A DNA stretch of 64,000 bases, taken from assembly GCF_963455295.1 (NCBI RefSeq), contig NZ_OY734020.1:4340001-4404000 (forward strand). Direction: 5' to 3'. Source of the DNA: Candidatus Thiodiazotropha sp. CDECU1. Its GTDB lineage: Bacteria > Pseudomonadota > Gammaproteobacteria > Chromatiales > Chromatiaceae. Positions 1 through 64,000 of this stretch are shown in pieces. The translations under genes were made by a program, and so were the position numbers. Under the pieces are notes generated by a model. It was not told the DNA's origin and did not search any database. It saw only the letters and a list, made by a program, of their open reading frames with translations. The first letter of the stretch is position 1; the number at the start of each line of letters is the position of its first letter.

Positions 1-260
1 CCGAAGATCTACTCTTCACTTTGACCGATCTGCAGATCCCCTGGCAGGAAAAGCAGCGCCGGATGCACTTCAGCGATGGCAACACAGAGTCGGTACCATG
101 CTTTCTATTCACTGCTGACGGTGTCGGTTTCGAACTGAGCGTACTTCCAGCGCATAACCCGCGTAACCGTCCATTAGATCCGCTGGACAATCAGCCCATC
201 CAGGGTGCGACCATCAAACAGCTGCAACAACTCATCGAAACAGTCGATGAAAGCAGTTAG
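1..260 (+). CDS. 3' end of an unrecognised protein (truncated by window edge)
   Basis: The reading frame is open from base 3 to the TAG at 258-260 with no stop, so this is probably the last ~85 residues of a gene that starts before the window. There is a possible TTG start at 21 but no convincing ribosome-binding site before it, so I treat it as internal. The visible part is soluble, with no membrane segment, and I do not recognise the family. Its TAG stop is made of the TA target dinucleotide of the adjacent miniature element plus the first G of that element, so the native C-terminus may have been changed by the insertion. It converges on gltA. Confidence 0.5.
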   Translation, partial: EDLLFTLTDLQIPWQEKQRRMHFSDGNTESVPCFLFTADGVGFELSVLPAHNPRNRPLDPLDNQPIQGATIKQLQQLIETVDESS

Positions 261-524
261 GGCCTGTTAACACTAAACCAATGCACTCTGCTGGGACTGT
301 TTTTGCGCCCAGCAAGGCAGAATGAGCGTGGTGTAGCCCGGCTACATGAGCGAATGATAACGCCGCTGGGCGCAAAAACAGCCCCAGCCCTTCGGGTTGC
401 GCCTGAAAAAGCGCCACTCAGCGTTGCTCGTCGTTCATTTGGAGTGACCAAACTTCTCTCCTCGCGCCTTGATTGGCGCTTTTTCAGGCACAACAGTGTG
501 CATTGGATTAGTGTTAACAGGCCC
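260..524. mobile_element. MITE copy 1, TA-flanked, 17-bp perfect terminal inverted repeats
   Basis: A 265-bp non-coding element. It begins GGGCCTGTTAACACTAA at 260 and ends with the exact reverse complement at 508-524. It is flanked on both sides by TA (258-259 and 525-526), the target duplication of the IS630/Tc1-mariner superfamily. Inside are two further hairpins: arms around GTTTTTGCGCCCAGC near 300 and 365, and arms around GCCTGAAAAAGCGCC near 402 and 473. There is no transposase, so it would be mobilised in trans. It fills the space between two convergent genes and ends 4 bp from the gltA stop. Its long palindrome could act as a bidirectional terminator (inference). A shorter, inverted copy lies at 14415-14604. 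Confidence 0.85.
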
Positions 525-528
525 TAGA

Positions 529-1833
529 TCATCGCTCGCTTGAAGGCACATAATCGCGTCTGGCATAGCCCTTATAGATCTGACGCGGGCGACCGATTTT
601 CTGCCTCGGGTCATCCATCATTTCCAACCAATGGGCCACCCACCCCACAGTCCGGGCAATAGCGAACATTACCGTGAACATGTTGTTGGGTATACCCAGC
701 GCCCGGTAGATGATACCGGAGTAGAAATCCACATTCGGATAGAGCTTGCGTTCGATAAAATACTCATCATTCAGTGCAATCTCTTCCAGCCGCTGAGCCA
801 ACTCAAACATTGGATTGTTCTTGGTGTCCGTCTGTTTTGCCAATACCTCATGACAAACCTCGCGAATGATACCGGCACGCGGATCGTACTTCTTGTAGAC
901 ACGATGCCCGAATCCCATCAAACGAAAACCGTCGTCCTTATCCTTGGCCTTGGCGATATATTTATCAATTTGAGATACATCACCAATCTCACTGAGCATA
1001 TCCAGGACCGCCTCGTTGGCGCCGCCATGTGCGGGCCCCCACAACGACGCTATACCTGCAGCGATACAGGCGAAGGGATTGGCCAGCGAACTGCCCGCGA
1101 GCCGCACAGTGGAGGTACTGGCATTCTGCTCATGATCCGCATGCAGGATAAAAAGCAGATTCAGCGCCTTTTCTGCAACCGGATCCACTACATACTCTTC
1201 GCAGGGGGTGGCGAACATCATGTGCAACAGGTTTGCGCAGTAGGAGAGCTCGTTGCGTGGATACATGAACGGCTCGCCCACACTGTGTTTGTAACTGGCT
1301 GCGGCAATCGTCGGCATTTTCGCAATCAACCTGTGCGCCGCGACTCTGCGCAACTCCGAATCATTGATATCCAGTGAGTCGTGATAAAAAGCGGAGAGTG
1401 AACCAACCACCCCCACCATGATGGCCATAGGGTGCGCATCATAATGAAAACCATCAAAAAAATGGGTCAGGGTCTCGTTCAACATTGTGTGGCGGTTGAT
1501 CAGCTGGTCGAAATCCTGCAGCTGCCCATCTGTTGGCAATTCTCCATTCAAGAGCAGATAGGCAGTCTCTAAAAAGTCGCCATTCTCTGCCAGCTGTTCA
1601 ATGGGATAGCCACGATACTCCAGAATACCCACCTCGCCCTGGATGAAGGTTATCTTACTTTTACAACTTGCCGTGGACATAAACCCTGGATCATAGGTGA
1701 AGACTCCGGCCTCTTTGTAGAGTGCCGAGACATCTATTGCGGGGGGACCTTGCGTCGATTCCCTTACAGGCAATTTTATCGACACCCCAGTCTCGTCATT
1801 CGTCAAGGTATAGGTCTTTAGGTTATCCGCCAT
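529..1833 (-). CDS. gltA: citrate synthase
   Basis: Condenses acetyl-CoA and oxaloacetate to citrate in the cytoplasm, the entry step of the TCA cycle. The 434-residue length matches the hexameric, NADH-sensitive type II enzyme of Gram-negative bacteria. Catalytic residues are visible: the histidine in [10 protein letters not shown], the histidine in [15 protein letters not shown] and the aspartate in NVDFYSG. The start is supported by GGAG six bases before the ATG. The gene is monocistronic and faces away from the kamA-like gene. Its stop lies 4 bp from MITE copy 1, which probably provides its terminator. With sucCD 2 kb away it suggests a TCA module, but no 2-oxoglutarate dehydrogenase genes are seen here. 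Confidence 0.97.
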
Positions 1834-2094
1834 GTTGAGCTCCGTGAGTTACTTCAAGGCTTACGTCCGATCAGTGCATTGCGTCTGCGACTGACAATAC
1901 CCTAGATCGCGTATGGTAAAAACGACATCAATTAAACATTACTATTTTTTATAGGAGGCAAAATTATAGCCTGGAGAGGACCAGGTTCATCAACCAGTTT
2001 ATGTAAATGATAACTATTGTTTTTTGCCAAACTCATCCCCACTAGCCTTTCCGATAGTGAATGACGGCAATCATGGGGAAGTGATTATGCTGAC

Positions 2095-3444
2095 TTATTT
2101 ATCTTCCATAAAGGGCAAAGCCTGCCCCTGGACCGGCTGCAGCTGATCAAACCAGGTGGCCTGTTCATCATACTGAGCAAAATAGGGCCGCTGCACGAGA
2201 TCGTTATCCCGTGCCTGAATAAAGCGCAGCACAAACACCCTCTCACCATTGATCTCGCTGACACCTTGTATCTCGACTTTACCAGGACCGGTGCTCATAC
2301 TGGGTCCACGTGCCGTACGACCCAACCCGGAAACCTGCTTCATCGCATCACGATAGATCTGCCATGCCCTGTATAGGGGGACCTCGAAATATCGATGAGC
2401 ACCGGTGTCTCGCTCCACGAACATGTAATAAGGGATTACGCCCAGTTTTACCTGTTCACTCCATAGTTTCGCCCATACCTCCGGCTTATCGTTGACATGG
2501 GCCAATAAAGGACCCTGACTGCGAATTTCTGCACCAGTCGCACGCACCCGGCGAATGGCAGCACGGGCAACGTCGGTATCCAGCTCTCGCCAGTGATTGT
2601 AATGGGCCATGATGGCAACATGTTTACCAGCCAACACCAGATGATGAATTAATTCAATCAGTTCATCAGCGTCCTTGTCAGAAATAAATCGATGCGGCCA
2701 GAAAGTCAATGCCTTGGTGCCAATACGAATGGTTTGAATATGGTTGAACTCAGGATGGAGCAGCGGTTCCAGATAGGCCTTTAACTGCCTGCTCTTCATC
2801 ACCATAGGATCGCCACCGGTCACAAGCAGGTCAGTCACCTCCGGGTGGAGACGCAGATAGGTATAGAGCCTATCCGCCTCAGTCGTCGCCATGCGCAAAG
2901 ACTTGTCACCGATGAACTGCGCCCATCGGAAACAAAAGGTACAGTAAGTGTGGCAGGTTTGCCCCTGACTGGGGAAAAACAGTACTGTTTCCTTATATTT
3001 ATGCTGCAGGCCATTTATAGGCTCACCGTTTTCATCAAGCGGTAGATTGTGCTCCAACTGCCCTGCCGGATGGGGGTTGAGGTCTGCCCGAATCTCATTG
3101 GCCACCGCCTGCAGGGCCTTCTTGTCCATACCAGAACGAATCGCCATCGCCATGCGGTTGAAATGCACATCCGACAACATGCGACGCTGGGGAAAGGTCA
3201 TCTGAAAGATTGGATCTTCGGGTGCCTGTTCCCAATCGATAAGCTCATTCAACACATACTCATTGACTCGGAAAGGCAATATGGCAGAGACAACCTTCAT
3301 CTCGAAGCGCAACTCATCGGGAAGCCGTTCCAACTGGCTAATTCGATCCAGGTCACGGGCAGTATAGACAGTAAAACGCTGTGGTGAATACTCAAAATCG
3401 ACCGCGTGTAACAACGATCTGGATGAATGGGAATTAAGCAGCAT
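2095..3444 (-). CDS. KamA-family radical SAM protein (lysine 2,3-aminomutase-like)
   Basis: Member of the lysine 2,3-aminomutase/EpmB family, which uses a [4Fe-4S] cluster, S-adenosylmethionine and PLP to move an amino group. The radical-SAM cluster motif is clear: CHTYCTFC, followed by FRWAQF. TGGDPM gives the SAM-contact region, and GPSMSTGPGK contains the likely PLP lysine near the C-terminus. I place the start at 3444 because GAGGAG lies six bases upstream; an earlier ATG at 3450 overlaps no usable spacing and a further upstream start at 3480 lacks a site. About 449 residues, longer than EpmB (~340). The substrate cannot be told from sequence: free lysine, glutamate or another amino acid is possible. 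Confidence 0.85.
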   Translation of the reverse strand: MLLNSHSSRSLLHAVDFEYSPQRFTVYTARDLDRISQLERLPDELRFEMKVVSAILPFRVNEYVLNELIDWEQAPEDPIFQMTFPQRRMLSDVHFNRMAMAIRSGMDKKALQAVANEIRADLNPHPAGQLEHNLPLDENGEPINGLQHKYKETVLFFPSQGQTCHTYCTFCFRWAQFIGDKSLRMATTEADRLYTYLRLHPEVTDLLVTGGDPMVMKSRQLKAYLEPLLHPEFNHIQTIRIGTKALTFWPHRFISDKDADELIELIHHLVLAGKHVAIMAHYNHWRELDTDVARAAIRRVRATGAEIRSQGPLLAHVNDKPEVWAKLWSEQVKLGVIPYYMFVERDTGAHRYFEVPLYRAWQIYRDAMKQVSGLGRTARGPSMSTGPGKVEIQGVSEINGERVFVLRFIQARDNDLVQRPYFAQYDEQATWFDQLQPVQGQALPFMEDK

Positions 3445-3931
3445 AGTCATCTCCTCAAGGGATCTACTATCACAATCCAAGATCCCTTATATGGATGCAA
3501 AATGCAGCCCATAACCACCGGCATTCGACAGTGACTCAATTGCAAATCAGGCACCTCACAAACAACCAGAGAATCGGGCATAAGGAGGCGTACCCTAACA
3601 AACAATGGCAGTTTCAGCAAAAAAAGCTTAAGCCGGCATTATGCTTTTTTAAGGACAATCGAGTTATTTGTTAACAATTACTGAACAATAAGCGCATATA
3701 GAAGCGTATTTAGCATTCATTTGGAAATGCAATACTTCTTCTCACCTTGATTGACAAACCTCTATTTTGTGTAACAGTTATACCCTGATCAACAGTAATA
3801 TCAGCCTGAATCAGAGCTGCTTCAGAACTTTTTGTGCAAAGCACTATAAAAAATCGGCCTCACCCTTCATAATAAGTTTTATATGCCCATAAATTAACAA
3901 GAAGGCACATAAAAACACCAAAGGCGACATC
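3445..3931. promoter_or_regulatory. AT-rich intergenic region between kamA-like gene and sucC
   Basis: A 487-bp divergent intergenic region with no credible gene. It is AT-rich, includes TTGACA at 3751-3756 (a possible -35 box for sucC but without a well-spaced -10), and several A/T tracts around 3610-3690. The sucC leader has no strong Shine-Dalgarno other than AAAGGCG 7 bases before the ATG. I see no riboswitch or tRNA fold. Confidence 0.4.
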
Positions 3932-5092
3932 ATGAACCTACACGAATTCCAAGCTAAATCACTTTTCGCCAGTTATGGCATACCTGTACCACAGGGCCAG
4001 TCCGTTTCAAGCCCAAGCGACGCCCGAACCGCGGCGCAGGGACTAGGCGGCAGCATCTGGGTGGTAAAAGCACAAGCCCATACGGGTGGACGCGGCAAGG
4101 CGGGAGGGGTCAAACTGGTTCGCTCTCTGGATGAGGCGGAAGAGGCGGCCCGGGAGATCCTTGGCATGACCCTGGTCACCAAGCAGACCGGCCCACAGGG
4201 TCTGCCGGTAAATACTGTATTGGTGGAAGAGGGGAGCGATATTGCCAGGGAACTCTATCTTGGCGCCCTGCTTGACCGATCACGCTCGCGCATCACCTTC
4301 ATGGCCTCGGCCGCCGGTGGCATGAACATCGAGGAGGTCGCCGCGGAGACTCCCGAGAAAATTCTCACCACCATCGTCAACCCAGCGACCGGGATGTTGC
4401 CATACCAATGCCGCAAACTCGCATTTGGGCTCGGCCTGACAGGTGACCAGATCAAACAATTTTCCAAGATCATGATGGCCCTCTATCAACTCTATATGGA
4501 CAAGGACATCAGCCTGATCGAGATAAATCCGCTGATTGTCACCGCAGCAGGCAATCTTGTGGCCTTGGATGCAAAGATCAACCTGGACAGCAATGCCCTC
4601 TATCGCCATCAGGACCTGGCCGCGTTACGGGATATCACCCAGGAGGACGCGAAAGAGGCCGCTGCAGCAAAGCACGATCTCAACTACATCACCCTGGACG
4701 GCAGTATCGGCTGCATGGTGAACGGCGCCGGTCTGGCGATGGCGACCATGGACATGGTCAAGCTGCATGGCGGCGAACCCGCCAATTTCCTCGACGTGGG
4801 AGGCGGAACAACCGCGGAACGGGTGACAGAGGCATTCAAGCTCATCCTTTCCGACGCCAAGGTCAAAACGGTACTGGTCAATATCTTCGGTGGTATCGTT
4901 CGCTGCGACCTGATCGCGGAAGGCATCATCACTGCCGCTCGAAGCATCGGCGTCACGGTGCCGGTGGTGGTGCGGCTCGAAGGGACCAATGCGCAACAGG
5001 GACTCGAGATGCTTGAATCCAGCGGACTGGATTTCCTCACCGCCAATGATTTTACCGAAGCCGCAAAAAAAGCCGTTTCCGCCGCAGCCTGA
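3932..5092 (+). CDS. sucC: succinyl-CoA synthetase (ADP-forming) beta subunit
   Basis: Beta subunit of the TCA enzyme that interconverts succinyl-CoA and succinate with ADP or GDP phosphorylation. It carries the nucleotide-binding ATP-grasp fold (residues ~1-235) and the C-terminal flavodoxin-like ligase domain. Recognisable family motifs are the N-terminal [25 protein letters not shown] in the grasp domain, [13 protein letters not shown] and [10 protein letters not shown]. The 386 residues match the family's usual 385-390. It is followed after 22 bp by sucD in the same operon, as in most proteobacteria, but the usual sucAB-lpd genes are absent upstream, suggesting a split TCA cycle. Confidence 0.97.
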
Positions 5093-5114
5093 TTAAAATA
5101 GGTAATACAAACCA

Positions 5115-5984
5115 ATGAGTATTCTCGTCGACAATAACACCCGGGTCATCTGTCAGGGCTTCACCGGCAAACAGGGCACCTTTCACTCAGAACAGGCAAT
5201 TGCCTACGGTACCCAGCTGGTGGGTGGCGTGACCCCCGGAAAGGGGGGACAAACCCACCTCGACAGACCGGTCTTTGACACGGTTCATGACGCTGTCGCC
5301 AGCACCGGCGCAGATGCCAGCATGATCTACGTACCACCCCCCTTCGCCGCCGATGCGATCATCGAAGCTGCGGATGCCGGTATCCGTGTCATAGCCTGTA
5401 TCACCGAAGGCATACCCATCCTGGATATGCTGAAAGTCAAGGAGGCCCTCGGATCCTACAATGCCCGCCTGATCGGCCCTAACTGCCCTGGAATAATCAC
5501 CCCGGGTGCCTGCAAGATAGGCATCATGCCTGGATCCATCCACCAACCTGGCAGGGTAGGTGTCATGTCCCGCTCCGGCACACTGACTTATGAAGCCGTG
5601 CATCAGACCACCCTTGCCGGCCTGGGTCAGAGCACCTGTGTCGGTCTTGGCGGCGACCCCATAAACGGCACAAGTTTTATCGATTGCCTGAAGCTGTTCC
5701 AGGATGATGAACAGACTGAAGGCATAATCATGGTAGGTGAAATCGGTGGTTCCGCAGAGGAAGAGGCCGCAGATTACATTCAATCCCATATCAGCAAGCC
5801 AGTGGTAGCCTACATAGCAGGCGTTACCGCACCACCGGGGAAAAGAATGGGCCACGCGGGGGCAATCATCAGCGGCGGCAAGGGCACTGCCGAAGCCAAA
5901 TTCGAGGCCTTGGAAAACGCCGGGGCTCAGGTGGTAAGATCACCCGCGGAAATGGGCAGCCGTATGGCCGGACTGCTCGCTTAA
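5115..5984 (+). CDS. sucD: succinyl-CoA synthetase (ADP-forming) alpha subunit
   Basis: Alpha subunit that binds CoA and carries the phosphorylated histidine of succinyl-CoA synthetase. N-terminal Rossmann CoA-binding domain with [15 protein letters not shown]; phospho-histidine in [14 protein letters not shown] near the C-terminus; [12 protein letters not shown] is the family's glutamate contact. At 289 residues it is full length. It sits 22 bp after sucC and 22 bp before a PPK2 gene, so the three are probably co-transcribed. Confidence 0.97.
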
Positions 5985-6006
5985 TGGCTGGAGGGCAGAT
6001 GAGACA

Positions 6007-6879
6007 ATGAAACCACCCACAAGTCCATATCTCGTCACATTCGATGGTCGATTGAAGAAGCCGGCATTGACTACCCTACCCCCGGAGGAGGCGCCGGGAA
6101 AGAAAGGCTGCAAGAAGGCCCTGGCCAAGGAGATCGACCGGCTGGATGAACTCCAGCGCAGGCTCTATGCAGAGGACCGCCGTTCCCTTCTGATTATCTT
6201 CCAGGCCATGGACGCCGCCGGCAAGGACAGCACCATACGCGCAGTAATGACCGGCATCGACCCCGCCGGCTGTCAGGTTTTTTCTTTTAAACAACCCTCC
6301 AAGGAGGAGCTGGATCACGACTTTCTGTGGCGTACCACCCGCGCACTCCCGGAGCGCGGGCGCATCGGTATCTTCAATCGCAGCTACTACGAGGAAACCC
6401 TGGTGGTGCGTATCCATCCCGAGTATCTGGATACCCAGCGCATCCATATTCCTGATGACCTGGAACAACTATGGCAACAGCGTTTTGAATCCATTCGCCA
6501 GTACGAAAGGCACTTAGCGGAGAACGGCACGGTGATCCTCAAGTTCTGGCTCAATGTGAGCAGGGATGAACAGCGCAGACGTTTTATCTCTCGCCTGGAT
6601 GAAACGCGAAAAAACTGGAAATTCTCAATCAAGGATGTGGAGGAACGACAACACTGGGATAGTTATATGCACGCCTATCACCAGACCCTGGCGGCGAGCT
6701 CCCGGCCATGGGCACCCTGGTATGCCATACCCGCGGATGATAAACCCTATATGCGCTGGCAGGTTGCCCGCATTATCCGCAAAACCCTGGAAGGCATGGA
6801 TCCACACTATCCCCAGGCTGACAAGAACGAAACCGAACGCTTTGACGAAATGCGTAAAGTACTTAACAAAGAGGCATGA
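6007..6879 (+). CDS. PPK2-family polyphosphate:nucleotide phosphotransferase
   Basis: Transfers phosphate between inorganic polyphosphate and AMP/ADP (or other nucleotides). The P-loop kinase core is plain: Walker A MDAAGKDST (residues ~73-81), the GIFNRSYYEE segment that replaces the classical FDRSWY Walker B in the class III-like branch, and the lid region with FWLNVSRDEQRRRF. The 290-residue length suits a one-domain PPK2. Preference (AMP versus ADP) cannot be fixed by eye. It lies 22 bp after sucD, an uncommon neighbour, and would link polyphosphate stores to the adenylate pool next to a substrate-level phosphorylation enzyme (inference). Confidence 0.9.
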   Translation: MKPPTSPYLVTFDGRLKKPALTTLPPEEAPGKKGCKKALAKEIDRLDELQRRLYAEDRRSLLIIFQAMDAAGKDSTIRAVMTGIDPAGCQVFSFKQPSKEELDHDFLWRTTRALPERGRIGIFNRSYYEETLVVRIHPEYLDTQRIHIPDDLEQLWQQRFESIRQYERHLAENGTVILKFWLNVSRDEQRRRFISRLDETRKNWKFSIKDVEERQHWDSYMHAYHQTLAASSRPWAPWYAIPADDKPYMRWQVARIIRKTLEGMDPHYPQADKNETERFDEMRKVLNKEA

Positions 6880-6888
6880 ATTCCAACC

Positions 6889-7668
6889 ATGCGCCTCTGG
6901 CATATCACAACAATCTGCCTGGCTCTAATCTGCCTAAGCAACAGCCAGGCGGAGATCAACCCGGAGCATCGAAGTAACCGCCAGCTGGCCGTTACTGTGT
7001 GCAGCGATTATCGGGAAACAAACCGTTTACCCTGTTTTGTTTCGCGCAAGGAGTGTCCCAGGGGATTCGAGGTTATTGAGCGATTCTCCGACAGCACAGG
7101 CCCAAGCTTTTCAGCCTGCCGCGACAAGCGGCATGAACGACCCGCCAGGCTCGGCAGGTCAAACAACAACCTTTTCAGCGCTAAGAATCAACAACTGGTG
7201 GAGCAGTTCAACCGGCTCATCAGTATAGTCGAAAAACGCCGCACCGGTGCCGCATCGCGCCTGCCCAAGGCGTCTCGGGATAAGCTGGCGATATTCTTCT
7301 CCGGGATCGATCTCAACAGCATCGAATTGGCCCATAGTAAGGCACTCATGAATGGTTGTTTCACCGATTGTCGCCAGATTTTTTGTGCCGACAAGGATCA
7401 GGTCGACGCCTGGACCAATCCCCAGACACCCATCCTGTCGCTTAAGCTATTGCACCAGCTAGCCCACGCTGAACGCTGCGAAATAACGGGTGGGCGCGAC
7501 AGATTTATCCAGACCTGGCTACGCCACTTGCCTGATGAGACCCTCGCCGCCCTCGAGCGTGGTGATCCCCTCGACACGGAAAAGATCCACTTTGCCATGT
7601 TCATGGAAAGCCATGCCAGCAACCGGGCTGAAAGCATCTGCCGCCGGGTAGGGTGCCTAAGAGACTGA
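6889..7668 (+). CDS. secreted Cys-containing protein, unrecognised
   Basis: A 259-residue protein with a signal peptide (charged start, hydrophobic core to about residue 20, cleavage near SQAE). The mature part has many cysteines, including CxxxCRQIFC, suggesting periplasmic disulfides. A segment LLHQLAHAERC followed ~55 residues later by MFMESHASNRAE resembles the zinc-metallopeptidase pattern HExxH...E, but the first glutamate is glutamine here, so activity is doubtful. It starts 9 bp after the PPK2 gene and is likely the last gene of that operon. It converges on the dienelactone hydrolase gene with an 11-bp gap and no terminator hairpin. Function unknown. Confidence 0.7.
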   Translation: MRLWHITTICLALICLSNSQAEINPEHRSNRQLAVTVCSDYRETNRLPCFVSRKECPRGFEVIERFSDSTGPSFSACRDKRHERPARLGRSNNNLFSAKNQQLVEQFNRLISIVEKRRTGAASRLPKASRDKLAIFFSGIDLNSIELAHSKALMNGCFTDCRQIFCADKDQVDAWTNPQTPILSLKLLHQLAHAERCEITGGRDRFIQTWLRHLPDETLAALERGDPLDTEKIHFAMFMESHASNRAESICRRVGCLRD

Positions 7669-7679
7669 GCCGGCGGGCA

Positions 7680-8468
7680 TCACTTCCCATAGATCCCATC
7701 CAGCGCCTGCGTCAGGGCCTGCCAGGATTGTTTGTCCGCTGACGGGTCGTACTGCAGCAGCAGATCGAATTTGTTACCGAACTTGTCGGCTTCAGGATTG
7801 GTGAATGAGTGCTTGGCGCCTGGGTAGTTGGTAAAGCTGTATTTCACGCCGGCCTGGTCCATTTCGGCCTTGAACGCCTCGATATGCTCGGGCTTTACAA
7901 ACGGGTCATCTGCGCCGTTGAATACCAGAACCTCCGCCTTTACCACCCCTTTTGCCGCCGGCGTGGAGGTGGGCAGACTGCCGTGAAAACTACTCACCAG
8001 ATCAAGATCAAGGCCGCGTCTCGCCATCTCCAATACCATACCGCCACCAAAACAGTAACCGATCGCGGAAATGTCGCTTGCGGCAACTGTCTGGTGTACC
8101 GACAACAGATCCATTGCAGCCTGGAAGCGGGCACTTGCCGTTTCCATGTTCTTTTTTACTTCGCCGGCGAACCGCCCAGCATCCTTTGGATGATCCGCCT
8201 GTTTGCCGTCCCCATACATATCAACAGCCAACGCCGTGTAGCCCATGGCGGCCAGCTGCTTGCTGCGGCTGCGGGCATAGGCATTGTGTCCCCACCACTC
8301 GTGCACCACCAGGATACCGGGACGCTTCTCCTGGATCGCATCATCATAGGCAAGGTAGCCCTTCATCCGCGTATCACCCTGCTGATACACAACCTCCTCA
8401 CCGACGACTGCGCTCAGGGCAGTCAATGGAAAACAGCACATCACCCATGTCAATACAAACCTGTTCAT
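7680..8468 (-). CDS. periplasmic dienelactone hydrolase family protein
   Basis: Alpha/beta hydrolase of the dienelactone hydrolase type. A signal peptide precedes AVVGEEVVY, so the enzyme is probably exported. The nucleophile is cysteine, in IGYCFGGG; the acid is in NGADDPFV and the histidine in GAKHSFT, completing the Cys-Asp-His triad. I chose the ATG at 8468 because GGAGGAG lies 7 bases upstream; the 33 bp longer reading frame lacks a site. About 262 residues. Real substrates of such broad-specificity homologues are usually unknown. Divergent from the hydrolase/TlpA genes. Confidence 0.88.
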   Translation of the reverse strand: MNRFVLTWVMCCFPLTALSAVVGEEVVYQQGDTRMKGYLAYDDAIQEKRPGILVVHEWWGHNAYARSRSKQLAAMGYTALAVDMYGDGKQADHPKDAGRFAGEVKKNMETASARFQAAMDLLSVHQTVAASDISAIGYCFGGGMVLEMARRGLDLDLVSSFHGSLPTSTPAAKGVVKAEVLVFNGADDPFVKPEHIEAFKAEMDQAGVKYSFTNYPGAKHSFTNPEADKFGNKFDLLLQYDPSADKQSWQALTQALDGIYGK

Positions 8469-8557
8469 CGCTATACTCCTCCTCAAGAATTTGTCACACA
8501 CACCATTTTATTTGTTCCCCCTACACATAACACAGTTCCGTGGGTAACATCACCATA

Positions 8558-9316
8558 ATGCGAGTCCTGATATTATTTTTTCTTCTACTATCAAGCAGCC
8601 CGGCCTTAACAGCCATCGAGCACTCCGTAACTGATAGTGACGGCAATGATATCAGCATCGATATCAGGCAAGCAGCGGGGGAGCTGGTCATGATCTGGTT
8701 GGTGGATCATGCCGAACCTCGCCGCCTTTTTGACGCCCTGTTGCAGCAGCTCTCTGAATCCGGGATAGAGATTTGGCGTGTCGATCTGCTGCAAGCCTAT
8801 TACCTTCCCCGCTCCAGTGAAAACGTACGCACCCTCGATGGTGAAGGTGTCGCCGCAGTCATTAGGGCCGCCCATAAAAGGAGTGACAAACAGATACTCC
8901 TCGCCAGCTACGACCGTATGCCCTTGCCCCTGTTAAGGGGGGTTAACCGCTGGCAGGCTACCCAGCAAGAGTCACGTTTGCTAGGCGCAATCCTCTTCTA
9001 TCCAAACCTGTTCGGGCCTGCCCCGATAGCGGGCGAACCACCGGCAATCGATCCAATTCTAAATGCCACCAACCTACCCTTGATAATCTATCAACCTGAA
9101 CTCGGCAGTCAACGCTGGCGCTTGGACCAGGTCGTCACAACCCTGTGGCAGGCTGGTTCACCCACCTATGTCTACCACGACCAACCTTGCAGCAACTGCA
9201 GCACCTATACCTGCCACAAATCTAACTACACTGACAACCCTGCAGCGGCCAATCCCAGCCCCACCGTTGAGTTTGACAGACAGCCACCAACGCCACATGG
9301 ATCTTCGATCACTTAA
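8558..9316 (+). CDS. secreted alpha/beta-hydrolase-like protein, probably frameshifted at its 3' end
   Basis: Begins with a clean signal peptide (MRVLILFF... to SPALTA) and continues as an alpha/beta-hydrolase-like fold of about 190 residues; I do not see a complete catalytic triad. A GTG at 8540 is an alternative start. The last ~45 residues after YVYHDQ are Cys/Ser/Pro-rich and unlike the rest, while the +1 shifted frame over the same bases gives an Ala/Pro/Thr-rich linker running into the TlpA domain. I therefore think a frameshift near 9165-9190 split a single exported hydrolase-TlpA fusion; a translationally coupled pair is the alternative. Confidence 0.6.
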   Translation: MRVLILFFLLLSSSPALTAIEHSVTDSDGNDISIDIRQAAGELVMIWLVDHAEPRRLFDALLQQLSESGIEIWRVDLLQAYYLPRSSENVRTLDGEGVAAVIRAAHKRSDKQILLASYDRMPLPLLRGVNRWQATQQESRLLGAILFYPNLFGPAPIAGEPPAIDPILNATNLPLIIYQPELGSQRWRLDQVVTTLWQAGSPTYVYHDQPCSNCSTYTCHKSNYTDNPAAANPSPTVEFDRQPPTPHGSSIT

Positions 9317-9671
9317 AGACCAGGTTGTACTGGTCAATTTCTGGGCCACCTGGTGTCCGCCCTGTGTAGAGGAGATCCCCTCACTGAACCGCCTGCAGGA
9401 GAACTATCCGAATCAGCAGGTCAGGATTGTCTCGGTCGATTATCGCGAGTCACCAAAGGAGATTGAGGCGTTTCTCGAGCAGATACCCGTCGATTTTCCG
9501 GTCCTGATGGACAGGGATGGACTCACTTCCCTGGCCTGGCGGGTGTTCAGCTTCCCCAGCTCTTTCATCGTCGATCGGCAGGGCCGGATACGCTACAGCG
9601 CAAACAGGGCCCTCAACTGGGACAGCAAAGAGGTGATTGAGGTTATCGACCGGTTACTGGCCGAGCCGTGA
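9168..9671 (+). CDS. TlpA/ResA-like thioredoxin-fold domain
   Basis: Thiol-disulfide oxidoreductase domain with the active site WATWCPPC at ~residues 60-67 and the cis-proline loop FPSSFIVD. Such proteins act in the periplasm to reduce cysteines, for example in cytochrome c maturation. As written it has no signal peptide and its ATG has no ribosome-binding site; it overlaps the preceding gene by 149 bp in another frame. Both facts favour its being the C-terminal half of an interrupted fusion whose export signal lies in the upstream frame. The domain itself appears intact to the C-terminus. Confidence 0.75.
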   Translation: MSTTTNLAATAAPIPATNLTTLTTLQRPIPAPPLSLTDSHQRHMDLRSLKDQVVLVNFWATWCPPCVEEIPSLNRLQENYPNQQVRIVSVDYRESPKEIEAFLEQIPVDFPVLMDRDGLTSLAWRVFSFPSSFIVDRQGRIRYSANRALNWDSKEVIEVIDRLLAEP

Positions 9672-9763
9672 GGGAAGGGCAAAAAAGCGTGACCTGAATC
9701 AGAGACTAAATTAGATATTTATTATAAACTAATCGACTCGCCCAACCAATATGGAAGAGTCTC

Positions 9764-10558
9764 ATGGCCAGTCAAACCAGTAAAAAGAAGGCCGCGCCGG
9801 CAAAAAAACAGCGCGCCGCCAGTGGTACAACCACCCGTAAGAAGCAGAGCGTAACAAAGCCGGCTGCGACAACCCGCAAAAAACAGACTGCAAAAAAGCA
9901 GCCTCCAAAATCTGCTTCAAAAACAAAAGCCAAGCAGACCACAGAGACTACAAAGCCAGCGAATGAAAGCCGCATCCTGCCTGGACTGATGCAGGGACTG
10001 CAATCGGTCTTCGATAAGATCCACAAAGACAGCCGTGAGCGTGAGGACCACCAGGAAAAGATCATCGAGGAGTTCAGCGATCGCTTGACCCAGGCCTTCG
10101 AACAGAGCCATTCCGAAACGGAAGAGAAAGAGAAGCTGCTCCTGGATAGATTGGAAGCGATTGAGAAGGAGCAGTCGTACCGGATCCAGCGAATCAAGCT
10201 CTTTTCCCTGCCGGGGACGCTGATCGCGGTGGCCGCCCTGATCTATCTGTTCTACGTGGTACACATCATGGAACGCTCCATGACCAGCATGTCCACCGAC
10301 ATGAATCAGATTAGGCACCATATCGCATCCATCGGGAGCGATACCCACACCATGTCAGGCGGCGTAACCCAGATGAATCAACATATGGCGCAGACAAACA
10401 AGAACATGAAGGCCATCACCTCCCAGGTAAAGGGCATGAACGGCAATATGAACCACCTCACCCGGAATGTGGGCGTGATGACCAACGACGTGGGGGCAAT
10501 GTCACACACCGTGAGCCCGGTGATGAACGGGATGCGAAAATTCGTACCGCTTTTTTAA
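9764..10558 (+). CDS. single-pass membrane protein with histone-like Lys/Ala tail and Met-rich periplasmic part
   Basis: 264 residues in three parts. Residues 1-68 are a low-complexity Lys/Ala/Thr tail with repeated TRKKQ-type units, like histone H1 or AlgP tails, which could bind nucleic acid or polyphosphate. Residues ~75-145 are a charged coiled coil. A transmembrane helix follows at ~150-168. The C-terminal ~95 residues are rich in Met, Asn, His and Ser with a heptad-like MNxHM pattern. Signal and topology suggest the basic tail is cytoplasmic (positive-inside). GGAAGAG lies just upstream of the start. No family function is known to me. Confidence 0.75.
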   Translation: MASQTSKKKAAPAKKQRAASGTTTRKKQSVTKPAATTRKKQTAKKQPPKSASKTKAKQTTETTKPANESRILPGLMQGLQSVFDKIHKDSREREDHQEKIIEEFSDRLTQAFEQSHSETEEKEKLLLDRLEAIEKEQSYRIQRIKLFSLPGTLIAVAALIYLFYVVHIMERSMTSMSTDMNQIRHHIASIGSDTHTMSGGVTQMNQHMAQTNKNMKAITSQVKGMNGNMNHLTRNVGVMTNDVGAMSHTVSPVMNGMRKFVPLF

Positions 10559-10561
10559 TCC

Positions 10562-10621
10562 TGTCCAGAGACAAAGGGTATCTTTAACCCCTCGGCGCCT
10601 GACGGTTGTCTTTCCGGACAG
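10562..10621. terminator. hairpin between convergent genes, carrying one arm of a dispersed repeat
   Basis: CTGTCCagAGACAA at 10562-10575 can pair with TTGTCTttccGGACAG ending at 10621, a likely bidirectional terminator between the membrane-protein gene and pfk. The right half contains CCTGACGGTTGTCTTTC (10598-10614), the same sequence that forms both arms of the palindrome at 20063-20194. Confidence 0.55.
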
Positions 10622-10624
10622 ACA

Positions 10625-11749
10625 CTAACTATCCCCAAAACTGATTCCAATCCGTTTCGCACTGACCACCCAGGGGTGGTCGGTGGGGACCAGTTTTTTG
10701 TTGCCCGCCACCTCCGTAAGGGGCACGGGTACGGCGAGTTCACCCTTTGCCGCCACCATGACACCGAACACACCTTTCGATATCAGGTCGGTACAGGCGG
10801 TTCCCAGGCGGGTAGCGAGCAGCCTGTCCGCGGCGGAGGGTGTACCGCCCCGTTGCAGATAACCGAGGATGGTCACCCTCGATTCGAGCCCGGTCAACTC
10901 CTCAAGCTGGCGGGAGAGGGTAACCGTATGGTTTGCATGGGCGGCCTCGAATGCGGCCAGTTCCGCTTTTGCCTGCTTGCGATCCTTCTTGTTGCCGGCC
11001 TCATCCTTTCTTTCCCTGAGCATCTGATACTGCTCAGATTCGCCTTTTGGTAGCGCACCTTCCGCCACCGCAACGATACTGAAGTGTTTACCGCCTACAG
11101 CGCGAGCCCTGATGGCCTCCGCAACGTTTTCGATGTCGTAGCCGATCTCGGGCAATAGTATGACATCTGCGCCGCCCGCCAAGCCTGACCCCAGGGCCAG
11201 CCAACCGGCACGATGCCCCATGATTTCAACCACGATGATCCGATGATGGCTGTGAGCCGTGCTGTGCAGGCGATCGATGGCGTCCGTGGCTATACCCAAT
11301 GCCGTATCGAAACCGAAAGTTGTATCCGTGTGCGCCACATCATTATCGATGGTCTTGGGCAGGGTAATAACGTTGAGCCCCTTTTCCACCAACTGCAAGG
11401 CATTTTTCTGCGTCCCGCCGCCACCGATACAGACCAGGGCATCCAGGTGGTGGGCCTGATAATTCTCAACGATGACATCGGTCATATCCTGGCGTTTGCC
11501 GTTGAAGTTCATGCGGTGGGGTTTTTCCCTGCTGGTGCCCAGAATGGTGCCACCCCGGGTGAGAATCCCCGAAAGTGTGGTGCTATCCAGTTGCATGATG
11601 CGGTTTTCAACCAGGCCACGAAAACCATCACGTATTCCTATTACCTGCATATCGTAGAAATTGGCAGCCGCCTTGCCAACACCCCGAATTGCTGCATTAA
11701 GGCCAGGGCTGTCGCCGCCTGAGGTCAATATTCCGATATGAATGGTCAT
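10625..11749 (-). CDS. 6-phosphofructokinase (Gly/Lys-type, phosphoryl donor uncertain)
   Basis: Phosphorylates fructose 6-phosphate at C1. Motifs: [10 protein letters not shown] at the donor site, GGGGTQKNA at the second donor loop, PKTIDND with the catalytic aspartate, and [11 protein letters not shown] for substrate binding. In the family, Gly in the second loop plus Lys in PKTIDND is a mixed signature (ATP enzymes usually have PGTIDND, PPi enzymes usually GGDD plus PKTIDND), so ATP or PPi use cannot be decided by eye; the Asp normally in GGDG is also Gly. 374 residues. AGGAG lies 5 bases before the start. In autotrophic gammaproteobacteria a PPi-dependent enzyme often substitutes for fructose bisphosphatase in the Calvin cycle. 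Confidence 0.92.
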
Positions 11750-11897
11750 TGAGGCTCCTATATCGATTTCCCACTAAGTCTGCATGAAAGAGTGACGACC
11801 TCTCCCAGTCAGGCAATGATACACTACAACAATGCATTGGCTGCAGAGCTCCTCGGCAGATTCCAGCGCCGGCCAGCCTTGAATGATAGCCAGTGGC

Positions 11898-12665
11898 TCA
11901 TTCGCCCCCTAGCCAGCGAATGGAGGATGTATGTCGAATCCGCATCCGCTGCTTACCGTCTCGATGATAGATCCAGCCGCGCACCTCGAGCTCAGTATCC
12001 AGGAGTGAGTCCGGATCATCGATATTGAACCTTCGCCAATCGTCCCAAGTAATGCGTAGTGCCAGGCCACCATCAAGGTTCAGCCATACGCCACTCCGGC
12101 TTTGGCCTACCCGGACGATGTAACCGGTAAGAATATGAAAACCTGTCTCAATGCCGCTTAAGCCCGAGGCATCTTTCATGGGGAGACGCCAAACCCCTTT
12201 GTTTTCCTTGCGCGCCTCCCTTTCCGCATCCTCGTAGCAGCCATGGTTTCTCAGATTGGGTGGCACAGCAATGAGATATCCCGCCCCTTGCATCAACAAC
12301 TGACGATTAATGCTTTCCCCATGACGATCATATAGGTGGGCCAAAAAGCGACCGTACCTGTCCTGTTCCTCGCTACCCATACATATGCTGACCAAACCGC
12401 CACTACGCTTCACCAACCCCTCGAGCTGGTGCTTGGCCTGCAGCGCATGCGGCTCGTTTGCCGACCCCTGACCAAGTTCCGGTGTATTCACGCCAATCAG
12501 TCTCAGCCTGCGCCCGTCCCTAAGGCGCAAGGTATCACCATCATGGATGGAGGCGACTGGAAGCAGGTCGGCACTGCAGGGTGAGCAGCTTGCGGCTTGA
12601 GAGAGGGAGGGGAGGAGGTGGGAGAACAACAAAAAGGCCCCGCAAAGCGGAGCCCTTTTTAACAT
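11898..12665 (-). CDS. exported thermonuclease (SNase-like) family protein
   Basis: Staphylococcal-nuclease-like OB fold with IHDGDTL, the LIGVNTPE loop and DRYGRFLAHLY, which hold the calcium and catalytic Asp/Glu/Arg residues. A C-terminal extension of ~75 residues follows the nuclease domain. I chose the ATG at 12665: it gives a standard signal peptide (MLKRAP, hydrophobic core, SLSQA cleavage). An ATG at 12683 is possible; the longer frame back to 12803 overlaps rpmE and is unlikely. The codons for residues ~2-12 lie inside the rpmE terminator hairpin, so expression may depend on read-through from rpmE. Confidence 0.82.
   Translation of the reverse strand: MLKRAPLCGAFLLFSHLLPSLSQAASCSPCSADLLPVASIHDGDTLRLRDGRRLRLIGVNTPELGQGSANEPHALQAKHQLEGLVKRSGGLVSICMGSEEQDRYGRFLAHLYDRHGESINRQLLMQGAGYLIAVPPNLRNHGCYEDAEREARKENKGVWRLPMKDASGLSGIETGFHILTGYIVRVGQSRSGVWLNLDGGLALRITWDDWRRFNIDDPDSLLDTELEVRGWIYHRDGKQRMRIRHTSSIRWLGGE
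12631..12660 (-). terminator. Rho-independent terminator of rpmE
   Basis: On the minus strand: AAAAA, GGGCTCCGC, TTT, GCGGGGCC, TTTTT. A 9-bp GC-rich stem with a 3-nt loop followed by five T, 50 bp after the rpmE stop. It overlaps the signal-peptide codons of the downstream nuclease gene. Confidence 0.85.
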
Positions 12666-12709
12666 CTCGACCAGTGACGCCATGCAACTACACAGCGGCG
12701 AGTACTGGA

Positions 12710-12913
12710 TTAACGGCTGTACTTCCTGCGGAACTTGTCCACACGTCCAGCGGTGTCGACGATCTTTTGTTTGCCTGTATAGAAGGGATGACATGAAGAG
12801 CATACCTCCACATGTATCTCCTCCTGGCCCAGCGTGGAACGCGTGAGGATCTCATTACCACAGCTACATACGACTTTGATCTCCTCATAACGAGGATGAA
12901 TATCCGGCTTCAT
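12710..12913 (-). CDS. rpmE: 50S ribosomal protein L31, zinc-binding type
   Basis: 67-residue ribosomal protein L31. It keeps the zinc-binding cysteines (CSCGN and CSSCHPF), marking the C+ form that in many bacteria is replaced by a zinc-free paralogue under zinc starvation. The start at 12913 ([11 protein letters not shown]) matches the family; the longer upstream frame is not coding. C-terminal [10 protein letters not shown] is typical. A Rho-independent terminator follows. Confidence 0.96.
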
Positions 12914-13011
12914 GATTGACTCTCTTATGAGAATGACATCGTTGACGATCTGCCCCAAGGGCAGGGAAAGAGCGGAATAATATGCCAAGACGTCCGTCAA
13001 GGCAAGCCCCT

Positions 13012-13362
13012 CTACTGTCGAGAGGGCCTGATGGGGAAATCCAGCACCTTGCAGGCCCTGTGATCTGCCTCGGAACGACTTCTGATATCACCCTGCAGGT
13101 AGCCCAACAGGCCCTGGGGTCCCACCATGTGGTCCCACATCATGCTGGAAATCTTCACACAGGCACTGATCGGCGAACGATTTCTACGCTCCTGATCGAT
13201 ACGCCATTGCAGCTGTCGCATCCGTTGCTGCCTCTCCTGCGGGAGTGCGGCGATGAAGTCATCAATGGCTGCCTGACGCATATCCTCGAAACGCATCGGG
13301 TCCCTCTCCGCCAATTGGAGGAGATGATCGAAATCCAGGTTTCGGTTGCTTAGCTGCGTCAT
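13012..13362 (-). CDS. DUF3135 family protein
   Basis: Small soluble protein of 116 residues. The N-terminal half with [19 protein letters not shown] and the middle [19 protein letters not shown] fit the DUF3135 family found in gammaproteobacteria. No catalytic motif is visible and no role is known. It lies upstream of rpmE on the same strand with a ~100-bp gap. Confidence 0.75.
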
Positions 13363-13533
13363 CGATCAAGCCTCGTACTCCCACTATATAAAGAAAATTA
13401 TCACAGCAACTCGAATATGTCCCCGATGAAAATTCCTGAAATGTCATAATGGCGCACCTACGAGCACCTACTTTGCCCATAAAAACAGAGGGTTATGCCA
13501 ATTACCATGGAAACGACAATATTTTGACTACAA

Positions 13534-13800
13534 TCATCGATCCAGCTGGCCCTCACCACCAGCGACCTCCCTGGCCTCAATAATACGGTCCAACCTTATC
13601 GATCGAATCACTTTATCTTCCTGTTTTACAACCAGATACTCGGCCCTATCACGGGTTACAACATCGATCGGCACGACCCTGGCCCGACACCTATTTCCCC
13701 CTTCGTCATGCCAATTAATATCCAGCATCGACCGTCTCAAGACAGCATACTCATATGTCTCATGCTGGGAACATGCCACGGGTCGATAGTCATCATTCAT
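13534..13800 (-). CDS. rof: Rho-binding antiterminator (Rof/YaeO-like)
   Basis: 88-residue homologue of E. coli Rof (YaeO), which binds the primary RNA site of Rho and lowers termination. The family pattern is visible: YRPVACSQHETYEYAV at the start, then a Sm-like beta barrel with RARVVPIDVVTR, EYLVV and IRLDRI. A single-gene unit; the intergenic region up to 13914 is a divergent promoter region shared with the H-NS-like gene. Confidence 0.8.
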   Translation of the reverse strand: MNDDYRPVACSQHETYEYAVLRRSMLDINWHDEGGNRCRARVVPIDVVTRDRAEYLVVKQEDKVIRSIRLDRIIEAREVAGGEGQLDR

Positions 13801-13913
13801 GTCTCTAATACCATTGCTGCATTTGCTATTGGTGCCAAAGCCAACTTAAAATCGTTATATTAACTTGACCTTGGATCGCGTTTTTAAAGATAAACACTAA
13901 AGGGCTTGGATGT

Positions 13914-14366
13914 ATGTCGAACATTAAGAAAGAGATCGAGAGCCTTAGAGCAAAGATAGCACGACTGGAAGCCGAGCAAAAAAAGGCCGAGGTGGTAAAT
14001 AAAGCGCTCAGTAACGCCAGCAGTCAAATCGATAAGATTTTGAAAGATAATGGAATTAATTTCGAAACCTACATCCGACACAACTATAAAAGGGTCAACC
14101 GCATAATCCAAAAGATTACGGGCCAAGCCGACAAGACAAAGGCCAAAACAAAACCCTCGACAAAGAAGAAGCTCGCGCGCAAGGGCCAGCGCAGCAGTAA
14201 AACAGTAGCCAGCATAAAGATACCGGCAGGGAAGTATGGCAACCTACCCAACAACCCAGATCAGGTCTTCGAGGTCAAGGAGAAAGGCCCTAGACCAAAA
14301 CTCCTTAAGGGTTATGCTGAAGAGGTAGGATTGGAAGCCTTCATGAACCAGTGCCGTCTCGATTAA
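13914..14366 (+). CDS. H-NS-like nucleoid protein
   Basis: 150 residues: an N-terminal coiled coil (residues ~3-50, oligomerisation), a basic Lys/Thr-rich linker (~70-105) and a C-terminal part with PAGKYGNLPNNPDQVFEV and GPRPKLLKGYAEE that resembles the KYRNPxxxxxxWxGRGxxPxWL DNA-binding motif of H-NS but in a diverged form. Probably a silencer of AT-rich DNA (inference). The last ~20 residues, GLEAFMNQCRLD, form an extra tail. A second ATG at 13910 in another frame is not used. Confidence 0.6.
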   Translation: MSNIKKEIESLRAKIARLEAEQKKAEVVNKALSNASSQIDKILKDNGINFETYIRHNYKRVNRIIQKITGQADKTKAKTKPSTKKKLARKGQRSSKTVASIKIPAGKYGNLPNNPDQVFEVKEKGPRPKLLKGYAEEVGLEAFMNQCRLD

Positions 14367-14414
14367 CGTCCGCCAGCTCTAATAATCTAACGGGTCGCTT
14401 GTTTGATCGGTCTA

Positions 14415-14604
14415 GGGCCTGTTAACACTAACCCAAAGCACTCTGTTGTGCCTGAAAAAGCGCCAATCAAGGCGCGAGGAGAGAAGTTTGGTCACTCCAA
14501 ATGAACGACGAGCAACGCTGAGTGGCGCTTTTTCAGGCGTAACCCGAAGGGCTGGGGCTGTTTTTGCGCCCAGCAGAGTGCTTTGGATTAGTGTTAACAG
14601 GCCC
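14415..14604. mobile_element. MITE copy 2, internally deleted and inverted relative to copy 1
   Basis: 190 bp with the same 17-bp terminal repeats as the element at 260-524 and TA on each side (14413-14414, 14605-14606). Reversed, it matches copy 1 closely except for a 75-bp gap that removes one internal hairpin; the gap edges carry CCCAGC, consistent with deletion between short direct repeats. Its right end supplies the G of the TAG stop of the GGDEF-EAL gene at 14604-14606. Confidence 0.85.
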
Positions 14605-17276
14605 TAGGCCGCGTTAAGCGGGCCGGGATCAGCCATATCCAATGGCATTGGCCGCACAACCCCAAATCCCTGGGCATAGTCCACGCCAATGTCGATCAGC
14701 TGCTCCAGGGTCTGATCATCCTCCACGTACTCGGCAATGGTCTGCAGGCCCATCAAATGACCGATTTCATTGATCGATTCCACCATGGCCTTATCCACCG
14801 GGTCATTCACCATGTTTGAAACAAAGCTGCCATCGATCTTCAGGTAGTCCACCGGCAGGCGCTTCAAATAGGAGAAAGATGACATGCCGGTACCGAAATC
14901 ATCTAATGCAAAACGAAATCCACGGCGCTTCAACAGACTGATGAAGCGAGCCGCCTGATCCAGCCGGCTGACTACCGCGGTTTCGGTAATTTCAAACGAG
15001 ATCTTGTCTGCGGGAAGGTCAAATTTGCGCAGCTGTTCCAAGATATGTTCGTGTAGTGTGCCATCCCCCAGGGATTGGCCGGAGAGGTTTATGGCACACA
15101 GCCCCAACTCTTCCATTCGCTGCGGATTTTCCGATAACCATCTGAAGGCATGACTGATGACCCAGCGATCGAGCGTGCCCATGATGTTGTAACGTTCCGC
15201 AGCAGGAATAAAGGCCCCGGGCATGATCTGTTTGCCTCGCTCATCCTGCATACGCAACAGCACTTCAATATGTTCGTCACCGATGGCCGTACTACGCAGC
15301 GACATAATCGGCTGTTGCAGCAGAGAAAAGCGTTGTTGATCCATGGCGCTTTCGATCCTTCCGACCCAGCGCATCTCACCCTGCTGCCGTTTAATCTCCT
15401 CGTCGTATGGCTGAAACACATGGATCCTGTTTCTTCCCATGTCCTTGGCCACATAGCAGGCCGCATCGGCGGAACTGAGCGCACTGTGAGGACTTTCCGT
15501 ATTCGGACCTATCGCGACGATGCCAATGCTCACCCCGGTGGAGAAGGCTCTCCCTTCCCACGAGAATCGAAAATCCTTGATCACACTGCAGATCTTGCTG
15601 GCAAGGCGTTGCGCCCGTTCAAGTTGGCAGTTCTCCATCAACAAACCAAACTCATCCCCACCAAGACGGGCCAGCACATCGTCACCCCCGATGGTGCGCT
15701 GTAGCCGATGAGATAGCTGGCGTAACATCATATCCCCAGCAACATGACCACAGGTATCGTTGACCAGCTTGAACTGATCGAGGTCCATATACAGCAATAC
15801 ATGTTGTACGCCATGATCTTTACTATTGGCGAAGGTCTCTCGCAGCCGTTGATCGAAGGCATGACGATTCAGCAGGTGGGTCAGGGAGTCGTGAGTCGCA
15901 AGAAAACGCATTTCCCGCATCATGGAACGGGTAGATGTGACATCCCTGAACACCGTAACCGACCCCTTGAACTTGCCACTCTCTTTAATCGGATAGGTTG
16001 AGTACTCAACCGGAAAAAGTGTTTCGTTTTTGCGCAAGAAAGACTCATCCTTGACCCGAACCGATTCCCCTCGCTTGAGCACTGCACTGTTGAAGGATTT
16101 CCCCGCCTCATCGAACATGCGCACCCGGGTGTGTATCTGTTGATTGAGCAATTCTTCCTGGGTATAGCCGAGCATCTCTGCCGCCGCCTTGTTAATGAAG
16201 CTACAGGCGCCACGCTCATCGATACCAAATATGCCTTCCCCAGTAGACTCCAGTATCAGCGACATCTTTTTGTTTACCGCCTCTAGCTCACCGGAGGATC
16301 TTTCAAGGGAGTGATGTGCCAACTGGTGCGCTTGAGTACGTTCGTAGTTTTCTATGGCAAAGGCGAGATCGCTGACCATTTCATGCAACAGGTCATGAAT
16401 CGTGAGGGTAAAATAGCTGCGCTCCTGGGCATACACAGTAAGTGTCGCAACCACCTGTTGATGGGTGACGATGGGAAACACCGCCGCCGAGCGACTCCCG
16501 CTGAGCTTCGCCAGGCGATGCCAGGGCGTTTTCCCAGGATCCACATCAACTTCATCAATTACCGACGGACATTTTCCATATACCGATATGGCCAGCGGAC
16601 TGTCTGCCTGTGGGTTTGTGAGGTCGAGCTCGAATGTGCAGGCCTTGAGACTCTCAAGATTGATCCCGGCGCTGGCAATGGGCAGAATATTTTTACCCAT
16701 CTCATTGACCTCGCCGATCCATGCCGCGTTGAAACCGCCAAAGGTCACCGCAATGTCACACACCCGCTCAAAAAGCACCTGCGGCGATCGATTGCGCAGT
16801 ATCGTCTTACTGGTTTGGGAAAGCGCGGAATAGAGTCCCTTCTGCCTATTCACGACCTCTTCCCGTTTTGCAATCTCCCCGGCCATATGCTTGAAGGCTT
16901 GAGACACCTGGGTTAATTCATCATGTTCCGGTAGATTCATCGCCGCCAGATAGTTACCGCGTGCAAGCTCCAGGGCAACCCGCTTCAGACGTGATACCGG
17001 AAACAGCAATGCCTTGTTCAACACCCAAGCGAGCAGGAGCAGGCTGAGCAAAAAGCCCATGGCATAGAAGATGGCACGTTGTTTTATGATAACTGCCAAC
17101 TGCTGATAGATTTGGCCTACAGTCTGGCCATCAACACGGGCAGGAGCGAGCGTCACCGATTCTGCAACGGCACTGCTGCTGCCGCTCATCTGGCGATAAT
17201 CGAGATACACATCCACTGTGAAAAGGCATAGGAATAGCACCGCCATAACCGCGGCAACTTTGCTATTCAGTTGCAT
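14604..17276 (-). CDS. membrane HAMP-GAF-PAS-GGDEF-EAL cyclic-di-GMP protein
   Basis: 890 residues. Two transmembrane helices (~5-25 and ~70-92) flank a short periplasmic loop; HAMP at ~92-145, GAF at ~150-310, PAS at ~340-455, GGDEF at ~460-620 and EAL at ~630-885. The diguanylate cyclase signature LGGDEFG is intact. The phosphodiesterase domain has EVLLRM instead of EALLRW, ALDDFGTG and intact metal-binding acids, so it may hydrolyse cyclic-di-GMP; both activities are possible. The stop codon is built from the TA target and the end of MITE copy 2, just after the conserved QGFGVVRPMP, so the domain is complete but the tail may be foreign. Confidence 0.92.
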   Translation of the reverse strand: MQLNSKVAAVMAVLFLCLFTVDVYLDYRQMSGSSSAVAESVTLAPARVDGQTVGQIYQQLAVIIKQRAIFYAMGFLLSLLLLAWVLNKALLFPVSRLKRVALELARGNYLAAMNLPEHDELTQVSQAFKHMAGEIAKREEVVNRQKGLYSALSQTSKTILRNRSPQVLFERVCDIAVTFGGFNAAWIGEVNEMGKNILPIASAGINLESLKACTFELDLTNPQADSPLAISVYGKCPSVIDEVDVDPGKTPWHRLAKLSGSRSAAVFPIVTHQQVVATLTVYAQERSYFTLTIHDLLHEMVSDLAFAIENYERTQAHQLAHHSLERSSGELEAVNKKMSLILESTGEGIFGIDERGACSFINKAAAEMLGYTQEELLNQQIHTRVRMFDEAGKSFNSAVLKRGESVRVKDESFLRKNETLFPVEYSTYPIKESGKFKGSVTVFRDVTSTRSMMREMRFLATHDSLTHLLNRHAFDQRLRETFANSKDHGVQHVLLYMDLDQFKLVNDTCGHVAGDMMLRQLSHRLQRTIGGDDVLARLGGDEFGLLMENCQLERAQRLASKICSVIKDFRFSWEGRAFSTGVSIGIVAIGPNTESPHSALSSADAACYVAKDMGRNRIHVFQPYDEEIKRQQGEMRWVGRIESAMDQQRFSLLQQPIMSLRSTAIGDEHIEVLLRMQDERGKQIMPGAFIPAAERYNIMGTLDRWVISHAFRWLSENPQRMEELGLCAINLSGQSLGDGTLHEHILEQLRKFDLPADKISFEITETAVVSRLDQAARFISLLKRRGFRFALDDFGTGMSSFSYLKRLPVDYLKIDGSFVSNMVNDPVDKAMVESINEIGHLMGLQTIAEYVEDDQTLEQLIDIGVDYAQGFGVVRPMPLDMADPGPLNAA

Positions 17277-17524
17277 ATCGTCATCATGGCACTACAAGTG
17301 CCAGATCCCCCACAGGCTCAAGTTGGACTGGAATCTATAGACCGCTCACTCCGGTTCATCACCTTGGCGATAGGATCGGAAACCATGGGTCCGGTTCGCT
17401 CCCTGCGTGACAGCTCGCGTATCCAGATTAGACGATGGGCTGTTGAAGCTCCTGAACAAAGCATATCTTATTTTTATGATGTCCACTTAAATTAATACCT
17501 TACACCCAGTATGTAAAGAATTAT
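17277..17524. other. intergenic region upstream of the GGDEF-EAL gene
   Basis: 248 bp holding the presumed promoter of the GGDEF-EAL gene and the 3' side of hemW. It is AT-rich near 17466-17525. I see no gene, clear promoter boxes or repeat. Confidence 0.3.
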
Positions 17525-18721
17525 TTAAGTAGTTCTGTTAACTTCAAACATTGCGATCAGATCATTGAGGAATCTTAATCCCAAAGGGGTGGGGCAGAGC
17601 CTTCCGTCCACAGGATACAACAGCCCCTTTTTTATCGCCCCATTCAATGGCTCCCCCATGTACTCCAGATCCAGGCCAGTGGTCGCGCTAAAGAGTTCCG
17701 CCTCCACGCCATCGCACAAACGAAGCGCATTCATCATGAATTCGATTACCAGGTCTTCGGCTTGTAATACACGCTCACCCTGCAGAAACGGCACGCCCCC
17801 CTTTGCAGCGGCAAGGTAATCGTTGGGATGACGTCTTTTCCAGCGCCGCCTTATCACACCATCCTGTGTGGAGAGCTTGCCATGTGCACCGGCGCCTATG
17901 CCGATATAGTCACCGAAGCGCCAATAGTTGAGATTGTGTCTGCATTGTTCTTGCGGGTGGGAGAATGCGGAAATTTCATACTGTTGGAATCCCGCCCTCA
18001 GCAACATCTCATGGCCCTGCTGCTGTATCTGCCAAAGCCTCTCCTCATCCGGCAGATCCGGGGGTGATTGATAAAAAGGGGTATTGGGCTCAAGGGTCAG
18101 CTGATAGTAGGAGAGATGGCTCGGACCCAATCCTATGGCTGCCTGCAGATCCCCCTGAGCCATTTCCAGGGTCTGTGCCGGCAACCCGAACATCAGGTCA
18201 AGATTGATGCGCTCGAAACCCGCCTGCTTTGCCCGCTCCACCGCCATGACAGCTTCATCGGGGCCATGGATACGCCCCAGGGCCTGCAAGGAATCGGGAT
18301 TCAGGCTCTGTATCCCGAGGGAGAGACGATTGATGCCCGCTTCCCGGTAACCGGGAAGACGCTCAGACTCCAAGGCCCCCGGATTGGCTTCCAGGGTTAT
18401 CTCCAGCGCCTCATCCAAGGCCATCACTTCTGCCACCCCGGACAGCAATCCCTCGATACTCTGTGCTGAAAACAGGCTTGGTGTTCCGCCGCCTATGAAT
18501 ATTGTCTGCAGCGGCCGCCCTGCCACCAATTTCTGCTCCCCACGCAGGTCTTGCAGCAGGGCATCCACATAGGCCAGCTCCTGGATGGGCCCATGTCGGG
18601 TATGCGAGTTGAAATCACAATAGGGGCACTTCCGGGCGCACCAGGGGATATGGATATAGAGAGAGAGTGGAGGGGGCTTTAACACACCGTTAGCGGCAAT
18701 CGCCGGAGAACCTGACCCCAT
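17525..18721 (-). CDS. hemW: radical SAM haem chaperone HemW
   Basis: HemW inserts haem into proteins such as respiratory NarI; it was long annotated as oxygen-independent coproporphyrinogen oxidase. The radical-SAM motif is CARKCPYC followed by DFNSH, the four-residue extension typical of this branch. GGGTPSL (SAM binding), TLEANPG, and the HemN C-terminal domain ending in LTPLGLRFLNDL are present. 398 residues; a GTG at 18685 (residue 13) is an alternative start closer to the usual N-terminus, since the first 12 residues lack a good ribosome site. Confidence 0.93.
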   Translation of the reverse strand: MGSGSPAIAANGVLKPPPLSLYIHIPWCARKCPYCDFNSHTRHGPIQELAYVDALLQDLRGEQKLVAGRPLQTIFIGGGTPSLFSAQSIEGLLSGVAEVMALDEALEITLEANPGALESERLPGYREAGINRLSLGIQSLNPDSLQALGRIHGPDEAVMAVERAKQAGFERINLDLMFGLPAQTLEMAQGDLQAAIGLGPSHLSYYQLTLEPNTPFYQSPPDLPDEERLWQIQQQGHEMLLRAGFQQYEISAFSHPQEQCRHNLNYWRFGDYIGIGAGAHGKLSTQDGVIRRRWKRRHPNDYLAAAKGGVPFLQGERVLQAEDLVIEFMMNALRLCDGVEAELFSATTGLDLEYMGEPLNGAIKKGLLYPVDGRLCPTPLGLRFLNDLIAMFEVNRTT

Positions 18722-18761
18722 GCATCAGACCAGACCATTTTCTACCGATCCGATTCCATCA

Positions 18762-18790
18762 AACCCGACGGCGGGTCTCGCCGTCGGGTT
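18762..18790. terminator. strong hairpin downstream of the TRAP gene
   Basis: AACCCGACGGCG (18762-18773) pairs perfectly with CGCCGTCGGGTT (18779-18790), a 12-bp stem with a 5-nt loop, 35 bp past the TRAP-binding-protein stop. On the minus strand it is followed by TTTGATGG, a short T tract. Confidence 0.65.
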
Positions 18791-18825
18791 CAGTATGCGG
18801 CGTCGATCAAACACCGACGATGACA

Positions 18826-19911
18826 CTACGCCTTGTCACGGGACTGCAGATAGGCAAAATCGGAAATCGCCCCCCACTCACGTGAGCCTTTGAGAAAACC
18901 CATATAGGAATCGTACACCTTCTTTGCAAAGGCATCCTTGGCGGCAAGCTCCTCCACCACCTGGTTTGAATATTTACGCAAGGTCTCCAGCACATCACCG
19001 GGATAGACGCGGATGTCCACCTTGTGTTTCTCGACCAGGGTCTTCAAGGCCGCCGGGTTGCGCGCCGTATACTCGGCCAACATCTCCTGATTGGCTATCT
19101 TGCAGGCATTGATGACGATCGACTGCAGGTCTTTCGGCAATGCATCATAGGCCTTCTGGTTGATGATCGCCTCGAGAGTGGTGCCCGGCTCATGAAAGCC
19201 GGGGTAATAGTAGTATTTTGCCGCCTTGAACAGACCGAAGGCCAGATCATTGTAGGGATTGACCCACTCCGTGGCATCGATGGCACCCGACTGCAGCGAG
19301 GTAAAGAGCTCCCCGCCCGGCAGGTTGACCGGTGTGCCGCCGGCGCGCTTGAGTACCTCACCACCGAGTCCGGGGATGCGCATCTTCAGCCCTTTCAGGT
19401 CACCGACACTTTTGATCTCCTTATTGAACCAGCCCCCCATCTGCATCCCGGTATTACCCCCCGGCGCGGGTATCAGGCCGAAGGGTTTATACAGTTCCTG
19501 CCATAACTCCTGGCCACCACCAAAGTAGAGCCAGCCGTTCATCTCCTGTGCCGTCATGCCAAACGGCACCGTGGAGAAAAACTGGGCGGTCTCGCTTTTC
19601 CCCTTCCAGTAATAGGCGGCACCATGTCCCAGTTCAGCGGTACCCCTTGAAACCGCATCGAACACCTCAAAGGCGGGCACCAGCTCTTTCGCGCCATACA
19701 CCTTGACATGCATCCGCCCGCCACTCATCTCATTGATCACCTCGGCCAGCTTGTTGGCGCCGGTACCCAGTCCCGGAAAGTTCTTCGGCCAGGTGGTAAC
19801 CATCTTCCACTTGATCTGCGGCTTCGCCTCGGCAACCCGCAGACCTGCCATACCGGCACCCACAGCCAGGGTCCCACCACCAGCACGTTTCATAAAATCA
19901 CGACGTTTCAT
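18826..19911 (-). CDS. Tat-exported TRAP transporter substrate-binding protein (DctP/TakP family)
   Basis: Periplasmic binding protein of a tripartite TRAP transporter. A twin-arginine signal MKRRDFMKR leads the protein. TTWPKNFPGLGTGANKLAE and EWVNPYNDLAFGL fit the 2-oxo-acid-binding (TakP-like) subgroup, and MRIPGLGGEVLKRAG includes the conserved arginine that contacts the carboxylate. 361 residues. No DctQ or DctM membrane genes are adjacent, so it is an orphan binding protein here. Upstream lies a 150-bp AT-rich stretch and then the palindromic repeat. Confidence 0.9.
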   Translation of the reverse strand: MKRRDFMKRAGGGTLAVGAGMAGLRVAEAKPQIKWKMVTTWPKNFPGLGTGANKLAEVINEMSGGRMHVKVYGAKELVPAFEVFDAVSRGTAELGHGAAYYWKGKSETAQFFSTVPFGMTAQEMNGWLYFGGGQELWQELYKPFGLIPAPGGNTGMQMGGWFNKEIKSVGDLKGLKMRIPGLGGEVLKRAGGTPVNLPGGELFTSLQSGAIDATEWVNPYNDLAFGLFKAAKYYYYPGFHEPGTTLEAIINQKAYDALPKDLQSIVINACKIANQEMLAEYTARNPAALKTLVEKHKVDIRVYPGDVLETLRKYSNQVVEELAAKDAFAKKVYDSYMGFLKGSREWGAISDFAYLQSRDKA

Positions 19912-20062
19912 GCCTCTCTCCTGTTCTGTTTATGTTGCTACTCGAACATCGAACATAGTGAATGACATCCTATGTTCCGCTGAAATCCTGGAATAATCCA
20001 CACTACATCAACTCTACAAAAACCTAGATTAGTATCCATCATAAATTCAATGGACCCTGCTA

Positions 20063-20194
20063 GGTGCCTGACGGTTGTCTTTCGCAGTAGCGGCAGGGAT
20101 GCCGCGTAAGCCCTGTCAGCACACCCCAAGGGCACTTCCTTTGGGCGCAGGGATGTGCTGTCGGGGCGTCGGAGAAAGACAACCGTCAGGCGCC
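20063..20194. repeat. 132-bp palindromic element
   Basis: The left arm contains CCTGACGGTTGTCTTTC and the right arm its reverse complement (GAAAGACAACCGTCAGG), with further nested pairs such as CAGCACA/TGTGCTG and a CCAAAGG-like apical hairpin. It has no reading frame. One arm also occurs alone at 10598-10614. It looks like a small REP/MITE-like element between the TRAP gene and uvrD; no clear target duplication is seen. Confidence 0.7.
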
Positions 20195-20261
20195 GGGGGG
20201 CATAAAAATCTCTAAGTTTTTTAAGCTAACTCCCGTTCAATTCCTATAACAAAAAAAGCAT

Positions 20262-22424
20262 TCAACAGGGAGAAAGATTGGCATAGGCCACCACCAGCCA
20301 TTTGCTCCCGACCTCTTCGAAATTCACCTGCACCCGGGCGCTGCGGCCCTGGCCTTCCGCATTCAACACAACACCCTCACCAAACTTGCTATGACGCACC
20401 CGCTGGCCAAGACTGAATCCACTCAGCTCAGCCACCTCCAGGTGGGGCGGACTGCCATATATGGGATGGCTGGTGGCGGGACCGGCCCGCACCTCCGACA
20501 TCAATTCAGCCGGCATTTCCCGAATAAAACGGGACGGGAGAGGATAGCTGTCACTACCGTGCAGTCGCCGGCTCTCGGCATGACAGAGATAGAGTTCACG
20601 CATGGCGCGGGTTACCCCCACATAGCAGAGCCGCCGCTCCTCCTCCAAACGCGCCGGATCATCCGCCGACATGCTGTGGGGAAACAGTCCCTCTTCCATA
20701 CCGACCAGGAAAACCAGGGGAAACTCAAGTCCTTTGGCGGAGTGCAGGGTCATTAACTGGACACAGGGCTCCGCGGGATCCCCCTGTGCTTCACCCGCCT
20801 CCAGCGCGGCGTGGGAGAGAAAGGTGGAGAGCTCATCCAACTCTTCCTCTGCATTGGCCTCATAGCCAAACTGACGGGTGGCGTTGACCAGCTCCTCCAG
20901 ATTCTCCTTACGGTCGATACCCTTGCCATCACGGCTCTTGTCAAAGTGGTCGGGTAGTCCACTGGCTTGCAGCGCCTGCTCGACCTTTTCAGGCAGGGAA
21001 AGGTTTGCACAATTCAAGCGAAGCTCATCCATCAGGTCGAGAAAACCCTGCAATGCCGTTGCCGCCCGCTTTGCCATCGCCCCACCTTGCAATAAATCGC
21101 AAGCCGCCTGCCACAGGGAGCAGTCGAAATCCCTGGCATGGGCGCGCACCGCATCCATGGTCTTGGGACCGATCCCTCTCGGGGGCATATTGACCGCCCG
21201 CTCGAAGGCCCCGTCATCCTGAGACGTATTGATCAGTCTCAGGTAGGCGAGGGCATCCTTGATCTCCGCCCGCTCGAAGAAACGCAGGCCGCCGTAGACA
21301 CGATAGGGGATGGCGGCCTGCAGCAGCGCCTCCTCGAAGAGACGTGACTGGGCGGTGGTGCGGTAGAGTATGGCCGCCTCCGAGCGGCTGTTGCCCTCAT
21401 CCACAAACTGCCTGATTCTCTCCACCACAAAACGCGCCTCATCGATTTCGTTGAAGGCGGCATAGAGCTTGATCGGCTCACCCTCACTGTCCTGGGTCCA
21501 TAACTGCTTGCCCAGACGCGAAGGATTGTTGTTGATCAGGGCATTGGCGGCATTCAGGATATTCCCGCTGGAACGGTAGTTCTGCTCCAGGCGCACCAGG
21601 GTTGCTGATTCATAGTGGGACTGGAAGCTCTGGATATTCTCCACCCGGGCGCCGCGCCAGCCATAGATGGACTGATCGTCATCACCCACCACGAAGAGAT
21701 TGTTACGTGGACCGGCAAGCATCCTGAGCCAGGCGTACTGGATCGAGTTGGTATCCTGAAACTCATCCACCAGTACATGTTGAAAGCGCTGCTGATAGTG
21801 CTGCAGGATATCCGGCCTGTCCCGCCATAGCTCATGGGCGCGCAGCAACAGCTCCGCAAAATCGACCTGGCCGCCCCGCTCACAGGCACCCTGATACTCA
21901 CTGTAGAGACGGATCATCTGCTGTTGATAGGGATCACCCCCATCATCCAGATGCTGCGCGCGCAGCCCCTCATCCTTGCGCCCATTGATGAACCATTGGA
22001 TCTGTCGTGGCGGCCATCGAGCCTCATCCAGATCCAGGTTTTTCAACAGCCGCTTGATGAGTCGAAACTGATCGTCGGAATCGAGTATCTGAAAGCTCTG
22101 AGGCAGACCCGCCTCTTTCCAATGGGCCCGCAACAGGCGGTGGGCCAATCCATGAAAGGTACCGACCCACATCCCCCCCAGCGGCTGACCAAGCAGATCC
22201 TCGATGCGGTAACGCATCTCCTTCGCCGCCTTGTTGGTGAAGGTGACCGCCAGAATCGACCAGGGCGATACGGCCTCTGCCGCCAACAGCCAGGCGATGC
22301 GGTGCACCAGGACCCGGGTCTTGCCACTGCCTGCCCCTGCCAGCACCAACAGATTGCCGATGGGTGCGGTTACCGCCTCACGCTGCGCGTCGTTCAGAGG
22401 ATCGAGTATGGGAGAAACATCCAT
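20262..22424 (-). CDS. uvrD: DNA helicase II
   Basis: Superfamily 1A 3'-5' helicase for nucleotide excision and mismatch repair. Motifs: Q-motif LNDAQREAV, Walker A AGAGSGKTR, Ia TFTNKAAKEM, Walker B DEFQDTN, III GDDDQSIYGWRGA, IV QNYRS, V TLHSAKGLEF and VI YVGVTRA. The C-terminal Tudor-like tail is present (VRHSKFGEGVVL). I use the ATG at 22424 since E. coli UvrD also begins MDVS; the frame extends to 22442. 720 residues, full length. Confidence 0.96.
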   Translation of the reverse strand: MDVSPILDPLNDAQREAVTAPIGNLLVLAGAGSGKTRVLVHRIAWLLAAEAVSPWSILAVTFTNKAAKEMRYRIEDLLGQPLGGMWVGTFHGLAHRLLRAHWKEAGLPQSFQILDSDDQFRLIKRLLKNLDLDEARWPPRQIQWFINGRKDEGLRAQHLDDGGDPYQQQMIRLYSEYQGACERGGQVDFAELLLRAHELWRDRPDILQHYQQRFQHVLVDEFQDTNSIQYAWLRMLAGPRNNLFVVGDDDQSIYGWRGARVENIQSFQSHYESATLVRLEQNYRSSGNILNAANALINNNPSRLGKQLWTQDSEGEPIKLYAAFNEIDEARFVVERIRQFVDEGNSRSEAAILYRTTAQSRLFEEALLQAAIPYRVYGGLRFFERAEIKDALAYLRLINTSQDDGAFERAVNMPPRGIGPKTMDAVRAHARDFDCSLWQAACDLLQGGAMAKRAATALQGFLDLMDELRLNCANLSLPEKVEQALQASGLPDHFDKSRDGKGIDRKENLEELVNATRQFGYEANAEEELDELSTFLSHAALEAGEAQGDPAEPCVQLMTLHSAKGLEFPLVFLVGMEEGLFPHSMSADDPARLEEERRLCYVGVTRAMRELYLCHAESRRLHGSDSYPLPSRFIREMPAELMSEVRAGPATSHPIYGSPPHLEVAELSGFSLGQRVRHSKFGEGVVLNAEGQGRSARVQVNFEEVGSKWLVVAYANLSPC

Positions 22425-22573
22425 AGTGGCTAGTTTACTCATCCGACGGTGACAAAAGCCACCATTTGCAGAGGTTTTCCAACCACTCCGTTCAGCATAT
22501 GGACCCGGTTGCCTGTCAAGTCAGCGACGATGGGGGGGATTGAAATCCATGGCAAGGGCGGCCCGGCCTCTGA

Positions 22574-22882
22574 TCAGCCAGCCTCGGCGCTGATGATCAC
22601 TTCGTGCATCTCGATGGCACCTTCACCATCGAAGGCCTCCTTCGGCATCGGATTGGCATGGGCGTTACGAAAGTCCTCGCTGCCCACCCAACCTTCGAAT
22701 GAGGCCTTGTCTTGCCAAGTGGTGAGAACGACATAGGGCAGCACCGGCTTTGCCGGCTGCAGAACCTGCATGCGTACAAAACCTGGCTGTTTCTCGATCT
22801 GGCCCGCGCGCTTGCGAAAACGCGCCTCGAACATCTCCTGGTAGCCTGCGGCAACAGGGACGCGATTGGCGACAATGAACAT
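22574..22882 (-). CDS. antibiotic-biosynthesis-monooxygenase (ABM/HmoA-like) domain protein
   Basis: 102-residue dimeric alpha+beta barrel. MFIVANRVPVAAGYQEMFEARF and the middle VLTTWQDKASFEGWVGSEDF match the ABM family, which includes haem-degrading HmoA/IsdG and small quinol monooxygenases. No definite haem ligand can be assigned by eye. It lies alone between uvrD and the patatin gene on the same strand. Confidence 0.8.
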   Translation of the reverse strand: MFIVANRVPVAAGYQEMFEARFRKRAGQIEKQPGFVRMQVLQPAKPVLPYVVLTTWQDKASFEGWVGSEDFRNAHANPMPKEAFDGEGAIEMHEVIISAEAG

Positions 22883-23010
22883 GGCTTCAACTCCTGTGTG
22901 AATGGCCTAAGGGTAAAGGGTCTGCGAACCGATATATACCCATGATATGGGAGGTCATACCAAAGCATCCATGGTCTATCTCAGCACCCTCACAGGTGTT
23001 GCAGTTGGCG

Positions 23011-25251
23011 CTAAAATGTCTGACCAAGAAAAAGATAGGCCGATTGGTGGTTATCCTCTGCCCTTGCATATGCCACGTATATGGGACCCAGCAAGGTATC
23101 GAACACAATAAAGATACTACCGGCAAGCAGGGTATTATCGGCAGAGATTTCATCCCTGGATTGCCATACGTTACCTGCCTCAATGGAACCTCCCAGATAG
23201 ACCGGTGTACTGAAAACAGGCATGGCCTGCTTTCCAAGCCGATGATAATAGAGCAGGCGTCCTATTGCGGAATGTTTCCCCACCAGCTCGCCCGCTGCAT
23301 ATCCCGACAAGTTAAACAGGCCGCCAAGAGAAAGTGGTTTCACCCCGGCTGTTTCATCTCTTGTGGTGCCGCTAATATCCCACCAGTGCAGAAGCGTGTG
23401 ATCACCCCAGGTCTGGGGTTTTAAAAAAAACAGTCCCGCAACCTCAAAGGCGATATCCGAACCGAAGTTCTGACGAATGCTCGACCAGCCGAGGGAAAGG
23501 TTCAAACCCGACCTGGGTATCGCCACTCTATCGATGGTGTCATATGAAAATCCCGTGGATATGCCATAGATATCAGTCGATCCATTTTGCAAAGCGGGCT
23601 GACCCACCCGCAATGCATCATCGACGCGGGAGCGACTTAACCCGATCCGGATCTCTCCCCAATTACCGAGTTGGCGACCTCCGTCAAATGAGAAGGTGGT
23701 TGAAGTTGAAAGAAATTGGGCGATCCGCAATCCATCCTGGAACAGGGTAGAGTTCTCTCTCTGATAGACGAAATAAGGATTTATGAACCAGCGTGATGCG
23801 TAGTCAAGTGGCTGATAGAGCTCCGCAAACAGGCGCGGCGATTCTCCTATCTGGAGCTCTGCACGAAACTCCCCGCCCTTTTCATTGATTTCCGTACGCG
23901 TGAATCGTACGGCAAAATTGTAGTTGCTCTCACCTTCGAAATCGTCTTCCAAGTTGATGCCGAATCGCAAGTAGTTAGGCCCCCAACTCTTTTCCCTGGC
24001 ACGTACGGCCAGGTTGGTTTCTCCGCCTTCATCCATAATGTCATAGGTAACCGTCTCGAAGGTATCCAGGCCGTAGATATCGGCAATATCCGATTCCAGC
24101 TGATCCACATTCAGGGCACCATCTTGTTGCTCAGCCAAACGCTCAGCGATAACCTTGGGGGAGAGTTTTGATTCATTTTCAACAATGACGTTGTCGACCC
24201 GTGGCAGACCCTGCCGCACACCCTGGATACCTCTTCTGTAAGCCAAATAGGATTGCTTCGAGATAGAATGCTGCGCCAGGGTTCGCGCCAACTCCATTGC
24301 CTTCTCCTTGCCCAGTTGTTGCGCCTCCTTCATCCGCTGAAACTCCTCCGATCCCAAATCACCAAGCTCGGGTGAGATCAGGAGATCATCCGTTGTTAAC
24401 AGGGCGATTTGATCCTTCGCCCGGGCATTGATAAGAATCGTCAACATCTGTTTTGTGATACCCAGGGCGGAATTGAGTTGCGTTTCCGCCAGCAGCGGGA
24501 AGCCCACATCTACGACGATCAGAATATCGGCTCCCATTTCACGTACCACATCGATCGGTACATTGTTGACTATGCCACCATCCACCAATATTCGATCCTG
24601 GCTTCTAACCGGTTTGAATATACCCGGCGCCGACATGCTGGCGCGCATTGCCGTTGCCAGGTCACCGGAATCGAGGACCACCTCCTCACCACTGACTAGG
24701 TCTGTGGCTATGGCACGAAACGGGATTGGTAATTTGTCGAAATCTTCAATTTTTATCACCGGGAGCGTCAGGCGTTTCATCTCCATTTCGAGGTTTTGTC
24801 CTTGCACAAGCCCTCCGGGAAAGATCAAGCCAGACTCGTCTAAACCCACATCGAAATCGACCAGAAAGCCTACATCGTCGCTCTTGCGGCGAAAAGATCG
24901 CTGGGAGCGTGGGGGTCGATCGCTAAGCAGCCTCCCCCAGTCGGCCAGGCCAACAACCCGTTCCAATGCTTCGGCGGTCATACCTGATGCATACAGGCCC
25001 CCAACGATCGCCCCCATGCTTGTGCCAGCAATGTAATCGATCGGTATCCGCAACTCTTCGAGCACCTTGAGAACACCCACATGAGCGGCACCTCGCGCCC
25101 CGCCACCGCTAAGTACCAGGCCGATAGTTGGGCGGGGCTTTTCTGACGCCCATTCAGCAACGCCACTGTCGGCTGCCAGCGCAACACCGAGAAAAGCACT
25201 CAGCATCAGCGCCGGGCAGAAGAGACAGAACGCCAGCTGTCTTATCCTCAT
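23011..25251 (-). CDS. PlpD-like patatin phospholipase with BamA-type beta-barrel (type Vd secretion)
   Basis: 746 residues. Signal peptide (to ~26), then a patatin phospholipase domain with oxyanion GGGARG (~49), the nucleophile in GTSMG and the dyad aspartate in DGGIVNNVP. After a linker at ~315-345 comes a POTRA-like segment (DQLESDIADIYGLDTFETV) and a ~16-strand outer-membrane barrel ending in the signature FLGQTF with a C-terminal Phe. This is the layout of PlpD-type autotransporters that display a lipase on the surface. Single gene. Confidence 0.92.
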   Translation of the reverse strand: MRIRQLAFCLFCPALMLSAFLGVALAADSGVAEWASEKPRPTIGLVLSGGGARGAAHVGVLKVLEELRIPIDYIAGTSMGAIVGGLYASGMTAEALERVVGLADWGRLLSDRPPRSQRSFRRKSDDVGFLVDFDVGLDESGLIFPGGLVQGQNLEMEMKRLTLPVIKIEDFDKLPIPFRAIATDLVSGEEVVLDSGDLATAMRASMSAPGIFKPVRSQDRILVDGGIVNNVPIDVVREMGADILIVVDVGFPLLAETQLNSALGITKQMLTILINARAKDQIALLTTDDLLISPELGDLGSEEFQRMKEAQQLGKEKAMELARTLAQHSISKQSYLAYRRGIQGVRQGLPRVDNVIVENESKLSPKVIAERLAEQQDGALNVDQLESDIADIYGLDTFETVTYDIMDEGGETNLAVRAREKSWGPNYLRFGINLEDDFEGESNYNFAVRFTRTEINEKGGEFRAELQIGESPRLFAELYQPLDYASRWFINPYFVYQRENSTLFQDGLRIAQFLSTSTTFSFDGGRQLGNWGEIRIGLSRSRVDDALRVGQPALQNGSTDIYGISTGFSYDTIDRVAIPRSGLNLSLGWSSIRQNFGSDIAFEVAGLFFLKPQTWGDHTLLHWWDISGTTRDETAGVKPLSLGGLFNLSGYAAGELVGKHSAIGRLLYYHRLGKQAMPVFSTPVYLGGSIEAGNVWQSRDEISADNTLLAGSIFIVFDTLLGPIYVAYARAEDNHQSAYLFLGQTF

Positions 25252-25473
25252 TCCTTACTCTTCATGAGATCACCTCATGCACCAGATCCATGCCATCTGA
25301 TACAACCGGTCGAGTATTATTGATCCAGCTTGTCAACAACAAGAATAAACCCCCTTCATATACAGATCCATGAAACAGGCAACCGACCAGGGGCGATTTG
25401 TTACCAATTTATATAGAATTGATGCAGGATTAGGGGATTTTCAGTCACCATCCAATCAATCAAGAGGTAGTAG

Positions 25474-26457
25474 ATGCAGATACTGGCCGGTGATATCGGC
25501 GGCACCAACACCCGACTCGCACTCTATCAAGCGAACGCTGAGTCACAGCTCGAACTGCTCCTGACTGAGACCTATCCCAGTCAATCCTACGACTCTATCG
25601 AGGCGGTGTTGCAACGTTTTTTGACCCACCCCTCCACCCGGGTGATCGAGCGTGTCTGCTTCGGCATAGCCGGGCCGGTTATCGATCAGGTCTGCGAAAC
25701 CACCAATCTACCCTGGCGCGTATCAGCAAGACGGATCAGTGAGCAGTTCGGATTCCAGCAGACCCGGCTGATCAACGACCTGGAAGCGAATGCCTGGGGT
25801 ATACCGCTACTTGAGGATAAGGACATTTTCACCCTCAGCCCCGGTGCCGAGCGGGCCCAGGGAAATCGCTCTATCATTGCGGCCGGCACCGGCCTGGGAG
25901 AGGCGGGTCTCTACTGGGACGGAGAGAGATACCACCCCTTTCCCTCGGAAGGGGGGCATAGTGACTTCAGTCCAGCCACTGACCTGGAATTCGGACTCTT
26001 TCAGACCTTGCAGAATCAACATGGGCACGTCAGCTGGGAAAACCTGGTCTCCGGTCCAGGTCTCGAGGCCATCTATGACTACCTGAGCAACTACCGGGAA
26101 AGACTGACACCCGCCTGGCTGCAAGGGCAGATGGACAAACTGGGGAAGGCCCAGGCCATCTCCAGCGCAGGCCTTGAATCGAGGGACCCCCTGTGCCGGG
26201 AGTCCCTCGAGCTGTTCACCCGGCTCTACGCCAGGGAAGCGGGAAACCATGCCCTGAAGATCATGGCCACGGGCGGTGTCTATCTGGGTGGTGGTATCGC
26301 CCCGCAAATCCTGCCTATTCTGCAAGAGGGCATCTTCATGGAGGCTTTCCTCGCCAAGGGGCCGATGCGGAAAATCATGCTGAGCATGCCGATCCAGGTC
26401 ATCCTCAATGATAAAGCCGCCCTCTATGGAGCAGCGAACTACGCCATGCTGGGGTAG
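25474..26457 (+). CDS. glk: glucokinase
   Basis: ATP-dependent glucokinase of the bacterial Glk family: AGDIGGTNTRLAL phosphate loop, catalytic aspartate in LINDLEANAWGI, GTGLGEAG, EGGHSDF and the C-terminal GGVYLGGGIAPQI. 327 residues. AAGAGGTAG lies six bases before the ATG. Together with pfk it suggests a working glycolytic branch, perhaps for stored glycogen. Confidence 0.95.
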   Translation: MQILAGDIGGTNTRLALYQANAESQLELLLTETYPSQSYDSIEAVLQRFLTHPSTRVIERVCFGIAGPVIDQVCETTNLPWRVSARRISEQFGFQQTRLINDLEANAWGIPLLEDKDIFTLSPGAERAQGNRSIIAAGTGLGEAGLYWDGERYHPFPSEGGHSDFSPATDLEFGLFQTLQNQHGHVSWENLVSGPGLEAIYDYLSNYRERLTPAWLQGQMDKLGKAQAISSAGLESRDPLCRESLELFTRLYAREAGNHALKIMATGGVYLGGGIAPQILPILQEGIFMEAFLAKGPMRKIMLSMPIQVILNDKAALYGAANYAMLG

Positions 26458-26613
26458 TCCATATCGGGCTGGGATAGAGACTGGGTACGCCTATGCAGGC
26501 ACATTGAATGGGATAGTGCGCAGAAACCAGTTCACCCCCCCAAGAAGGGGGGGTGGCAGGTGAAACAGTCATCTCTCAAAACCATGCTCACTACCATGGC
26601 GAGATCTGTCTGA

Positions 26614-27603
26614 TCAATCGAAGGGTTTGGGTTCCGGTGTCTTGTCGGTGGAGGGCGGCAGGATCGGCATCAGGAACGCTGGCTGATCACCGGTCAGGCT
26701 CTTCAGGAAGGCGACGATCTGGGCATTCTCCTGCTCAGAGAACTTCTTACCCAGCTGCAACCTGCCCATGACATCCACTGCCTCGGTCAATGTTTCCGCC
26801 TCGCCGTCGTGGAAGTAGGGATAGGTCATCTCCACGTTGCGCAGGGTTGGCACCTTGAACTTGAAGCGATCCGCATCCTTACCGGTTACGGCGCTCAAAC
26901 CCTCTGCCGGACTCTTTGCCTTGTAGGGTTCCACTACACCCATCTTCTGGAACGAGTTACCGCCAACCGCCTCACCATTGTGACAGCTCACACAGCCGCT
27001 CTCTTTGAACAGCTTGTAACCGGCCATCTCATCCTGTGAGAGGGCCTGTTTATCCCCTAGCAGCCATTGATCAAAGCGGGAGTTTGGCGTTACCAGGGTC
27101 TTCTCAAACTCGGCGATGGCCTGGGTGACCTCGTCAATGGCGATCTTATCGGTACCGAAGACCTGCTTGAACTCCATTACATACTCAGGTATCGAGGTCA
27201 GCACATCGATAGCCAGGGTATGGGTAAATGCCATCTCACCAGGATTGGCAATGGGCCCACCCGCCTGCGCCTTGAGATCGGCCGCCCTGCCATCCCAAAA
27301 CTGGGCGACATTGAGACTGGAATTGAGCACCGTCGGCGCATTGATTGGACCCTGCTGCCAGTTGTGGCCGATAGAGGTTTTCAGGTTGTCGGTACCGCCC
27401 ATGCTGAGATTGTGGCAGGAGTTGCAGGAGATGAATCCAGACTTGGACAGACGGGGATCGAAGTAGAGCTTCTTGCCCAGTTCGACCTGACCCAGGTTGA
27501 TATTCTGTACCGGCTTGATCGGCTTTATGGGCTCATCCATAGCGAAAAGCGCGGTTGATAGTCCCAGCAAGAGTGAAAATGTAGCAATTTGTTTACGTAT
27601 CAT
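26614..27603 (-). CDS. di-haem cytochrome c peroxidase (CcpA/MauG family)
   Basis: Periplasmic peroxidase that reduces H2O2 with electrons from cytochrome c. A signal peptide ends near residue 21; haem-binding motifs are CNSCH at ~60-64 and CVSCH at ~205. LFFDPRLSKSG-like and FKVPTLRNVEMTYPYFHDG blocks are family hallmarks, and distal Met in DVMGRLQLGKKFSEQE is present. 329 residues. A PerR-box-like palindrome lies 188 bp upstream, and the next gene is a PerR-like Fur regulator, so induction by peroxide is likely. Confidence 0.93.
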   Translation of the reverse strand: MIRKQIATFSLLLGLSTALFAMDEPIKPIKPVQNINLGQVELGKKLYFDPRLSKSGFISCNSCHNLSMGGTDNLKTSIGHNWQQGPINAPTVLNSSLNVAQFWDGRAADLKAQAGGPIANPGEMAFTHTLAIDVLTSIPEYVMEFKQVFGTDKIAIDEVTQAIAEFEKTLVTPNSRFDQWLLGDKQALSQDEMAGYKLFKESGCVSCHNGEAVGGNSFQKMGVVEPYKAKSPAEGLSAVTGKDADRFKFKVPTLRNVEMTYPYFHDGEAETLTEAVDVMGRLQLGKKFSEQENAQIVAFLKSLTGDQPAFLMPILPPSTDKTPEPKPFD

Positions 27604-27790
27604 GTCCTGTTACCCAATAGTTGAAGTACTGGTAAAGCCATCCTCTTACGTGGCGACACCCCACGCCTGTTGTATGTGCGAGGATGAGACCACTCGATAG
27701 GGCATCGATTCGGTTGTATCAACTCTCACTCTGCACCCAGATACCCCGGGCCAGACCAAATACCCTGATTCGAACCGGGTTTATATTAGA

Positions 27791-27807
27791 TTTAGAATAA
27801 TTCTAAA
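27791..27807. promoter_or_regulatory. PerR-box-like palindrome upstream of the peroxidase gene
   Basis: TTTAGAATAATTCTAAA is a perfect 8-1-8 palindrome that matches the PerR consensus TTATAATNATTATAA in layout (7-1-7 core TTAGAAT A ATTCTAA). It lies in the 353-bp region between the peroxidase start and the Fur-family stop, which otherwise holds no gene. Confidence 0.7.
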
Positions 27808-27956
27808 ACATTGACATGGATCAACATTCAGTCAATGGAGAAAAGAAAAATTGTTGCAGCCGGTCTGTCAGCTTAAATCCCGGTGAGTCGGTTTAGCGGG
27901 TGCGGGCTGGTAGCCCGGGATAGGGCGGAATAATAGTGAAGTATCCGGTTAAGGAC

Positions 27957-28394
27957 CTAAGCAGAGGTGTTGTTCTTTACCCGAATAACCAGATCGACCA
28001 CATCCATGGCCGTACCCTCGGGGAGTTCCTGATCGACGAAGTGGTGTGCCAGACGATCTTTGACATCGATAAGATCCCCGGTGTCCACATTGTAGAAATG
28101 GTGGTGATGGCTGTTATTGGAGTCGTAGAAGGTGCGGCTCGCATCGATGAAGATCTCGCGCACCAGCCCTTTCCTGACAAACAGCCCCAGGGTATTGTAG
28201 ACCGTGGCCTTGGAAACCCTGGCACCAGTCTGATTCAGCATTTCGTACAACTGCTCGGCCGTCACATGTTGATTGCGTGCAAACAGGGTGTTGGCGATGA
28301 TTCCCCGCTGTTTGGTCAGATTGATGCCGCTATCGATGAGACGCTGTTTAATAGGGTCTCGGTTCGTAGACGGGCTGGTGATGTTAGCGCTCAT
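27957..28394 (-). CDS. Fur-family regulator, PerR-like
   Basis: Winged-helix repressor with a dimerisation domain. LTKQRGIIANTLF, HVTAEQLYEMLN and VSKATVYNTLGLF are the DNA-binding half; HHHHFYNVDTGDLIDV contains the regulatory metal site histidines. It lacks the CxxC pairs that hold the structural zinc in classical Fur and PerR, as in the proteobacterial PerR/Irr-like branch. The ATG at 28394 is preferred over a GTG at 28415. It lies between a peroxidase and rubrerythrin genes that both have candidate boxes. Confidence 0.85.
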   Translation of the reverse strand: MSANITSPSTNRDPIKQRLIDSGINLTKQRGIIANTLFARNQHVTAEQLYEMLNQTGARVSKATVYNTLGLFVRKGLVREIFIDASRTFYDSNNSHHHHFYNVDTGDLIDVKDRLAHHFVDQELPEGTAMDVVDLVIRVKNNTSA

Positions 28395-28538
28395 CAGCAA
28401 AGTATATGTACACACCCACTATCTTGCCAAGCCCAAAACCAAAAAAAGTCAGTTAAACAGGTGCTTTACTGACTGATAGGCCCGCTCGTCTTGCATACAA
28501 AGGGGGCTAATGGCTGGCGAATCAATTTTGAGGCTAGT

Positions 28539-28571
28539 AGAATCACACTTGGATACCAACTCTGTGATTCT
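28539..28571. promoter_or_regulatory. spaced dyad in the fur-rubrerythrin intergenic region
   Basis: AGAATCACA (28539-28547) and TGTGATTCT (28563-28571) form a perfect 9-bp inverted repeat with a 15-bp spacer. It could be an operator or an RNA hairpin. It lies between the divergent Fur-family and rubrerythrin genes. Confidence 0.4.
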
Positions 28572-28622
28572 TAGGCATTGCCTATCAACATCATTGAAAA
28601 GACCGCTCGATTCCAATCAATT

Positions 28623-28637
28623 TTATAACTATTCTAA
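28623..28637. promoter_or_regulatory. PerR-box-like site upstream of rubrerythrin
   Basis: TTATAACTATTCTAA agrees with the 7-1-7 palindrome of the site before the peroxidase gene: the right half ATTCTAA is identical, the left half matches at 5 of 7. It lies 69 bp before the rubrerythrin start, a good operator position. Confidence 0.5.
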
Positions 28638-28705
28638 ACATCTGCGAAGGGCCCCGCGGCTCGACGTTTCTTTCCACAATAAACCATCATTTTGGAGAAC
28701 CAGAT

Positions 28706-29122
28706 ATGGAACTCAAAGGTAGTCAGACTGAGCAAAATTTAAAAGACGCTTTCGCCGGAGAATCCCAAGCTAATCGCCGCTATCTCTACTTCGCCTCCAA
28801 GGCCGACATAGAGGGTTACAACGACGTCGCTGCCCTGTTCCGCTCCACCGCGGAAGGTGAAACCGGCCACGCTCATGGTCATCTGGAATATCTGGAGCAG
28901 TGTGGCGATCCTGCCACTGGCATGCCCATCGGCCCAACCGGAGACAACCTGAAGGCAGCCGTCGCCGGGGAGACCCATGAGTACACCGATATGTATCCCG
29001 GTATGGCCAAGACCGCCCGCGACGAGGGATTCGACGAGGTTGCTGACTGGTTCGAGACCCTGGCAAAGGCGGAACGCTCCCACGCAAACCGTTACCAAAA
29101 GGCATTAGACGAAATGGATTGA
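28706..29122 (+). CDS. rubrerythrin without rubredoxin domain
   Basis: Four-helix di-iron peroxidase. The iron-binding pattern is two half-sites: [10 protein letters not shown] and [14 protein letters not shown], then [12 protein letters not shown] and [10 protein letters not shown]. At 138 residues it has no C-terminal rubredoxin (no CxxC pair), so electrons must come from a partner, perhaps the Fe-S protein encoded next. GGAG precedes the ATG by 8 bases. First gene of a four-gene operon with a PerR-like box upstream. Confidence 0.92.
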
Positions 29123-29209
29123 TGTCCAGCCAGAGACCTGAGCCCAGGGTTCAGGAAGACCCATGGGCGGCCTCTGGGCCGCCCAACGCCACCATCAGGA
29201 GTGAATCTA

Positions 29210-30553
29210 ATGGCAGCACCCAGCAACCAGAGAGAAGGTAATCTGGAAGCCCCGACACGGCATCCAATCGACTGGAAGAACCCAGACTATTACAACGAAG
29301 AGATGCTCATGGCAGAGCTAGAGCGAGTGTTTGATCTGTGCCATGGGTGTAGACGCTGCGTCAGTCTCTGCCAAAGCTTTCCAACCCTGTTCGACCTGGT
29401 GGACGAGTCGGAGACCATGGAGGTCGATGGGGTCGATAAAAACGACTATTGGCAGGTAGTCGATCACTGCTATCTCTGCGACCTCTGCTACATGACCAAG
29501 TGCCCCTACGTGCCGCCCCATGACTGGAACATCGACTTTCCTCACCTGATGCTGCGCGGCAAGGCCGTCAAGTATAAGAAGGGTGATGTGAAGCTTCGCG
29601 ACCGGCTCCTCACCAGCACCGACAACCTGGGTAAACTGGCAGGCATCCCTGTGGTTGCCGGGGTGGTGAACCGTTTTAACCAGGCAAAGAATTTTCGCGA
29701 GATACTCGATCACTCACTGGGTGTTCATCCCGAAGCGAAATTACCCGAATTTCATGCCAAGCCGCTACGCAAGCGTCTGGCCGAGAGAATCAACAGCGCT
29801 GCCGAGGGAACACCTGCCGGCGCCACCAAAGGCAAGGTAGCCCTGTTCAGCACCTGCTACGGCAACTATAACGAGCCCCACGTCGGTGAGGACCTGGTAG
29901 CCGTCTTCGAACACAACGACATCCCCGTCACCATTGCCGAAAAGGAGCAGTGCTGTGGCATGCCAAAGCTGGAGCTGGGTAATCTCGATGCCGTGGAGGC
30001 AGCCAAAGACGCCAATATCCCGGTCCTGGCCAAACTGGTCGATGCCGGATGGGATATCGTGGCGCCCGTCCCCTCATGCGCATTGATGTTCAAACAGGAG
30101 CTGCCATTGCTGTTCCCGGATGATCCGGCGGTGAAAAAGGTGGCGGATGCCATCTTCGATATCTTCGAATACCTGATGATCCGGCATAAAAACGGCCTCC
30201 TGAAGACCGACTTCAGTCAGGGGCTGGGCAAGGTCGCCTATCATGCCGCCTGCCATCAGCGGGTACAGAATATCGGCGCAAAAACCAAGGAACTGCTCAG
30301 CCTGATCCCGGATACGCAGGTCAGCGCCATCGAGCGCTGTTCAGGCCACGACGGTACCTATGCGGTCAAGAGCGAGTTTCATCAACATGCGATGAAGATC
30401 GGCAAACCGGTGGTCAACCGGGTCAAACAGGCAGAGGCCGACCACTACGGCAGTGACTGCCCGATGGCGGGCCACCATATCGAAAACGGCCTGCGTGACG
30501 GTAGTGTTCCGGAACATCCGATCAGTCTGTTACGCCTCGCATACGGTCTTTAA
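29210..30553 (+). CDS. Fe-S oxidoreductase, GlpC/HdrD-like
   Basis: 447 residues. The N-terminal ferredoxin domain has two [4Fe-4S] motifs, CHGCRRCVSLC and CYLCDLCYMTKCP; the C-terminal half has CCG-type repeats: EKEQCCGMP and a second one altered to ERCSGHDG, with AYHAACHQR. Such proteins move electrons in heterodisulfide-reductase-like and glycerol-3-phosphate dehydrogenase complexes. In this family next to rubrerythrin and DUF3501 it probably feeds electrons to the di-iron peroxidase (inference). AGGAG is 8 bases before the ATG at 29210; a GTG at 29201 is too close to that site. Confidence 0.88.
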   Translation: MAAPSNQREGNLEAPTRHPIDWKNPDYYNEEMLMAELERVFDLCHGCRRCVSLCQSFPTLFDLVDESETMEVDGVDKNDYWQVVDHCYLCDLCYMTKCPYVPPHDWNIDFPHLMLRGKAVKYKKGDVKLRDRLLTSTDNLGKLAGIPVVAGVVNRFNQAKNFREILDHSLGVHPEAKLPEFHAKPLRKRLAERINSAAEGTPAGATKGKVALFSTCYGNYNEPHVGEDLVAVFEHNDIPVTIAEKEQCCGMPKLELGNLDAVEAAKDANIPVLAKLVDAGWDIVAPVPSCALMFKQELPLLFPDDPAVKKVADAIFDIFEYLMIRHKNGLLKTDFSQGLGKVAYHAACHQRVQNIGAKTKELLSLIPDTQVSAIERCSGHDGTYAVKSEFHQHAMKIGKPVVNRVKQAEADHYGSDCPMAGHHIENGLRDGSVPEHPISLLRLAYGL

Positions 30554-30573
30554 AAGCTTAGAAGGAGCAGAAC

Positions 30574-30861
30574 ATGTCGAACGAAGGCTACCATGAACCC
30601 ATTGAACAACTGAGCGACGATACCCGTGATATGCATCGGGCGATTGTTTCACTGATGGAGGAACTCGAGGCGGTCGACTGGTATAACCAACGGGTGGATG
30701 CCTGTAGCGATGCAAATCTTCGGGCCATCCTCGCCCATAACAGAGATGAGGAGAAAGAGCACGCTGCCATGGTACTGGAGTGGATCAGACGCAAAGACCC
30801 CAGCTTCGACAAAGAGTTGAAAGACTACCTCTTCACTGACAAGCCCATTGCTCACGAATAA
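30574..30861 (+). CDS. encapsulated-ferritin-like protein (EncFtn family), no encapsulin in sight
   Basis: 95 residues of two helices matching the EncFtn family of half-ferritins that form annular decamers inside encapsulin shells. Diagnostic stretches are MEELEAVDWYNQRVDA (28-43) and ILAHNRDEEKEHAAM (52-66), which hold the Glu and His ferroxidase ligands; the second half of the fold comes from dimerisation. The usual C-terminal encapsulin-targeting tail is absent: the protein ends at TDKPIAHE. No encapsulin shell gene lies in the window. GAAGGAG precedes the ATG. Confidence 0.85.
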   Translation: MSNEGYHEPIEQLSDDTRDMHRAIVSLMEELEAVDWYNQRVDACSDANLRAILAHNRDEEKEHAAMVLEWIRRKDPSFDKELKDYLFTDKPIAHE

Positions 30862-30939
30862 GGGAAAAGACCGATCAAAGCCCGCCAGCGTTGGAAATAT
30901 GGCCAGTTGCGATATTGAGAATTATATTAGGAGAGATCA

Positions 30940-31524
30940 ATGACCCACCTTTCACACAGCGACCTCTACAGTCTCGAGGAGTACGCACGGATTCGCCAGG
31001 AATTCAGGGCCAAGGTGATAGACCATAAGAAGAATCGACGCCTTGCCATCGGTCCGAACGCCGCCCTCTATTTCGAGGATGAACTGACCATGCAGTATCA
31101 GATTCAGGAGATGCTGCGGATCGAGCGGATATTTGAACAGCAAGGCATCCAGGATGAGCTCGACGTCTACAACCCACTGATTCCGGACGGTATGAACTGG
31201 AAAGCGACTTTCATGATGGAGTATCACGATGTGGACGAACGCAAGGAGGCACTGGCCAAGCTGATCGGTATCGAGCAGGCCATCTGGGTGCAGGTCGCCG
31301 ATTTTGGCAAGGTCAGGCCCATCGCCAACGAGGACCTGGAACGCAGCACTGAAGACAAAACATCAGCAGTGCATTTTCTCCGCTTTGAACTGACCCAGCC
31401 TATGATCAATGCCCTGAAGAGTGGTTCAGCCCTAGCCGCAGGTATAGATCATCCCAACTACAACTATTCGGTCGACACCATTGAAGCCAGTATCCGGGAG
31501 TCGTTGATAAACGATCTTCAGTGA
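30940..31524 (+). CDS. DUF3501 family protein
   Basis: 194-residue soluble protein of DUF3501. Family stretches: YARIRQEFRAKVIDHKKNRRLAIGP, FEDELTMQYQIQEMLRIERIF, and YNPLIPDGMNWKATFMMEY. It regularly occurs after rubrerythrin and GlpC-like genes, and its function in this peroxide or iron-handling set is unknown. AGGAGA is 6 bases before the ATG. Last gene of the operon; a hairpin follows at 31549-31577. Confidence 0.9.
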   Translation: MTHLSHSDLYSLEEYARIRQEFRAKVIDHKKNRRLAIGPNAALYFEDELTMQYQIQEMLRIERIFEQQGIQDELDVYNPLIPDGMNWKATFMMEYHDVDERKEALAKLIGIEQAIWVQVADFGKVRPIANEDLERSTEDKTSAVHFLRFELTQPMINALKSGSALAAGIDHPNYNYSVDTIEASIRESLINDLQ

Positions 31525-31548
31525 CAGGTTAGAATTGTACATACCCCG

Positions 31549-31577
31549 TGTCAGGGCCCCTGATAGGCGCCCTGACA
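31549..31577. terminator. hairpin after the rubrerythrin operon
   Basis: TGTCAGGGC pairs with GCCCTGACA with an 11-nt loop, 25 bp after the DUF3501 stop. The following bases (TCGTGGTTATT) give only a weak T tract. The rest of the 370-bp gap up to 31894 is AT-rich and shows no gene. Confidence 0.55.
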
Positions 31578-31894
31578 TCGTGGTTATTCCACCAGCGCAT
31601 CGTTAATATTCGTTAAATCTTTAAACCAAAAAGGCCAACCGGCATCTCGGCGAGAGAGCCAAAAAACCACTATTCCGCTGACTTATTACACCGTCAGCCC
31701 CTATGGCCATAGCAGACGACTGATATCGATCCAAGACACATACCTTGCCGAATCGTGTGCAGTACAGCATCACATCCCTCACTGCCACGCACAACATAGG
31801 TTGACGAAGCGGTCATTCACTTTAATAATCATCCCTATCCAACATGTATATTCGCACGCTGGACTGCCACATATACCAATAAAGGAACATTGTC

Positions 31895-32290
31895 ATGATG
31901 ATCGATCACACCTCCCGACTTTGGCGTACACCCACACTACCCATTTTCAGCGCACTCATCTTCACCGCGCTCATTGGCTGCAGTTCAACCCCCGAGCCGG
32001 TTGCGGAGATGGCGGCCGCCAAGACATCCCTGGTGGCGGCAGAAAATGAAGAGACCACGAGGCACGCCCCGGTTGCTATCGATCGGGCCAAACAGAAGCT
32101 GAAGCGTGCCGAAACCGCGATTGCCAAGGAGGAGTACGAAGAGGCAAAACGACTGGCTGAGGAGGCCCAGGCCGACGCAGAGCTGGCCCAGGCAGTCGCG
32201 GCAAAGAGTGAGGCGGAAAAGGCCGTCAAAGAGCTGGAAAACAGCATTCAGGTGTTGCGTGAAGAGATCATGCGGGCCAGGAGCCGGTAA
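31895..32290 (+). CDS. DUF4398 lipoprotein
   Basis: 131 residues with a lipoprotein signal: hydrophobic stretch then LIGC, so Cys is lipidated at about residue 29. The mature part is Ala/Glu-rich coiled coil with repeated AKSEAEKAVKE-like heptads, the DUF4398 pattern. Probably lies in the periplasm on the inner face of the outer membrane. It is followed by a related lipoprotein with an OmpA domain, so the pair look like duplicates. Confidence 0.85.
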   Translation: MMIDHTSRLWRTPTLPIFSALIFTALIGCSSTPEPVAEMAAAKTSLVAAENEETTRHAPVAIDRAKQKLKRAETAIAKEEYEEAKRLAEEAQADAELAQAVAAKSEAEKAVKELENSIQVLREEIMRARSR

Positions 32291-32326
32291 ACCATAAGCA
32301 AACCCAATGATTAGGGGAGATCTACA

Positions 32327-33160
32327 ATGTCTCGAACAATGATCAACTTGTTCACCGCCACATCTCTGGCACTACTCTTTACCGCCTGCGGCACCCTGCC
32401 GAAAAACCAGGCCCTGCTCGATGCCGAGCAGAGCTATGCAGACGCCAAGCAGAAGGAGCATCTGCTGCGCTACGCACCCGCAGAATTGGATCGGGCCAAT
32501 CTGGCCCTTACCCGGGCGGCGGCAGCGGAAAATGAAGAGGATATGACCTCGCTGGCCTACGTGGGCAAGACCCGCATCGACATCGCCAAATCGGTTGCCG
32601 CGCGCAAGGCCGCTTCCGCAAGACTCACCGAGCTGGGTGAAATCAAAGACAAGGAGCGGCTGCGGGCAAGGGAGATCGAGATTCAACTCGAGCAGCAGGC
32701 AAAGACCGAGGCGCTGCGGGAGAAGGAGGCCGCCCTCATGGAGCGGGAGAACGCCCTGGCCAAAGCGGAAGCGCTGCGCAAGGAGCTCGAAGATCTGCAG
32801 GCGATGAAGACCGAGCGCGGAATCGTCCTGACCCTGGGCGACGTGCTCTTCTCCACCGGCAAGACCGAACTCCTGCCGGGGGCTATGACCACCATCGACA
32901 AACTCGCCTCTTTTCTTGCCGAATATCCGGACAAGACCCTGCTGGTGGAGGGACACACCGACAATGTGGGCACGGATGAGTATAACCAGAACCTGTCCGA
33001 GCGGCGCGCACTCTCGGTGAAGAACGCCTTGATGCAGGCCGGGGTCGACGGATCACGCATCGATACCATGGGGCTTGGCGAGACCCATCCCATCACCGAC
33101 AACAGTACCAGTGCGGGGCGACTGAAGAATCGCCGGGTGGAGATTGTGATACGCGATTGA
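32327..33160 (+). CDS. DUF4398-OmpA peptidoglycan-binding lipoprotein
   Basis: 277 residues: lipobox FTACG at ~21, DUF4398 coiled coil (~25-160) and an OmpA-like domain (~165-275) with VEGHTDNVGTDEYNQNLSERRA and GLGETHPITDN...GRLKNRRVEI, which carries the Asp/Arg residues that bind meso-diaminopimelate. It probably tethers the outer membrane to peptidoglycan. GGGGAG precedes the ATG. Confidence 0.92.
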   Translation: MSRTMINLFTATSLALLFTACGTLPKNQALLDAEQSYADAKQKEHLLRYAPAELDRANLALTRAAAAENEEDMTSLAYVGKTRIDIAKSVAARKAASARLTELGEIKDKERLRAREIEIQLEQQAKTEALREKEAALMERENALAKAEALRKELEDLQAMKTERGIVLTLGDVLFSTGKTELLPGAMTTIDKLASFLAEYPDKTLLVEGHTDNVGTDEYNQNLSERRALSVKNALMQAGVDGSRIDTMGLGETHPITDNSTSAGRLKNRRVEIVIRD

Positions 33161-33193
33161 GCGAAGCGACCCTGTCACAGCCAGTGATCCAAT

Positions 33194-35134
33194 TTACGGG
33201 TGCGGTTTAACCGCACCCGTCCTCCTTGGATCTTGCCTGTATCGGGAATCCAACCAGAACAGAAACGCCATTGTTAAAAGGCAATAGAAGAGCGCCATCA
33301 ACGGCGCGAACCATAGGGAGTGGTTGTTTTTTAAGCGATAAGCCTGGGTTGGCCGGATTGTCACCACGCTATCCTTCACCCTGGTTGATGAGAGATCCAC
33401 AACCTCTCTGAACCCCTCTGACTCGATCAACACCCTGCCCTTATCTTCGCCCGTGACAAGCACGACCTCTAGCGCCAAACCATGGGTCGGCACGCTAGCT
33501 ATCAGCACACCATGACTGCTATTCCCTTTGAGCCGTCCCTCTCCGTCCGTTTGCCAACCATGGGGCGACAGTTCGCCATCCAGATTGATTCCCATCCAGC
33601 GGGGTTTCGAAGCGCTTTGCAGGCCCTTTACTGTGACCATTTTTTCATCCATTGGAGTCAAGCTCAGTTGACGATCGATCGGCGGCAAGGAGCTGGATGC
33701 CGCCAGCAGGCCGACGCTTATACCAAGCAACGCAATTACAGCTTTAGTTGTCCAGTTGCCAATAGAGATGATACGGCCTTCCCTATTTGCAACAACCAAA
33801 GTAAAAACAGCTATCACCATACCGAGGTATATCGAGAAACCTGACCAGTAGAAATAGCGATACTCAGCAGAAACCGTCACCAAGAAGTAGCTTAGAATGT
33901 TGACCAGGCCGGAACACAATAGCGCCATTGCAAAGAGGCCGCTGCCGTCTATTGTCGTGCGCCTGAATATCAACAGTGAAAGACCAGATATAGCTATAAC
34001 CGCGAATAGCAGCGGTCTGCCAAGCAGGTCATTGATCTTTGAGGTTACATAACTCTGCACAATGACCGTTGCCAACCTGGAAGGATCGGTTTCGACTTCC
34101 CAATGGAACAGCTTGCTCTCTCCCGGTTTATAGAACATGGCGCGGGAGTTTGGATCGCTGATACTTTTGTGGAAGCTGGCTGAGACCACAGAAAACAGGG
34201 CGAGCGGGTTTTCCAGCACCTCGCTTATCCATACCTTGGTCAAGCTGGCTGAACCCCAGATTTTCTGGCGCAAAAGCTCATTGTGTATAAAACCGCACTT
34301 ACCCCAAAGCGCGGCCGTATCCCACTGTATCGGCGTATAGCACGACTCGACTATTCTTCTCGCCTGATCGTCGCTCCACTCGCCAGGAAGAAGATTTCTG
34401 CCCACCACATAGGAGAGACCGAGCAACTGATATGTTTTGATACTGTCGCCTGGATGCAATCTATCGGCCCGGGTCAATGTCAAGAGCGTGGAATTGAGCG
34501 TTGGCATCAACAGAAGCACCACTACACCGGCAAGTATGTTACGCCGCCATCCCAATCCATGATTGATATAGAGCAGCAAGGGTATGATGGCGAAAACGGC
34601 ATTTAACCGGGTCAGAAAGGCGGCCAGCACCAACAGATTGGAGACAACAAGAAAGATAATCTTTTTACCGCGGGTCACGCTATCCCGGTTTGCAAGAAAA
34701 CCGAACACCCCCGCCGCCAGCAGCCATCCTACCAGCAGTACATCCTTGTGCACATTGCCCAGCATATTGAATGCGCCCGGCAGCAACGGGACAACCAGGA
34801 TAGCGAGCGAGAAAATACCGATGCGCCGAGCGTAGAGAGTCGTCAGTACAGCAATACTCCCCCATATCAACACATTGACCAAGATGACAAAGCCGAACGG
34901 ACCGGGAATCAGGGCATGAATCAATGACCACACCAAAGTGGAGAAAGGCGCATGCCAGTCGCTGAATTTACCTGTATGAATTTGCGTGAGTTGATTGATG
35001 GAATCTGGATTCAAATAGCCTGGGTAACTGGCGTAGAGGACAAACATTACGGCAGACAGAACCACAACAATTGTGATCATTTTGATTGTTGCCGAATCTA
35101 TTTTACCGAAATCGACTTTTGCCAGGCTTTGCAT
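33194..35134 (-). CDS. multi-pass membrane protein, probable GT-C-type glycosyltransferase or polymerase
   Basis: About 646 residues with roughly 10-12 transmembrane helices in the first ~450 residues, a periplasmic C-terminal part and one more helix (FAPLMALFYCLLTMAFLF) near the end. The loop after the first helix (YPGYLNPDSINQL, then WHAPFS) resembles the DE/DxD-like catalytic loop of GT-C enzymes. I chose the start at 35134, 7 bp after the GtrA stop. It is the third gene of a GT2-GtrA operon and so probably adds a sugar to a polyprenol or surface glycan (inference). Family not named. Confidence 0.6.
   Translation of the reverse strand: MQSLAKVDFGKIDSATIKMITIVVVLSAVMFVLYASYPGYLNPDSINQLTQIHTGKFSDWHAPFSTLVWSLIHALIPGPFGFVILVNVLIWGSIAVLTTLYARRIGIFSLAILVVPLLPGAFNMLGNVHKDVLLVGWLLAAGVFGFLANRDSVTRGKKIIFLVVSNLLVLAAFLTRLNAVFAIIPLLLYINHGLGWRRNILAGVVVLLLMPTLNSTLLTLTRADRLHPGDSIKTYQLLGLSYVVGRNLLPGEWSDDQARRIVESCYTPIQWDTAALWGKCGFIHNELLRQKIWGSASLTKVWISEVLENPLALFSVVSASFHKSISDPNSRAMFYKPGESKLFHWEVETDPSRLATVIVQSYVTSKINDLLGRPLLFAVIAISGLSLLIFRRTTIDGSGLFAMALLCSGLVNILSYFLVTVSAEYRYFYWSGFSIYLGMVIAVFTLVVANREGRIISIGNWTTKAVIALLGISVGLLAASSSLPPIDRQLSLTPMDEKMVTVKGLQSASKPRWMGINLDGELSPHGWQTDGEGRLKGNSSHGVLIASVPTHGLALEVVLVTGEDKGRVLIESEGFREVVDLSSTRVKDSVVTIRPTQAYRLKNNHSLWFAPLMALFYCLLTMAFLFWLDSRYRQDPRRTGAVKPHP
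33196..33220. terminator. bidirectional hairpin at convergent gene ends
   Basis: ACGGGTGCGGTT pairs with AACCGCACCCGT around a single T: a 12-bp perfect stem. It serves the OmpA gene and overlaps the last codons of the minus-strand membrane-protein gene (AVKPHP). Confidence 0.65.
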
Positions 35135-35141
35135 GCAAGCA

Positions 35142-35525
35142 CTATTTCGGGTAGGTAAAGACGAAATGCTTCGCCAGCATGAAATTGACAAGCATGCCTG
35201 CGAGGGCACCGGCCGCCACCGCGACAGGCAGCCACAAAGTTGTGAGGTCGAGTAGATTTACCAGCGTGAAGTAGATCAAAAGATTGACAACCCCGCCACC
35301 CAGGGCGGTTGTAAAGTAGCGTGAAAACTCAGTTATCAATGATAATTCCCTATAATTGGTAAAGGTGTGTTTCCTGTTTATGAGCCAGGTCGCGACCACC
35401 GCCGCACTGAAGGAGAAGAGGCGCCCCAGATGGGGACCCACTAAAAGGTTGGACAGCAACAGAACGACGACATCGACCAGATAGCCCACGCTTCCGGCTA
35501 CTGCGAACATGCCAATCTGCTTCAT
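35142..35525 (-). CDS. GtrA-family membrane protein
   Basis: 127 residues and four transmembrane helices, the GtrA fold thought to flip polyprenyl-phosphate-linked sugars. Family marks: FAVAGSVGYLVDVVVLLL at the start, RKHTFTNY in the first loop, and the last helix LAGMLVNFMLAKHFVF. It lies 3 bp after the GT2 gene and 7 bp before the next, as in typical GtrA/GtrB operons. Confidence 0.9.
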   Translation of the reverse strand: MKQIGMFAVAGSVGYLVDVVVLLLSNLLVGPHLGRLFSFSAAVVATWLINRKHTFTNYRELSLITEFSRYFTTALGGGVVNLLIYFTLVNLLDLTTLWLPVAVAAGALAGMLVNFMLAKHFVFTYPK

Positions 35526-35528
35526 CGC

Positions 35529-36551
35529 CTAGTTTTCATCTCGCTTCGACCTGGAAACAGAGGGTATGGAGAGATAGTGCAGCTGCTTTATCTCCCGCCT
35601 GCCTATGGTGACCGTTTCCAGGATGATCCCGGTAATCAAACAGATCACGCCTGTTACCGACAGGCCGGTACTCAGAATGGCCGTCGGAAACCTAGGCACC
35701 AAGCCGGAGTCGGCATAAGTGATCGCTAACGGCACGGCGAGGGCAACTGAGGTCAAAATAAACATCAACGCAGCCAGGCCGTAAAACCTAAACGGACGCT
35801 CTACAGCGAACAGCTTGACAATGGTTTTAAGAATACGAAAACCATCGGCATAGGTGCGAAGCTTGCTTTCCGACTCTAGCGGCCTGATACCATAGGGGGT
35901 ACTCAATTCACCGCAAGGCATACGCAACTCGAGGGCATGGATGGTGAGCTCTGTCTCTATCTCAAAACCCTTTGACATCGCGGGAAACGACTTGACGAAA
36001 CGGCGGCTAAAGATCCGGTATCCAGACAACATGTCGGTAAAGCCGCTGCCGAAGATGCTGGTCATGGTGCGGGTAAGCAGGCGATTGCCGGAGCGGTGAC
36101 CTCTTCTATAGGCCTCGCTCTGATGGTGATTGCGAATACCGACCACCATATCGAGGTTGTCCCGCAACAGTTTTCTTATCATCAGCGGTGCGCTCGGTGC
36201 ATGATAGGTCGCATCACCGTCCGCCATCACATAGATATCGGCATCTATATCGGCGAACATGCGCCTTGCCACATTGCCCTTGCCCGGCAGATCAACCCGC
36301 CGAACCACCGCTCCAGCTGCCTCAGCCACTTCAGCCGTCCTATCCGTCGAACTGTTGTCGAAGACATAGACCACGGCCGCCGGCAGGGAGAGGCGAAAAT
36401 CGCCAACGACTGTCGCGATCGCAGCTTCCTCATTGTAACAGGGGAGAATTACCGCCAGCCGAAGATCAGTCGGACTGAGATCGGCATCAGCAGTTTGTCG
36501 GTAGTAGTATGCTCCGGGTGATAGAACTGAATCCCTTGCTGGTGATTCCAT
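35529..36551 (-). CDS. GT2 polyprenyl-phosphate glycosyltransferase (GtrB-like)
   Basis: 340 residues. GT-A domain with LPCYNEEAAI, FDNSSTDRT, and MADGDATY (the DxD region); two C-terminal membrane helices (~265-320) hold it in the membrane. It resembles dolichol-phosphate mannosyltransferase and GtrB, which move a sugar from a nucleotide donor to undecaprenyl phosphate. Operon with gtrA and a large membrane protein. Confidence 0.92.
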   Translation of the reverse strand: MESPARDSVLSPGAYYYRQTADADLSPTDLRLAVILPCYNEEAAIATVVGDFRLSLPAAVVYVFDNSSTDRTAEVAEAAGAVVRRVDLPGKGNVARRMFADIDADIYVMADGDATYHAPSAPLMIRKLLRDNLDMVVGIRNHHQSEAYRRGHRSGNRLLTRTMTSIFGSGFTDMLSGYRIFSRRFVKSFPAMSKGFEIETELTIHALELRMPCGELSTPYGIRPLESESKLRTYADGFRILKTIVKLFAVERPFRFYGLAALMFILTSVALAVPLAITYADSGLVPRFPTAILSTGLSVTGVICLITGIILETVTIGRREIKQLHYLSIPSVSRSKRDEN

Positions 36552-36682
36552 TTACCTTTCATCCATTTCATTATCTGTGCAATAACTGCTCTTCGTCCGC
36601 TAACGATACCTCAAGTCGGTGATAAATGCAGCTTGCAGGGCCGTGGGCCTCCGTCCCGGCCAACTCTTTATTCGTACCCAAA

Positions 36683-36725
36683 ACTGCACCGGCAGTGGTT
36701 GGGAGTTAACCGCCGCCGGTGCAGT
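36683..36725 (-). terminator. hairpin downstream of the cyanate operon
   Basis: ACTGCACCGGC (36683-36693) pairs with GCCGGTGCAGT (36715-36725), an 11-bp stem with a ~21-nt loop. On the minus strand it is followed by TTTGGG. It lies 31 bp after the CbiM-like stop. Confidence 0.55.
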
Positions 36726-36756
36726 GTATAGAGACCAAGATACTGGGTTTCTCCGC

Positions 36757-37431
36757 TTACGCCTGATAGAGGCGCGAGTGGAAGATGGCGCTGTCTTCGA
36801 GTCTATGCAGGGATTTAGCTGCGGCAAGGACAGCCAGGTCGACCAACGGCTCGACCACAATCACCAGCATATAGGCAGCACTAAAGGTCGCAACCGAGGC
36901 CAGGCTCTCGGCGCCGAACCCTTGACCATAAGTCGCCCAGAAACCCACCCAGGCCACCACGCCGGCCTGAAATGCCGTCGACAATTTGAGCGCCTGTGTA
37001 TAGGTCACATCTTTATAGGCGGTATCAGCCGGAATGATGCGCCGCGCCAGTGCATCGATCATGAACAGGGGTACCAGCAGGGTGGTGACATTCATGGCGT
37101 ACTGGGGCAGGTCGGCAGGGGCGAACAGGATCCCCTGGGCCAGCAGACCCATGGCCAGTCCGATGGCGGCCGGGGCGGCGCCAAACATCAGGAACAGGGT
37201 CGAACCAAGGATGAAATGCACCTCGGAGACGCCTACCGGATAGTGTGGCAGTATTTGAAAAAAGCTGAACACCAGCAATGTTGTCAGGAGGGTCCTGACC
37301 CCAAGTGCCGTGAGACCATCCTTGTTCATCGTTTTCAGGGAAAGCTTTGCCGCATACAGGAAAACCCCTGCGGCCGTCGCATAGCCAAGTGCCATTTTTG
37401 CGCCGGCTACGACGCCTGGTTCTATGTGCAT
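36757..37431 (-). CDS. CbiM-like energy-coupling-factor permease
   Basis: 224 residues, six transmembrane helices. It begins MHIEPG, the N-terminal His motif that binds Co2+ or Ni2+ in CbiM/NikM S-components. Other family marks: EVHFILGSTLFLMFG and the helix GAAPAAIGLAMGLLAQGILFAPAD. No CbiN, CbiQ or CbiO gene is next to it. It is the last gene of the cyanate operon, 71 bp after cyanase, and suggests cobalt, nickel or other metal import as part of the same regulon. Confidence 0.85.
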   Translation of the reverse strand: MHIEPGVVAGAKMALGYATAAGVFLYAAKLSLKTMNKDGLTALGVRTLLTTLLVFSFFQILPHYPVGVSEVHFILGSTLFLMFGAAPAAIGLAMGLLAQGILFAPADLPQYAMNVTTLLVPLFMIDALARRIIPADTAYKDVTYTQALKLSTAFQAGVVAWVGFWATYGQGFGAESLASVATFSAAYMLVIVVEPLVDLAVLAAAKSLHRLEDSAIFHSRLYQA

Positions 37432-37502
37432 ATCTATTACCTCTTAGTCATGTCTCACAGGGGTCACCCAACAAAGTTCGGCGACGTTTCTAAATTCAAT
37501 CC

Positions 37503-37943
37503 TCACCAACTCTTGTAGGGCAGGAACTTACCGCTCATGCTGACCAGCACGCGGTCCCCCGCCGGATTCTCCTCCTTGTCGATACTCATGGAGAAGTCGA
37601 TGGCGGACATGATGCCGTCGCCAAACTTCTCATTGATGATCTCTTTGATGGTCTCGCCATAGACACCGACGATCTCGTACCAGCGGTAGATGACCGGATC
37701 GGTCGGCACTGTCTGATCCCAAATCTTGGTAGGAAACTGTTGCAGAGTGGCGGAGACCTCATCCGAAAGCCCCAGGGCAGTACAGAGCTTCTCGGCATAG
37801 GGCGCCTCCAGCGTGTTCATACCCAGGCAGGCGGAGGTGACGAACACAGGGTCCAGACCCACCTTCTCCGCAATCGCCTCCCAACCAAGTCCCGCCTCGC
37901 TCTTGGCGGTCATGATAGCTTCCGTCATCTCAATCTTTTTCAT
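37503..37943 (-). CDS. cynS: cyanate hydratase (cyanase)
   Basis: Converts cyanate and bicarbonate to CO2 and carbamate, which decays to ammonia and CO2. 146 residues in the decameric enzyme. The N-terminal helix-turn-helix-like domain is followed by the catalytic domain with the conserved YRWYEIV (Arg/Glu), and GDGIMSAIDFSM (Ser). AGAGG precedes the ATG by 7 bases. Placed in an operon with a cyanate ABC transporter, it gives cyanate as nitrogen source. Confidence 0.97.
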   Translation of the reverse strand: MKKIEMTEAIMTAKSEAGLGWEAIAEKVGLDPVFVTSACLGMNTLEAPYAEKLCTALGLSDEVSATLQQFPTKIWDQTVPTDPVIYRWYEIVGVYGETIKEIINEKFGDGIMSAIDFSMSIDKEENPAGDRVLVSMSGKFLPYKSW

Positions 37944-37983
37944 GGTCTTGCCTCTTCGTTAGATTAGTTAATAGGGAGGGGGC

Positions 37984-39024
37984 TCAGCTCTTCTCCCCCA
38001 GAATAAACAGGCGCAACATGCCGTCGATGCTGCCTACAGCCAAACATTGAGCGCCTGGCTGCCAAGCCAGTGCCGTGATCTCATGACCCAGCTCCATCTC
38101 GAAGGCCACCATGCCATCCTTATCCCATATGCAGAGCCTGCCGTGACGATCCGCGCTTGCCAGCAACTGACCATCCTGATTGTAGGCAAGCGTCGTTATA
38201 GTATGGCTGTGACGCCGCAAGGGGGTGGCGTGTCGATTGCCCTTCTTGGCATCCAGGTCCCAGAGCACCACATCACTGCCACCACAGGTGGCGATACGCA
38301 GTCGCTTGGGATGCCAGCTCAGCGCTGTCACCTTGCCTGGATAACCACTCATGCTGAGTTGGCGGGGTGAGGACCCGGGCAGTTGCAGACGGATGTAGAG
38401 AAAGCCATCCTGGGTGCCCGCCGCCAGGGCGCGTCCATTGTGGCTCCAGGCAAGGGAGACAGCGGCACCGGGGAAACTCAATACCTGAGTCGGTTGCCAG
38501 CTGCCCACATTCCACAGATAGACCCCCTTGTTGGTGGCGCTGGCAAGCTGTCGCCCCTTGGGCGCCCAGGCCAGGGCGGCCACACTGCCCGGGTGTCCAT
38601 TCCATTCACTGGTATGGCCTTGCCTATCGCGAAGATAGAGCCGGGACCCGGCGGCACCGGCCAGCATCTTGCCGTCACTGGACCAGGCCAGGTGTTCGGC
38701 CCAATCGTGATCCCGTGCAAGGGTCTCCTGGGGTTCACCCGTATCCGCCTGCCACAACATAAGACCCCCATCCTCCCCAGAGGTAGCGACACACTTGCCG
38801 GTGGGATCGGGAGAGACCCGGGTGATGCCCCGTTGGTGGGCCTGGATACGGTATTTCCACTCTGCATCTGTCTGGTAGGCGCACAATTCACCATCCGCGG
38901 TACCGCTAAGCAACAGGTCACCGGAGGGCAACCAGGCGATAGTGGCAATGCTCTCTCCCAGGGCCGTCGCCCAGGCAAGCTCCGCGCTATTCGCCACAGG
39001 GGCTGCCATGCTCAAGCCCTGCAT
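37984..39024 (-). CDS. WD40-repeat protein
   Basis: 346 residues made of about seven WD40 blades, so probably one beta propeller. Units such as [16 protein letters not shown] and [21 protein letters not shown] repeat. No signal peptide, so cytoplasmic. Its start overlaps the CobW stop by 13 bp, which indicates translational coupling. A WD40 next to a CobW GTPase is known from nitrile-hydratase-type metal-insertion clusters; here it may be a scaffold for the same GTPase (inference). Confidence 0.88.
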
Positions 39025-40403
39025 GAGGCCAATCCACGCTCAAGTTCCGCGCGATCCAGCGCCCGTCCGATGAAAACCAACTGGTTGTGTCGTACCTCGC
39101 CGCTCCAGGCACGCCCGAATTTCCCGTCGAACAGCATGTGAACCCCCTGAAAAACGAAACGTTCGCTCTTGCCCGCCAGGGCCAGAATCCCTTTGAAGCG
39201 AAAGATGTCGGGGCCCTTGGTTCGCAGCAGGGAGACCACCCAACTCTCGAACTTCTCCTGATCCAGATCCCCTGCCAGGTGCAGACCCACGGAACCCACT
39301 GTTTCATCGTGGCTGTGGGGGCTGGCATACTCTTGCCGGCTCTCGGCGGAGACTGGCTGGCCATTCAGGGCCAGGGTCATGGAGAACTCTTCCGGCAAGT
39401 GCTGAGTCAACAGCACATAATGGCCGGACCTGGGTATCACCACCCGGTAACGACCCCCCTCTGTTGCATCCACCGGCAGACGGTAGAGTGCTTTCCCAGG
39501 GGTGAGTCCGGTTTCGGCCAGGGGTGCCGCTTCACCGGAATAGAGCAGGATGCCTTCGCTTTTCCAATCCTCGAAACTCTGATCCTCTTCGATCGCACCC
39601 AACACAACATCGATGCTGGGATCGGGCCCTGGTTCAAAATTCAATTCATAGCTGCCTGCCTGCAGAGAAAAAATCCCAGACCATTCGAAGGGCAGCTCTT
39701 CCTGCAGGAAAGAGGGTATCTCCTCAACCTTGGCCTCCAGATCAAAGGCGCGGATACCCAATATCTGATCCAGATCGATGCCGCCATGTTGGGTTTGATG
39801 GATACGCGCCAGGCGGTTGCGTCCCTTTATGGCGGCAGAGAGTTCATGCAGTTCCTTGCTGTCCACCAGGTCTGTCTTGTTGAGCAGGACCACATCCGCG
39901 AACGCCAATTGAGCCTCGCACTCATCCGACTCGCCCAGGTGCTGCACCACATGCTTGGCATCCACCAGGGTGACGATGGCATCCAGGCGCAGCTTCTCCT
40001 TCATCTCCTCGTCCATGAAGAAGGTCTGGGCCACGGGGCCGGGATCGGCCATACCGGTGGTTTCGATAAGAATATGATCGAACTTGTGCTTACGGCGCAT
40101 CAGGCGGCCCAGGATGCGGATCAGGTCGCCCCGCACCGTGCAGCAGATACAGCCGTTGTTCATCTCGAAGATCTCTTCGTCGGACTGCACCACCAGCTCA
40201 TGATCGATACCGATCTCGCCATACTCGTTTTCGATCACCGCGATACGCTTACCGTGCTGCTCGGTGAGGATCCGGTTCAACAGGGTGGTCTTTCCGGCAC
40301 CGAGAAATCCGGTCAGTACCGTCACCGGCACACGCCCGTCGTCCGGTACCCTCTCTTCACCGCTGTTGTGATCGCTGCAGGTTTTCTGAAGACAAGCCGT
40401 CAT
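39012..40403 (-). CDS. CobW/COG0523-family GTP-dependent metal chaperone
   Basis: 463 residues. G3E GTPase: Walker [12 protein letters not shown] (~30), metal-binding CICC in [21 protein letters not shown], and NKTDLVD. A beta-rich insert at ~240-360 with [10 protein letters not shown] and GPDPSID separates it from the CobW C-terminal domain ([23 protein letters not shown]). Such proteins load Zn, Co or Ni onto clients. Neither cyanase nor the ABC transporter is known to need a metal, so its client in this operon is an open question. Confidence 0.92.
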
Positions 40404-40426
40404 ACCCTATCTCTCTCGTTAGTGGT

Positions 40427-41365
40427 TTACTGGTTTGCTGCCTGCGCTGCCTCTCTACTCGGCAACGTAGCGCTATCCCGGGCCGGATTGACATCCTCGG
40501 GAAACACCCTGACATAACCATCCGGCTTACCATTTTCACCCTTGCCCGGCTGCTCAGCCCCGGGACCGCCAGCCAGCTCCTTGGAGCGCATCACCAGGAA
40601 ATCCACCAGGTGGTTGCGGATCGGGTAGTAGCCGGGGTCGTGGATGATGGTGGTACGATCCCGGGGTCTGGGAATGTCCACCTTCACCGACTCGGCGATG
40701 CGCGCATAGGGGCCGTTGGTCATCAACAATACCCGGTCGGCCAGCAGGATCGACTCGTCCACGTCATGAGTGATCATGAATACCGTCTGATGGGTCTCGT
40801 TCCAGATCTTCAGCAGCTCGTCCTGGATGTTGCCCCGGGTCAGCGCATCCAGGGCGCCGAAGGGCTCGTCCAGCAGCAACAGCTTGGGTTCGATGGCGAA
40901 GGCACGGGCAATGGAGACCCGCTGGCGCATACCGCCGGAGAGTTCATAGGGCTTGCGCTCCTCCGAACCATCCCCAAGCCCCACCATCTGCAGATATTTA
41001 TAGGCGTGCTCGCGCACCTTCTCACGGCTCCAATGGGGCCAGCGGGCGCGCACCCCGAACATCACATTCTTGATGGCGCTCAACCAGGGCAGCAGGCTGT
41101 AGTTCTGGAACACCACGCCCCGCTCCAGGGCCGGGCCGGCCACCTCCTTGCTATCCATGAACAGGGCGCCTTCAGTGGCGCCATCGAGACCGGCCAGGAT
41201 ATTCATGATGGTGGACTTGCCGCAGCCGGAGTGGCCGATGATGCAGACAAACTCCCCCTTGTTGATACCGAAATTGGCGTTCTCGAATACCGTCAACTCT
41301 CCATCCTTGGTCTTGAAACGCTTGCTGAGGTTTTCCGCCTCGACAAAATAGTGTACTGCTGTCAT
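40427..41365 (-). CDS. cynD: cyanate/nitrate-type ABC transporter ATP-binding protein
   Basis: 312 residues. ABC ATPase with Walker A GHSGCGKSTI, Q-loop FQNYSLLPW, signature LSGGMRQRVS, Walker B LLLLDEPFGALD and H-loop MITHDVDES. Similar to NrtD/CynD/SsuB. C-terminal ~60 residues extend past the ABC core. Eight bp follow the permease stop. Confidence 0.92.
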   Translation of the reverse strand: MTAVHYFVEAENLSKRFKTKDGELTVFENANFGINKGEFVCIIGHSGCGKSTIMNILAGLDGATEGALFMDSKEVAGPALERGVVFQNYSLLPWLSAIKNVMFGVRARWPHWSREKVREHAYKYLQMVGLGDGSEERKPYELSGGMRQRVSIARAFAIEPKLLLLDEPFGALDALTRGNIQDELLKIWNETHQTVFMITHDVDESILLADRVLLMTNGPYARIAESVKVDIPRPRDRTTIIHDPGYYPIRNHLVDFLVMRSKELAGGPGAEQPGKGENGKPDGYVRVFPEDVNPARDSATLPSREAAQAANQ

Positions 41366-41373
41366 GGGTATGT

Positions 41374-42204
41374 TTATTCCTTATAGGTGACCAGACGGGT
41401 AGCGCCGGACAAAGCCATATCCAGCAACATACCGACGAGACCGATCATCAGGATGGAGAAAATTACGCTAGTCAGGTCCAGGTTGTTCCACTCATTCCAG
41501 ACGTAGTAACCAATACCGGTGCCTCCCACCAGCATCTCTGCAGCGACGATTACCAGCCAGGCGATACCGATCGAGATACGCATGCCGGTGAGAATGGTGG
41601 GGGCCGCGGCCGGCAGGATCACCGTAAAGGCGGTGCGCATAGGTGACAACTCATGAGTACGTGCCACATTCAGCCAATCCTTGCGCACGTTGGCCACGCC
41701 GAAGGCGGTATTGATCAACATCGGCCAGATGGAACAGATGAAGATGACGAAGATGGAGCTGGCCTCCGAATCCTTGATGATAAACAGGGCCAGCGGCATC
41801 CAGGCCAGCGGTGAGATGGGCCGCAACACCTGGATGAAGGGATTCATTGCTTTTTGCATCAGCGGCGACATTCCGATCAGAAAACCGATGGGGATTGCAA
41901 TAATCGCCGCCATGAAATAACCGGACAATACCCGATACACGGAGTAGCCGAGCTGGATACCTATGCCCTTGTCGTTGGGACCCTTGTCGTAGAAAGGATG
42001 GGACAACTCCTCCACGGCCAGGCGAATGACCTTGGATGGCGGCGGCACGCGCGCCTCCTGATCGGCGCCGCCCATGAGGATCTCATACTCGGTCAACGCC
42101 TCTTTTGCTTTCGGTGCCTGGTTGGCCATTTCCCAGATACCGAGCACAACGACCAGGAAAGAGACCGCCAGAACAGTGGCTCGCATGTTAAGGGACTGCA
42201 GCAT
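41374..42204 (-). CDS. cynB: cyanate/nitrate-type ABC transporter permease
   Basis: 276 residues, six predicted transmembrane helices. It has the BPD_transp_1 coupling loop: ARTHELSPMRTAFTVILPAAAPTILTGMRISIG (positions ~185-215), the EAA-type motif. Belongs with NrtB/CynB/SsuC. 67 bp after the substrate-binding protein stop and co-directional with it. Confidence 0.92.
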   Translation of the reverse strand: MLQSLNMRATVLAVSFLVVVLGIWEMANQAPKAKEALTEYEILMGGADQEARVPPPSKVIRLAVEELSHPFYDKGPNDKGIGIQLGYSVYRVLSGYFMAAIIAIPIGFLIGMSPLMQKAMNPFIQVLRPISPLAWMPLALFIIKDSEASSIFVIFICSIWPMLINTAFGVANVRKDWLNVARTHELSPMRTAFTVILPAAAPTILTGMRISIGIAWLVIVAAEMLVGGTGIGYYVWNEWNNLDLTSVIFSILMIGLVGMLLDMALSGATRLVTYKE

Positions 42205-42271
42205 AACTTCGGTTTCCGTCTGTTTCGTTAAGGGGCCGGGCGGAAGTGACCACCCGACCCCGCTTCATGGT

Positions 42272-43798
42272 CTAACGTTTAATGGCGAAGCTCTGGACGT
42301 ATGCTTCGGGTGTGTCCGGATCGAATGCCTTACCCATGATTTCATAGGACTCATAGGTATGATCCGGAACCGCATAACCCAGCTCCTTCATCATGCGTCC
42401 CGCGTCGGAGGCCAGGTAGACCTCTTCGGCGATCTTCTTGTAGTCCACATCGCCCTTCACATAACCCCAACGCTTCATCTGGGTCAGGATCCAGACCGCC
42501 ATGGAGTGCCAGGGGAAGGGATCGAAGTCGATCCGGTCGGGCACGTTGTGCACCTTGCCCAGTCCATCCGCGTACTTACCGGTCAACACCTGCTCGATAA
42601 CGGGTACCGGCTGATTGAGATAGTTCTTCGGCGCAATGGCCTTGGAGATCTCCTTGCGGTTCTCGTGCTTGGACGAGTAGGCGGTGGCGTCCACGATGGA
42701 CTTGAGTAACGCCGCATAGGTATTCGGCAGGGTAGTGGCGAACTCCTCGGAGCAGGCGAAGGCGCAGCAGGGATGACCCGGCCAGATATCCTTGGTCAGG
42801 GTATGAATGAAACCCACCTTCTCCCATACCGCCCGCTGGTTGAACGGATCCGGCGACAGGTAACCGTCAAGGTTGCCGGCACGCAGGTTGGCCACCATCT
42901 CCGGTGGCGGTACCACCCGGATCTGGATATCCTTGTCCGGATCGATGCCATGTTCCGCCACGTAATAGCGCAACAGGAAGTTGTGCATGGAATAGTCGAA
43001 AGGCACGCCGAACTTGAACCCCTTCCAATCTTTCGGGTCACGCTTATCCTTGTGCTTCATGTGCAGTACGATGGCCTGACCATTGATGTTCTCCACCGCC
43101 GGCATGCGGAAGGGCACCTCGGTGGAACCCGAACCCATGGTGATAGCCAGGGGCATCGGGGTCAGCATATGGCTGGCGTCGTACTCCTTGGCCAGGGACT
43201 TGTCCCGGGCCACCGCCCAACCGGCGGTCTTGATCACGTCCACATCCAGCCCGTACTTGGCATAGAAACCCATGGGGTGGGCCATGATGATGGGTGTGGC
43301 GCAGGTGATCGGCACAAAGCCCACCTTGAGCTTGCTCTTCTCCGGCTTGCCCAGGTTGTCCTTGATCGCCGCCTTCAGATCATCCATGGGCAGCATGCTG
43401 CCGAGCATGGCAGCGAAGGTGCCACCGCCCACCATACGCATGAAATCCCTGCGGCCCATATCGTCGTGACCGAAGATCCCGCGGACCACGGCGCTTTCGA
43501 TGACCCGGTCCATGATATCTTCGGAGCTCTCGAGCGGATTCGGATCCTCCGCTAGCGTCTGCTGCATATCGTCGCTAATGAAATCGGCCTGTTCCGCACC
43601 CACCAGCTCATGCATCTCCGATGTGGTAGTGCCCTCGAAGACCGCTCGCTCCAAACGCTCGGTCAACTCGGTTTCGCTGCACTCGTAATTACTCTGGATC
43701 TGCTCCTTCTGAAAAACACAGATGGGGCAGTTGCACGCGGGACCGTGCTGAAGATCGGTATCCGCATCATACGGATTGCCGAGACTCTTGTTTGCCAT
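42272..43798 (-). CDS. cynA: cyanate/nitrate-type ABC substrate-binding protein with N-terminal extension
   Basis: 508 residues. The binding domain (~150-500) resembles NrtA/CmpA/CynA: KVGFVPITCATPIIMAHPMGFYAKYGLDV, PFRMPAVENINGQAIVL. A twin-arginine signal sits at residues 116-121 (RRDFMR) with a hydrophobic stretch to ~137, so an unusually long ~115-residue stretch precedes it. That stretch has CNCPIC at 22-27 and Asp/Glu-rich helices. I see no earlier stop or start. AAGGGG lies before the ATG. First gene of the seven-gene operon. Confidence 0.9.
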   Translation of the reverse strand: MANKSLGNPYDADTDLQHGPACNCPICVFQKEQIQSNYECSETELTERLERAVFEGTTTSEMHELVGAEQADFISDDMQQTLAEDPNPLESSEDIMDRVIESAVVRGIFGHDDMGRRDFMRMVGGGTFAAMLGSMLPMDDLKAAIKDNLGKPEKSKLKVGFVPITCATPIIMAHPMGFYAKYGLDVDVIKTAGWAVARDKSLAKEYDASHMLTPMPLAITMGSGSTEVPFRMPAVENINGQAIVLHMKHKDKRDPKDWKGFKFGVPFDYSMHNFLLRYYVAEHGIDPDKDIQIRVVPPPEMVANLRAGNLDGYLSPDPFNQRAVWEKVGFIHTLTKDIWPGHPCCAFACSEEFATTLPNTYAALLKSIVDATAYSSKHENRKEISKAIAPKNYLNQPVPVIEQVLTGKYADGLGKVHNVPDRIDFDPFPWHSMAVWILTQMKRWGYVKGDVDYKKIAEEVYLASDAGRMMKELGYAVPDHTYESYEIMGKAFDPDTPEAYVQSFAIKR

Positions 43799-43858
43799 GT
43801 TTTAACCCCTTGTAACTAGATTCGATTCAAACGTCGGCAATGCGGTCAGCCACCTGCG

Positions 43859-43874
43859 TGGCACGGTTCCTGCT
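43859..43874 (+). promoter_or_regulatory. near-consensus sigma-54 -24/-12 element
   Basis: TGGCACGGTTCCTGCT agrees with the RpoN consensus TGGCACGNNNNTTGCW at 11 of 12 defined positions (C for T at the first T of the -12 box), including the invariant GG and GC. It points towards the activator gene 335 bp downstream, not towards cynA. I found no equally good element on the other strand; TGGCTGACCGCATTGC on the minus strand has an extra base of spacing. Confidence 0.5.
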
Positions 43875-43959
43875 CTAATCGATAGGCGGGTATCAAACCC
43901 GTTGTTGAACGCAAAACAGGGACGATACTGGTGCAGGGACGCACAACCTCTACTAATTC

Positions 43960-43976
43960 CGCACAAAAATTGTGCG
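43960..43976. promoter_or_regulatory. CGCACAA-N3-TTGTGCG palindrome
   Basis: A perfect 7-3-7 palindrome, CGCACAAAAATTGTGCG. A single half-site CGCACAA also occurs at 43940-43946, 20 bp away. The arrangement fits an upstream activating site for an enhancer-binding protein (inference) in the divergent cynA/activator region. Confidence 0.55.
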
Positions 43977-44123
43977 AACCGGCGACGGGCCGGCTACTGC
44001 GTATAGTTTGAAGAGCAACCCGTCTTACCAGGAGTGATTGCAGCTATCATGCCAAGCAACGTAACCGGCCATAACATATTGAAATATATGGGTATATGTA
44101 AAATATAGAGGCAACTTGCGAAA

Positions 44124-44179
44124 CTACGAATATGCGTAAATCACGAAATCTTGGAGTCGCTAACTACGAGAATTCGTAG
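44124..44179. promoter_or_regulatory. two CTACGA-N4-TCGTAG dyads 40 bp apart
   Basis: CTACGAGAATTCGTAG (44164-44179) is a perfect 6-4-6 palindrome; CTACGAATATGCGTAA (44124-44139) is a weaker copy. Their centres lie 40 bp, about four helical turns, apart and directly before the activator gene, so they may be operators for autoregulation. Confidence 0.55.
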
Positions 44180-44208
44180 CTTCTGTAACCAGAGTGAGAC
44201 CTGTTCAG

Positions 44209-46191
44209 ATGAATCTATCGGAGACACACCTAAACACCCCTGATCTCCAGGATGGAGTGCCTTTCGGCGATAGTGAACAACGGATATTTCACACCTACTT
44301 TGATCAGCACCCTACGGCAACCCTGGTTTTTGACCCGGTCGAGAACCGCATGATCGAGGCCAACAACGCAGCCGTGGACCTGCTGGGATTCCCAATGGAG
44401 ACCCTGCTGCGGAGCAAACCCAGTTGGCTGTTTCATGGGGGACTGTCTGCCCTGATCGTGTTCACCCAATCGGTGATGGTGCAGGGTTATTGCTGGACCA
44501 ACGAGCTGAGTTGCAAAACCCGCAGCGGGAAAGAGATGCCGGTGGAGTGCAACGCCCGTGCCGTGGAACTGGAGGGTCGTCTGGTTCTGGCCGTTACCCT
44601 ACAGGACAGGGAGGCCGTGGAGGGTCTGCGCAAGCAGGCAGAGGCCAACGACTATGTACGCCGCGGCCTCTCCGAGTGGCGCAAGTTCGAACAGCTGTTC
44701 CAGGAGATCGAGCAGGGTAACCAACTGCTTCTGCAGGCCGCCGGCGAAGGTATCTATGGGGTCAACGCGGATGGCATCACCACCTTTGTCAATCCCGCAG
44801 CTGAACGCCTGCTTGGCTATGGGGCCGAGGAACTGGTGGGTAAGAACATGCACAATTTGGTGCACTGCAGACACCCCGATGGATCCCACTACCCGGTCAA
44901 GCACTGTCCCATCTATGCCGCCTTCAATGACGGTGCAGTCCATCATGTGGACGATGAGGTATTCTGGCGCAAGGATGGCAGCGTGTTTCCGGTTGAGTAC
45001 ACCAGCACCCCCATTGTCGAGCACGGCATGCTGATTGGCGCGGTGATCATCTTTCGCGATATCAGTGACCGCAAGCAGGCCGAAGACAACCTGCGTCAGG
45101 CCCTGGAACAGGTAAAGTCACTGCAGCGACGGCTGGAAGAGGAGAACGCCTATCTGCAGGAAGAGATCCGTACCGAATACAACTACCATGAGATCATCGG
45201 CAGCAGTGCCGCCATTCGCCAAGTCATCCAGAAGATCCAGCAGGTGGCGCCGACCACCTCCACCACCCTGATCACCGGTGAGTCCGGTACCGGCAAGGAG
45301 CTGATCGCCAGGGCCATGCATGTCAACAGCGAGCGCAGCGATCGGCCGCTGATCCGGGTCAACTGCGCGGCCATCCCCCGTGACCTGTTCGAGAGTGAAT
45401 TTTTCGGTCATGTACGCGGCGCCTTCACCGGCGCCACCCGGGACCGGGCAGGCCGCTTCGAGCTGGCCAATGGCGGTACCCTGTTTCTCGATGAGGTGGG
45501 TGAAATTCCGCTGGAGCTTCAGGGCAAGTTACTCCGGGTCCTGCAAGAGGGTCAGTATGAACGCATCGGCGAGGAGAGGACCCGCGACGTGGATGTACGC
45601 ATCATCGCCGCCACCAACAAGGATCTCGCGCAAGAGGTGGTGGCGAAAAACTTTCGCGAGGACCTCTACTTTCGCCTCCAGGTATTTCCCATTCACCTGC
45701 CCCCGCTACGTGAACGTCCTGAGGATATCTCACTGTTGGCCAGCCACTTTCTACAGACCATGTGCCGCAAGTTCAACAAGCGGGGCATCCACCTCAGCCA
45801 GAGCGATATTCACTGTCTCATGAACTACCACTGGCCCGGCAATGTGCGTGAGTTGGAAAACATCATAGAACGGGCTGTCATCGTTACCCAGTCCGGCCGC
45901 CTGCGTCTGGACCTGCCGGTACCGGATCAACGTCCGGTGACAACATCCACATCGGTTGAACAGACTGCAGACAAGAGCCAGACATTAATCACTGAAAGTG
46001 AACGTGTGACCCGTGACAGGATGATGATCATTCAGGCCCTTGAACAGGCAGGCGGAAAAGTGTTCGGTGAAGATGGCGCGGCGGAACTGCTAGGGTTGAA
46101 ACCCACCACTCTGGCTTCGCGTATGAAGCGTCTGGGCATAGAGAAGCCGAAACGCAGAAACGTAACGATAAAAAATGAATCCCACCCTTAG
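44209..46191 (+). CDS. PAS-PAS-AAA+-Fis sigma-54-dependent activator
   Basis: 660 residues. Two PAS domains (~25-130 and ~165-290), a coiled coil, then a sigma-54 AAA+ domain: Walker A GESGTGKE (~357), GAFTGA (~404), Walker [10 protein letters not shown], arginine finger region [13 protein letters not shown]-terminal Fis-type helix-turn-helix with [20 protein letters not shown]. No receiver domain, so a small ligand or redox signal through PAS is likely. Divergent from the cyanate operon, and probably its regulator. Start: ATG at 44209; a GTG at 44194 is an alternative. Confidence 0.92.
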
Positions 46192-46437
46192 CTAATCAGT
46201 TGGCCTTGTAGATGAAAAATATCTATATCCGATAAATCAGCTGCAAGGTCTGACTGTTGACAATGCATTTGTATCAGCTTTACTTGAATCATATTAAGAA
46301 TTCGAACACCAATATTCTTCTGTAGAATCCCAGATACCTTTCTTCAGTTATTCTGGCATAAATAATCGGCAATTAAGACCTCTTAATATACGCCGGATTT
46401 AATAAATTACCTAGCTAATGATAAAGGCAATAATGCC
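46192..46437. other. AT-rich junction upstream of the TIR-WD40 gene
   Basis: 246 bp of markedly AT-rich sequence with no gene. Includes the small palindrome TTAAGACCTCTTAA near 46373. The change from GC-rich to AT-rich DNA marks the border of an acquired segment (inference). Confidence 0.4.
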
Positions 46438-49400
46438 ATGGATAGATATGATGCATTTATCTCCTACAGCCATTCAGAGGATAATAGATTATCTAGAATT
46501 CTCTGCGAACAGTTACAACGTTTTGCCACCTCTTGGAGGCCACTGAATTGGAATAATCCTGTTCATTCTTTGCGAGTGTTCCGCGATGAATCTGCCCTTT
46601 CTGCCGACCCTGCTTTATGGCATTCAATTGAGCAAGCACTCCAGATGTCAGAATGGTTCATCCTTCTTGCGTCAAAAGATGCAGCAACCTCCCCTTGGAT
46701 TAAAAAGGAAATCGATTATTGGCGGGCTAATAAACCAAAACAACGTATACTGTTGGTTCTTTCGCACGGAGAAATTGTATGGAGCAACAATCAAAATGAT
46801 TTCGACTGGAGCGAAACAACCGCACTACCGAGAAATTTAAAAGATTACTTTACTCAGGAACCACTATGGTTGGATCTCAGATGGACTAAAATACAATATA
46901 CATTTGATCGAAAAGACCCAAGATTCCAGGATGCTATAGCTGGCATAGCTTCACCGATACGAGGTGTTCCAAAAGACCAATTGATAGGAGCTGACATTCG
47001 TCAGCACAATAAACTAAACAGATGGCGCAATCTGGCGGTGATCTCGCTGAGCGTTTTACTTATTACAGCAATAGTCGCAGCTGAATTAGCTCGTCAACAA
47101 AGAAACCTTGCGCTCACACGAGAAACTGAAGCAATTACTCAACAAAAAAGGGCTGAGCGGCAGGCTGAGATATCTCTAGCACGACAACTTGCGGCACAAT
47201 CCGTGTTGGTTAGGCTACAGACACCAAAACGAATTGATCTGAGTTTACTACTCGCGGTCGAGTCTATGCATAGGGATCCATCATTTGAAGCCAGACAAGC
47301 GCTTACACAAGCACTCAAATTAACCCCGAAGCGAACAGCTAAATTCAACCATAGATTCGGCTCGTTTGATCCATTCGCCATAGTATACGACCTAACTTAC
47401 AGTCCCGATGGTCAACTACTTGCTAGTGTCAATGAGGATGGCTCGCTTGCTCTTTGGACAGCGGACGGAGATCAGGTCTGGCTACAACCGCTTTCTTCTG
47501 AAAACTTATATGCAATTGCTTTCGATCCAGAGGCTAAAATTCTTGCCGCTGGCGGGAAGGAGGGCCGTGTCTATTTAGTGCAAGTGAAGAGTGGTGAAGT
47601 TCTCGCAGAGCTATCCCATGATGGGCCCATAAACGATCTTGTATTTTCTCCCTCTGGGCATCTACTGGCGACGGGCAGCGATGATGGTACAACTCGACTG
47701 TGGGACGTAACTAGTGGCCGTGAGACAAATCAAAAATCGTTCGGCGAGGGTGATTCAGCAACGGTACATGACCTAGATTTCAGTCCAGACGGCAGGTACC
47801 TTGCAATGATCGTCGAAGGTGGACGGGTTTGCTTGTGGGATATTGATCAGGATGAGGATGCAGGTTGTATGTTCACCAAGGGCTTTGGTTACCACGTTGA
47901 GTTCGACTCGAGAGGAAAGTTGCTGGCTACTGCGAGTGAGAACTTTGCTCTTGTATGGGATCTCAAAAGCAGAGAGTCCATAGGCCCATTCGAGCATTCT
48001 GATTTAGCCAACGATGCCAAAATGGCTCACTTTCTGTATATAGACGACATCGCTTTCCATCCTAATGGACGTTTTCTTGCCACTGCGAGCAGAGATGGAA
48101 CAGTTCGTCTTTGGGATCTGGAAAATGGGCAGGAAGCGCTTAAATTAAATGAATTCGGTCCCGTGGAGAGTATCGATTTCTCCCCAGACGGAAGGCAACT
48201 AGCCACAGCGACCGCTGCGGGAACAGTTCGCATCTGGGAAATTATCAGCGGGAGAGAAATCTACCGTATTTCGGATTTTTTGGATAGCACTGTACAAGCA
48301 TTAAAATTTAGCCCAGACGGTAGCCAGTTAGCTGCGGGCAGCTGGTGGCAAGGTGAAATTGGAGTTTGGTCCCTCCATCCACCGCTAGAAGATTCAAGAC
48401 TCAATCATTCTGATGATGTCGAATTGATAACATTTGATCCCAGTGGCCATTTCTTTGCCACAGCAACTGATGATCATATGATTCATCTTTGGGATGCGAG
48501 GAAGAAAACCAAAATTACCGAGGTTAGACGTTTCCAGCCTAGAAGACTTTTCTTTGATAAGAGCGGTGAATACTTAGCCATTCAATCACTTGCCGAAGGC
48601 TTAGAGGTGTTCAGGATTCAGCCGGGTAGTACAGGCACACTTGTACCGCAGAAATCACCAATCAGTGAGGTTAAAGAGTTAAATCATCTCCTCTTGACGA
48701 GGGGAGATGCTCGCCACATAGAGGTATGGCCAGCCAATGGAAAGCCTGCAATTGTTGAAGCTCTCAGAGAAAATCCGGATGTTGAAGCGTTTGCTCTACA
48801 CTATGAAACTGACACACTAGCAGTTGCCTATAATAATCAAACGTCTGTAGAGATCGGAAGCATATTTGGAGAAAGACAAAGTAATACAATTCAACTCGAG
48901 TCAAGAATATTCAACATGGCTATCAACGACGATGGAGATCGACTGGTTATAATTATAGGCAGCCGCAAACAGGGCGCCGCCCGCTATGGTCCATTTGAAT
49001 ATATGATGGTCCTCGTGAGCCTAGCTGATGGAACAATCATTGATCAATTCGCACTTGGAGAACATCGTATTGCATTACTAGACTTTTTACCTGACGGAAA
49101 ACGTGTACTTGTTGCTGACGATAATTCTCAACTGATCAGCAAGGTTCGAGTGGTTGATACTGATACTAATGGTAAAATAGTCGCTTTAAAGGATGTCAAA
49201 GAAGCTCGCAATATACGTAACTCTCCTGATGGCGAATACATCGCAATAAACGATGATTGGGGGGTCCGAATCTGGAATATAAAAAGCGGCCAAGTAGTTA
49301 CGGAAATTCCTACGTCTGGTCATGTTAAGGATATCAATTTTTCAGCTGACGGACGTTTCCTTGCAACAGCATCGACTAATGATGATCTTACATTATGGAT

Positions 49401-49536
49401 TTGGCACCCAGATCATTTGTTACCGCTAAGCTGTCTGCAACTTAGTCGCAATCTCACAAGAGAAGAATGGAATGATTTCTTACCAAACCAACCTTACAGA
49501 GCTACTTGTGAAAATCTACCTATTCAACCGGATTGA
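46438..49536 (+). CDS. TIR-transmembrane-WD40 protein
   Basis: 1032 residues. TIR domain at 1-150 (DAFISYSHSED, then SEWFILLASKDAATSPWIKKE with the putative NADase glutamate E91), a transmembrane helix at ~198-216, a helical linker (~220-300) with LLLAVESMHRDPSFEARQAL as in other STAND/WD40 effectors, and ~14 WD40 repeats (~310-1020), enough for two propellers. The gene is clearly AT-richer than both neighbours and uses AT-ending codons. No NACHT or ATPase domain is present. Such TIR proteins may be immune effectors or signalling proteins; no partner gene is adjacent. Confidence 0.9.
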   Translation: MDRYDAFISYSHSEDNRLSRILCEQLQRFATSWRPLNWNNPVHSLRVFRDESALSADPALWHSIEQALQMSEWFILLASKDAATSPWIKKEIDYWRANKPKQRILLVLSHGEIVWSNNQNDFDWSETTALPRNLKDYFTQEPLWLDLRWTKIQYTFDRKDPRFQDAIAGIASPIRGVPKDQLIGADIRQHNKLNRWRNLAVISLSVLLITAIVAAELARQQRNLALTRETEAITQQKRAERQAEISLARQLAAQSVLVRLQTPKRIDLSLLLAVESMHRDPSFEARQALTQALKLTPKRTAKFNHRFGSFDPFAIVYDLTYSPDGQLLASVNEDGSLALWTADGDQVWLQPLSSENLYAIAFDPEAKILAAGGKEGRVYLVQVKSGEVLAELSHDGPINDLVFSPSGHLLATGSDDGTTRLWDVTSGRETNQKSFGEGDSATVHDLDFSPDGRYLAMIVEGGRVCLWDIDQDEDAGCMFTKGFGYHVEFDSRGKLLATASENFALVWDLKSRESIGPFEHSDLANDAKMAHFLYIDDIAFHPNGRFLATASRDGTVRLWDLENGQEALKLNEFGPVESIDFSPDGRQLATATAAGTVRIWEIISGREIYRISDFLDSTVQALKFSPDGSQLAAGSWWQGEIGVWSLHPPLEDSRLNHSDDVELITFDPSGHFFATATDDHMIHLWDARKKTKITEVRRFQPRRLFFDKSGEYLAIQSLAEGLEVFRIQPGSTGTLVPQKSPISEVKELNHLLLTRGDARHIEVWPANGKPAIVEALRENPDVEAFALHYETDTLAVAYNNQTSVEIGSIFGERQSNTIQLESRIFNMAINDDGDRLVIIIGSRKQGAARYGPFEYMMVLVSLADGTIIDQFALGEHRIALLDFLPDGKRVLVADDNSQLISKVRVVDTDTNGKIVALKDVKEARNIRNSPDGEYIAINDDWGVRIWNIKSGQVVTEIPTSGHVKDINFSADGRFLATASTNDDLTLWIWHPDHLLPLSCLQLSRNLTREEWNDFLPNQPYRATCENLPIQPD

Positions 49537-49720
49537 GTAAAATTAGGGTATAAATGGAATATATTCCCTTTTAATCAGGCAGGGCTGCAGAGTGTCGTAT
49601 GCACCCCACCGTTGCAAAAATAAAACAAAGCAGCCTATTAATAGAGAAATGATAATTAGATAATTTGTGAGTCCGGCCCGGACCAAACCAGGCCGGCACT
49701 GATAAAGTGATTTTTAAAAT

Positions 49721-51652
49721 TTAGTACTGCCCCAGCCCCATTTCGATATAACCGGTGGGACAGACCTCCTTACAGATATGGCAGCCGACGCACTTGGAAT
49801 AGTCGGTCTCAACGTAACGCCCCATGGCGCGTTCGTTCTTATCTACGCGGTAGACGGCATCCTGCGGGCAGTAGATGACGCAGTTGTCACACTCGAAGCA
49901 GAAACCGCAGCTCATGCAACGCTTGGCCTCGCTGATGGCGGTCTCCTCTTCGAGACCATTGAAACGCTCGATCATGCTTCCCAACACATTGGTGACATTC
50001 ACATCCAGCTCATCCCGTGCATTCAGCGGCTGGTAAGTAAAGTGCCCCGTGAACATGGCATTCGTCTTCACCACATCTGCATCAGCGCGATTCTCGAAGT
50101 TGTGAACAGACCATTTGGCGCTGTTGGTGCCCCAGGTCTCACCATGATTGTACTCTTCCGGTGAAAGATCTTTCTGCGCCAGCTCCTGGAGAAGATCGAA
50201 GTGGTGTCCTTCCACTTTAGGTCGGTCACCGACCGCTTCGCCACGCAAATGGTTGTCTATGCCCTGTACTGCAATAGAGGCTTGGCCGATGGCGGTCGTC
50301 AGCAGGTGGGGATTGACTGCATCGCCAGCCACGAAATGACCGCTCTTTCCTTTCACCTGCATGCGCCGATCGGCATCGATCTGGTTCCAGTCGTTGGCAA
50401 TATCATCGATACCTTCGTAGTCACCGGTCTGTCCAGTGGCCGCGACAATTAAGCTGCACTCGATTTCGAAGGGCTCGCCATTGGCTTCCATCTTGCCGGA
50501 AGACCAGTCCACCGGTTGCACTTTCAAGGCAAAGGCGTGGCCCTGGTCATCCAACATGACCTCAAGGGGTGCCAGGCTGTCATGGACCTCAACCCCCTCG
50601 GCGATACAGGCCTCCAGTTCATGCTTGGTGCAGGGGGCCTTGGCGATGGGCCGGCGATAGACCAACCAGCAATCGGAATCGCTGCGCTTGGCTATCTGTT
50701 CATCGCGCTGGCTGCCGGATCCGTCAAACACGGCCTGCGGGCGCTCCGCGGCATCCAGTTCGGCCACTTCCCCGATACGCTTGGCCACTGCTGCCACATC
50801 CATAGCGGTGTCGCCACCGCCGATCACCAGGATACGACCGTCGAGATACTTCAGAGAACCATCGTTGAAGGCCTTCAGGAAGGTCATCCCGTCCACGCAG
50901 TTGGGGGCCTCGCCACCTTCGACACGCAGCGGCTTGCCCATCACAGTGCCGACACTCCAAAAGATGGCGTGGTAATCTTTCTCCAGCGCATCAACCTTAA
51001 CCTCGCGTCCCACACGGGTGTTCAGTTTCACATCGATACCACCCACATCGAGGATACGCTGGATCTCATGTTCAAGCACATCCCGGGGAATACGGTATCC
51101 GGGAATACCGAACACCATCTGCCCCCCCAGGGCGTTGTGTGCTTCAAAGATGGTGGACCGGTGACCGAGACGACGCAGAAACAACGCCGCTGCCAGGCCG
51201 GCGGGACCACCGCCGATGATGGCCACCCGCTTTCCGGAGTCGGCTTCCGGCTTGCTGAAGGCAAGATCATTCTGGCGTGCCCAATCCCCAATATATTGTT
51301 CAATGGAGTTGATACCGACACAACCGTCCAGGCTGTTACGGTTACATCCCTCCTGGCAGGGCGCCGGGCATACGCGACCCATGATCGACGGGAAGGGATT
51401 GGCCAATGTCATCCGCTCGAAGGCGTGCTGCTGCCAGGGCTTGTCGCCCTCGGGTCTATCCTGTCCGCGCACAATGGATAACCAACCACGAATATCGTGT
51501 CCTGAAGGACAGGCGTTTTGACATGGCGGCGTGCGTTGGATGTAGGTCGGGCAGATGTAAGACTCTCCCTGGCTTACCACATCCCTGTTCCAGTCGTAAG
51601 GTTGGTCGTCACCATCTGCATAACGTCGATATGTCGGGTCGGTATCACTCAT
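49721..51652 (-). CDS. dsrL: DsrL-like NAD(P)H:acceptor oxidoreductase, stand-alone
   Basis: 643 residues, the size of DsrL. N-terminal Fe-S region with CQNACPSG and CPAPCQEGCN (as in glutamate synthase beta subunit), FAD motif GGGPAGLAA (~147), NAD(P)H motif GGGDTAMD (~280), and a C-terminal ferredoxin with CMSCGFCFECDNC...CP and CVGCHICKEVCP. The start YRRYADGDDQPYDWNRDVVSQGESY is typical of DsrL, which links NAD+ reduction to reverse sulfite reductase in sulfur oxidisers. No other dsr gene is in the window, so it is either separate from the dsr cluster or a paralogue. Confidence 0.85.
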   Translation of the reverse strand: MSDTDPTYRRYADGDDQPYDWNRDVVSQGESYICPTYIQRTPPCQNACPSGHDIRGWLSIVRGQDRPEGDKPWQQHAFERMTLANPFPSIMGRVCPAPCQEGCNRNSLDGCVGINSIEQYIGDWARQNDLAFSKPEADSGKRVAIIGGGPAGLAAALFLRRLGHRSTIFEAHNALGGQMVFGIPGYRIPRDVLEHEIQRILDVGGIDVKLNTRVGREVKVDALEKDYHAIFWSVGTVMGKPLRVEGGEAPNCVDGMTFLKAFNDGSLKYLDGRILVIGGGDTAMDVAAVAKRIGEVAELDAAERPQAVFDGSGSQRDEQIAKRSDSDCWLVYRRPIAKAPCTKHELEACIAEGVEVHDSLAPLEVMLDDQGHAFALKVQPVDWSSGKMEANGEPFEIECSLIVAATGQTGDYEGIDDIANDWNQIDADRRMQVKGKSGHFVAGDAVNPHLLTTAIGQASIAVQGIDNHLRGEAVGDRPKVEGHHFDLLQELAQKDLSPEEYNHGETWGTNSAKWSVHNFENRADADVVKTNAMFTGHFTYQPLNARDELDVNVTNVLGSMIERFNGLEEETAISEAKRCMSCGFCFECDNCVIYCPQDAVYRVDKNERAMGRYVETDYSKCVGCHICKEVCPTGYIEMGLGQY

Positions 51653-52302
51653 TCTTCATTCACTCCATGCATAACCGCATTGCCTAAATTGCTCACTCTA
51701 CAATTCCGTCGGAAATTGGTTCACAGTCTACCCGATCAAGTTAAGCATATTTTTTTTAAAAGTGACTTAAAGGGGACGTGTAACCGATCACCTTTTACTA
51801 GATTAATGGTGGAATTGGCAACTCATGCCACACATTTTCTCTAGTCAGAGACAGAAATAATTCGATGTAAATCAGGAATAACTATCCATTCATAAAAAAA
51901 ATCTATAAGGATTTAGGTTCATTAATAATCCAAGAATAATACGTTTGTGATTGGAAAAAATGTCGCTAAAATCGTAGGAGAATCTGCCTCGATAGGCAGA
52001 GTTCAGGAGCATGGACAGGGGGGCGCAAGCCCATTAAGCCTGCCACACCATTCGTGCCTCAATTTTTATGATCTCATCATCTGCGGCCGCCTGGTAGTTT
52101 TAGGACAGAAGGCAGCTGTACGACGCGATATACGCATTATGCGAAATATAAGTCGTTCATGTTTTAGGCATAACGTCTATAAATCAAAGTAAGGAATAGT
52201 TGATAAGGATTACATGACGCAATGGATTGTAAGGGTAATGGTTGGCTTACCACCCTGCATATGAAGCAATGACAACATAATTACCAGGTTGAGAAGCAGC
52301 AG
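51653..52302. other. 650-bp intergenic region before the giant gene
   Basis: AT-rich near 51720-51950, then GC-richer. It contains a hairpin CTGCCTCGATAGGCAG at 51985-52000 followed by a segment with GGGGGGCGCAAGCCC and GCCTGCC that could fold further. I found no protein-coding match and no known riboswitch signature. A small RNA or a decayed element is possible. Confidence 0.3.
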
Positions 52303-55300
52303 ATGCACTGTTTACTACATCTTGCGCCACATGAACTCGCAACCCTGGGATACACGGACCTATCTCTGCTCAGCGAGACAGATGCGTTTCGTATCATTCG
52401 TGCATACACGCATGACAAACAGGCCGTTCTGATCAAGGCCCCTGTTTCCTCTGATCCATCAGCAAAACTCATCCATCAACTCGAGCACGAATTCGCTATA
52501 ACATCCGATCTGAATACGGAATATGTGGTAAGACCGGGCAAAATAGAACGGGGCACAAGCCTGACGGCACTGATACTGGAGGACTGTGCCTGTCAACCGC
52601 TTTCATCGTTGCTGAAAGCTCCCTTGGAAATTGACTACTTCCTAACCCTTGCCATGGGCATCACAACGGCATTGGCGGAGATCCATCGGGGTGGATTGGT
52701 GCATAAGGATATTACACCGGCAAACATCTTTGTCACTGCCGATGGCAGGGTCAAACTTAGCGGTTTCGGGTTTGCCTCAAGACTCTCCCGCGAACGGCCA
52801 ACACTCGCACATCTCCAGGAGATAGCCGGCACGCTTGCCTATATGGCGCCGGAACAGACCGGGCGTATGAACCGTTCTATAGATACCCGTAGCGACCTCT
52901 ACTCCCTGGGGGTTGTTTTCTACCAGATGCTCACCGGACAGCTGCCGTTCAATGCCAGTGATCCTATGGGGTGGGTACACTGCCACATCGCCATCCAGCC
53001 TATATCCCCGCAGCAACAGCTATCGACAATCCCCGCCCCGCTCTCGAAGATTGTCATGAAGCTGCTGGCGAAGGCCGCGGAAGAGCGTTACCAGACCGCC
53101 GAAGGACTGAAGATAGACCTGCAACGCTGTCATGATGAGTGGCTCGAAGGGGAATCCATCGAACCCTTCGAGCTGGGCATGCAGGACATCTGCAACCACC
53201 TGGTGATCCCGGAAAAACTCTACGGGCGAGGGCATGAAGTGAAAAGTCTGCTCAGCGCCGTCGATCGGGTTGTCGACAATGGCAATCTGGAAATACTGCT
53301 GGTATCCGGCTACGCAGGCATCGGCAAGTCGGCGCTGATCAACGAGATACGTCGCTCAATGGTTTCGCCCAAGGTCCTCTATGCCGAAGGTAAATACGAT
53401 CAATTCAAGCGCGATATCCCCTACGCAACCCTTACCCAGGCACTGCAGGCCCTGGTTCGGCATATCTTGGGCAGAGGCAAGGAGGAGATCGCTCAATGGC
53501 GGGATGACCTGAACAATGCGATAAAGCCCAATGCACGGCTCGTCACCGACCTGGTCCCCGACCTGGTCCGCCTGATTGGTGAGCAGCCCGCGGTTGCGAA
53601 GGTTCCCCCCCAGGAGGCCCAGAACCGATTTCACCATGTGATCCGGCGTCTGATAGAGGTTTTCGCACGCCCGGAACACCCCCTGGTGCTGCTTCTCGAC
53701 GACCTGCAGTGGTTAGACAACGCCAGCCTGCAGCTGCTCGAACACCTGTTGACTCAGTCCGGACTTAAACATCTGCTGGTTCTGGGTGCTTACCGCGACA
53801 ACGAGGTCGGCCAAACCCACCCCTTGAGGCGAACCGTCCAGGTGCTAAACAACAGGGAAGTCCGGTTGTCGGAGATCATTCTGAAACCGCTCGCAATCGA
53901 CCACGTCTGCCGACTCATCGTCGACACAATACATACCGATGAAGAACGGGTGCTTCCGCTTGCCGATCTGGTTCTGAAGAAGACGGGTGGAAATCCCTTC
54001 TTTGTTAATCAGTTTTTGACCTCGATGGCGGAAGAAAACCTGCTTGCCTTTGATTCGGAGGCAAAAGAGTGGACATGGAACCTGGACGCGATCCGCGCCA
54101 AGGGCTACTCCGAAAATGTGGTCGATCTGATGCTGCAGAAGTTAGGCGGCTTGCCCGATGAGACGCAGCAGGCTCTCAAGCGGTTGGCCTGTCTGGGAAC
54201 TGATACCGAGATTGATACCCTAGCCGCACTCTCTGATCAATCTGAAACCGCTCTGCATACTGCTTTATGGGGGGCGGTGAAGGTTGGACTGGTTCTACGT
54301 GACAAGGCGAGCTATCGGTTCTTACACGACCGGGTGCAGGAGACCGCCTATGCACTGATTCCTGAGCAGGACCGGCCGCAACTCCATTTAACCATTGGCC
54401 GGCAGCTTGTTTCCAACCCCCCCTCAGGCAAACTCGACGATACTCTTTTCGATGTGGTCAACCACCTCAATCGGGGAGCCGGGTTGATGACAGACCCGGC
54501 TGAGGTAATACAACTTGCAGAGCTCAATGCCGCAGCCGGTAGAAAAGCCCGCTCCTCAATCGCCTATGCGACGGCGCGGGAGCTTTTCTCGATCGCTGCC
54601 GCCATCCTCTCAGAAGACGCGTGGAGCAACCGTTATGATTTTCAGTTCGCCCTATACAGTGACTGGGCGGAGGCCGAATTTCTATGCGGAGATTATGCGC
54701 ATGCAGAATCACTCTTCGAGACGCTTCTGACCCGGGCCGCCAGCGATCTCGATAGGGTAGGTGTGTATATGCTGCGGATGCACTGCTACCCAACCGCCGG
54801 CAGGTTTGACGACGCCCTTGTCGCCGGGATCGAGGCCCTTCGGCTGTTGGGCCAGTCCGTACCGGATGACGCGGGTGCAGTCAGCCAGGCAATTGCGAGC
54901 GAAGCCGAAACCCTAGAGGAATATTTGCAGACACATTCGATTGACGATATGCCGCAGGCCCCCGAAGTGACCGATGTACGGGCCAGAATCATGATTGATC
55001 TGCTCACCGGGATCGCCGGCCCGGCCTATATCGGCAACCGACCCGAGCTGTATCCCCTGTTCGCGTACATGAACCTGAATATAATATTTCAGTACGGGGT
55101 GAGCAAAGAGGCCTGCCATGCCTTCAGCGCCTACGCACTCCTGCAGGCCTCATCACTGGGCGATCTCAATGCGGCCTATGAATCTTCACAGACGGCGATC
55201 AGTCTCAGCGAGCGCTTTGGCGAGTCCGGTGTGCTTGGTTCGGTCCTTTACCTGCATGGCAACCACGTCAATTTCTGGTTGAATCCCTTCAGCTCGGATT

Positions 55301-58300
55301 TCCCGATTCTGGAGCGGGGTTTTAATGCATGTATTGATGGCGGCAATCTCGCCTTTGCGAACTACATCGGTTATTCGATCGTCTGGCAGGCGATCGAGCG
55401 GGGCGACGCGCTTGCAGGGGTACTCGAATTCTCCAATAAGTATACCGGTTTTGCCCAGGATAGCGGCAATGAGCCGATACGTCAGTCCATTGTACTCGAA
55501 CAGCAGTTTGTCAAATGCCTGATGGGAAAGACCGATGGGGCGCTTTCCTTTAGTGATGAAGCCATCGATGAGTCCGCAAGTGCGGCGGTGATCGGCAAAG
55601 GCGGTTTCACCTGTGGACTCGCCTACTACCATAGCCTGAAAATGCTGGTCGCCTACCTGCTGGGGGATGACACGGCAGCGCATTCCCACGCACTCGAAGC
55701 CAGGCAATTGCATTCATCGGTGTTGTCCCAACCGATGCAGGCGATGTTCCACTTTCTGGATGGCTTGGTATTGGCCCGCAGTTGCAATGCCGCTGATGAC
55801 GAACAGCGGGAAAAAACCCTGCAGACTTTAGCTGAACATGCACAAAAACTCGCTTTTTGGGCCGACAACGCCCCGGCCAATTTTGCCTGTAAACATGCGT
55901 TAGTGGCAGCACAGATCGCACTCCTGCAACGAGACACCCTATCGGCCGAGCAACTGTTCGAACGGGCATGTGAGACAGCGCGGACAAACAACTTCATTCA
56001 CTGGCAAGCCATGGCCAGCGAAGCCGCTGCGCGATTTTATGCCGATCGGGGTTTGCAGACTATTGCACGTGCGTATCTGCATGAGGCGCTGGATTGCTAT
56101 GCGCGCTGGGGCGCAAGCGCCAAGGTGCGGCAGTTGCAGCAGCAGCATACCTGGCTGCAACCCATACAAGCATCACCACCGGGTTCATTAAACCACCAAC
56201 TCGATACAGCAGCGCTACTTGAGGCATCGCAAAAGCTGTCAGGCGAGGTTGAACTGGGAAAACTGATCAAGGCTCTGATGACTCTCACGCTTGAGAGTGC
56301 GGGTGCAGACCGGGGTTTGCTGCTGCTTGGGCGGGATAGAGTTTATGAGGTAGAAGTGGAAGCCACTGCCGTTGATGCAGATATTCAGATCAAACAGCTG
56401 CGTACTCCGATCAATCAGATCGAGTGCGCCGAATCTGTTGTCAACAGGGTCATCAACACCCATCAAAATATCCTGATCGATAACACTGCAAATCCTGGTG
56501 AATATTCCACCGACCCTTATTTTCAGCAAATGGATGCAAAATGCATATGTTGCATTCCCTTGCTCAGGCAGGACGAGCTTACCGGTGTGTTGTATCTGGA
56601 AAACAGCCATACGCCGGGCGTCTTCACCCACCAACGGACCGCCGTACTCGACCTGCTCGCAACCCAAGCGGCCATCTCTCTTGAGAACGCCAATCTCTAC
56701 CAGAATATCAAGGAGAGTGAAAACGAGTACCACAACCTTGTGGAAACAGTCCAGGCGGCCATCGTGGTACACACCGCCGACACGCAAATTATCGCCGCAA
56801 ATCCTATGGCGCAAAATCTGCTCGGCCTGAGCGAAGCCCAACTGCTGGGCAAGAACTCCACCGATTCCGACTGGCATTTCCTACGCGAGGACGGCAGCAT
56901 AATGCCGGTGGAGGAGTACCCGGTCAATCAGGTGCTTGCCACAGACCGTGCGCTGCATAACATTATCGTCGGTGTCGATCGTCCGGACAGGGAGGAGCCC
57001 ATGTGGGCCATGGTGAGCGCGCTTCCCGTATTTGACGAGACGCATAGCATCACCCGGGTCATCGTCAGCTTTTCCGATATCACCGAGCGAAAAAAGAGCG
57101 AGCAACAGCTGGTCGCCAGCGAGCAACTCTTCCGCACCCTGGTGGAGAACTCCCCCGATCATATCGCACGTTACGACCTGAACCTGCGTCGGGTCTATAT
57201 CAATCCAGTGCTTGAGAAAACCTTCAAGGTGCCACGAGACCAGGCGCTAAGAAAGACAAGCGAAGTGAGTTCGCCGCTGCTCGATCCCGTAAGCTACATG
57301 GCGAATCTTCGCAAGGTCATCGCGAGCGGAAAAGAGGTTGCCGATCAGATCGCCTACCGCACACCCCAGGATGAAATCCACTGGGCCAGCTGCCGTTTCG
57401 CCCCCGAATTCGATAGCCATGGCAAGGTTCAGTCGGTGCTGGTCATCTCCAACGAGATCACCAAGCAGAAACTTGCTGAATTGGAACAACAGGAACACAC
57501 CCACTTCCTCGAAAGCCTCGACCGGATCAACCGGGTGTTACAGGAAGAGGGCAATATCGAACAGATCATGAACAAGGCCCTGGACGAGGTGCTCGATATA
57601 TTCGCTTGCGACCGGGTCTATCTCCTCTATCCCTGCGACCCGTATTCGTCCTACTGGTCGATACCGATGGAGCGCACCAAACCGGAGTACCCGGGGGTGC
57701 TCGAGTTAGGCATTGATATGCCCATGAACGAACTCGTCGCCTGGGAGGTGAAACTGGTACTCGATACCGAGCATCCAGTACGGGTGGGGCCCGGTACGGA
57801 ATATCCGGTGGCAGAATTCCTGCAAAAAGACTTCAACATCCGCTCCTTCATGGCCATGGCCCTCCACCCCCGGGTGGACAAGCCTTGGCAACTCGGCATC
57901 CATCAATGCTCCTACGACCGCGTCTGGAGCGACCAGGAGCTACGCCTGTTCGAGGAGATCGGCCATCGCATCTCCGACGGGCTGAACGATCTGTTGATTA
58001 CACGCAATCTACGTGAAAACGAGGAGCGCTTTCGCCTGGTCTACGAAAACTCACCCGTATCCATCTGGGAGGAGGACTTCTCAGCCGTCAAGTCACGCTT
58101 GGATGAGCTGACACAGAGTAACGGTGCTGATCTAGAGGCCTATCTCGATGCGCATCCGGAAATCACCAAAGAGCTCGTAGGGCTGGTACGTATCGTCAAT
58201 ATCAACAACGCCACCCTGGAACTCCACGAGGCCGACAGCAAGGAGGCGCTACTCGAAGGCCTGCCAAAGACCTTTATTCCGGAATCTTACGACGCCTTCC

Positions 58301-60180
58301 GCAAGCAGCTGATCGCCCTGTGGCGAGGTGAGACAGAACTGCGGGTTGATGGCGCAGTGCAGACCCTGAGAGGAAAACGCCGGGAGGTCAGTGTGTCGTT
58401 TTCGGTCTGTCCGGGTTATGAGCAGAGCCTGAGCAAGGTCTTTGTCTCCCTGTTCGACATCACTCAACGCAAGCAGGACGAAGATGGTTTACGCCTGGCG
58501 GCCAGTGTCTTTTCAACCAGCCAGGAGGGCATTCTGATCAGCGATGCCGACAACTGCATCATCGATATCAACCCGGCCTTTACCAGCCTCACAGGCTACA
58601 GCCGAGAAGAGGCGCTGGGGCAAAATCCCGGCTTTCTCAGCGCGGGCCGGCAGGACCAGGCGTTCTATGCCGAGATGTGGCAATCGATCAATACGACAGG
58701 GGAGTGGCAAGGGGAGCTCTTGAACCGGCGTAAATCGGGGGAGGTCTTTCCCGAGCTGCTCTCCATCGTTGCGGTGCGGGATGAACAGGGGCAACTGCAG
58801 CACTATGTGGGCGCCTTTTCCGATATCAGCGTGATCAAACAGCACGAAGCCGACCTGGACCGCATCGCCCACTACGATATGCTGACCTCGGTGCCCAATC
58901 GACGCCTGCTCGGCGATCGGCTGGACCAGGCCATCGCCTATACCCGGCGCCACGGCAAGAGCCTTGCCGTCTGTTACCTCGACCTGGACGGCTTCAAGCC
59001 CATCAACGACCAGTTCGGTCACGAGGGTGGCGATCACATGCTGGTTGAAATTGCCCGCCGCCTGGAGTCGATGTCCCGGGGCGAGGATACAGTCGCCCGC
59101 TTGGGCGGTGACGAGTTCGTGCTGCTGTGGAACAACATTGAAACCGAGGAAGATTGCATGCGGGCATTGGAACGCATCCTGGCGAAGGTAGCCGAACCGA
59201 TGCTGCTGGAAGATCAACCGGTATCGGTCTCAGCCAGTATCGGCGTAACGCTCTACCCGGACGACGATGTGGACGCCGACAGCCTGTTGCGCCATGCCGA
59301 CCATGCGATGTATACGGCAAAACAGCTCGGCAAGAACTGCTACAAGCTCTTCGACGCACGCCTGGAACGGCAGATATCTGCCCAGGCTGAACTCCTGAGT
59401 ATGATCGAGCGCGGTCTCGATCGGGGACAGTTTGAACTCTACTACCAACCCAAACTGGATTACACCGCCGGGAAAGTCGTCGGTGTTGAGGCGCTACTAC
59501 GCTGGAACGACCCTATCCTCGGCCTGTTGGGACCCGCGGAGTTTCTCTCCCTAATCGTAAACGACAGCCTGGCATTCCGCATGGGTCGTTGGGTGCTGGA
59601 AGAGGCGATATGCCAGGCGAAGATCTGGGATGATATGGGTATCACGATACCGATCAGTATCAACATCTTCCCGCGTCACCTGAAATTCAGCAGCTTTATC
59701 GACGACCTGCGTAGTGCCATTGAATCACACTGGCCGCAGATGCCGAAACATCGCCTACTGATTGAGATTATCGAATCTTCCGACCTGGAGGAGCTGGAAC
59801 CTATCGAAATGATAATCAGGGAATGCGTCGAGCTGGGGATAGGCTTCTCCCTCGACGACTTCGGCACCGGCTACTCCTCACTGGTCTATCTGCGCCGCCT
59901 GAGTATCGAAGAGCTGAAGATCGATCAATCCTTTGTGCGCGATATGCTCGATGACCCGGAAGATGAGGCGATCGTGGTTGGGGTGATCAGCCTGGGCCAG
60001 GCATTCGGCCTACGTGTTGTCGCCGAGGGGGTGGAAACCAGCCAGCAGGCAGAGTATCTGGTGGGCCTGGGCTGTCCAATAGTCCAGGGATACGGCCTGG
60101 GACGGCCGATGCCGCCACGGGCTTTTCAGAAATGGTATACCGGCATTTATGCCAACAAGTTGAAAATATGGCAAAAATAG
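52303..60180 (+). CDS. giant Ser/Thr-kinase-like/STAND/GAF/PAS/GGDEF/EAL regulator
   Basis: 2625 residues. Kinase-like domain (~10-290): HKDITPAN replaces HRDxKxxN, and the DFG motif is SGFG, so the Mg2+-binding Asp is lost and it is probably a pseudokinase. A STAND/AAA ATPase domain (~305-680) has Walker A SGYAGIGKSALI and Walker B LLLDDLQWLD. Then ~600 residues of helical TPR-like repeats, a GAF domain (~1300-1470), PAS (~1475-1595, 1600-1725), GAF (~1733-1900), PAS (~1900-2060, 2065-2180), intact GGDEF (LGGDEFV, ~2266) and intact EAL (GVEALLRW, DDFGTGYSSL). Known relatives end in a histidine kinase; here the output is cyclic-di-GMP. The hemerythrin gene overlaps its last 13 bp. Confidence 0.9.
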   Translation: MHCLLHLAPHELATLGYTDLSLLSETDAFRIIRAYTHDKQAVLIKAPVSSDPSAKLIHQLEHEFAITSDLNTEYVVRPGKIERGTSLTALILEDCACQPLSSLLKAPLEIDYFLTLAMGITTALAEIHRGGLVHKDITPANIFVTADGRVKLSGFGFASRLSRERPTLAHLQEIAGTLAYMAPEQTGRMNRSIDTRSDLYSLGVVFYQMLTGQLPFNASDPMGWVHCHIAIQPISPQQQLSTIPAPLSKIVMKLLAKAAEERYQTAEGLKIDLQRCHDEWLEGESIEPFELGMQDICNHLVIPEKLYGRGHEVKSLLSAVDRVVDNGNLEILLVSGYAGIGKSALINEIRRSMVSPKVLYAEGKYDQFKRDIPYATLTQALQALVRHILGRGKEEIAQWRDDLNNAIKPNARLVTDLVPDLVRLIGEQPAVAKVPPQEAQNRFHHVIRRLIEVFARPEHPLVLLLDDLQWLDNASLQLLEHLLTQSGLKHLLVLGAYRDNEVGQTHPLRRTVQVLNNREVRLSEIILKPLAIDHVCRLIVDTIHTDEERVLPLADLVLKKTGGNPFFVNQFLTSMAEENLLAFDSEAKEWTWNLDAIRAKGYSENVVDLMLQKLGGLPDETQQALKRLACLGTDTEIDTLAALSDQSETALHTALWGAVKVGLVLRDKASYRFLHDRVQETAYALIPEQDRPQLHLTIGRQLVSNPPSGKLDDTLFDVVNHLNRGAGLMTDPAEVIQLAELNAAAGRKARSSIAYATARELFSIAAAILSEDAWSNRYDFQFALYSDWAEAEFLCGDYAHAESLFETLLTRAASDLDRVGVYMLRMHCYPTAGRFDDALVAGIEALRLLGQSVPDDAGAVSQAIASEAETLEEYLQTHSIDDMPQAPEVTDVRARIMIDLLTGIAGPAYIGNRPELYPLFAYMNLNIIFQYGVSKEACHAFSAYALLQASSLGDLNAAYESSQTAISLSERFGESGVLGSVLYLHGNHVNFWLNPFSSDFPILERGFNACIDGGNLAFANYIGYSIVWQAIERGDALAGVLEFSNKYTGFAQDSGNEPIRQSIVLEQQFVKCLMGKTDGALSFSDEAIDESASAAVIGKGGFTCGLAYYHSLKMLVAYLLGDDTAAHSHALEARQLHSSVLSQPMQAMFHFLDGLVLARSCNAADDEQREKTLQTLAEHAQKLAFWADNAPANFACKHALVAAQIALLQRDTLSAEQLFERACETARTNNFIHWQAMASEAAARFYADRGLQTIARAYLHEALDCYARWGASAKVRQLQQQHTWLQPIQASPPGSLNHQLDTAALLEASQKLSGEVELGKLIKALMTLTLESAGADRGLLLLGRDRVYEVEVEATAVDADIQIKQLRTPINQIECAESVVNRVINTHQNILIDNTANPGEYSTDPYFQQMDAKCICCIPLLRQDELTGVLYLENSHTPGVFTHQRTAVLDLLATQAAISLENANLYQNIKESENEYHNLVETVQAAIVVHTADTQIIAANPMAQNLLGLSEAQLLGKNSTDSDWHFLREDGSIMPVEEYPVNQVLATDRALHNIIVGVDRPDREEPMWAMVSALPVFDETHSITRVIVSFSDITERKKSEQQLVASEQLFRTLVENSPDHIARYDLNLRRVYINPVLEKTFKVPRDQALRKTSEVSSPLLDPVSYMANLRKVIASGKEVADQIAYRTPQDEIHWASCRFAPEFDSHGKVQSVLVISNEITKQKLAELEQQEHTHFLESLDRINRVLQEEGNIEQIMNKALDEVLDIFACDRVYLLYPCDPYSSYWSIPMERTKPEYPGVLELGIDMPMNELVAWEVKLVLDTEHPVRVGPGTEYPVAEFLQKDFNIRSFMAMALHPRVDKPWQLGIHQCSYDRVWSDQELRLFEEIGHRISDGLNDLLITRNLRENEERFRLVYENSPVSIWEEDFSAVKSRLDELTQSNGADLEAYLDAHPEITKELVGLVRIVNINNATLELHEADSKEALLEGLPKTFIPESYDAFRKQLIALWRGETELRVDGAVQTLRGKRREVSVSFSVCPGYEQSLSKVFVSLFDITQRKQDEDGLRLAASVFSTSQEGILISDADNCIIDINPAFTSLTGYSREEALGQNPGFLSAGRQDQAFYAEMWQSINTTGEWQGELLNRRKSGEVFPELLSIVAVRDEQGQLQHYVGAFSDISVIKQHEADLDRIAHYDMLTSVPNRRLLGDRLDQAIAYTRRHGKSLAVCYLDLDGFKPINDQFGHEGGDHMLVEIARRLESMSRGEDTVARLGGDEFVLLWNNIETEEDCMRALERILAKVAEPMLLEDQPVSVSASIGVTLYPDDDVDADSLLRHADHAMYTAKQLGKNCYKLFDARLERQISAQAELLSMIERGLDRGQFELYYQPKLDYTAGKVVGVEALLRWNDPILGLLGPAEFLSLIVNDSLAFRMGRWVLEEAICQAKIWDDMGITIPISINIFPRHLKFSSFIDDLRSAIESHWPQMPKHRLLIEIIESSDLEELEPIEMIIRECVELGIGFSLDDFGTGYSSLVYLRRLSIEELKIDQSFVRDMLDDPEDEAIVVGVISLGQAFGLRVVAEGVETSQQAEYLVGLGCPIVQGYGLGRPMPPRAFQKWYTGIYANKLKIWQK

Positions 60181-60620
60181 AGCACTTTCAGCCGATCGAA
60201 TGGGAAGCATCCATGGCCACCGGTGTTGCCGCCATCGACAAACAACACAAATATCTCATCGACACCCTGCAAACAGCCAATGAAACATTACTGGCTGATG
60301 ACGATGTTGCCCTGCTGAAGAGAGTTGCCAATGATCTTCTCGGTTATGCCATTACCCATTTCGAAACCGAAGAGGAACTGATGCAGCGCTATGGTTACAC
60401 AGAAGCCCGGCCGGAGGAGGCAAGGGCTCACATCGCCCAGCATCGGGATTTTTCATGCCAGATAGTCGCTGTCCACGAGCAGTTGCGGGAGGGAAAAAAG
60501 GTTTCCCGCATCGAGGTACTGAGATTTCTGAACCATTGGCTGCGCGATCATGTACTCGGCGTCGACCAGCTGCTCGGTAAATATCTGGTCAAGCAAACAG
60601 GCCATGAAACCAAAAATTGA
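60168..60620 (+). CDS. bacteriohemerythrin
   Basis: 150 residues. All seven di-iron ligands of the family are visible: H27, H64, E68, H88, H92, H128 and D133 (patterns HKYL, HFETEE, AHIAQHRDF, HVLGVD). Binds O2 and could carry it or act as an O2 sensor. Start at the ATG 60168, which overlaps the end of the giant regulator gene by 13 bp (translational coupling); the longer frame from 60132 is not needed. Neighbouring cyclic-di-GMP proteins suggest oxygen-linked signalling. Confidence 0.93.
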   Translation: MAKIEHFQPIEWEASMATGVAAIDKQHKYLIDTLQTANETLLADDDVALLKRVANDLLGYAITHFETEEELMQRYGYTEARPEEARAHIAQHRDFSCQIVAVHEQLREGKKVSRIEVLRFLNHWLRDHVLGVDQLLGKYLVKQTGHETKN

Positions 60621-60664
60621 TTCATTTAACCGCAAATGAAATCTAGAGACATGGAGAGGCGGCC

Positions 60665-60808
60665 GTGATCGTTAACGATAAGATCGTGTCGGTGGCCGGT
60701 ATTGGTAATAAAAAGGAGGATCACAATGAGGGGGATGTACAACAGCTAAGGCTACTGATGGAAGGTATGTGGCGTCTGATCGAGCGCATGCGAACAGAAT
60801 TGGTCTAA
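60665..60808 (+). CDS. possible 47-residue small ORF, doubtful
   Basis: GTG start with GGAGAGG five bases upstream, ending at TAA 60808. No recognised family. It runs into the hemerythrin remnant that follows, so it may be part of the same decayed copy rather than a real gene. Confidence 0.25.
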   Translation: MIVNDKIVSVAGIGNKKEDHNEGDVQQLRLLMEGMWRLIERMRTELV

Positions 60809-60889
60809 ACCATTGGCTTAGTGATCATCTGCGGCGTCGATCAGTAACGGGGCAAATATCTGAGCGGGCAATATAAGCGTGATTTGCAA
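60790..60889 (+). pseudogene. remnant of a second bacteriohemerythrin C-terminus
   Basis: AACCATTGGCT, then GATCAT, GGCGTCGA-CAG and AAATATCTG occur in the same order and spacing as at 60531-60592 of the intact gene. Translated, they give NHWLSDH, then after a frame change GVDQ-stop and GKYLSGQY, against NHWLRDH, GVDQLL and GKYLVKQ in the intact copy. A frameshift and an in-frame stop show that this tandem copy is dead. Confidence 0.75.
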
Positions 60890-60977
60890 CACTGGCCCAT
60901 ACCTTTCACTGTGCGGCGAAGTGGTCAATTCCATATAAACGTCTATGCTTGTTCATATGGCCAGCGGAAGGCGGACA

Positions 60978-63824
60978 ATGGAAACACTAGGACTCACCCA
61001 TCTCCATAATATCGCAATTGATGAAACGGTATCGACCCCTATACCACGTACCCTGCTGCTGCGAAAAACACTCCTTCTGGCCTTACCCTTCCTAGCTATT
61101 TTCGGCATTGCCATTGTTAGCTATTTCAACCAACAGGTAACGGCGGTTGAAGAACATGCACGCAAGATGGACGAACTTGCCAACCATGACCTCTATCTGA
61201 CACTACAACAGATCCTGCGCAATATCAAAGGCGATATCAGACTGTTGGCGAGCAATCCCTTGCTGGTAAAGGTCATGAATAATCCGGAAGGAAGCGATGC
61301 GCAACGGCTAAGTGAACAATGGATAGTTTTTTCAGCGCAAAAGCGCATCTACGACCAACTCCGGCTGTTGGATCTTCAGGGTCGGGAGGTACTACGCATC
61401 AACTTGAACACCGATGGGGCAAGCCTGGTTCCACAACAACATTTACAAGACAAAACCGACCGCTACTATTTTAAGGAAGCCATGACACTTCCTCCTGGAG
61501 AGATCTATCTTTCTCCCCTCGATCTGAATGTTGAAAACAACAGGATAGAGCAGCCGCTGAAACCAATGCTGCGCATAGGCCTCCCGGTGACCAATGACAA
61601 AGGGAATAAGATTGGACTGCTCATTCTTAACTATCTTGCTCTCAACATAATGAATGAGATCGATATCCATGACGCGTTGACAGACAGTCAAAGTCATCTT
61701 ATCAATCAAAATGGCTACTATCTCCGCGGCCCCTCCAGGGACAGGGAGTGGTTGTTCATGTACCCGCACCACAACCAGCACAAGGGTAAATTTTCCGAGG
61801 ACTATCCAGATGTGTGGCGGCATATCCAACATGTCAGACATGACCAACTAATTACTGATCAAGGCATATTCAATTATCACTGGTTATCCTCACAAGATGC
61901 CAGTGATTCACCCAACCCATTCGCCCGGCAACTTGTGATTGTGTCTGTGGTCAGCGCTGCCAGACTGGCGTATATGATAGCGCCCTATCGCAATACCGCA
62001 TGGGGGTTAGCACTGATTGCCATACCCACAATATTTATCTTCGCCGGCGTGGCTTCACACTTCAGACTACGTGAGATCCATGCCTTCGAACGCTTACACA
62101 GTATCGAAGCCAATCAGCGCCTGATTCTCGAATCGGTAGGCGAGGGCATTCTCGGTATCGATGCCAGGGGAGAGCTGACCTTCGCAAACTCTCGCGCCGA
62201 GTACCTTATCGGCTATCAACAAAGTGAAATGCTCGGTCGATCGCTGCACAATCTGATCCACGACTGTCTCACTCAACAGAGTCAACATATTGCTGATAGT
62301 TGTCCATTACAACAAAGCCTGGTACATGGCAAATCCCGCCATCAAGACAGCGATACCTTCTTGCGCAAGAATTGCGACACCTTTCCTGTTGAGTACATCA
62401 GCAATCCGATTATCAAGAACGGGGAACTACAAGGCGGCGTCATCTCCTTCTTCGATATCTCGGTGCGTAAGAAGGCAGAACAACACGTCGAGTATCTGGT
62501 GCTATACGATCCCCTGACCGACCTTCCCAATAAGCGTCTCTTCCTCGACCGTCTCAAGCAACAGCTGGCGATAGCCAAGAACAACAATCAGATTTCTGCA
62601 TTGCTGTATATCGACATCGATCGATTCAAGCAGATCAACGATGCCATGGGACACGACAGCGGTGATGAAATTCTCATTGAAACTGCGCGTAGACTGAAAT
62701 ACATCACCCAGGAAGGAGACACCCTTGCCCATATCGGCAGTGACGAATTCGTGTTGTTACGCGCCAATGATTCCGTGGATGCGGATCATATGGCCCACAT
62801 TGCGCAACTCACTGCTGACGAGATCATGTTGATACTCGAACAGCCCTTCTATTTAAAGCGAGATAGTGTGCGCATTACGGCAAGCGTCGGTATCACCATC
62901 TTTCCACTTGGCAATGAGGAAGCCTCTAGTATCCTTGCCCAGGCCGATACCGCCGTTGCCAGCGCCAAACAGGCCGGGCGTTATACTACGAGGTTTTTTA
63001 AATCAGAGATGGAACAGACCACCAAAAGCTGGCTGCGCATCCACAATCGTATGCTCGACGCACTTGCTCATGATGCATTCACTCTTGTCTACCAGCCGAA
63101 AGTGGAACCTAACGGTATCCTCATCGGTGTAGAGGCACTATTACGCTGGGAGGATGAGGAGTTGGGCATAGTCAGTCCTGATGATTTCATTCCCATCGCG
63201 GAGCAGAGTGGATTGATCTTGCAGATCAATGACTTTGTTCTTGGCCAGGCGTGCAGGCAAATCAAGAGATGGACCGACGCAGGATTGTTTGACCCCATAG
63301 GCCGTGTAGCGGTAAACATCTCACCAACACAATTCTGCAATAGTAATTTCGTTACCTATATCCTGGAACATATCAGTCGTGCTGGAATTGATGCAAATAC
63401 CCTGGAACTCGAAATAACTGAACGTACCCTGGTGTCTGACACAGCCGCGATACGGGAAAAGCTGCTTACACTGCGCAAACTGGGGATACGTTTCAGTATC
63501 GATGATTTCGGTATCGGCTACTCCTCCCTCGCATATCTGCGACAACTCCCATTGGATCGGCTAAAGATCGATCGCGCCTTCATCGCGGATGTGGATAAGG
63601 TGAGTGATCAACAAAGAATCGTTGAAGCGATCATTCTACTCGCCAAAGGCCTTGCCATAGAGGTCATTGCCGAAGGTGTGGAAACGGCGGAAGAGATGAA
63701 CTACCTGATCAAAGCAGGCTGTCATGAGTTTCAGGGTTATCATTTTTACCAGCCGATGAATCCCGTTGCGATAACGAAGTTACTGCAGGAAACTGTAACG
63801 AGACATGGGGTCTCGTTAACGTAA
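60978..63824 (+). CDS. membrane CHASE/Cache-like sensor-PAS-GGDEF(degenerate)-EAL protein
   Basis: 948 residues. Transmembrane helices at ~29-48 and ~345-367 bracket a ~290-residue periplasmic sensor of the dCache type (YFKEAMTLPPGEIYLSPLDLNVENNRIEQPLKPMLRIG). PAS follows (~385-510), then GGDEF (~520-680) and EAL (~690-940). The cyclase motif is GSDEF, with the second glycine lost, so synthesis is doubtful; the phosphodiesterase motifs EALLRW and IDDFGIGYSSL are intact. Predicted output: cyclic-di-GMP hydrolysis. Start at ATG 60978, with GGAAGG six bases upstream. Confidence 0.9.
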   Translation: METLGLTHLHNIAIDETVSTPIPRTLLLRKTLLLALPFLAIFGIAIVSYFNQQVTAVEEHARKMDELANHDLYLTLQQILRNIKGDIRLLASNPLLVKVMNNPEGSDAQRLSEQWIVFSAQKRIYDQLRLLDLQGREVLRINLNTDGASLVPQQHLQDKTDRYYFKEAMTLPPGEIYLSPLDLNVENNRIEQPLKPMLRIGLPVTNDKGNKIGLLILNYLALNIMNEIDIHDALTDSQSHLINQNGYYLRGPSRDREWLFMYPHHNQHKGKFSEDYPDVWRHIQHVRHDQLITDQGIFNYHWLSSQDASDSPNPFARQLVIVSVVSAARLAYMIAPYRNTAWGLALIAIPTIFIFAGVASHFRLREIHAFERLHSIEANQRLILESVGEGILGIDARGELTFANSRAEYLIGYQQSEMLGRSLHNLIHDCLTQQSQHIADSCPLQQSLVHGKSRHQDSDTFLRKNCDTFPVEYISNPIIKNGELQGGVISFFDISVRKKAEQHVEYLVLYDPLTDLPNKRLFLDRLKQQLAIAKNNNQISALLYIDIDRFKQINDAMGHDSGDEILIETARRLKYITQEGDTLAHIGSDEFVLLRANDSVDADHMAHIAQLTADEIMLILEQPFYLKRDSVRITASVGITIFPLGNEEASSILAQADTAVASAKQAGRYTTRFFKSEMEQTTKSWLRIHNRMLDALAHDAFTLVYQPKVEPNGILIGVEALLRWEDEELGIVSPDDFIPIAEQSGLILQINDFVLGQACRQIKRWTDAGLFDPIGRVAVNISPTQFCNSNFVTYILEHISRAGIDANTLELEITERTLVSDTAAIREKLLTLRKLGIRFSIDDFGIGYSSLAYLRQLPLDRLKIDRAFIADVDKVSDQQRIVEAIILLAKGLAIEVIAEGVETAEEMNYLIKAGCHEFQGYHFYQPMNPVAITKLLQETVTRHGVSLT
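63797..63817. terminator. hairpin overlapping the 3' end of the GSDEF-EAL gene
   Basis: AACGAGAC (63797-63804) pairs with GTCTCGTT (63810-63817) with a 5-nt loop, within the last codons of the gene. It lies between two convergent genes. Confidence 0.5.
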
Positions 63825-63827
63825 CTG

Positions 63828-64000
63828 TTAATCGAACACCTCATCTCCAACAGGCTCATAATGGTCTGCCTGGTTCATTCTCTGACGGAATTTTGATAGC
63901 TCATAATACATGCGTAGACGGGCGCGGCTCTGATTGCCCAGGGGGCGATGCTCCGGCAGGCAGTGCCAGGGATTCATCTTCAGACCCTTTGCGAATTCGA
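63828..64000 (-). CDS. C-terminal fragment of a catalase-family-like protein (cut by window edge)
   Basis: Open to the window end on the minus strand; the TAA is at 63828-63830. The visible ~56 residues include LKMNPWHCLPEHRPLGNQSRARLRMYYELSKFR, close to the NPWH...EHRPLG...RAR..Y pattern of catalase-related haem proteins. Only this tail is visible, so the assignment is tentative. Confidence 0.55.
   Translation of the reverse strand, partial: EFAKGLKMNPWHCLPEHRPLGNQSRARLRMYYELSKFRQRMNQADHYEPVGDEVFD

Follow-up and report, generated by a model that had tools for sequence, protein, structure and literature searches.

Trifunctional proteins that join a serine/threonine kinase domain, an ATPase, a GAF domain and a histidine kinase are the closest described relatives of the receptor reported here; HstK of cyanobacteria is such a protein and holds a STAND core, its likeness to the receptor being one of description only. 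The excerpted text of PMC2176072 describes the cbSTKIII proteins of cyanobacteria, which contain a kinase, GAF and histidine kinase, and noted as early as 2007 that GAF and histidine-kinase domains have been shuffled in dual kinases. The fungal CHK1, Mak2 and Mak3 hybrid histidine kinases carry kinase, AAA_16 and GAF domains in order, and a passing mention in the same excerpt places the CHK1-type kinase domain in proteins with a diguanylate cyclase (PMC9069115). These eukaryotic proteins share the domain order of the receptor, whose solenoid nears the TPR_CHK1 cut-off, but their output is a histidine kinase plus receiver; the comparison is by description only. A kinase, six-TPR and GGDEF protein of 1826 residues from Clostridium thermocellum was reported in 2005 (PMC1262709, in part). 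It has a kinase-TPR-GGDEF arrangement in common with the receptor, as far as its description goes, but is shorter, and an EAL domain is not mentioned in the excerpted text of PMC1262709. The module itself is therefore already known from the dual and trifunctional histidine kinases and the fungal CHK1-type proteins, as the excerpts of PMC2176072 and PMC9069115 describe them, whereas among the matches listed no title or abstract opening describes a kinase-STAND-GGDEF-EAL protein.

Within the 64,000-nucleotide stretch of Candidatus Thiodiazotropha sp. CDECU1 analysed here (the window), a single intact frame running from ATG to TAG encodes a protein with the domain order kinase, AAA_16/STAND core, helical solenoid, GAF, PAS-PAS-GAF-PAS-PAS, GGDEF and EAL. 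The same frame is kept in a second strain (G779) as an orthologue of 2943 residues and, being so conserved, is not a chance frame. The Pfam matches comprise Pkinase (residues 37-269, E 7e-31), AAA_16 (305-494, E 6e-40), GAF (1318-1460), several PAS hits, GGDEF (2189-2345, E 2e-46) and EAL (2367-2602, E 2e-58), and segment-wise scanning of the linker added PAS domains at about 1481-1597 and at 1614-1723, a second GAF at about 1751-1891, a weak PAS below the Pfam cut-off at about 1963-2058 and a strong PAS at 2075-2176. The features are as follows.

52303-60180, plus strand: giant receptor gene, 2625 residues (open reading frame, Pfam; orthologue of 2943 residues in the second strain)
52411-53109, plus strand: protein kinase-like domain, residues 37-269, with GFG for DFG (Pfam, motif table, AlphaFold2, fold match)
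53215-53784, plus strand: AAA_16 / STAND NTPase core at residues 305-494, with both Walker motifs (Pfam, model, motifs)
53800-54330, plus strand: putative lid and winged-helix-like stretch, about residues 500-676 (from the model and STAND precedent)
54328-56148, plus strand: predicted all-helical TPR-like solenoid, about residues 676-1282 (model; TPR_CHK1 just below cut-off)
56254-56682, plus strand: first GAF, residues 1318-1460 (Pfam)
56743-57093, plus strand: PAS, about residues 1481-1597 (segment-wise scan)
57142-57471, plus strand: PAS, residues 1614-1723 (Pfam and segment-wise scan)
57553-57975, plus strand: second GAF, about residues 1751-1891 (segment-wise scan)
58189-58476, plus strand: weak PAS, about residues 1963-2058 (16 bits, below cut-off)
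58525-58830, plus strand: last PAS, residues 2075-2176, nearest to 3ewk, putatively flavin-binding (Pfam, search for PAS relatives)
58867-59337, plus strand: GGDEF domain at residues 2189-2345, with intact RxxD and GGDEF motifs (Pfam, motifs)
59401-60108, plus strand: EAL domain, residues 2367-2602, motifs intact (Pfam, motifs)
60168-60620, plus strand: bacteriohemerythrin gene, 150 residues (start set by comparison with the second strain; the list of open reading frames gives 60132)

A search with Rfam over 51500-61000 gave nothing at gathering scores, and promoter- and terminator-like sites showed no excess over shuffled sequences. Assignment to a defence system through PADLOC was rejected, as the best 25 of 34 matches all lie within approximately residues 32-291, which is the kinase fold.

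The first-pass annotation had both output motifs intact, and they can be located as RxxD plus GGDEF at residues 2259-2272 and as EAL at 2396-2398, the latter accompanied by DDFGTGYSS, KID, AEGVET and QGY motifs. Throughout the receptor, we take the motif residues of the kinase, Walker, GGDEF and EAL elements to have their usual catalytic roles. Catalytically silent GGDEF domains are nevertheless common among GGDEF-EAL proteins, and with the EAL motifs complete there is a serious chance, a little short of even, that the GGDEF domain is silent and the receptor a regulated phosphodiesterase; the intact GGDEF and RxxD motifs argue against this but do not settle it. We retain cyclic-di-GMP turnover as the predicted output. 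Upstream of the GGDEF domain, the last PAS resembles, among solved PAS domains, 3ewk most closely (E 8e-26), with LOV-type domains next and then 2gj3 (E 3e-14); we take 3ewk and 2gj3 to be MmoS and NifL, respectively. A LOV assignment was set aside, well though LOV domains score, because what we presume to be the usual cysteine position of the LOV motif holds another residue by eye. PAS1 of NifL carries FAD, according to the excerpted text of PMC3466315. The last PAS of the receptor may thus bring a flavin redox or oxygen input, which is a fair guess from its relatives.

Homologs of the N-terminal part are not rare. A genome search with residues 300-1299 (E up to 1e-40) found matches in 19/369 genomes sampled from the class, 42/398 from the phylum, 45/210 from the order and 7/22 from the genus, in overlapping samples that each include the window's own genome, and 223 of 72,556 plasmid records match residues 16-1480 at E up to 1e-40. 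From the fetched stretches 142 family open reading frames were recovered, after dropping two that are substrings of others; 133 match past residue 1250 and nine do not. Among these 133, a sample that leans to the window's own order and whose counts are not frequencies in nature, the outputs are histidine kinase (73), GGDEF (28), class III cyclase (15), GGDEF+EAL (8) and PP2C-type phosphatase (1), with eight unreadable: two run off the fetched stretch, four end just before the GAF domain, and L010 and L014 stop early. The eight GGDEF+EAL rows include the window protein, its partner in the second strain and one broken frame (L247), so that seven frames are intact. Output classes rest on profiles built from the family itself and from GGDEF and EAL proteins of the same genome; class III cyclases, the SpoIIE-type phosphatase and one further type of histidine kinase were recognised by eye from motifs, and among family members Pfam was run on the window protein and three relatives.

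The fusion is therefore not unique, since GGDEF or GGDEF+EAL outputs are found in 36/133 relatives past residue 1250. The first-pass annotation had called it unusual, a description weakened by these 36 relatives and by the kinase, TPR and GGDEF protein already known in 2005 (PMC1262709, in part). In the search for the same architecture that the annotation proposed, GGDEF+EAL recurs in 8/133 relatives and the fusion is not singular; histidine kinase is the commonest output (73). The kinship that the annotation had suggested with kinase-STAND-GAF-histidine kinase proteins is borne out. The histidine-kinase relatives are homologous to the receptor over most of residues 16-1480 and share the kinase, AAA_16, helical and GAF module of the trifunctional proteins, but the latter end in a histidine kinase whereas the receptor continues as PAS-PAS-GAF-PAS-PAS-GGDEF-EAL and, like one clade of the family, has GFG for DFG; we have not filed it as a member. 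The N-terminal module occurs widely and is joined to many different outputs. The PGAP product name ‘trifunctional serine/threonine-protein kinase/ATP-binding ...’ occurs among the plasmid matches, and the plasmid relatives of Rhizobium annotated as ‘AAA family ATPase’ adjoin a response regulator gene in 6/6 annotated fetched loci (11 plasmid loci were fetched, five of them lacking gene annotation, and the outputs of the Rhizobium relatives were left unclassified). The receptor's own genome yields 91 matches to it, most of them in the GGDEF-EAL part, and so has a very large cyclic-di-GMP set.

Phylogenetic analysis of 130 rows with FastTree, which flagged long branches in other parts of the tree, placed the window protein and its relative from the second strain as sisters (support 100, starred). 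They fall within a clade of 30 rows (98, starred) that comprises 26 histidine kinases, two rows that lack a readable output and two GGDEF+EAL rows, which are the pair; support for uniting the pair with its 20 nearest rows is 88, without a star. Counted on starred branches, the GGDEF+EAL label requires 5 or more changes and the GGDEF label 9 or more, and across the family outputs have, on this phylogeny, been switched repeatedly behind a constant sensor module. Most likely the module of the receptor descends from a histidine-kinase lineage bearing GFG and the output was exchanged later, although this direction is read from parsimony, which is no proof. One clade relative, L010, matches the receptor to residue 2347 and is encoded as a 1402-residue frame followed by an overlapping frame of 349 residues; it is perhaps a frameshifted GGDEF version.

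The kinase-like domain retains K45, an HKD motif with D136, and N141, and these three residues are also kept in the second strain's orthologue. The first-pass annotation was right that GFG (G154-F-G) replaces DFG, and with G154 in place of the DFG aspartate a canonical catalytic residue is lost, which is one mark of a pseudokinase. AlphaFold2 models the domain with a pLDDT of 82 and a pTM of 0.82, least certainly in the activation segment (163-193), so that it does not discriminate between an active and an inactive kinase, and the nearest solved fold is PknB. Across the 122 rows with a letter at this column (an earlier table had 96), glycine replaces the aspartate in 26/28 rows of the window protein's clade, the pair included, versus 14/94 other rows. 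GFG is thus a trait of a clade composed mostly of histidine kinases, so the degenerate kinase came with the N-terminal module; and as the other readable outputs of the clade are histidine kinases, GFG is not specific to cyclic-di-GMP control, which rules it out as a feature of the cyclic-di-GMP fusion.

It is unlikely, in our estimation, that the kinase is instead active in a magnesium-independent or otherwise atypical manner, making the protein a bifunctional kinase and cyclic-di-GMP enzyme and not a pseudokinase receptor. The conservation of K45, D136 and N141 in both strains favours activity, and CASK, which lacks the same aspartate, nevertheless phosphorylates and is active in the absence of a cation (PMC4718504, in part), so that the DFG motif alone cannot decide phosphotransfer. 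However, CASK keeps a Gly-rich loop, whereas none was seen by eye in the receptor's kinase domain. Moreover, among the 40 rows with glycine at the DFG position the lysine is present in 9, the HRD aspartate in 27 and the asparagine in 21, counts in which gaps and misaligned rows are scored as losses and which look like relaxed constraint. We regard the kinase-like domain as a probable pseudokinase.

The following region has Walker A at residues 336-343 and Walker B at about 462-470. An AlphaFold2 model of residues 300-1310 (pLDDT 87, pTM 0.66) predicts that the ATPase region is separated from the first GAF by some 600 residues of all-helical solenoid, mostly with pLDDT above 80, and this stretch scores just below the Pfam cut-off for TPR_CHK1. 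The predicted arrangement is that of a STAND protein, in which a STAND-type core with both Walker motifs leads into a solenoid. No solved structure was found by sequence search with residues 300-1310 at E up to 0.001, but Foldseek returned 6mfv, a STAND protein whose sensor is built of TPRs, as the best solved match to the model of this region, and MalT, Apaf-1 and CED-4 within the first six rows. These matches indicate a resemblance of fold only, at 13-15% identity and with TM-scores of 0.17-0.33 on query length. All four are alike in the predicted NTPase core, and that of 6mfv also leads into a TPR solenoid, but their outputs differ from that of the receptor.

In STAND proteins the solenoid binds ligand, nucleotide is exchanged and the protein oligomerises, and it is in the solenoid that the two strains differ most. 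The genome of G779 is labelled as the same species and has the same locus, where the orthologue (2943 codons) carries a 333-residue insert with a further GAF. As background, approximately 19 of the first 20 kb of the window match another G779 contig at 97-98%, and two blocks within 23120-46153 match at 96-97%, in the same order, on the contig that holds the orthologue. Identity between the two proteins is 88% over residues 1-290, 76% over 300-500 and 54% over 500-690, falls to 24% over 720-1280, and is then 53% (1310-1470), 60% (1480-2060) and 79% (2060-2620). Outside the solenoid the partner is the best non-self hit in 6/6 segments from the window's side and 4/4 from the other, by a small margin at 500-690 (223 v. 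207 bits) and in the GAF (164 v. 155 bits). In the solenoid, by contrast, with self counted among the 140 hits, the partner comes 78th when the window protein is the query and 69th in the reverse direction. The best non-self solenoid hits are instead L020 and L010 for the window protein, from a Chthoniobacteraceae MAG and a Betaproteobacteria MAG respectively, and L122 and L121 for the G779 protein, both from another family of the class. In a sliding comparison another row is closer to the window protein in 14/14 windows from 551-650 to 1201-1300, and when columns of the solenoid were resampled the partner was nearest in 0/1000.

Trees of the separate regions (LG+G4, quick search; 64 and 66 of the 130 rows, hand-chosen from all clades) concur. 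For residues 20-480 the pair is joined at 100 (starred), whereas for 720-1280 the window protein belongs to a set of three at 100 (starred), with L020 and L010 as its nearest rows, and an AU test of the pair, which was named from the earlier tree, rejects it for this region (p 0.0005). Fourfold-degenerate sites, which number only 9-22 per 100 codons, are 10-50% identical over residues 701-1300 versus 69-93% over 1-400, and 55-91% identical in the oxidoreductase and second GGDEF-EAL genes; selection on the protein alone would not make these sites so unlike in the middle block. In this one pair of strains, the predicted recognition domain differs in origin at one locus within a species, and from these two alleles it would seem that the solenoid was replaced and that switch and output were retained. 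The event may not have been confined to the solenoid. The C-terminal arm (residues 1501-2600) is 47-83% identical per 100 residues, with fourfold sites at 37-59%, the bacteriohemerythrin is 68% identical (fourfold 50%) and the upstream oxidoreductase 81-95% in nucleotides; all are more diverged than the background, and the exchanged block may have extended past the solenoid, or several events may have been involved. Neither a GGDEF-EAL version of the GFG clade nor a within-species exchange of the solenoid is described in the titles and abstract openings of the matches listed.

Fast divergence under selection, as opposed to recombination, might also make the solenoids differ, and in many of the more distant pairs it is indeed the solenoid that has diverged most among the domains. 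We consider this explanation rather improbable, even a shade more so than an active kinase, given that either solenoid is more similar to those of unrelated bacteria than to its counterpart in the other allele, that the AU test rejects the pair for 720-1280, and that the few fourfold sites of the solenoid block (9-22 per 100 codons) are also unlike (10-50%). A misassembly or mis-aligned paralogue in the second strain is very improbable, for although the G779 genome is a draft of about 190 contigs, a single contig holds both flanks in the window's order together with an intact frame of 2943 codons, and the kinase and C-terminal arm of that frame are the best non-self matches of the window protein.

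In the family at large, 27 pairs are reciprocal best matches in the ATPase; 21 of them are concordant in the solenoid and 6 discordant, 4 of these strongly: the window and G779 pair, the tandem pair of G066, L012/L016 and L120/L121. The tandem relatives in G066 (L122) are 86% identical in the ATPase versus 40% in the solenoid, one of the frames being cut by the end of the stretch. Close pairs among the 11 plasmid relatives (Rhizobium, Paraburkholderia, Cupriavidus) show no such break; the more distant pairs of Paraburkholderia with other plasmid relatives have 60-73% identity in the ATPase and 33-37% in the solenoid. Solenoid swapping as a rule of the family is unsupported by the close pairs among these 11 loci. 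Judging from these comparisons, replacement seems to happen in the family, but not as a rule.

Architecture, motifs, phylogeny and the unequal divergence of the solenoid can be read from the sequence itself; the mechanism that follows is proposed by analogy. Ligand would bind to the solenoid, nucleotide exchange in the STAND core would change the oligomeric state, as in MalT, Apaf-1 and similar proteins, and the GAF-PAS-GAF-PAS-GGDEF-EAL arms would be brought together, shifting the balance of diguanylate cyclase versus phosphodiesterase. The last PAS would probably add a flavin redox or oxygen input, a signal on which the coupled bacteriohemerythrin may also bear, and the kinase-like domain would be an inherited, probably regulatory, nucleotide-binding or docking domain. 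Gating of cyclic-di-GMP turnover by a pseudokinase and a STAND ATPase is plausible on these grounds. The recognition solenoid would be a replaceable cassette, as two strains labelled as one species have solenoids of different origin at the same locus. Taken as a whole, the explanation of a STAND-type receptor with a cyclic-di-GMP turnover output, an exchangeable solenoid and an inherited kinase has, in our judgement, a probability of roughly 0.7.

A bolder extension, which we advance tentatively and would not back at even odds, is that the locus works like an immune-receptor specificity locus, in which core, degenerate kinase and output stay while the solenoid is exchanged between strains by recombination, the strains switching cyclic-di-GMP in answer to different ligands. 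If true, strains of one species would respond to different ligands through one cyclic-di-GMP output. Cyclic-di-GMP switches many bacteria between sessile and motile life, and the arrangement would place it under the control of a STAND sensor. The receptor family is large and little studied; the within-species pair points to the part that probably reads the ligand, and its two solenoids offer a natural experiment on ligand specificity.

Immediately downstream, the bacteriohemerythrin gene begins 13 bases within the end of the receptor gene, in G779 as in the window. Such an overlap suggests that their translation is coupled and perhaps that the signal is linked to oxygen. A hemerythrin stands beside receptor relatives in 2/138 fetched loci, whose downstream reach varies, and both are the two strains; a family-wide partnership is unsupported by this count. 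The surroundings also differ between the strains. Upstream of the receptor, the window encodes a protein of 1032 residues with a TIR domain (ThsB_TIR) followed by WD40 repeats (46438-49536, plus strand), and in this slot G779 has instead a relative of the receptor with a kinase-STAND-histidine kinase organisation. Over 2202 compared residues that relative shares 99.9% identity with a protein of G020, a different species of the same genus (L259, L116), which suggests recent transfer. On these comparisons the locus looks prone to exchange.

Beyond the hemerythrin gene, at about 60663-60871, lies the 3′ remnant of a response regulator-PAS-GAF gene, of which G779 has an intact version (L208, 995-2452, minus strand); it is followed by an apparently decayed duplicate of the terminal part of the hemerythrin gene. 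A second GGDEF-EAL protein, with an HK_sensor_dom_bact domain, is encoded at 60945-63824 (plus strand) and adjoins the receptor; over the first 273 residues of this second protein, identity to G779 is 93-97%. Elsewhere in the window, a MITE-like repeat occurs at about 258-527 and at 14408-14611, the latter copy with inverted arms of 51 nucleotides, and many similar places are found in G779.
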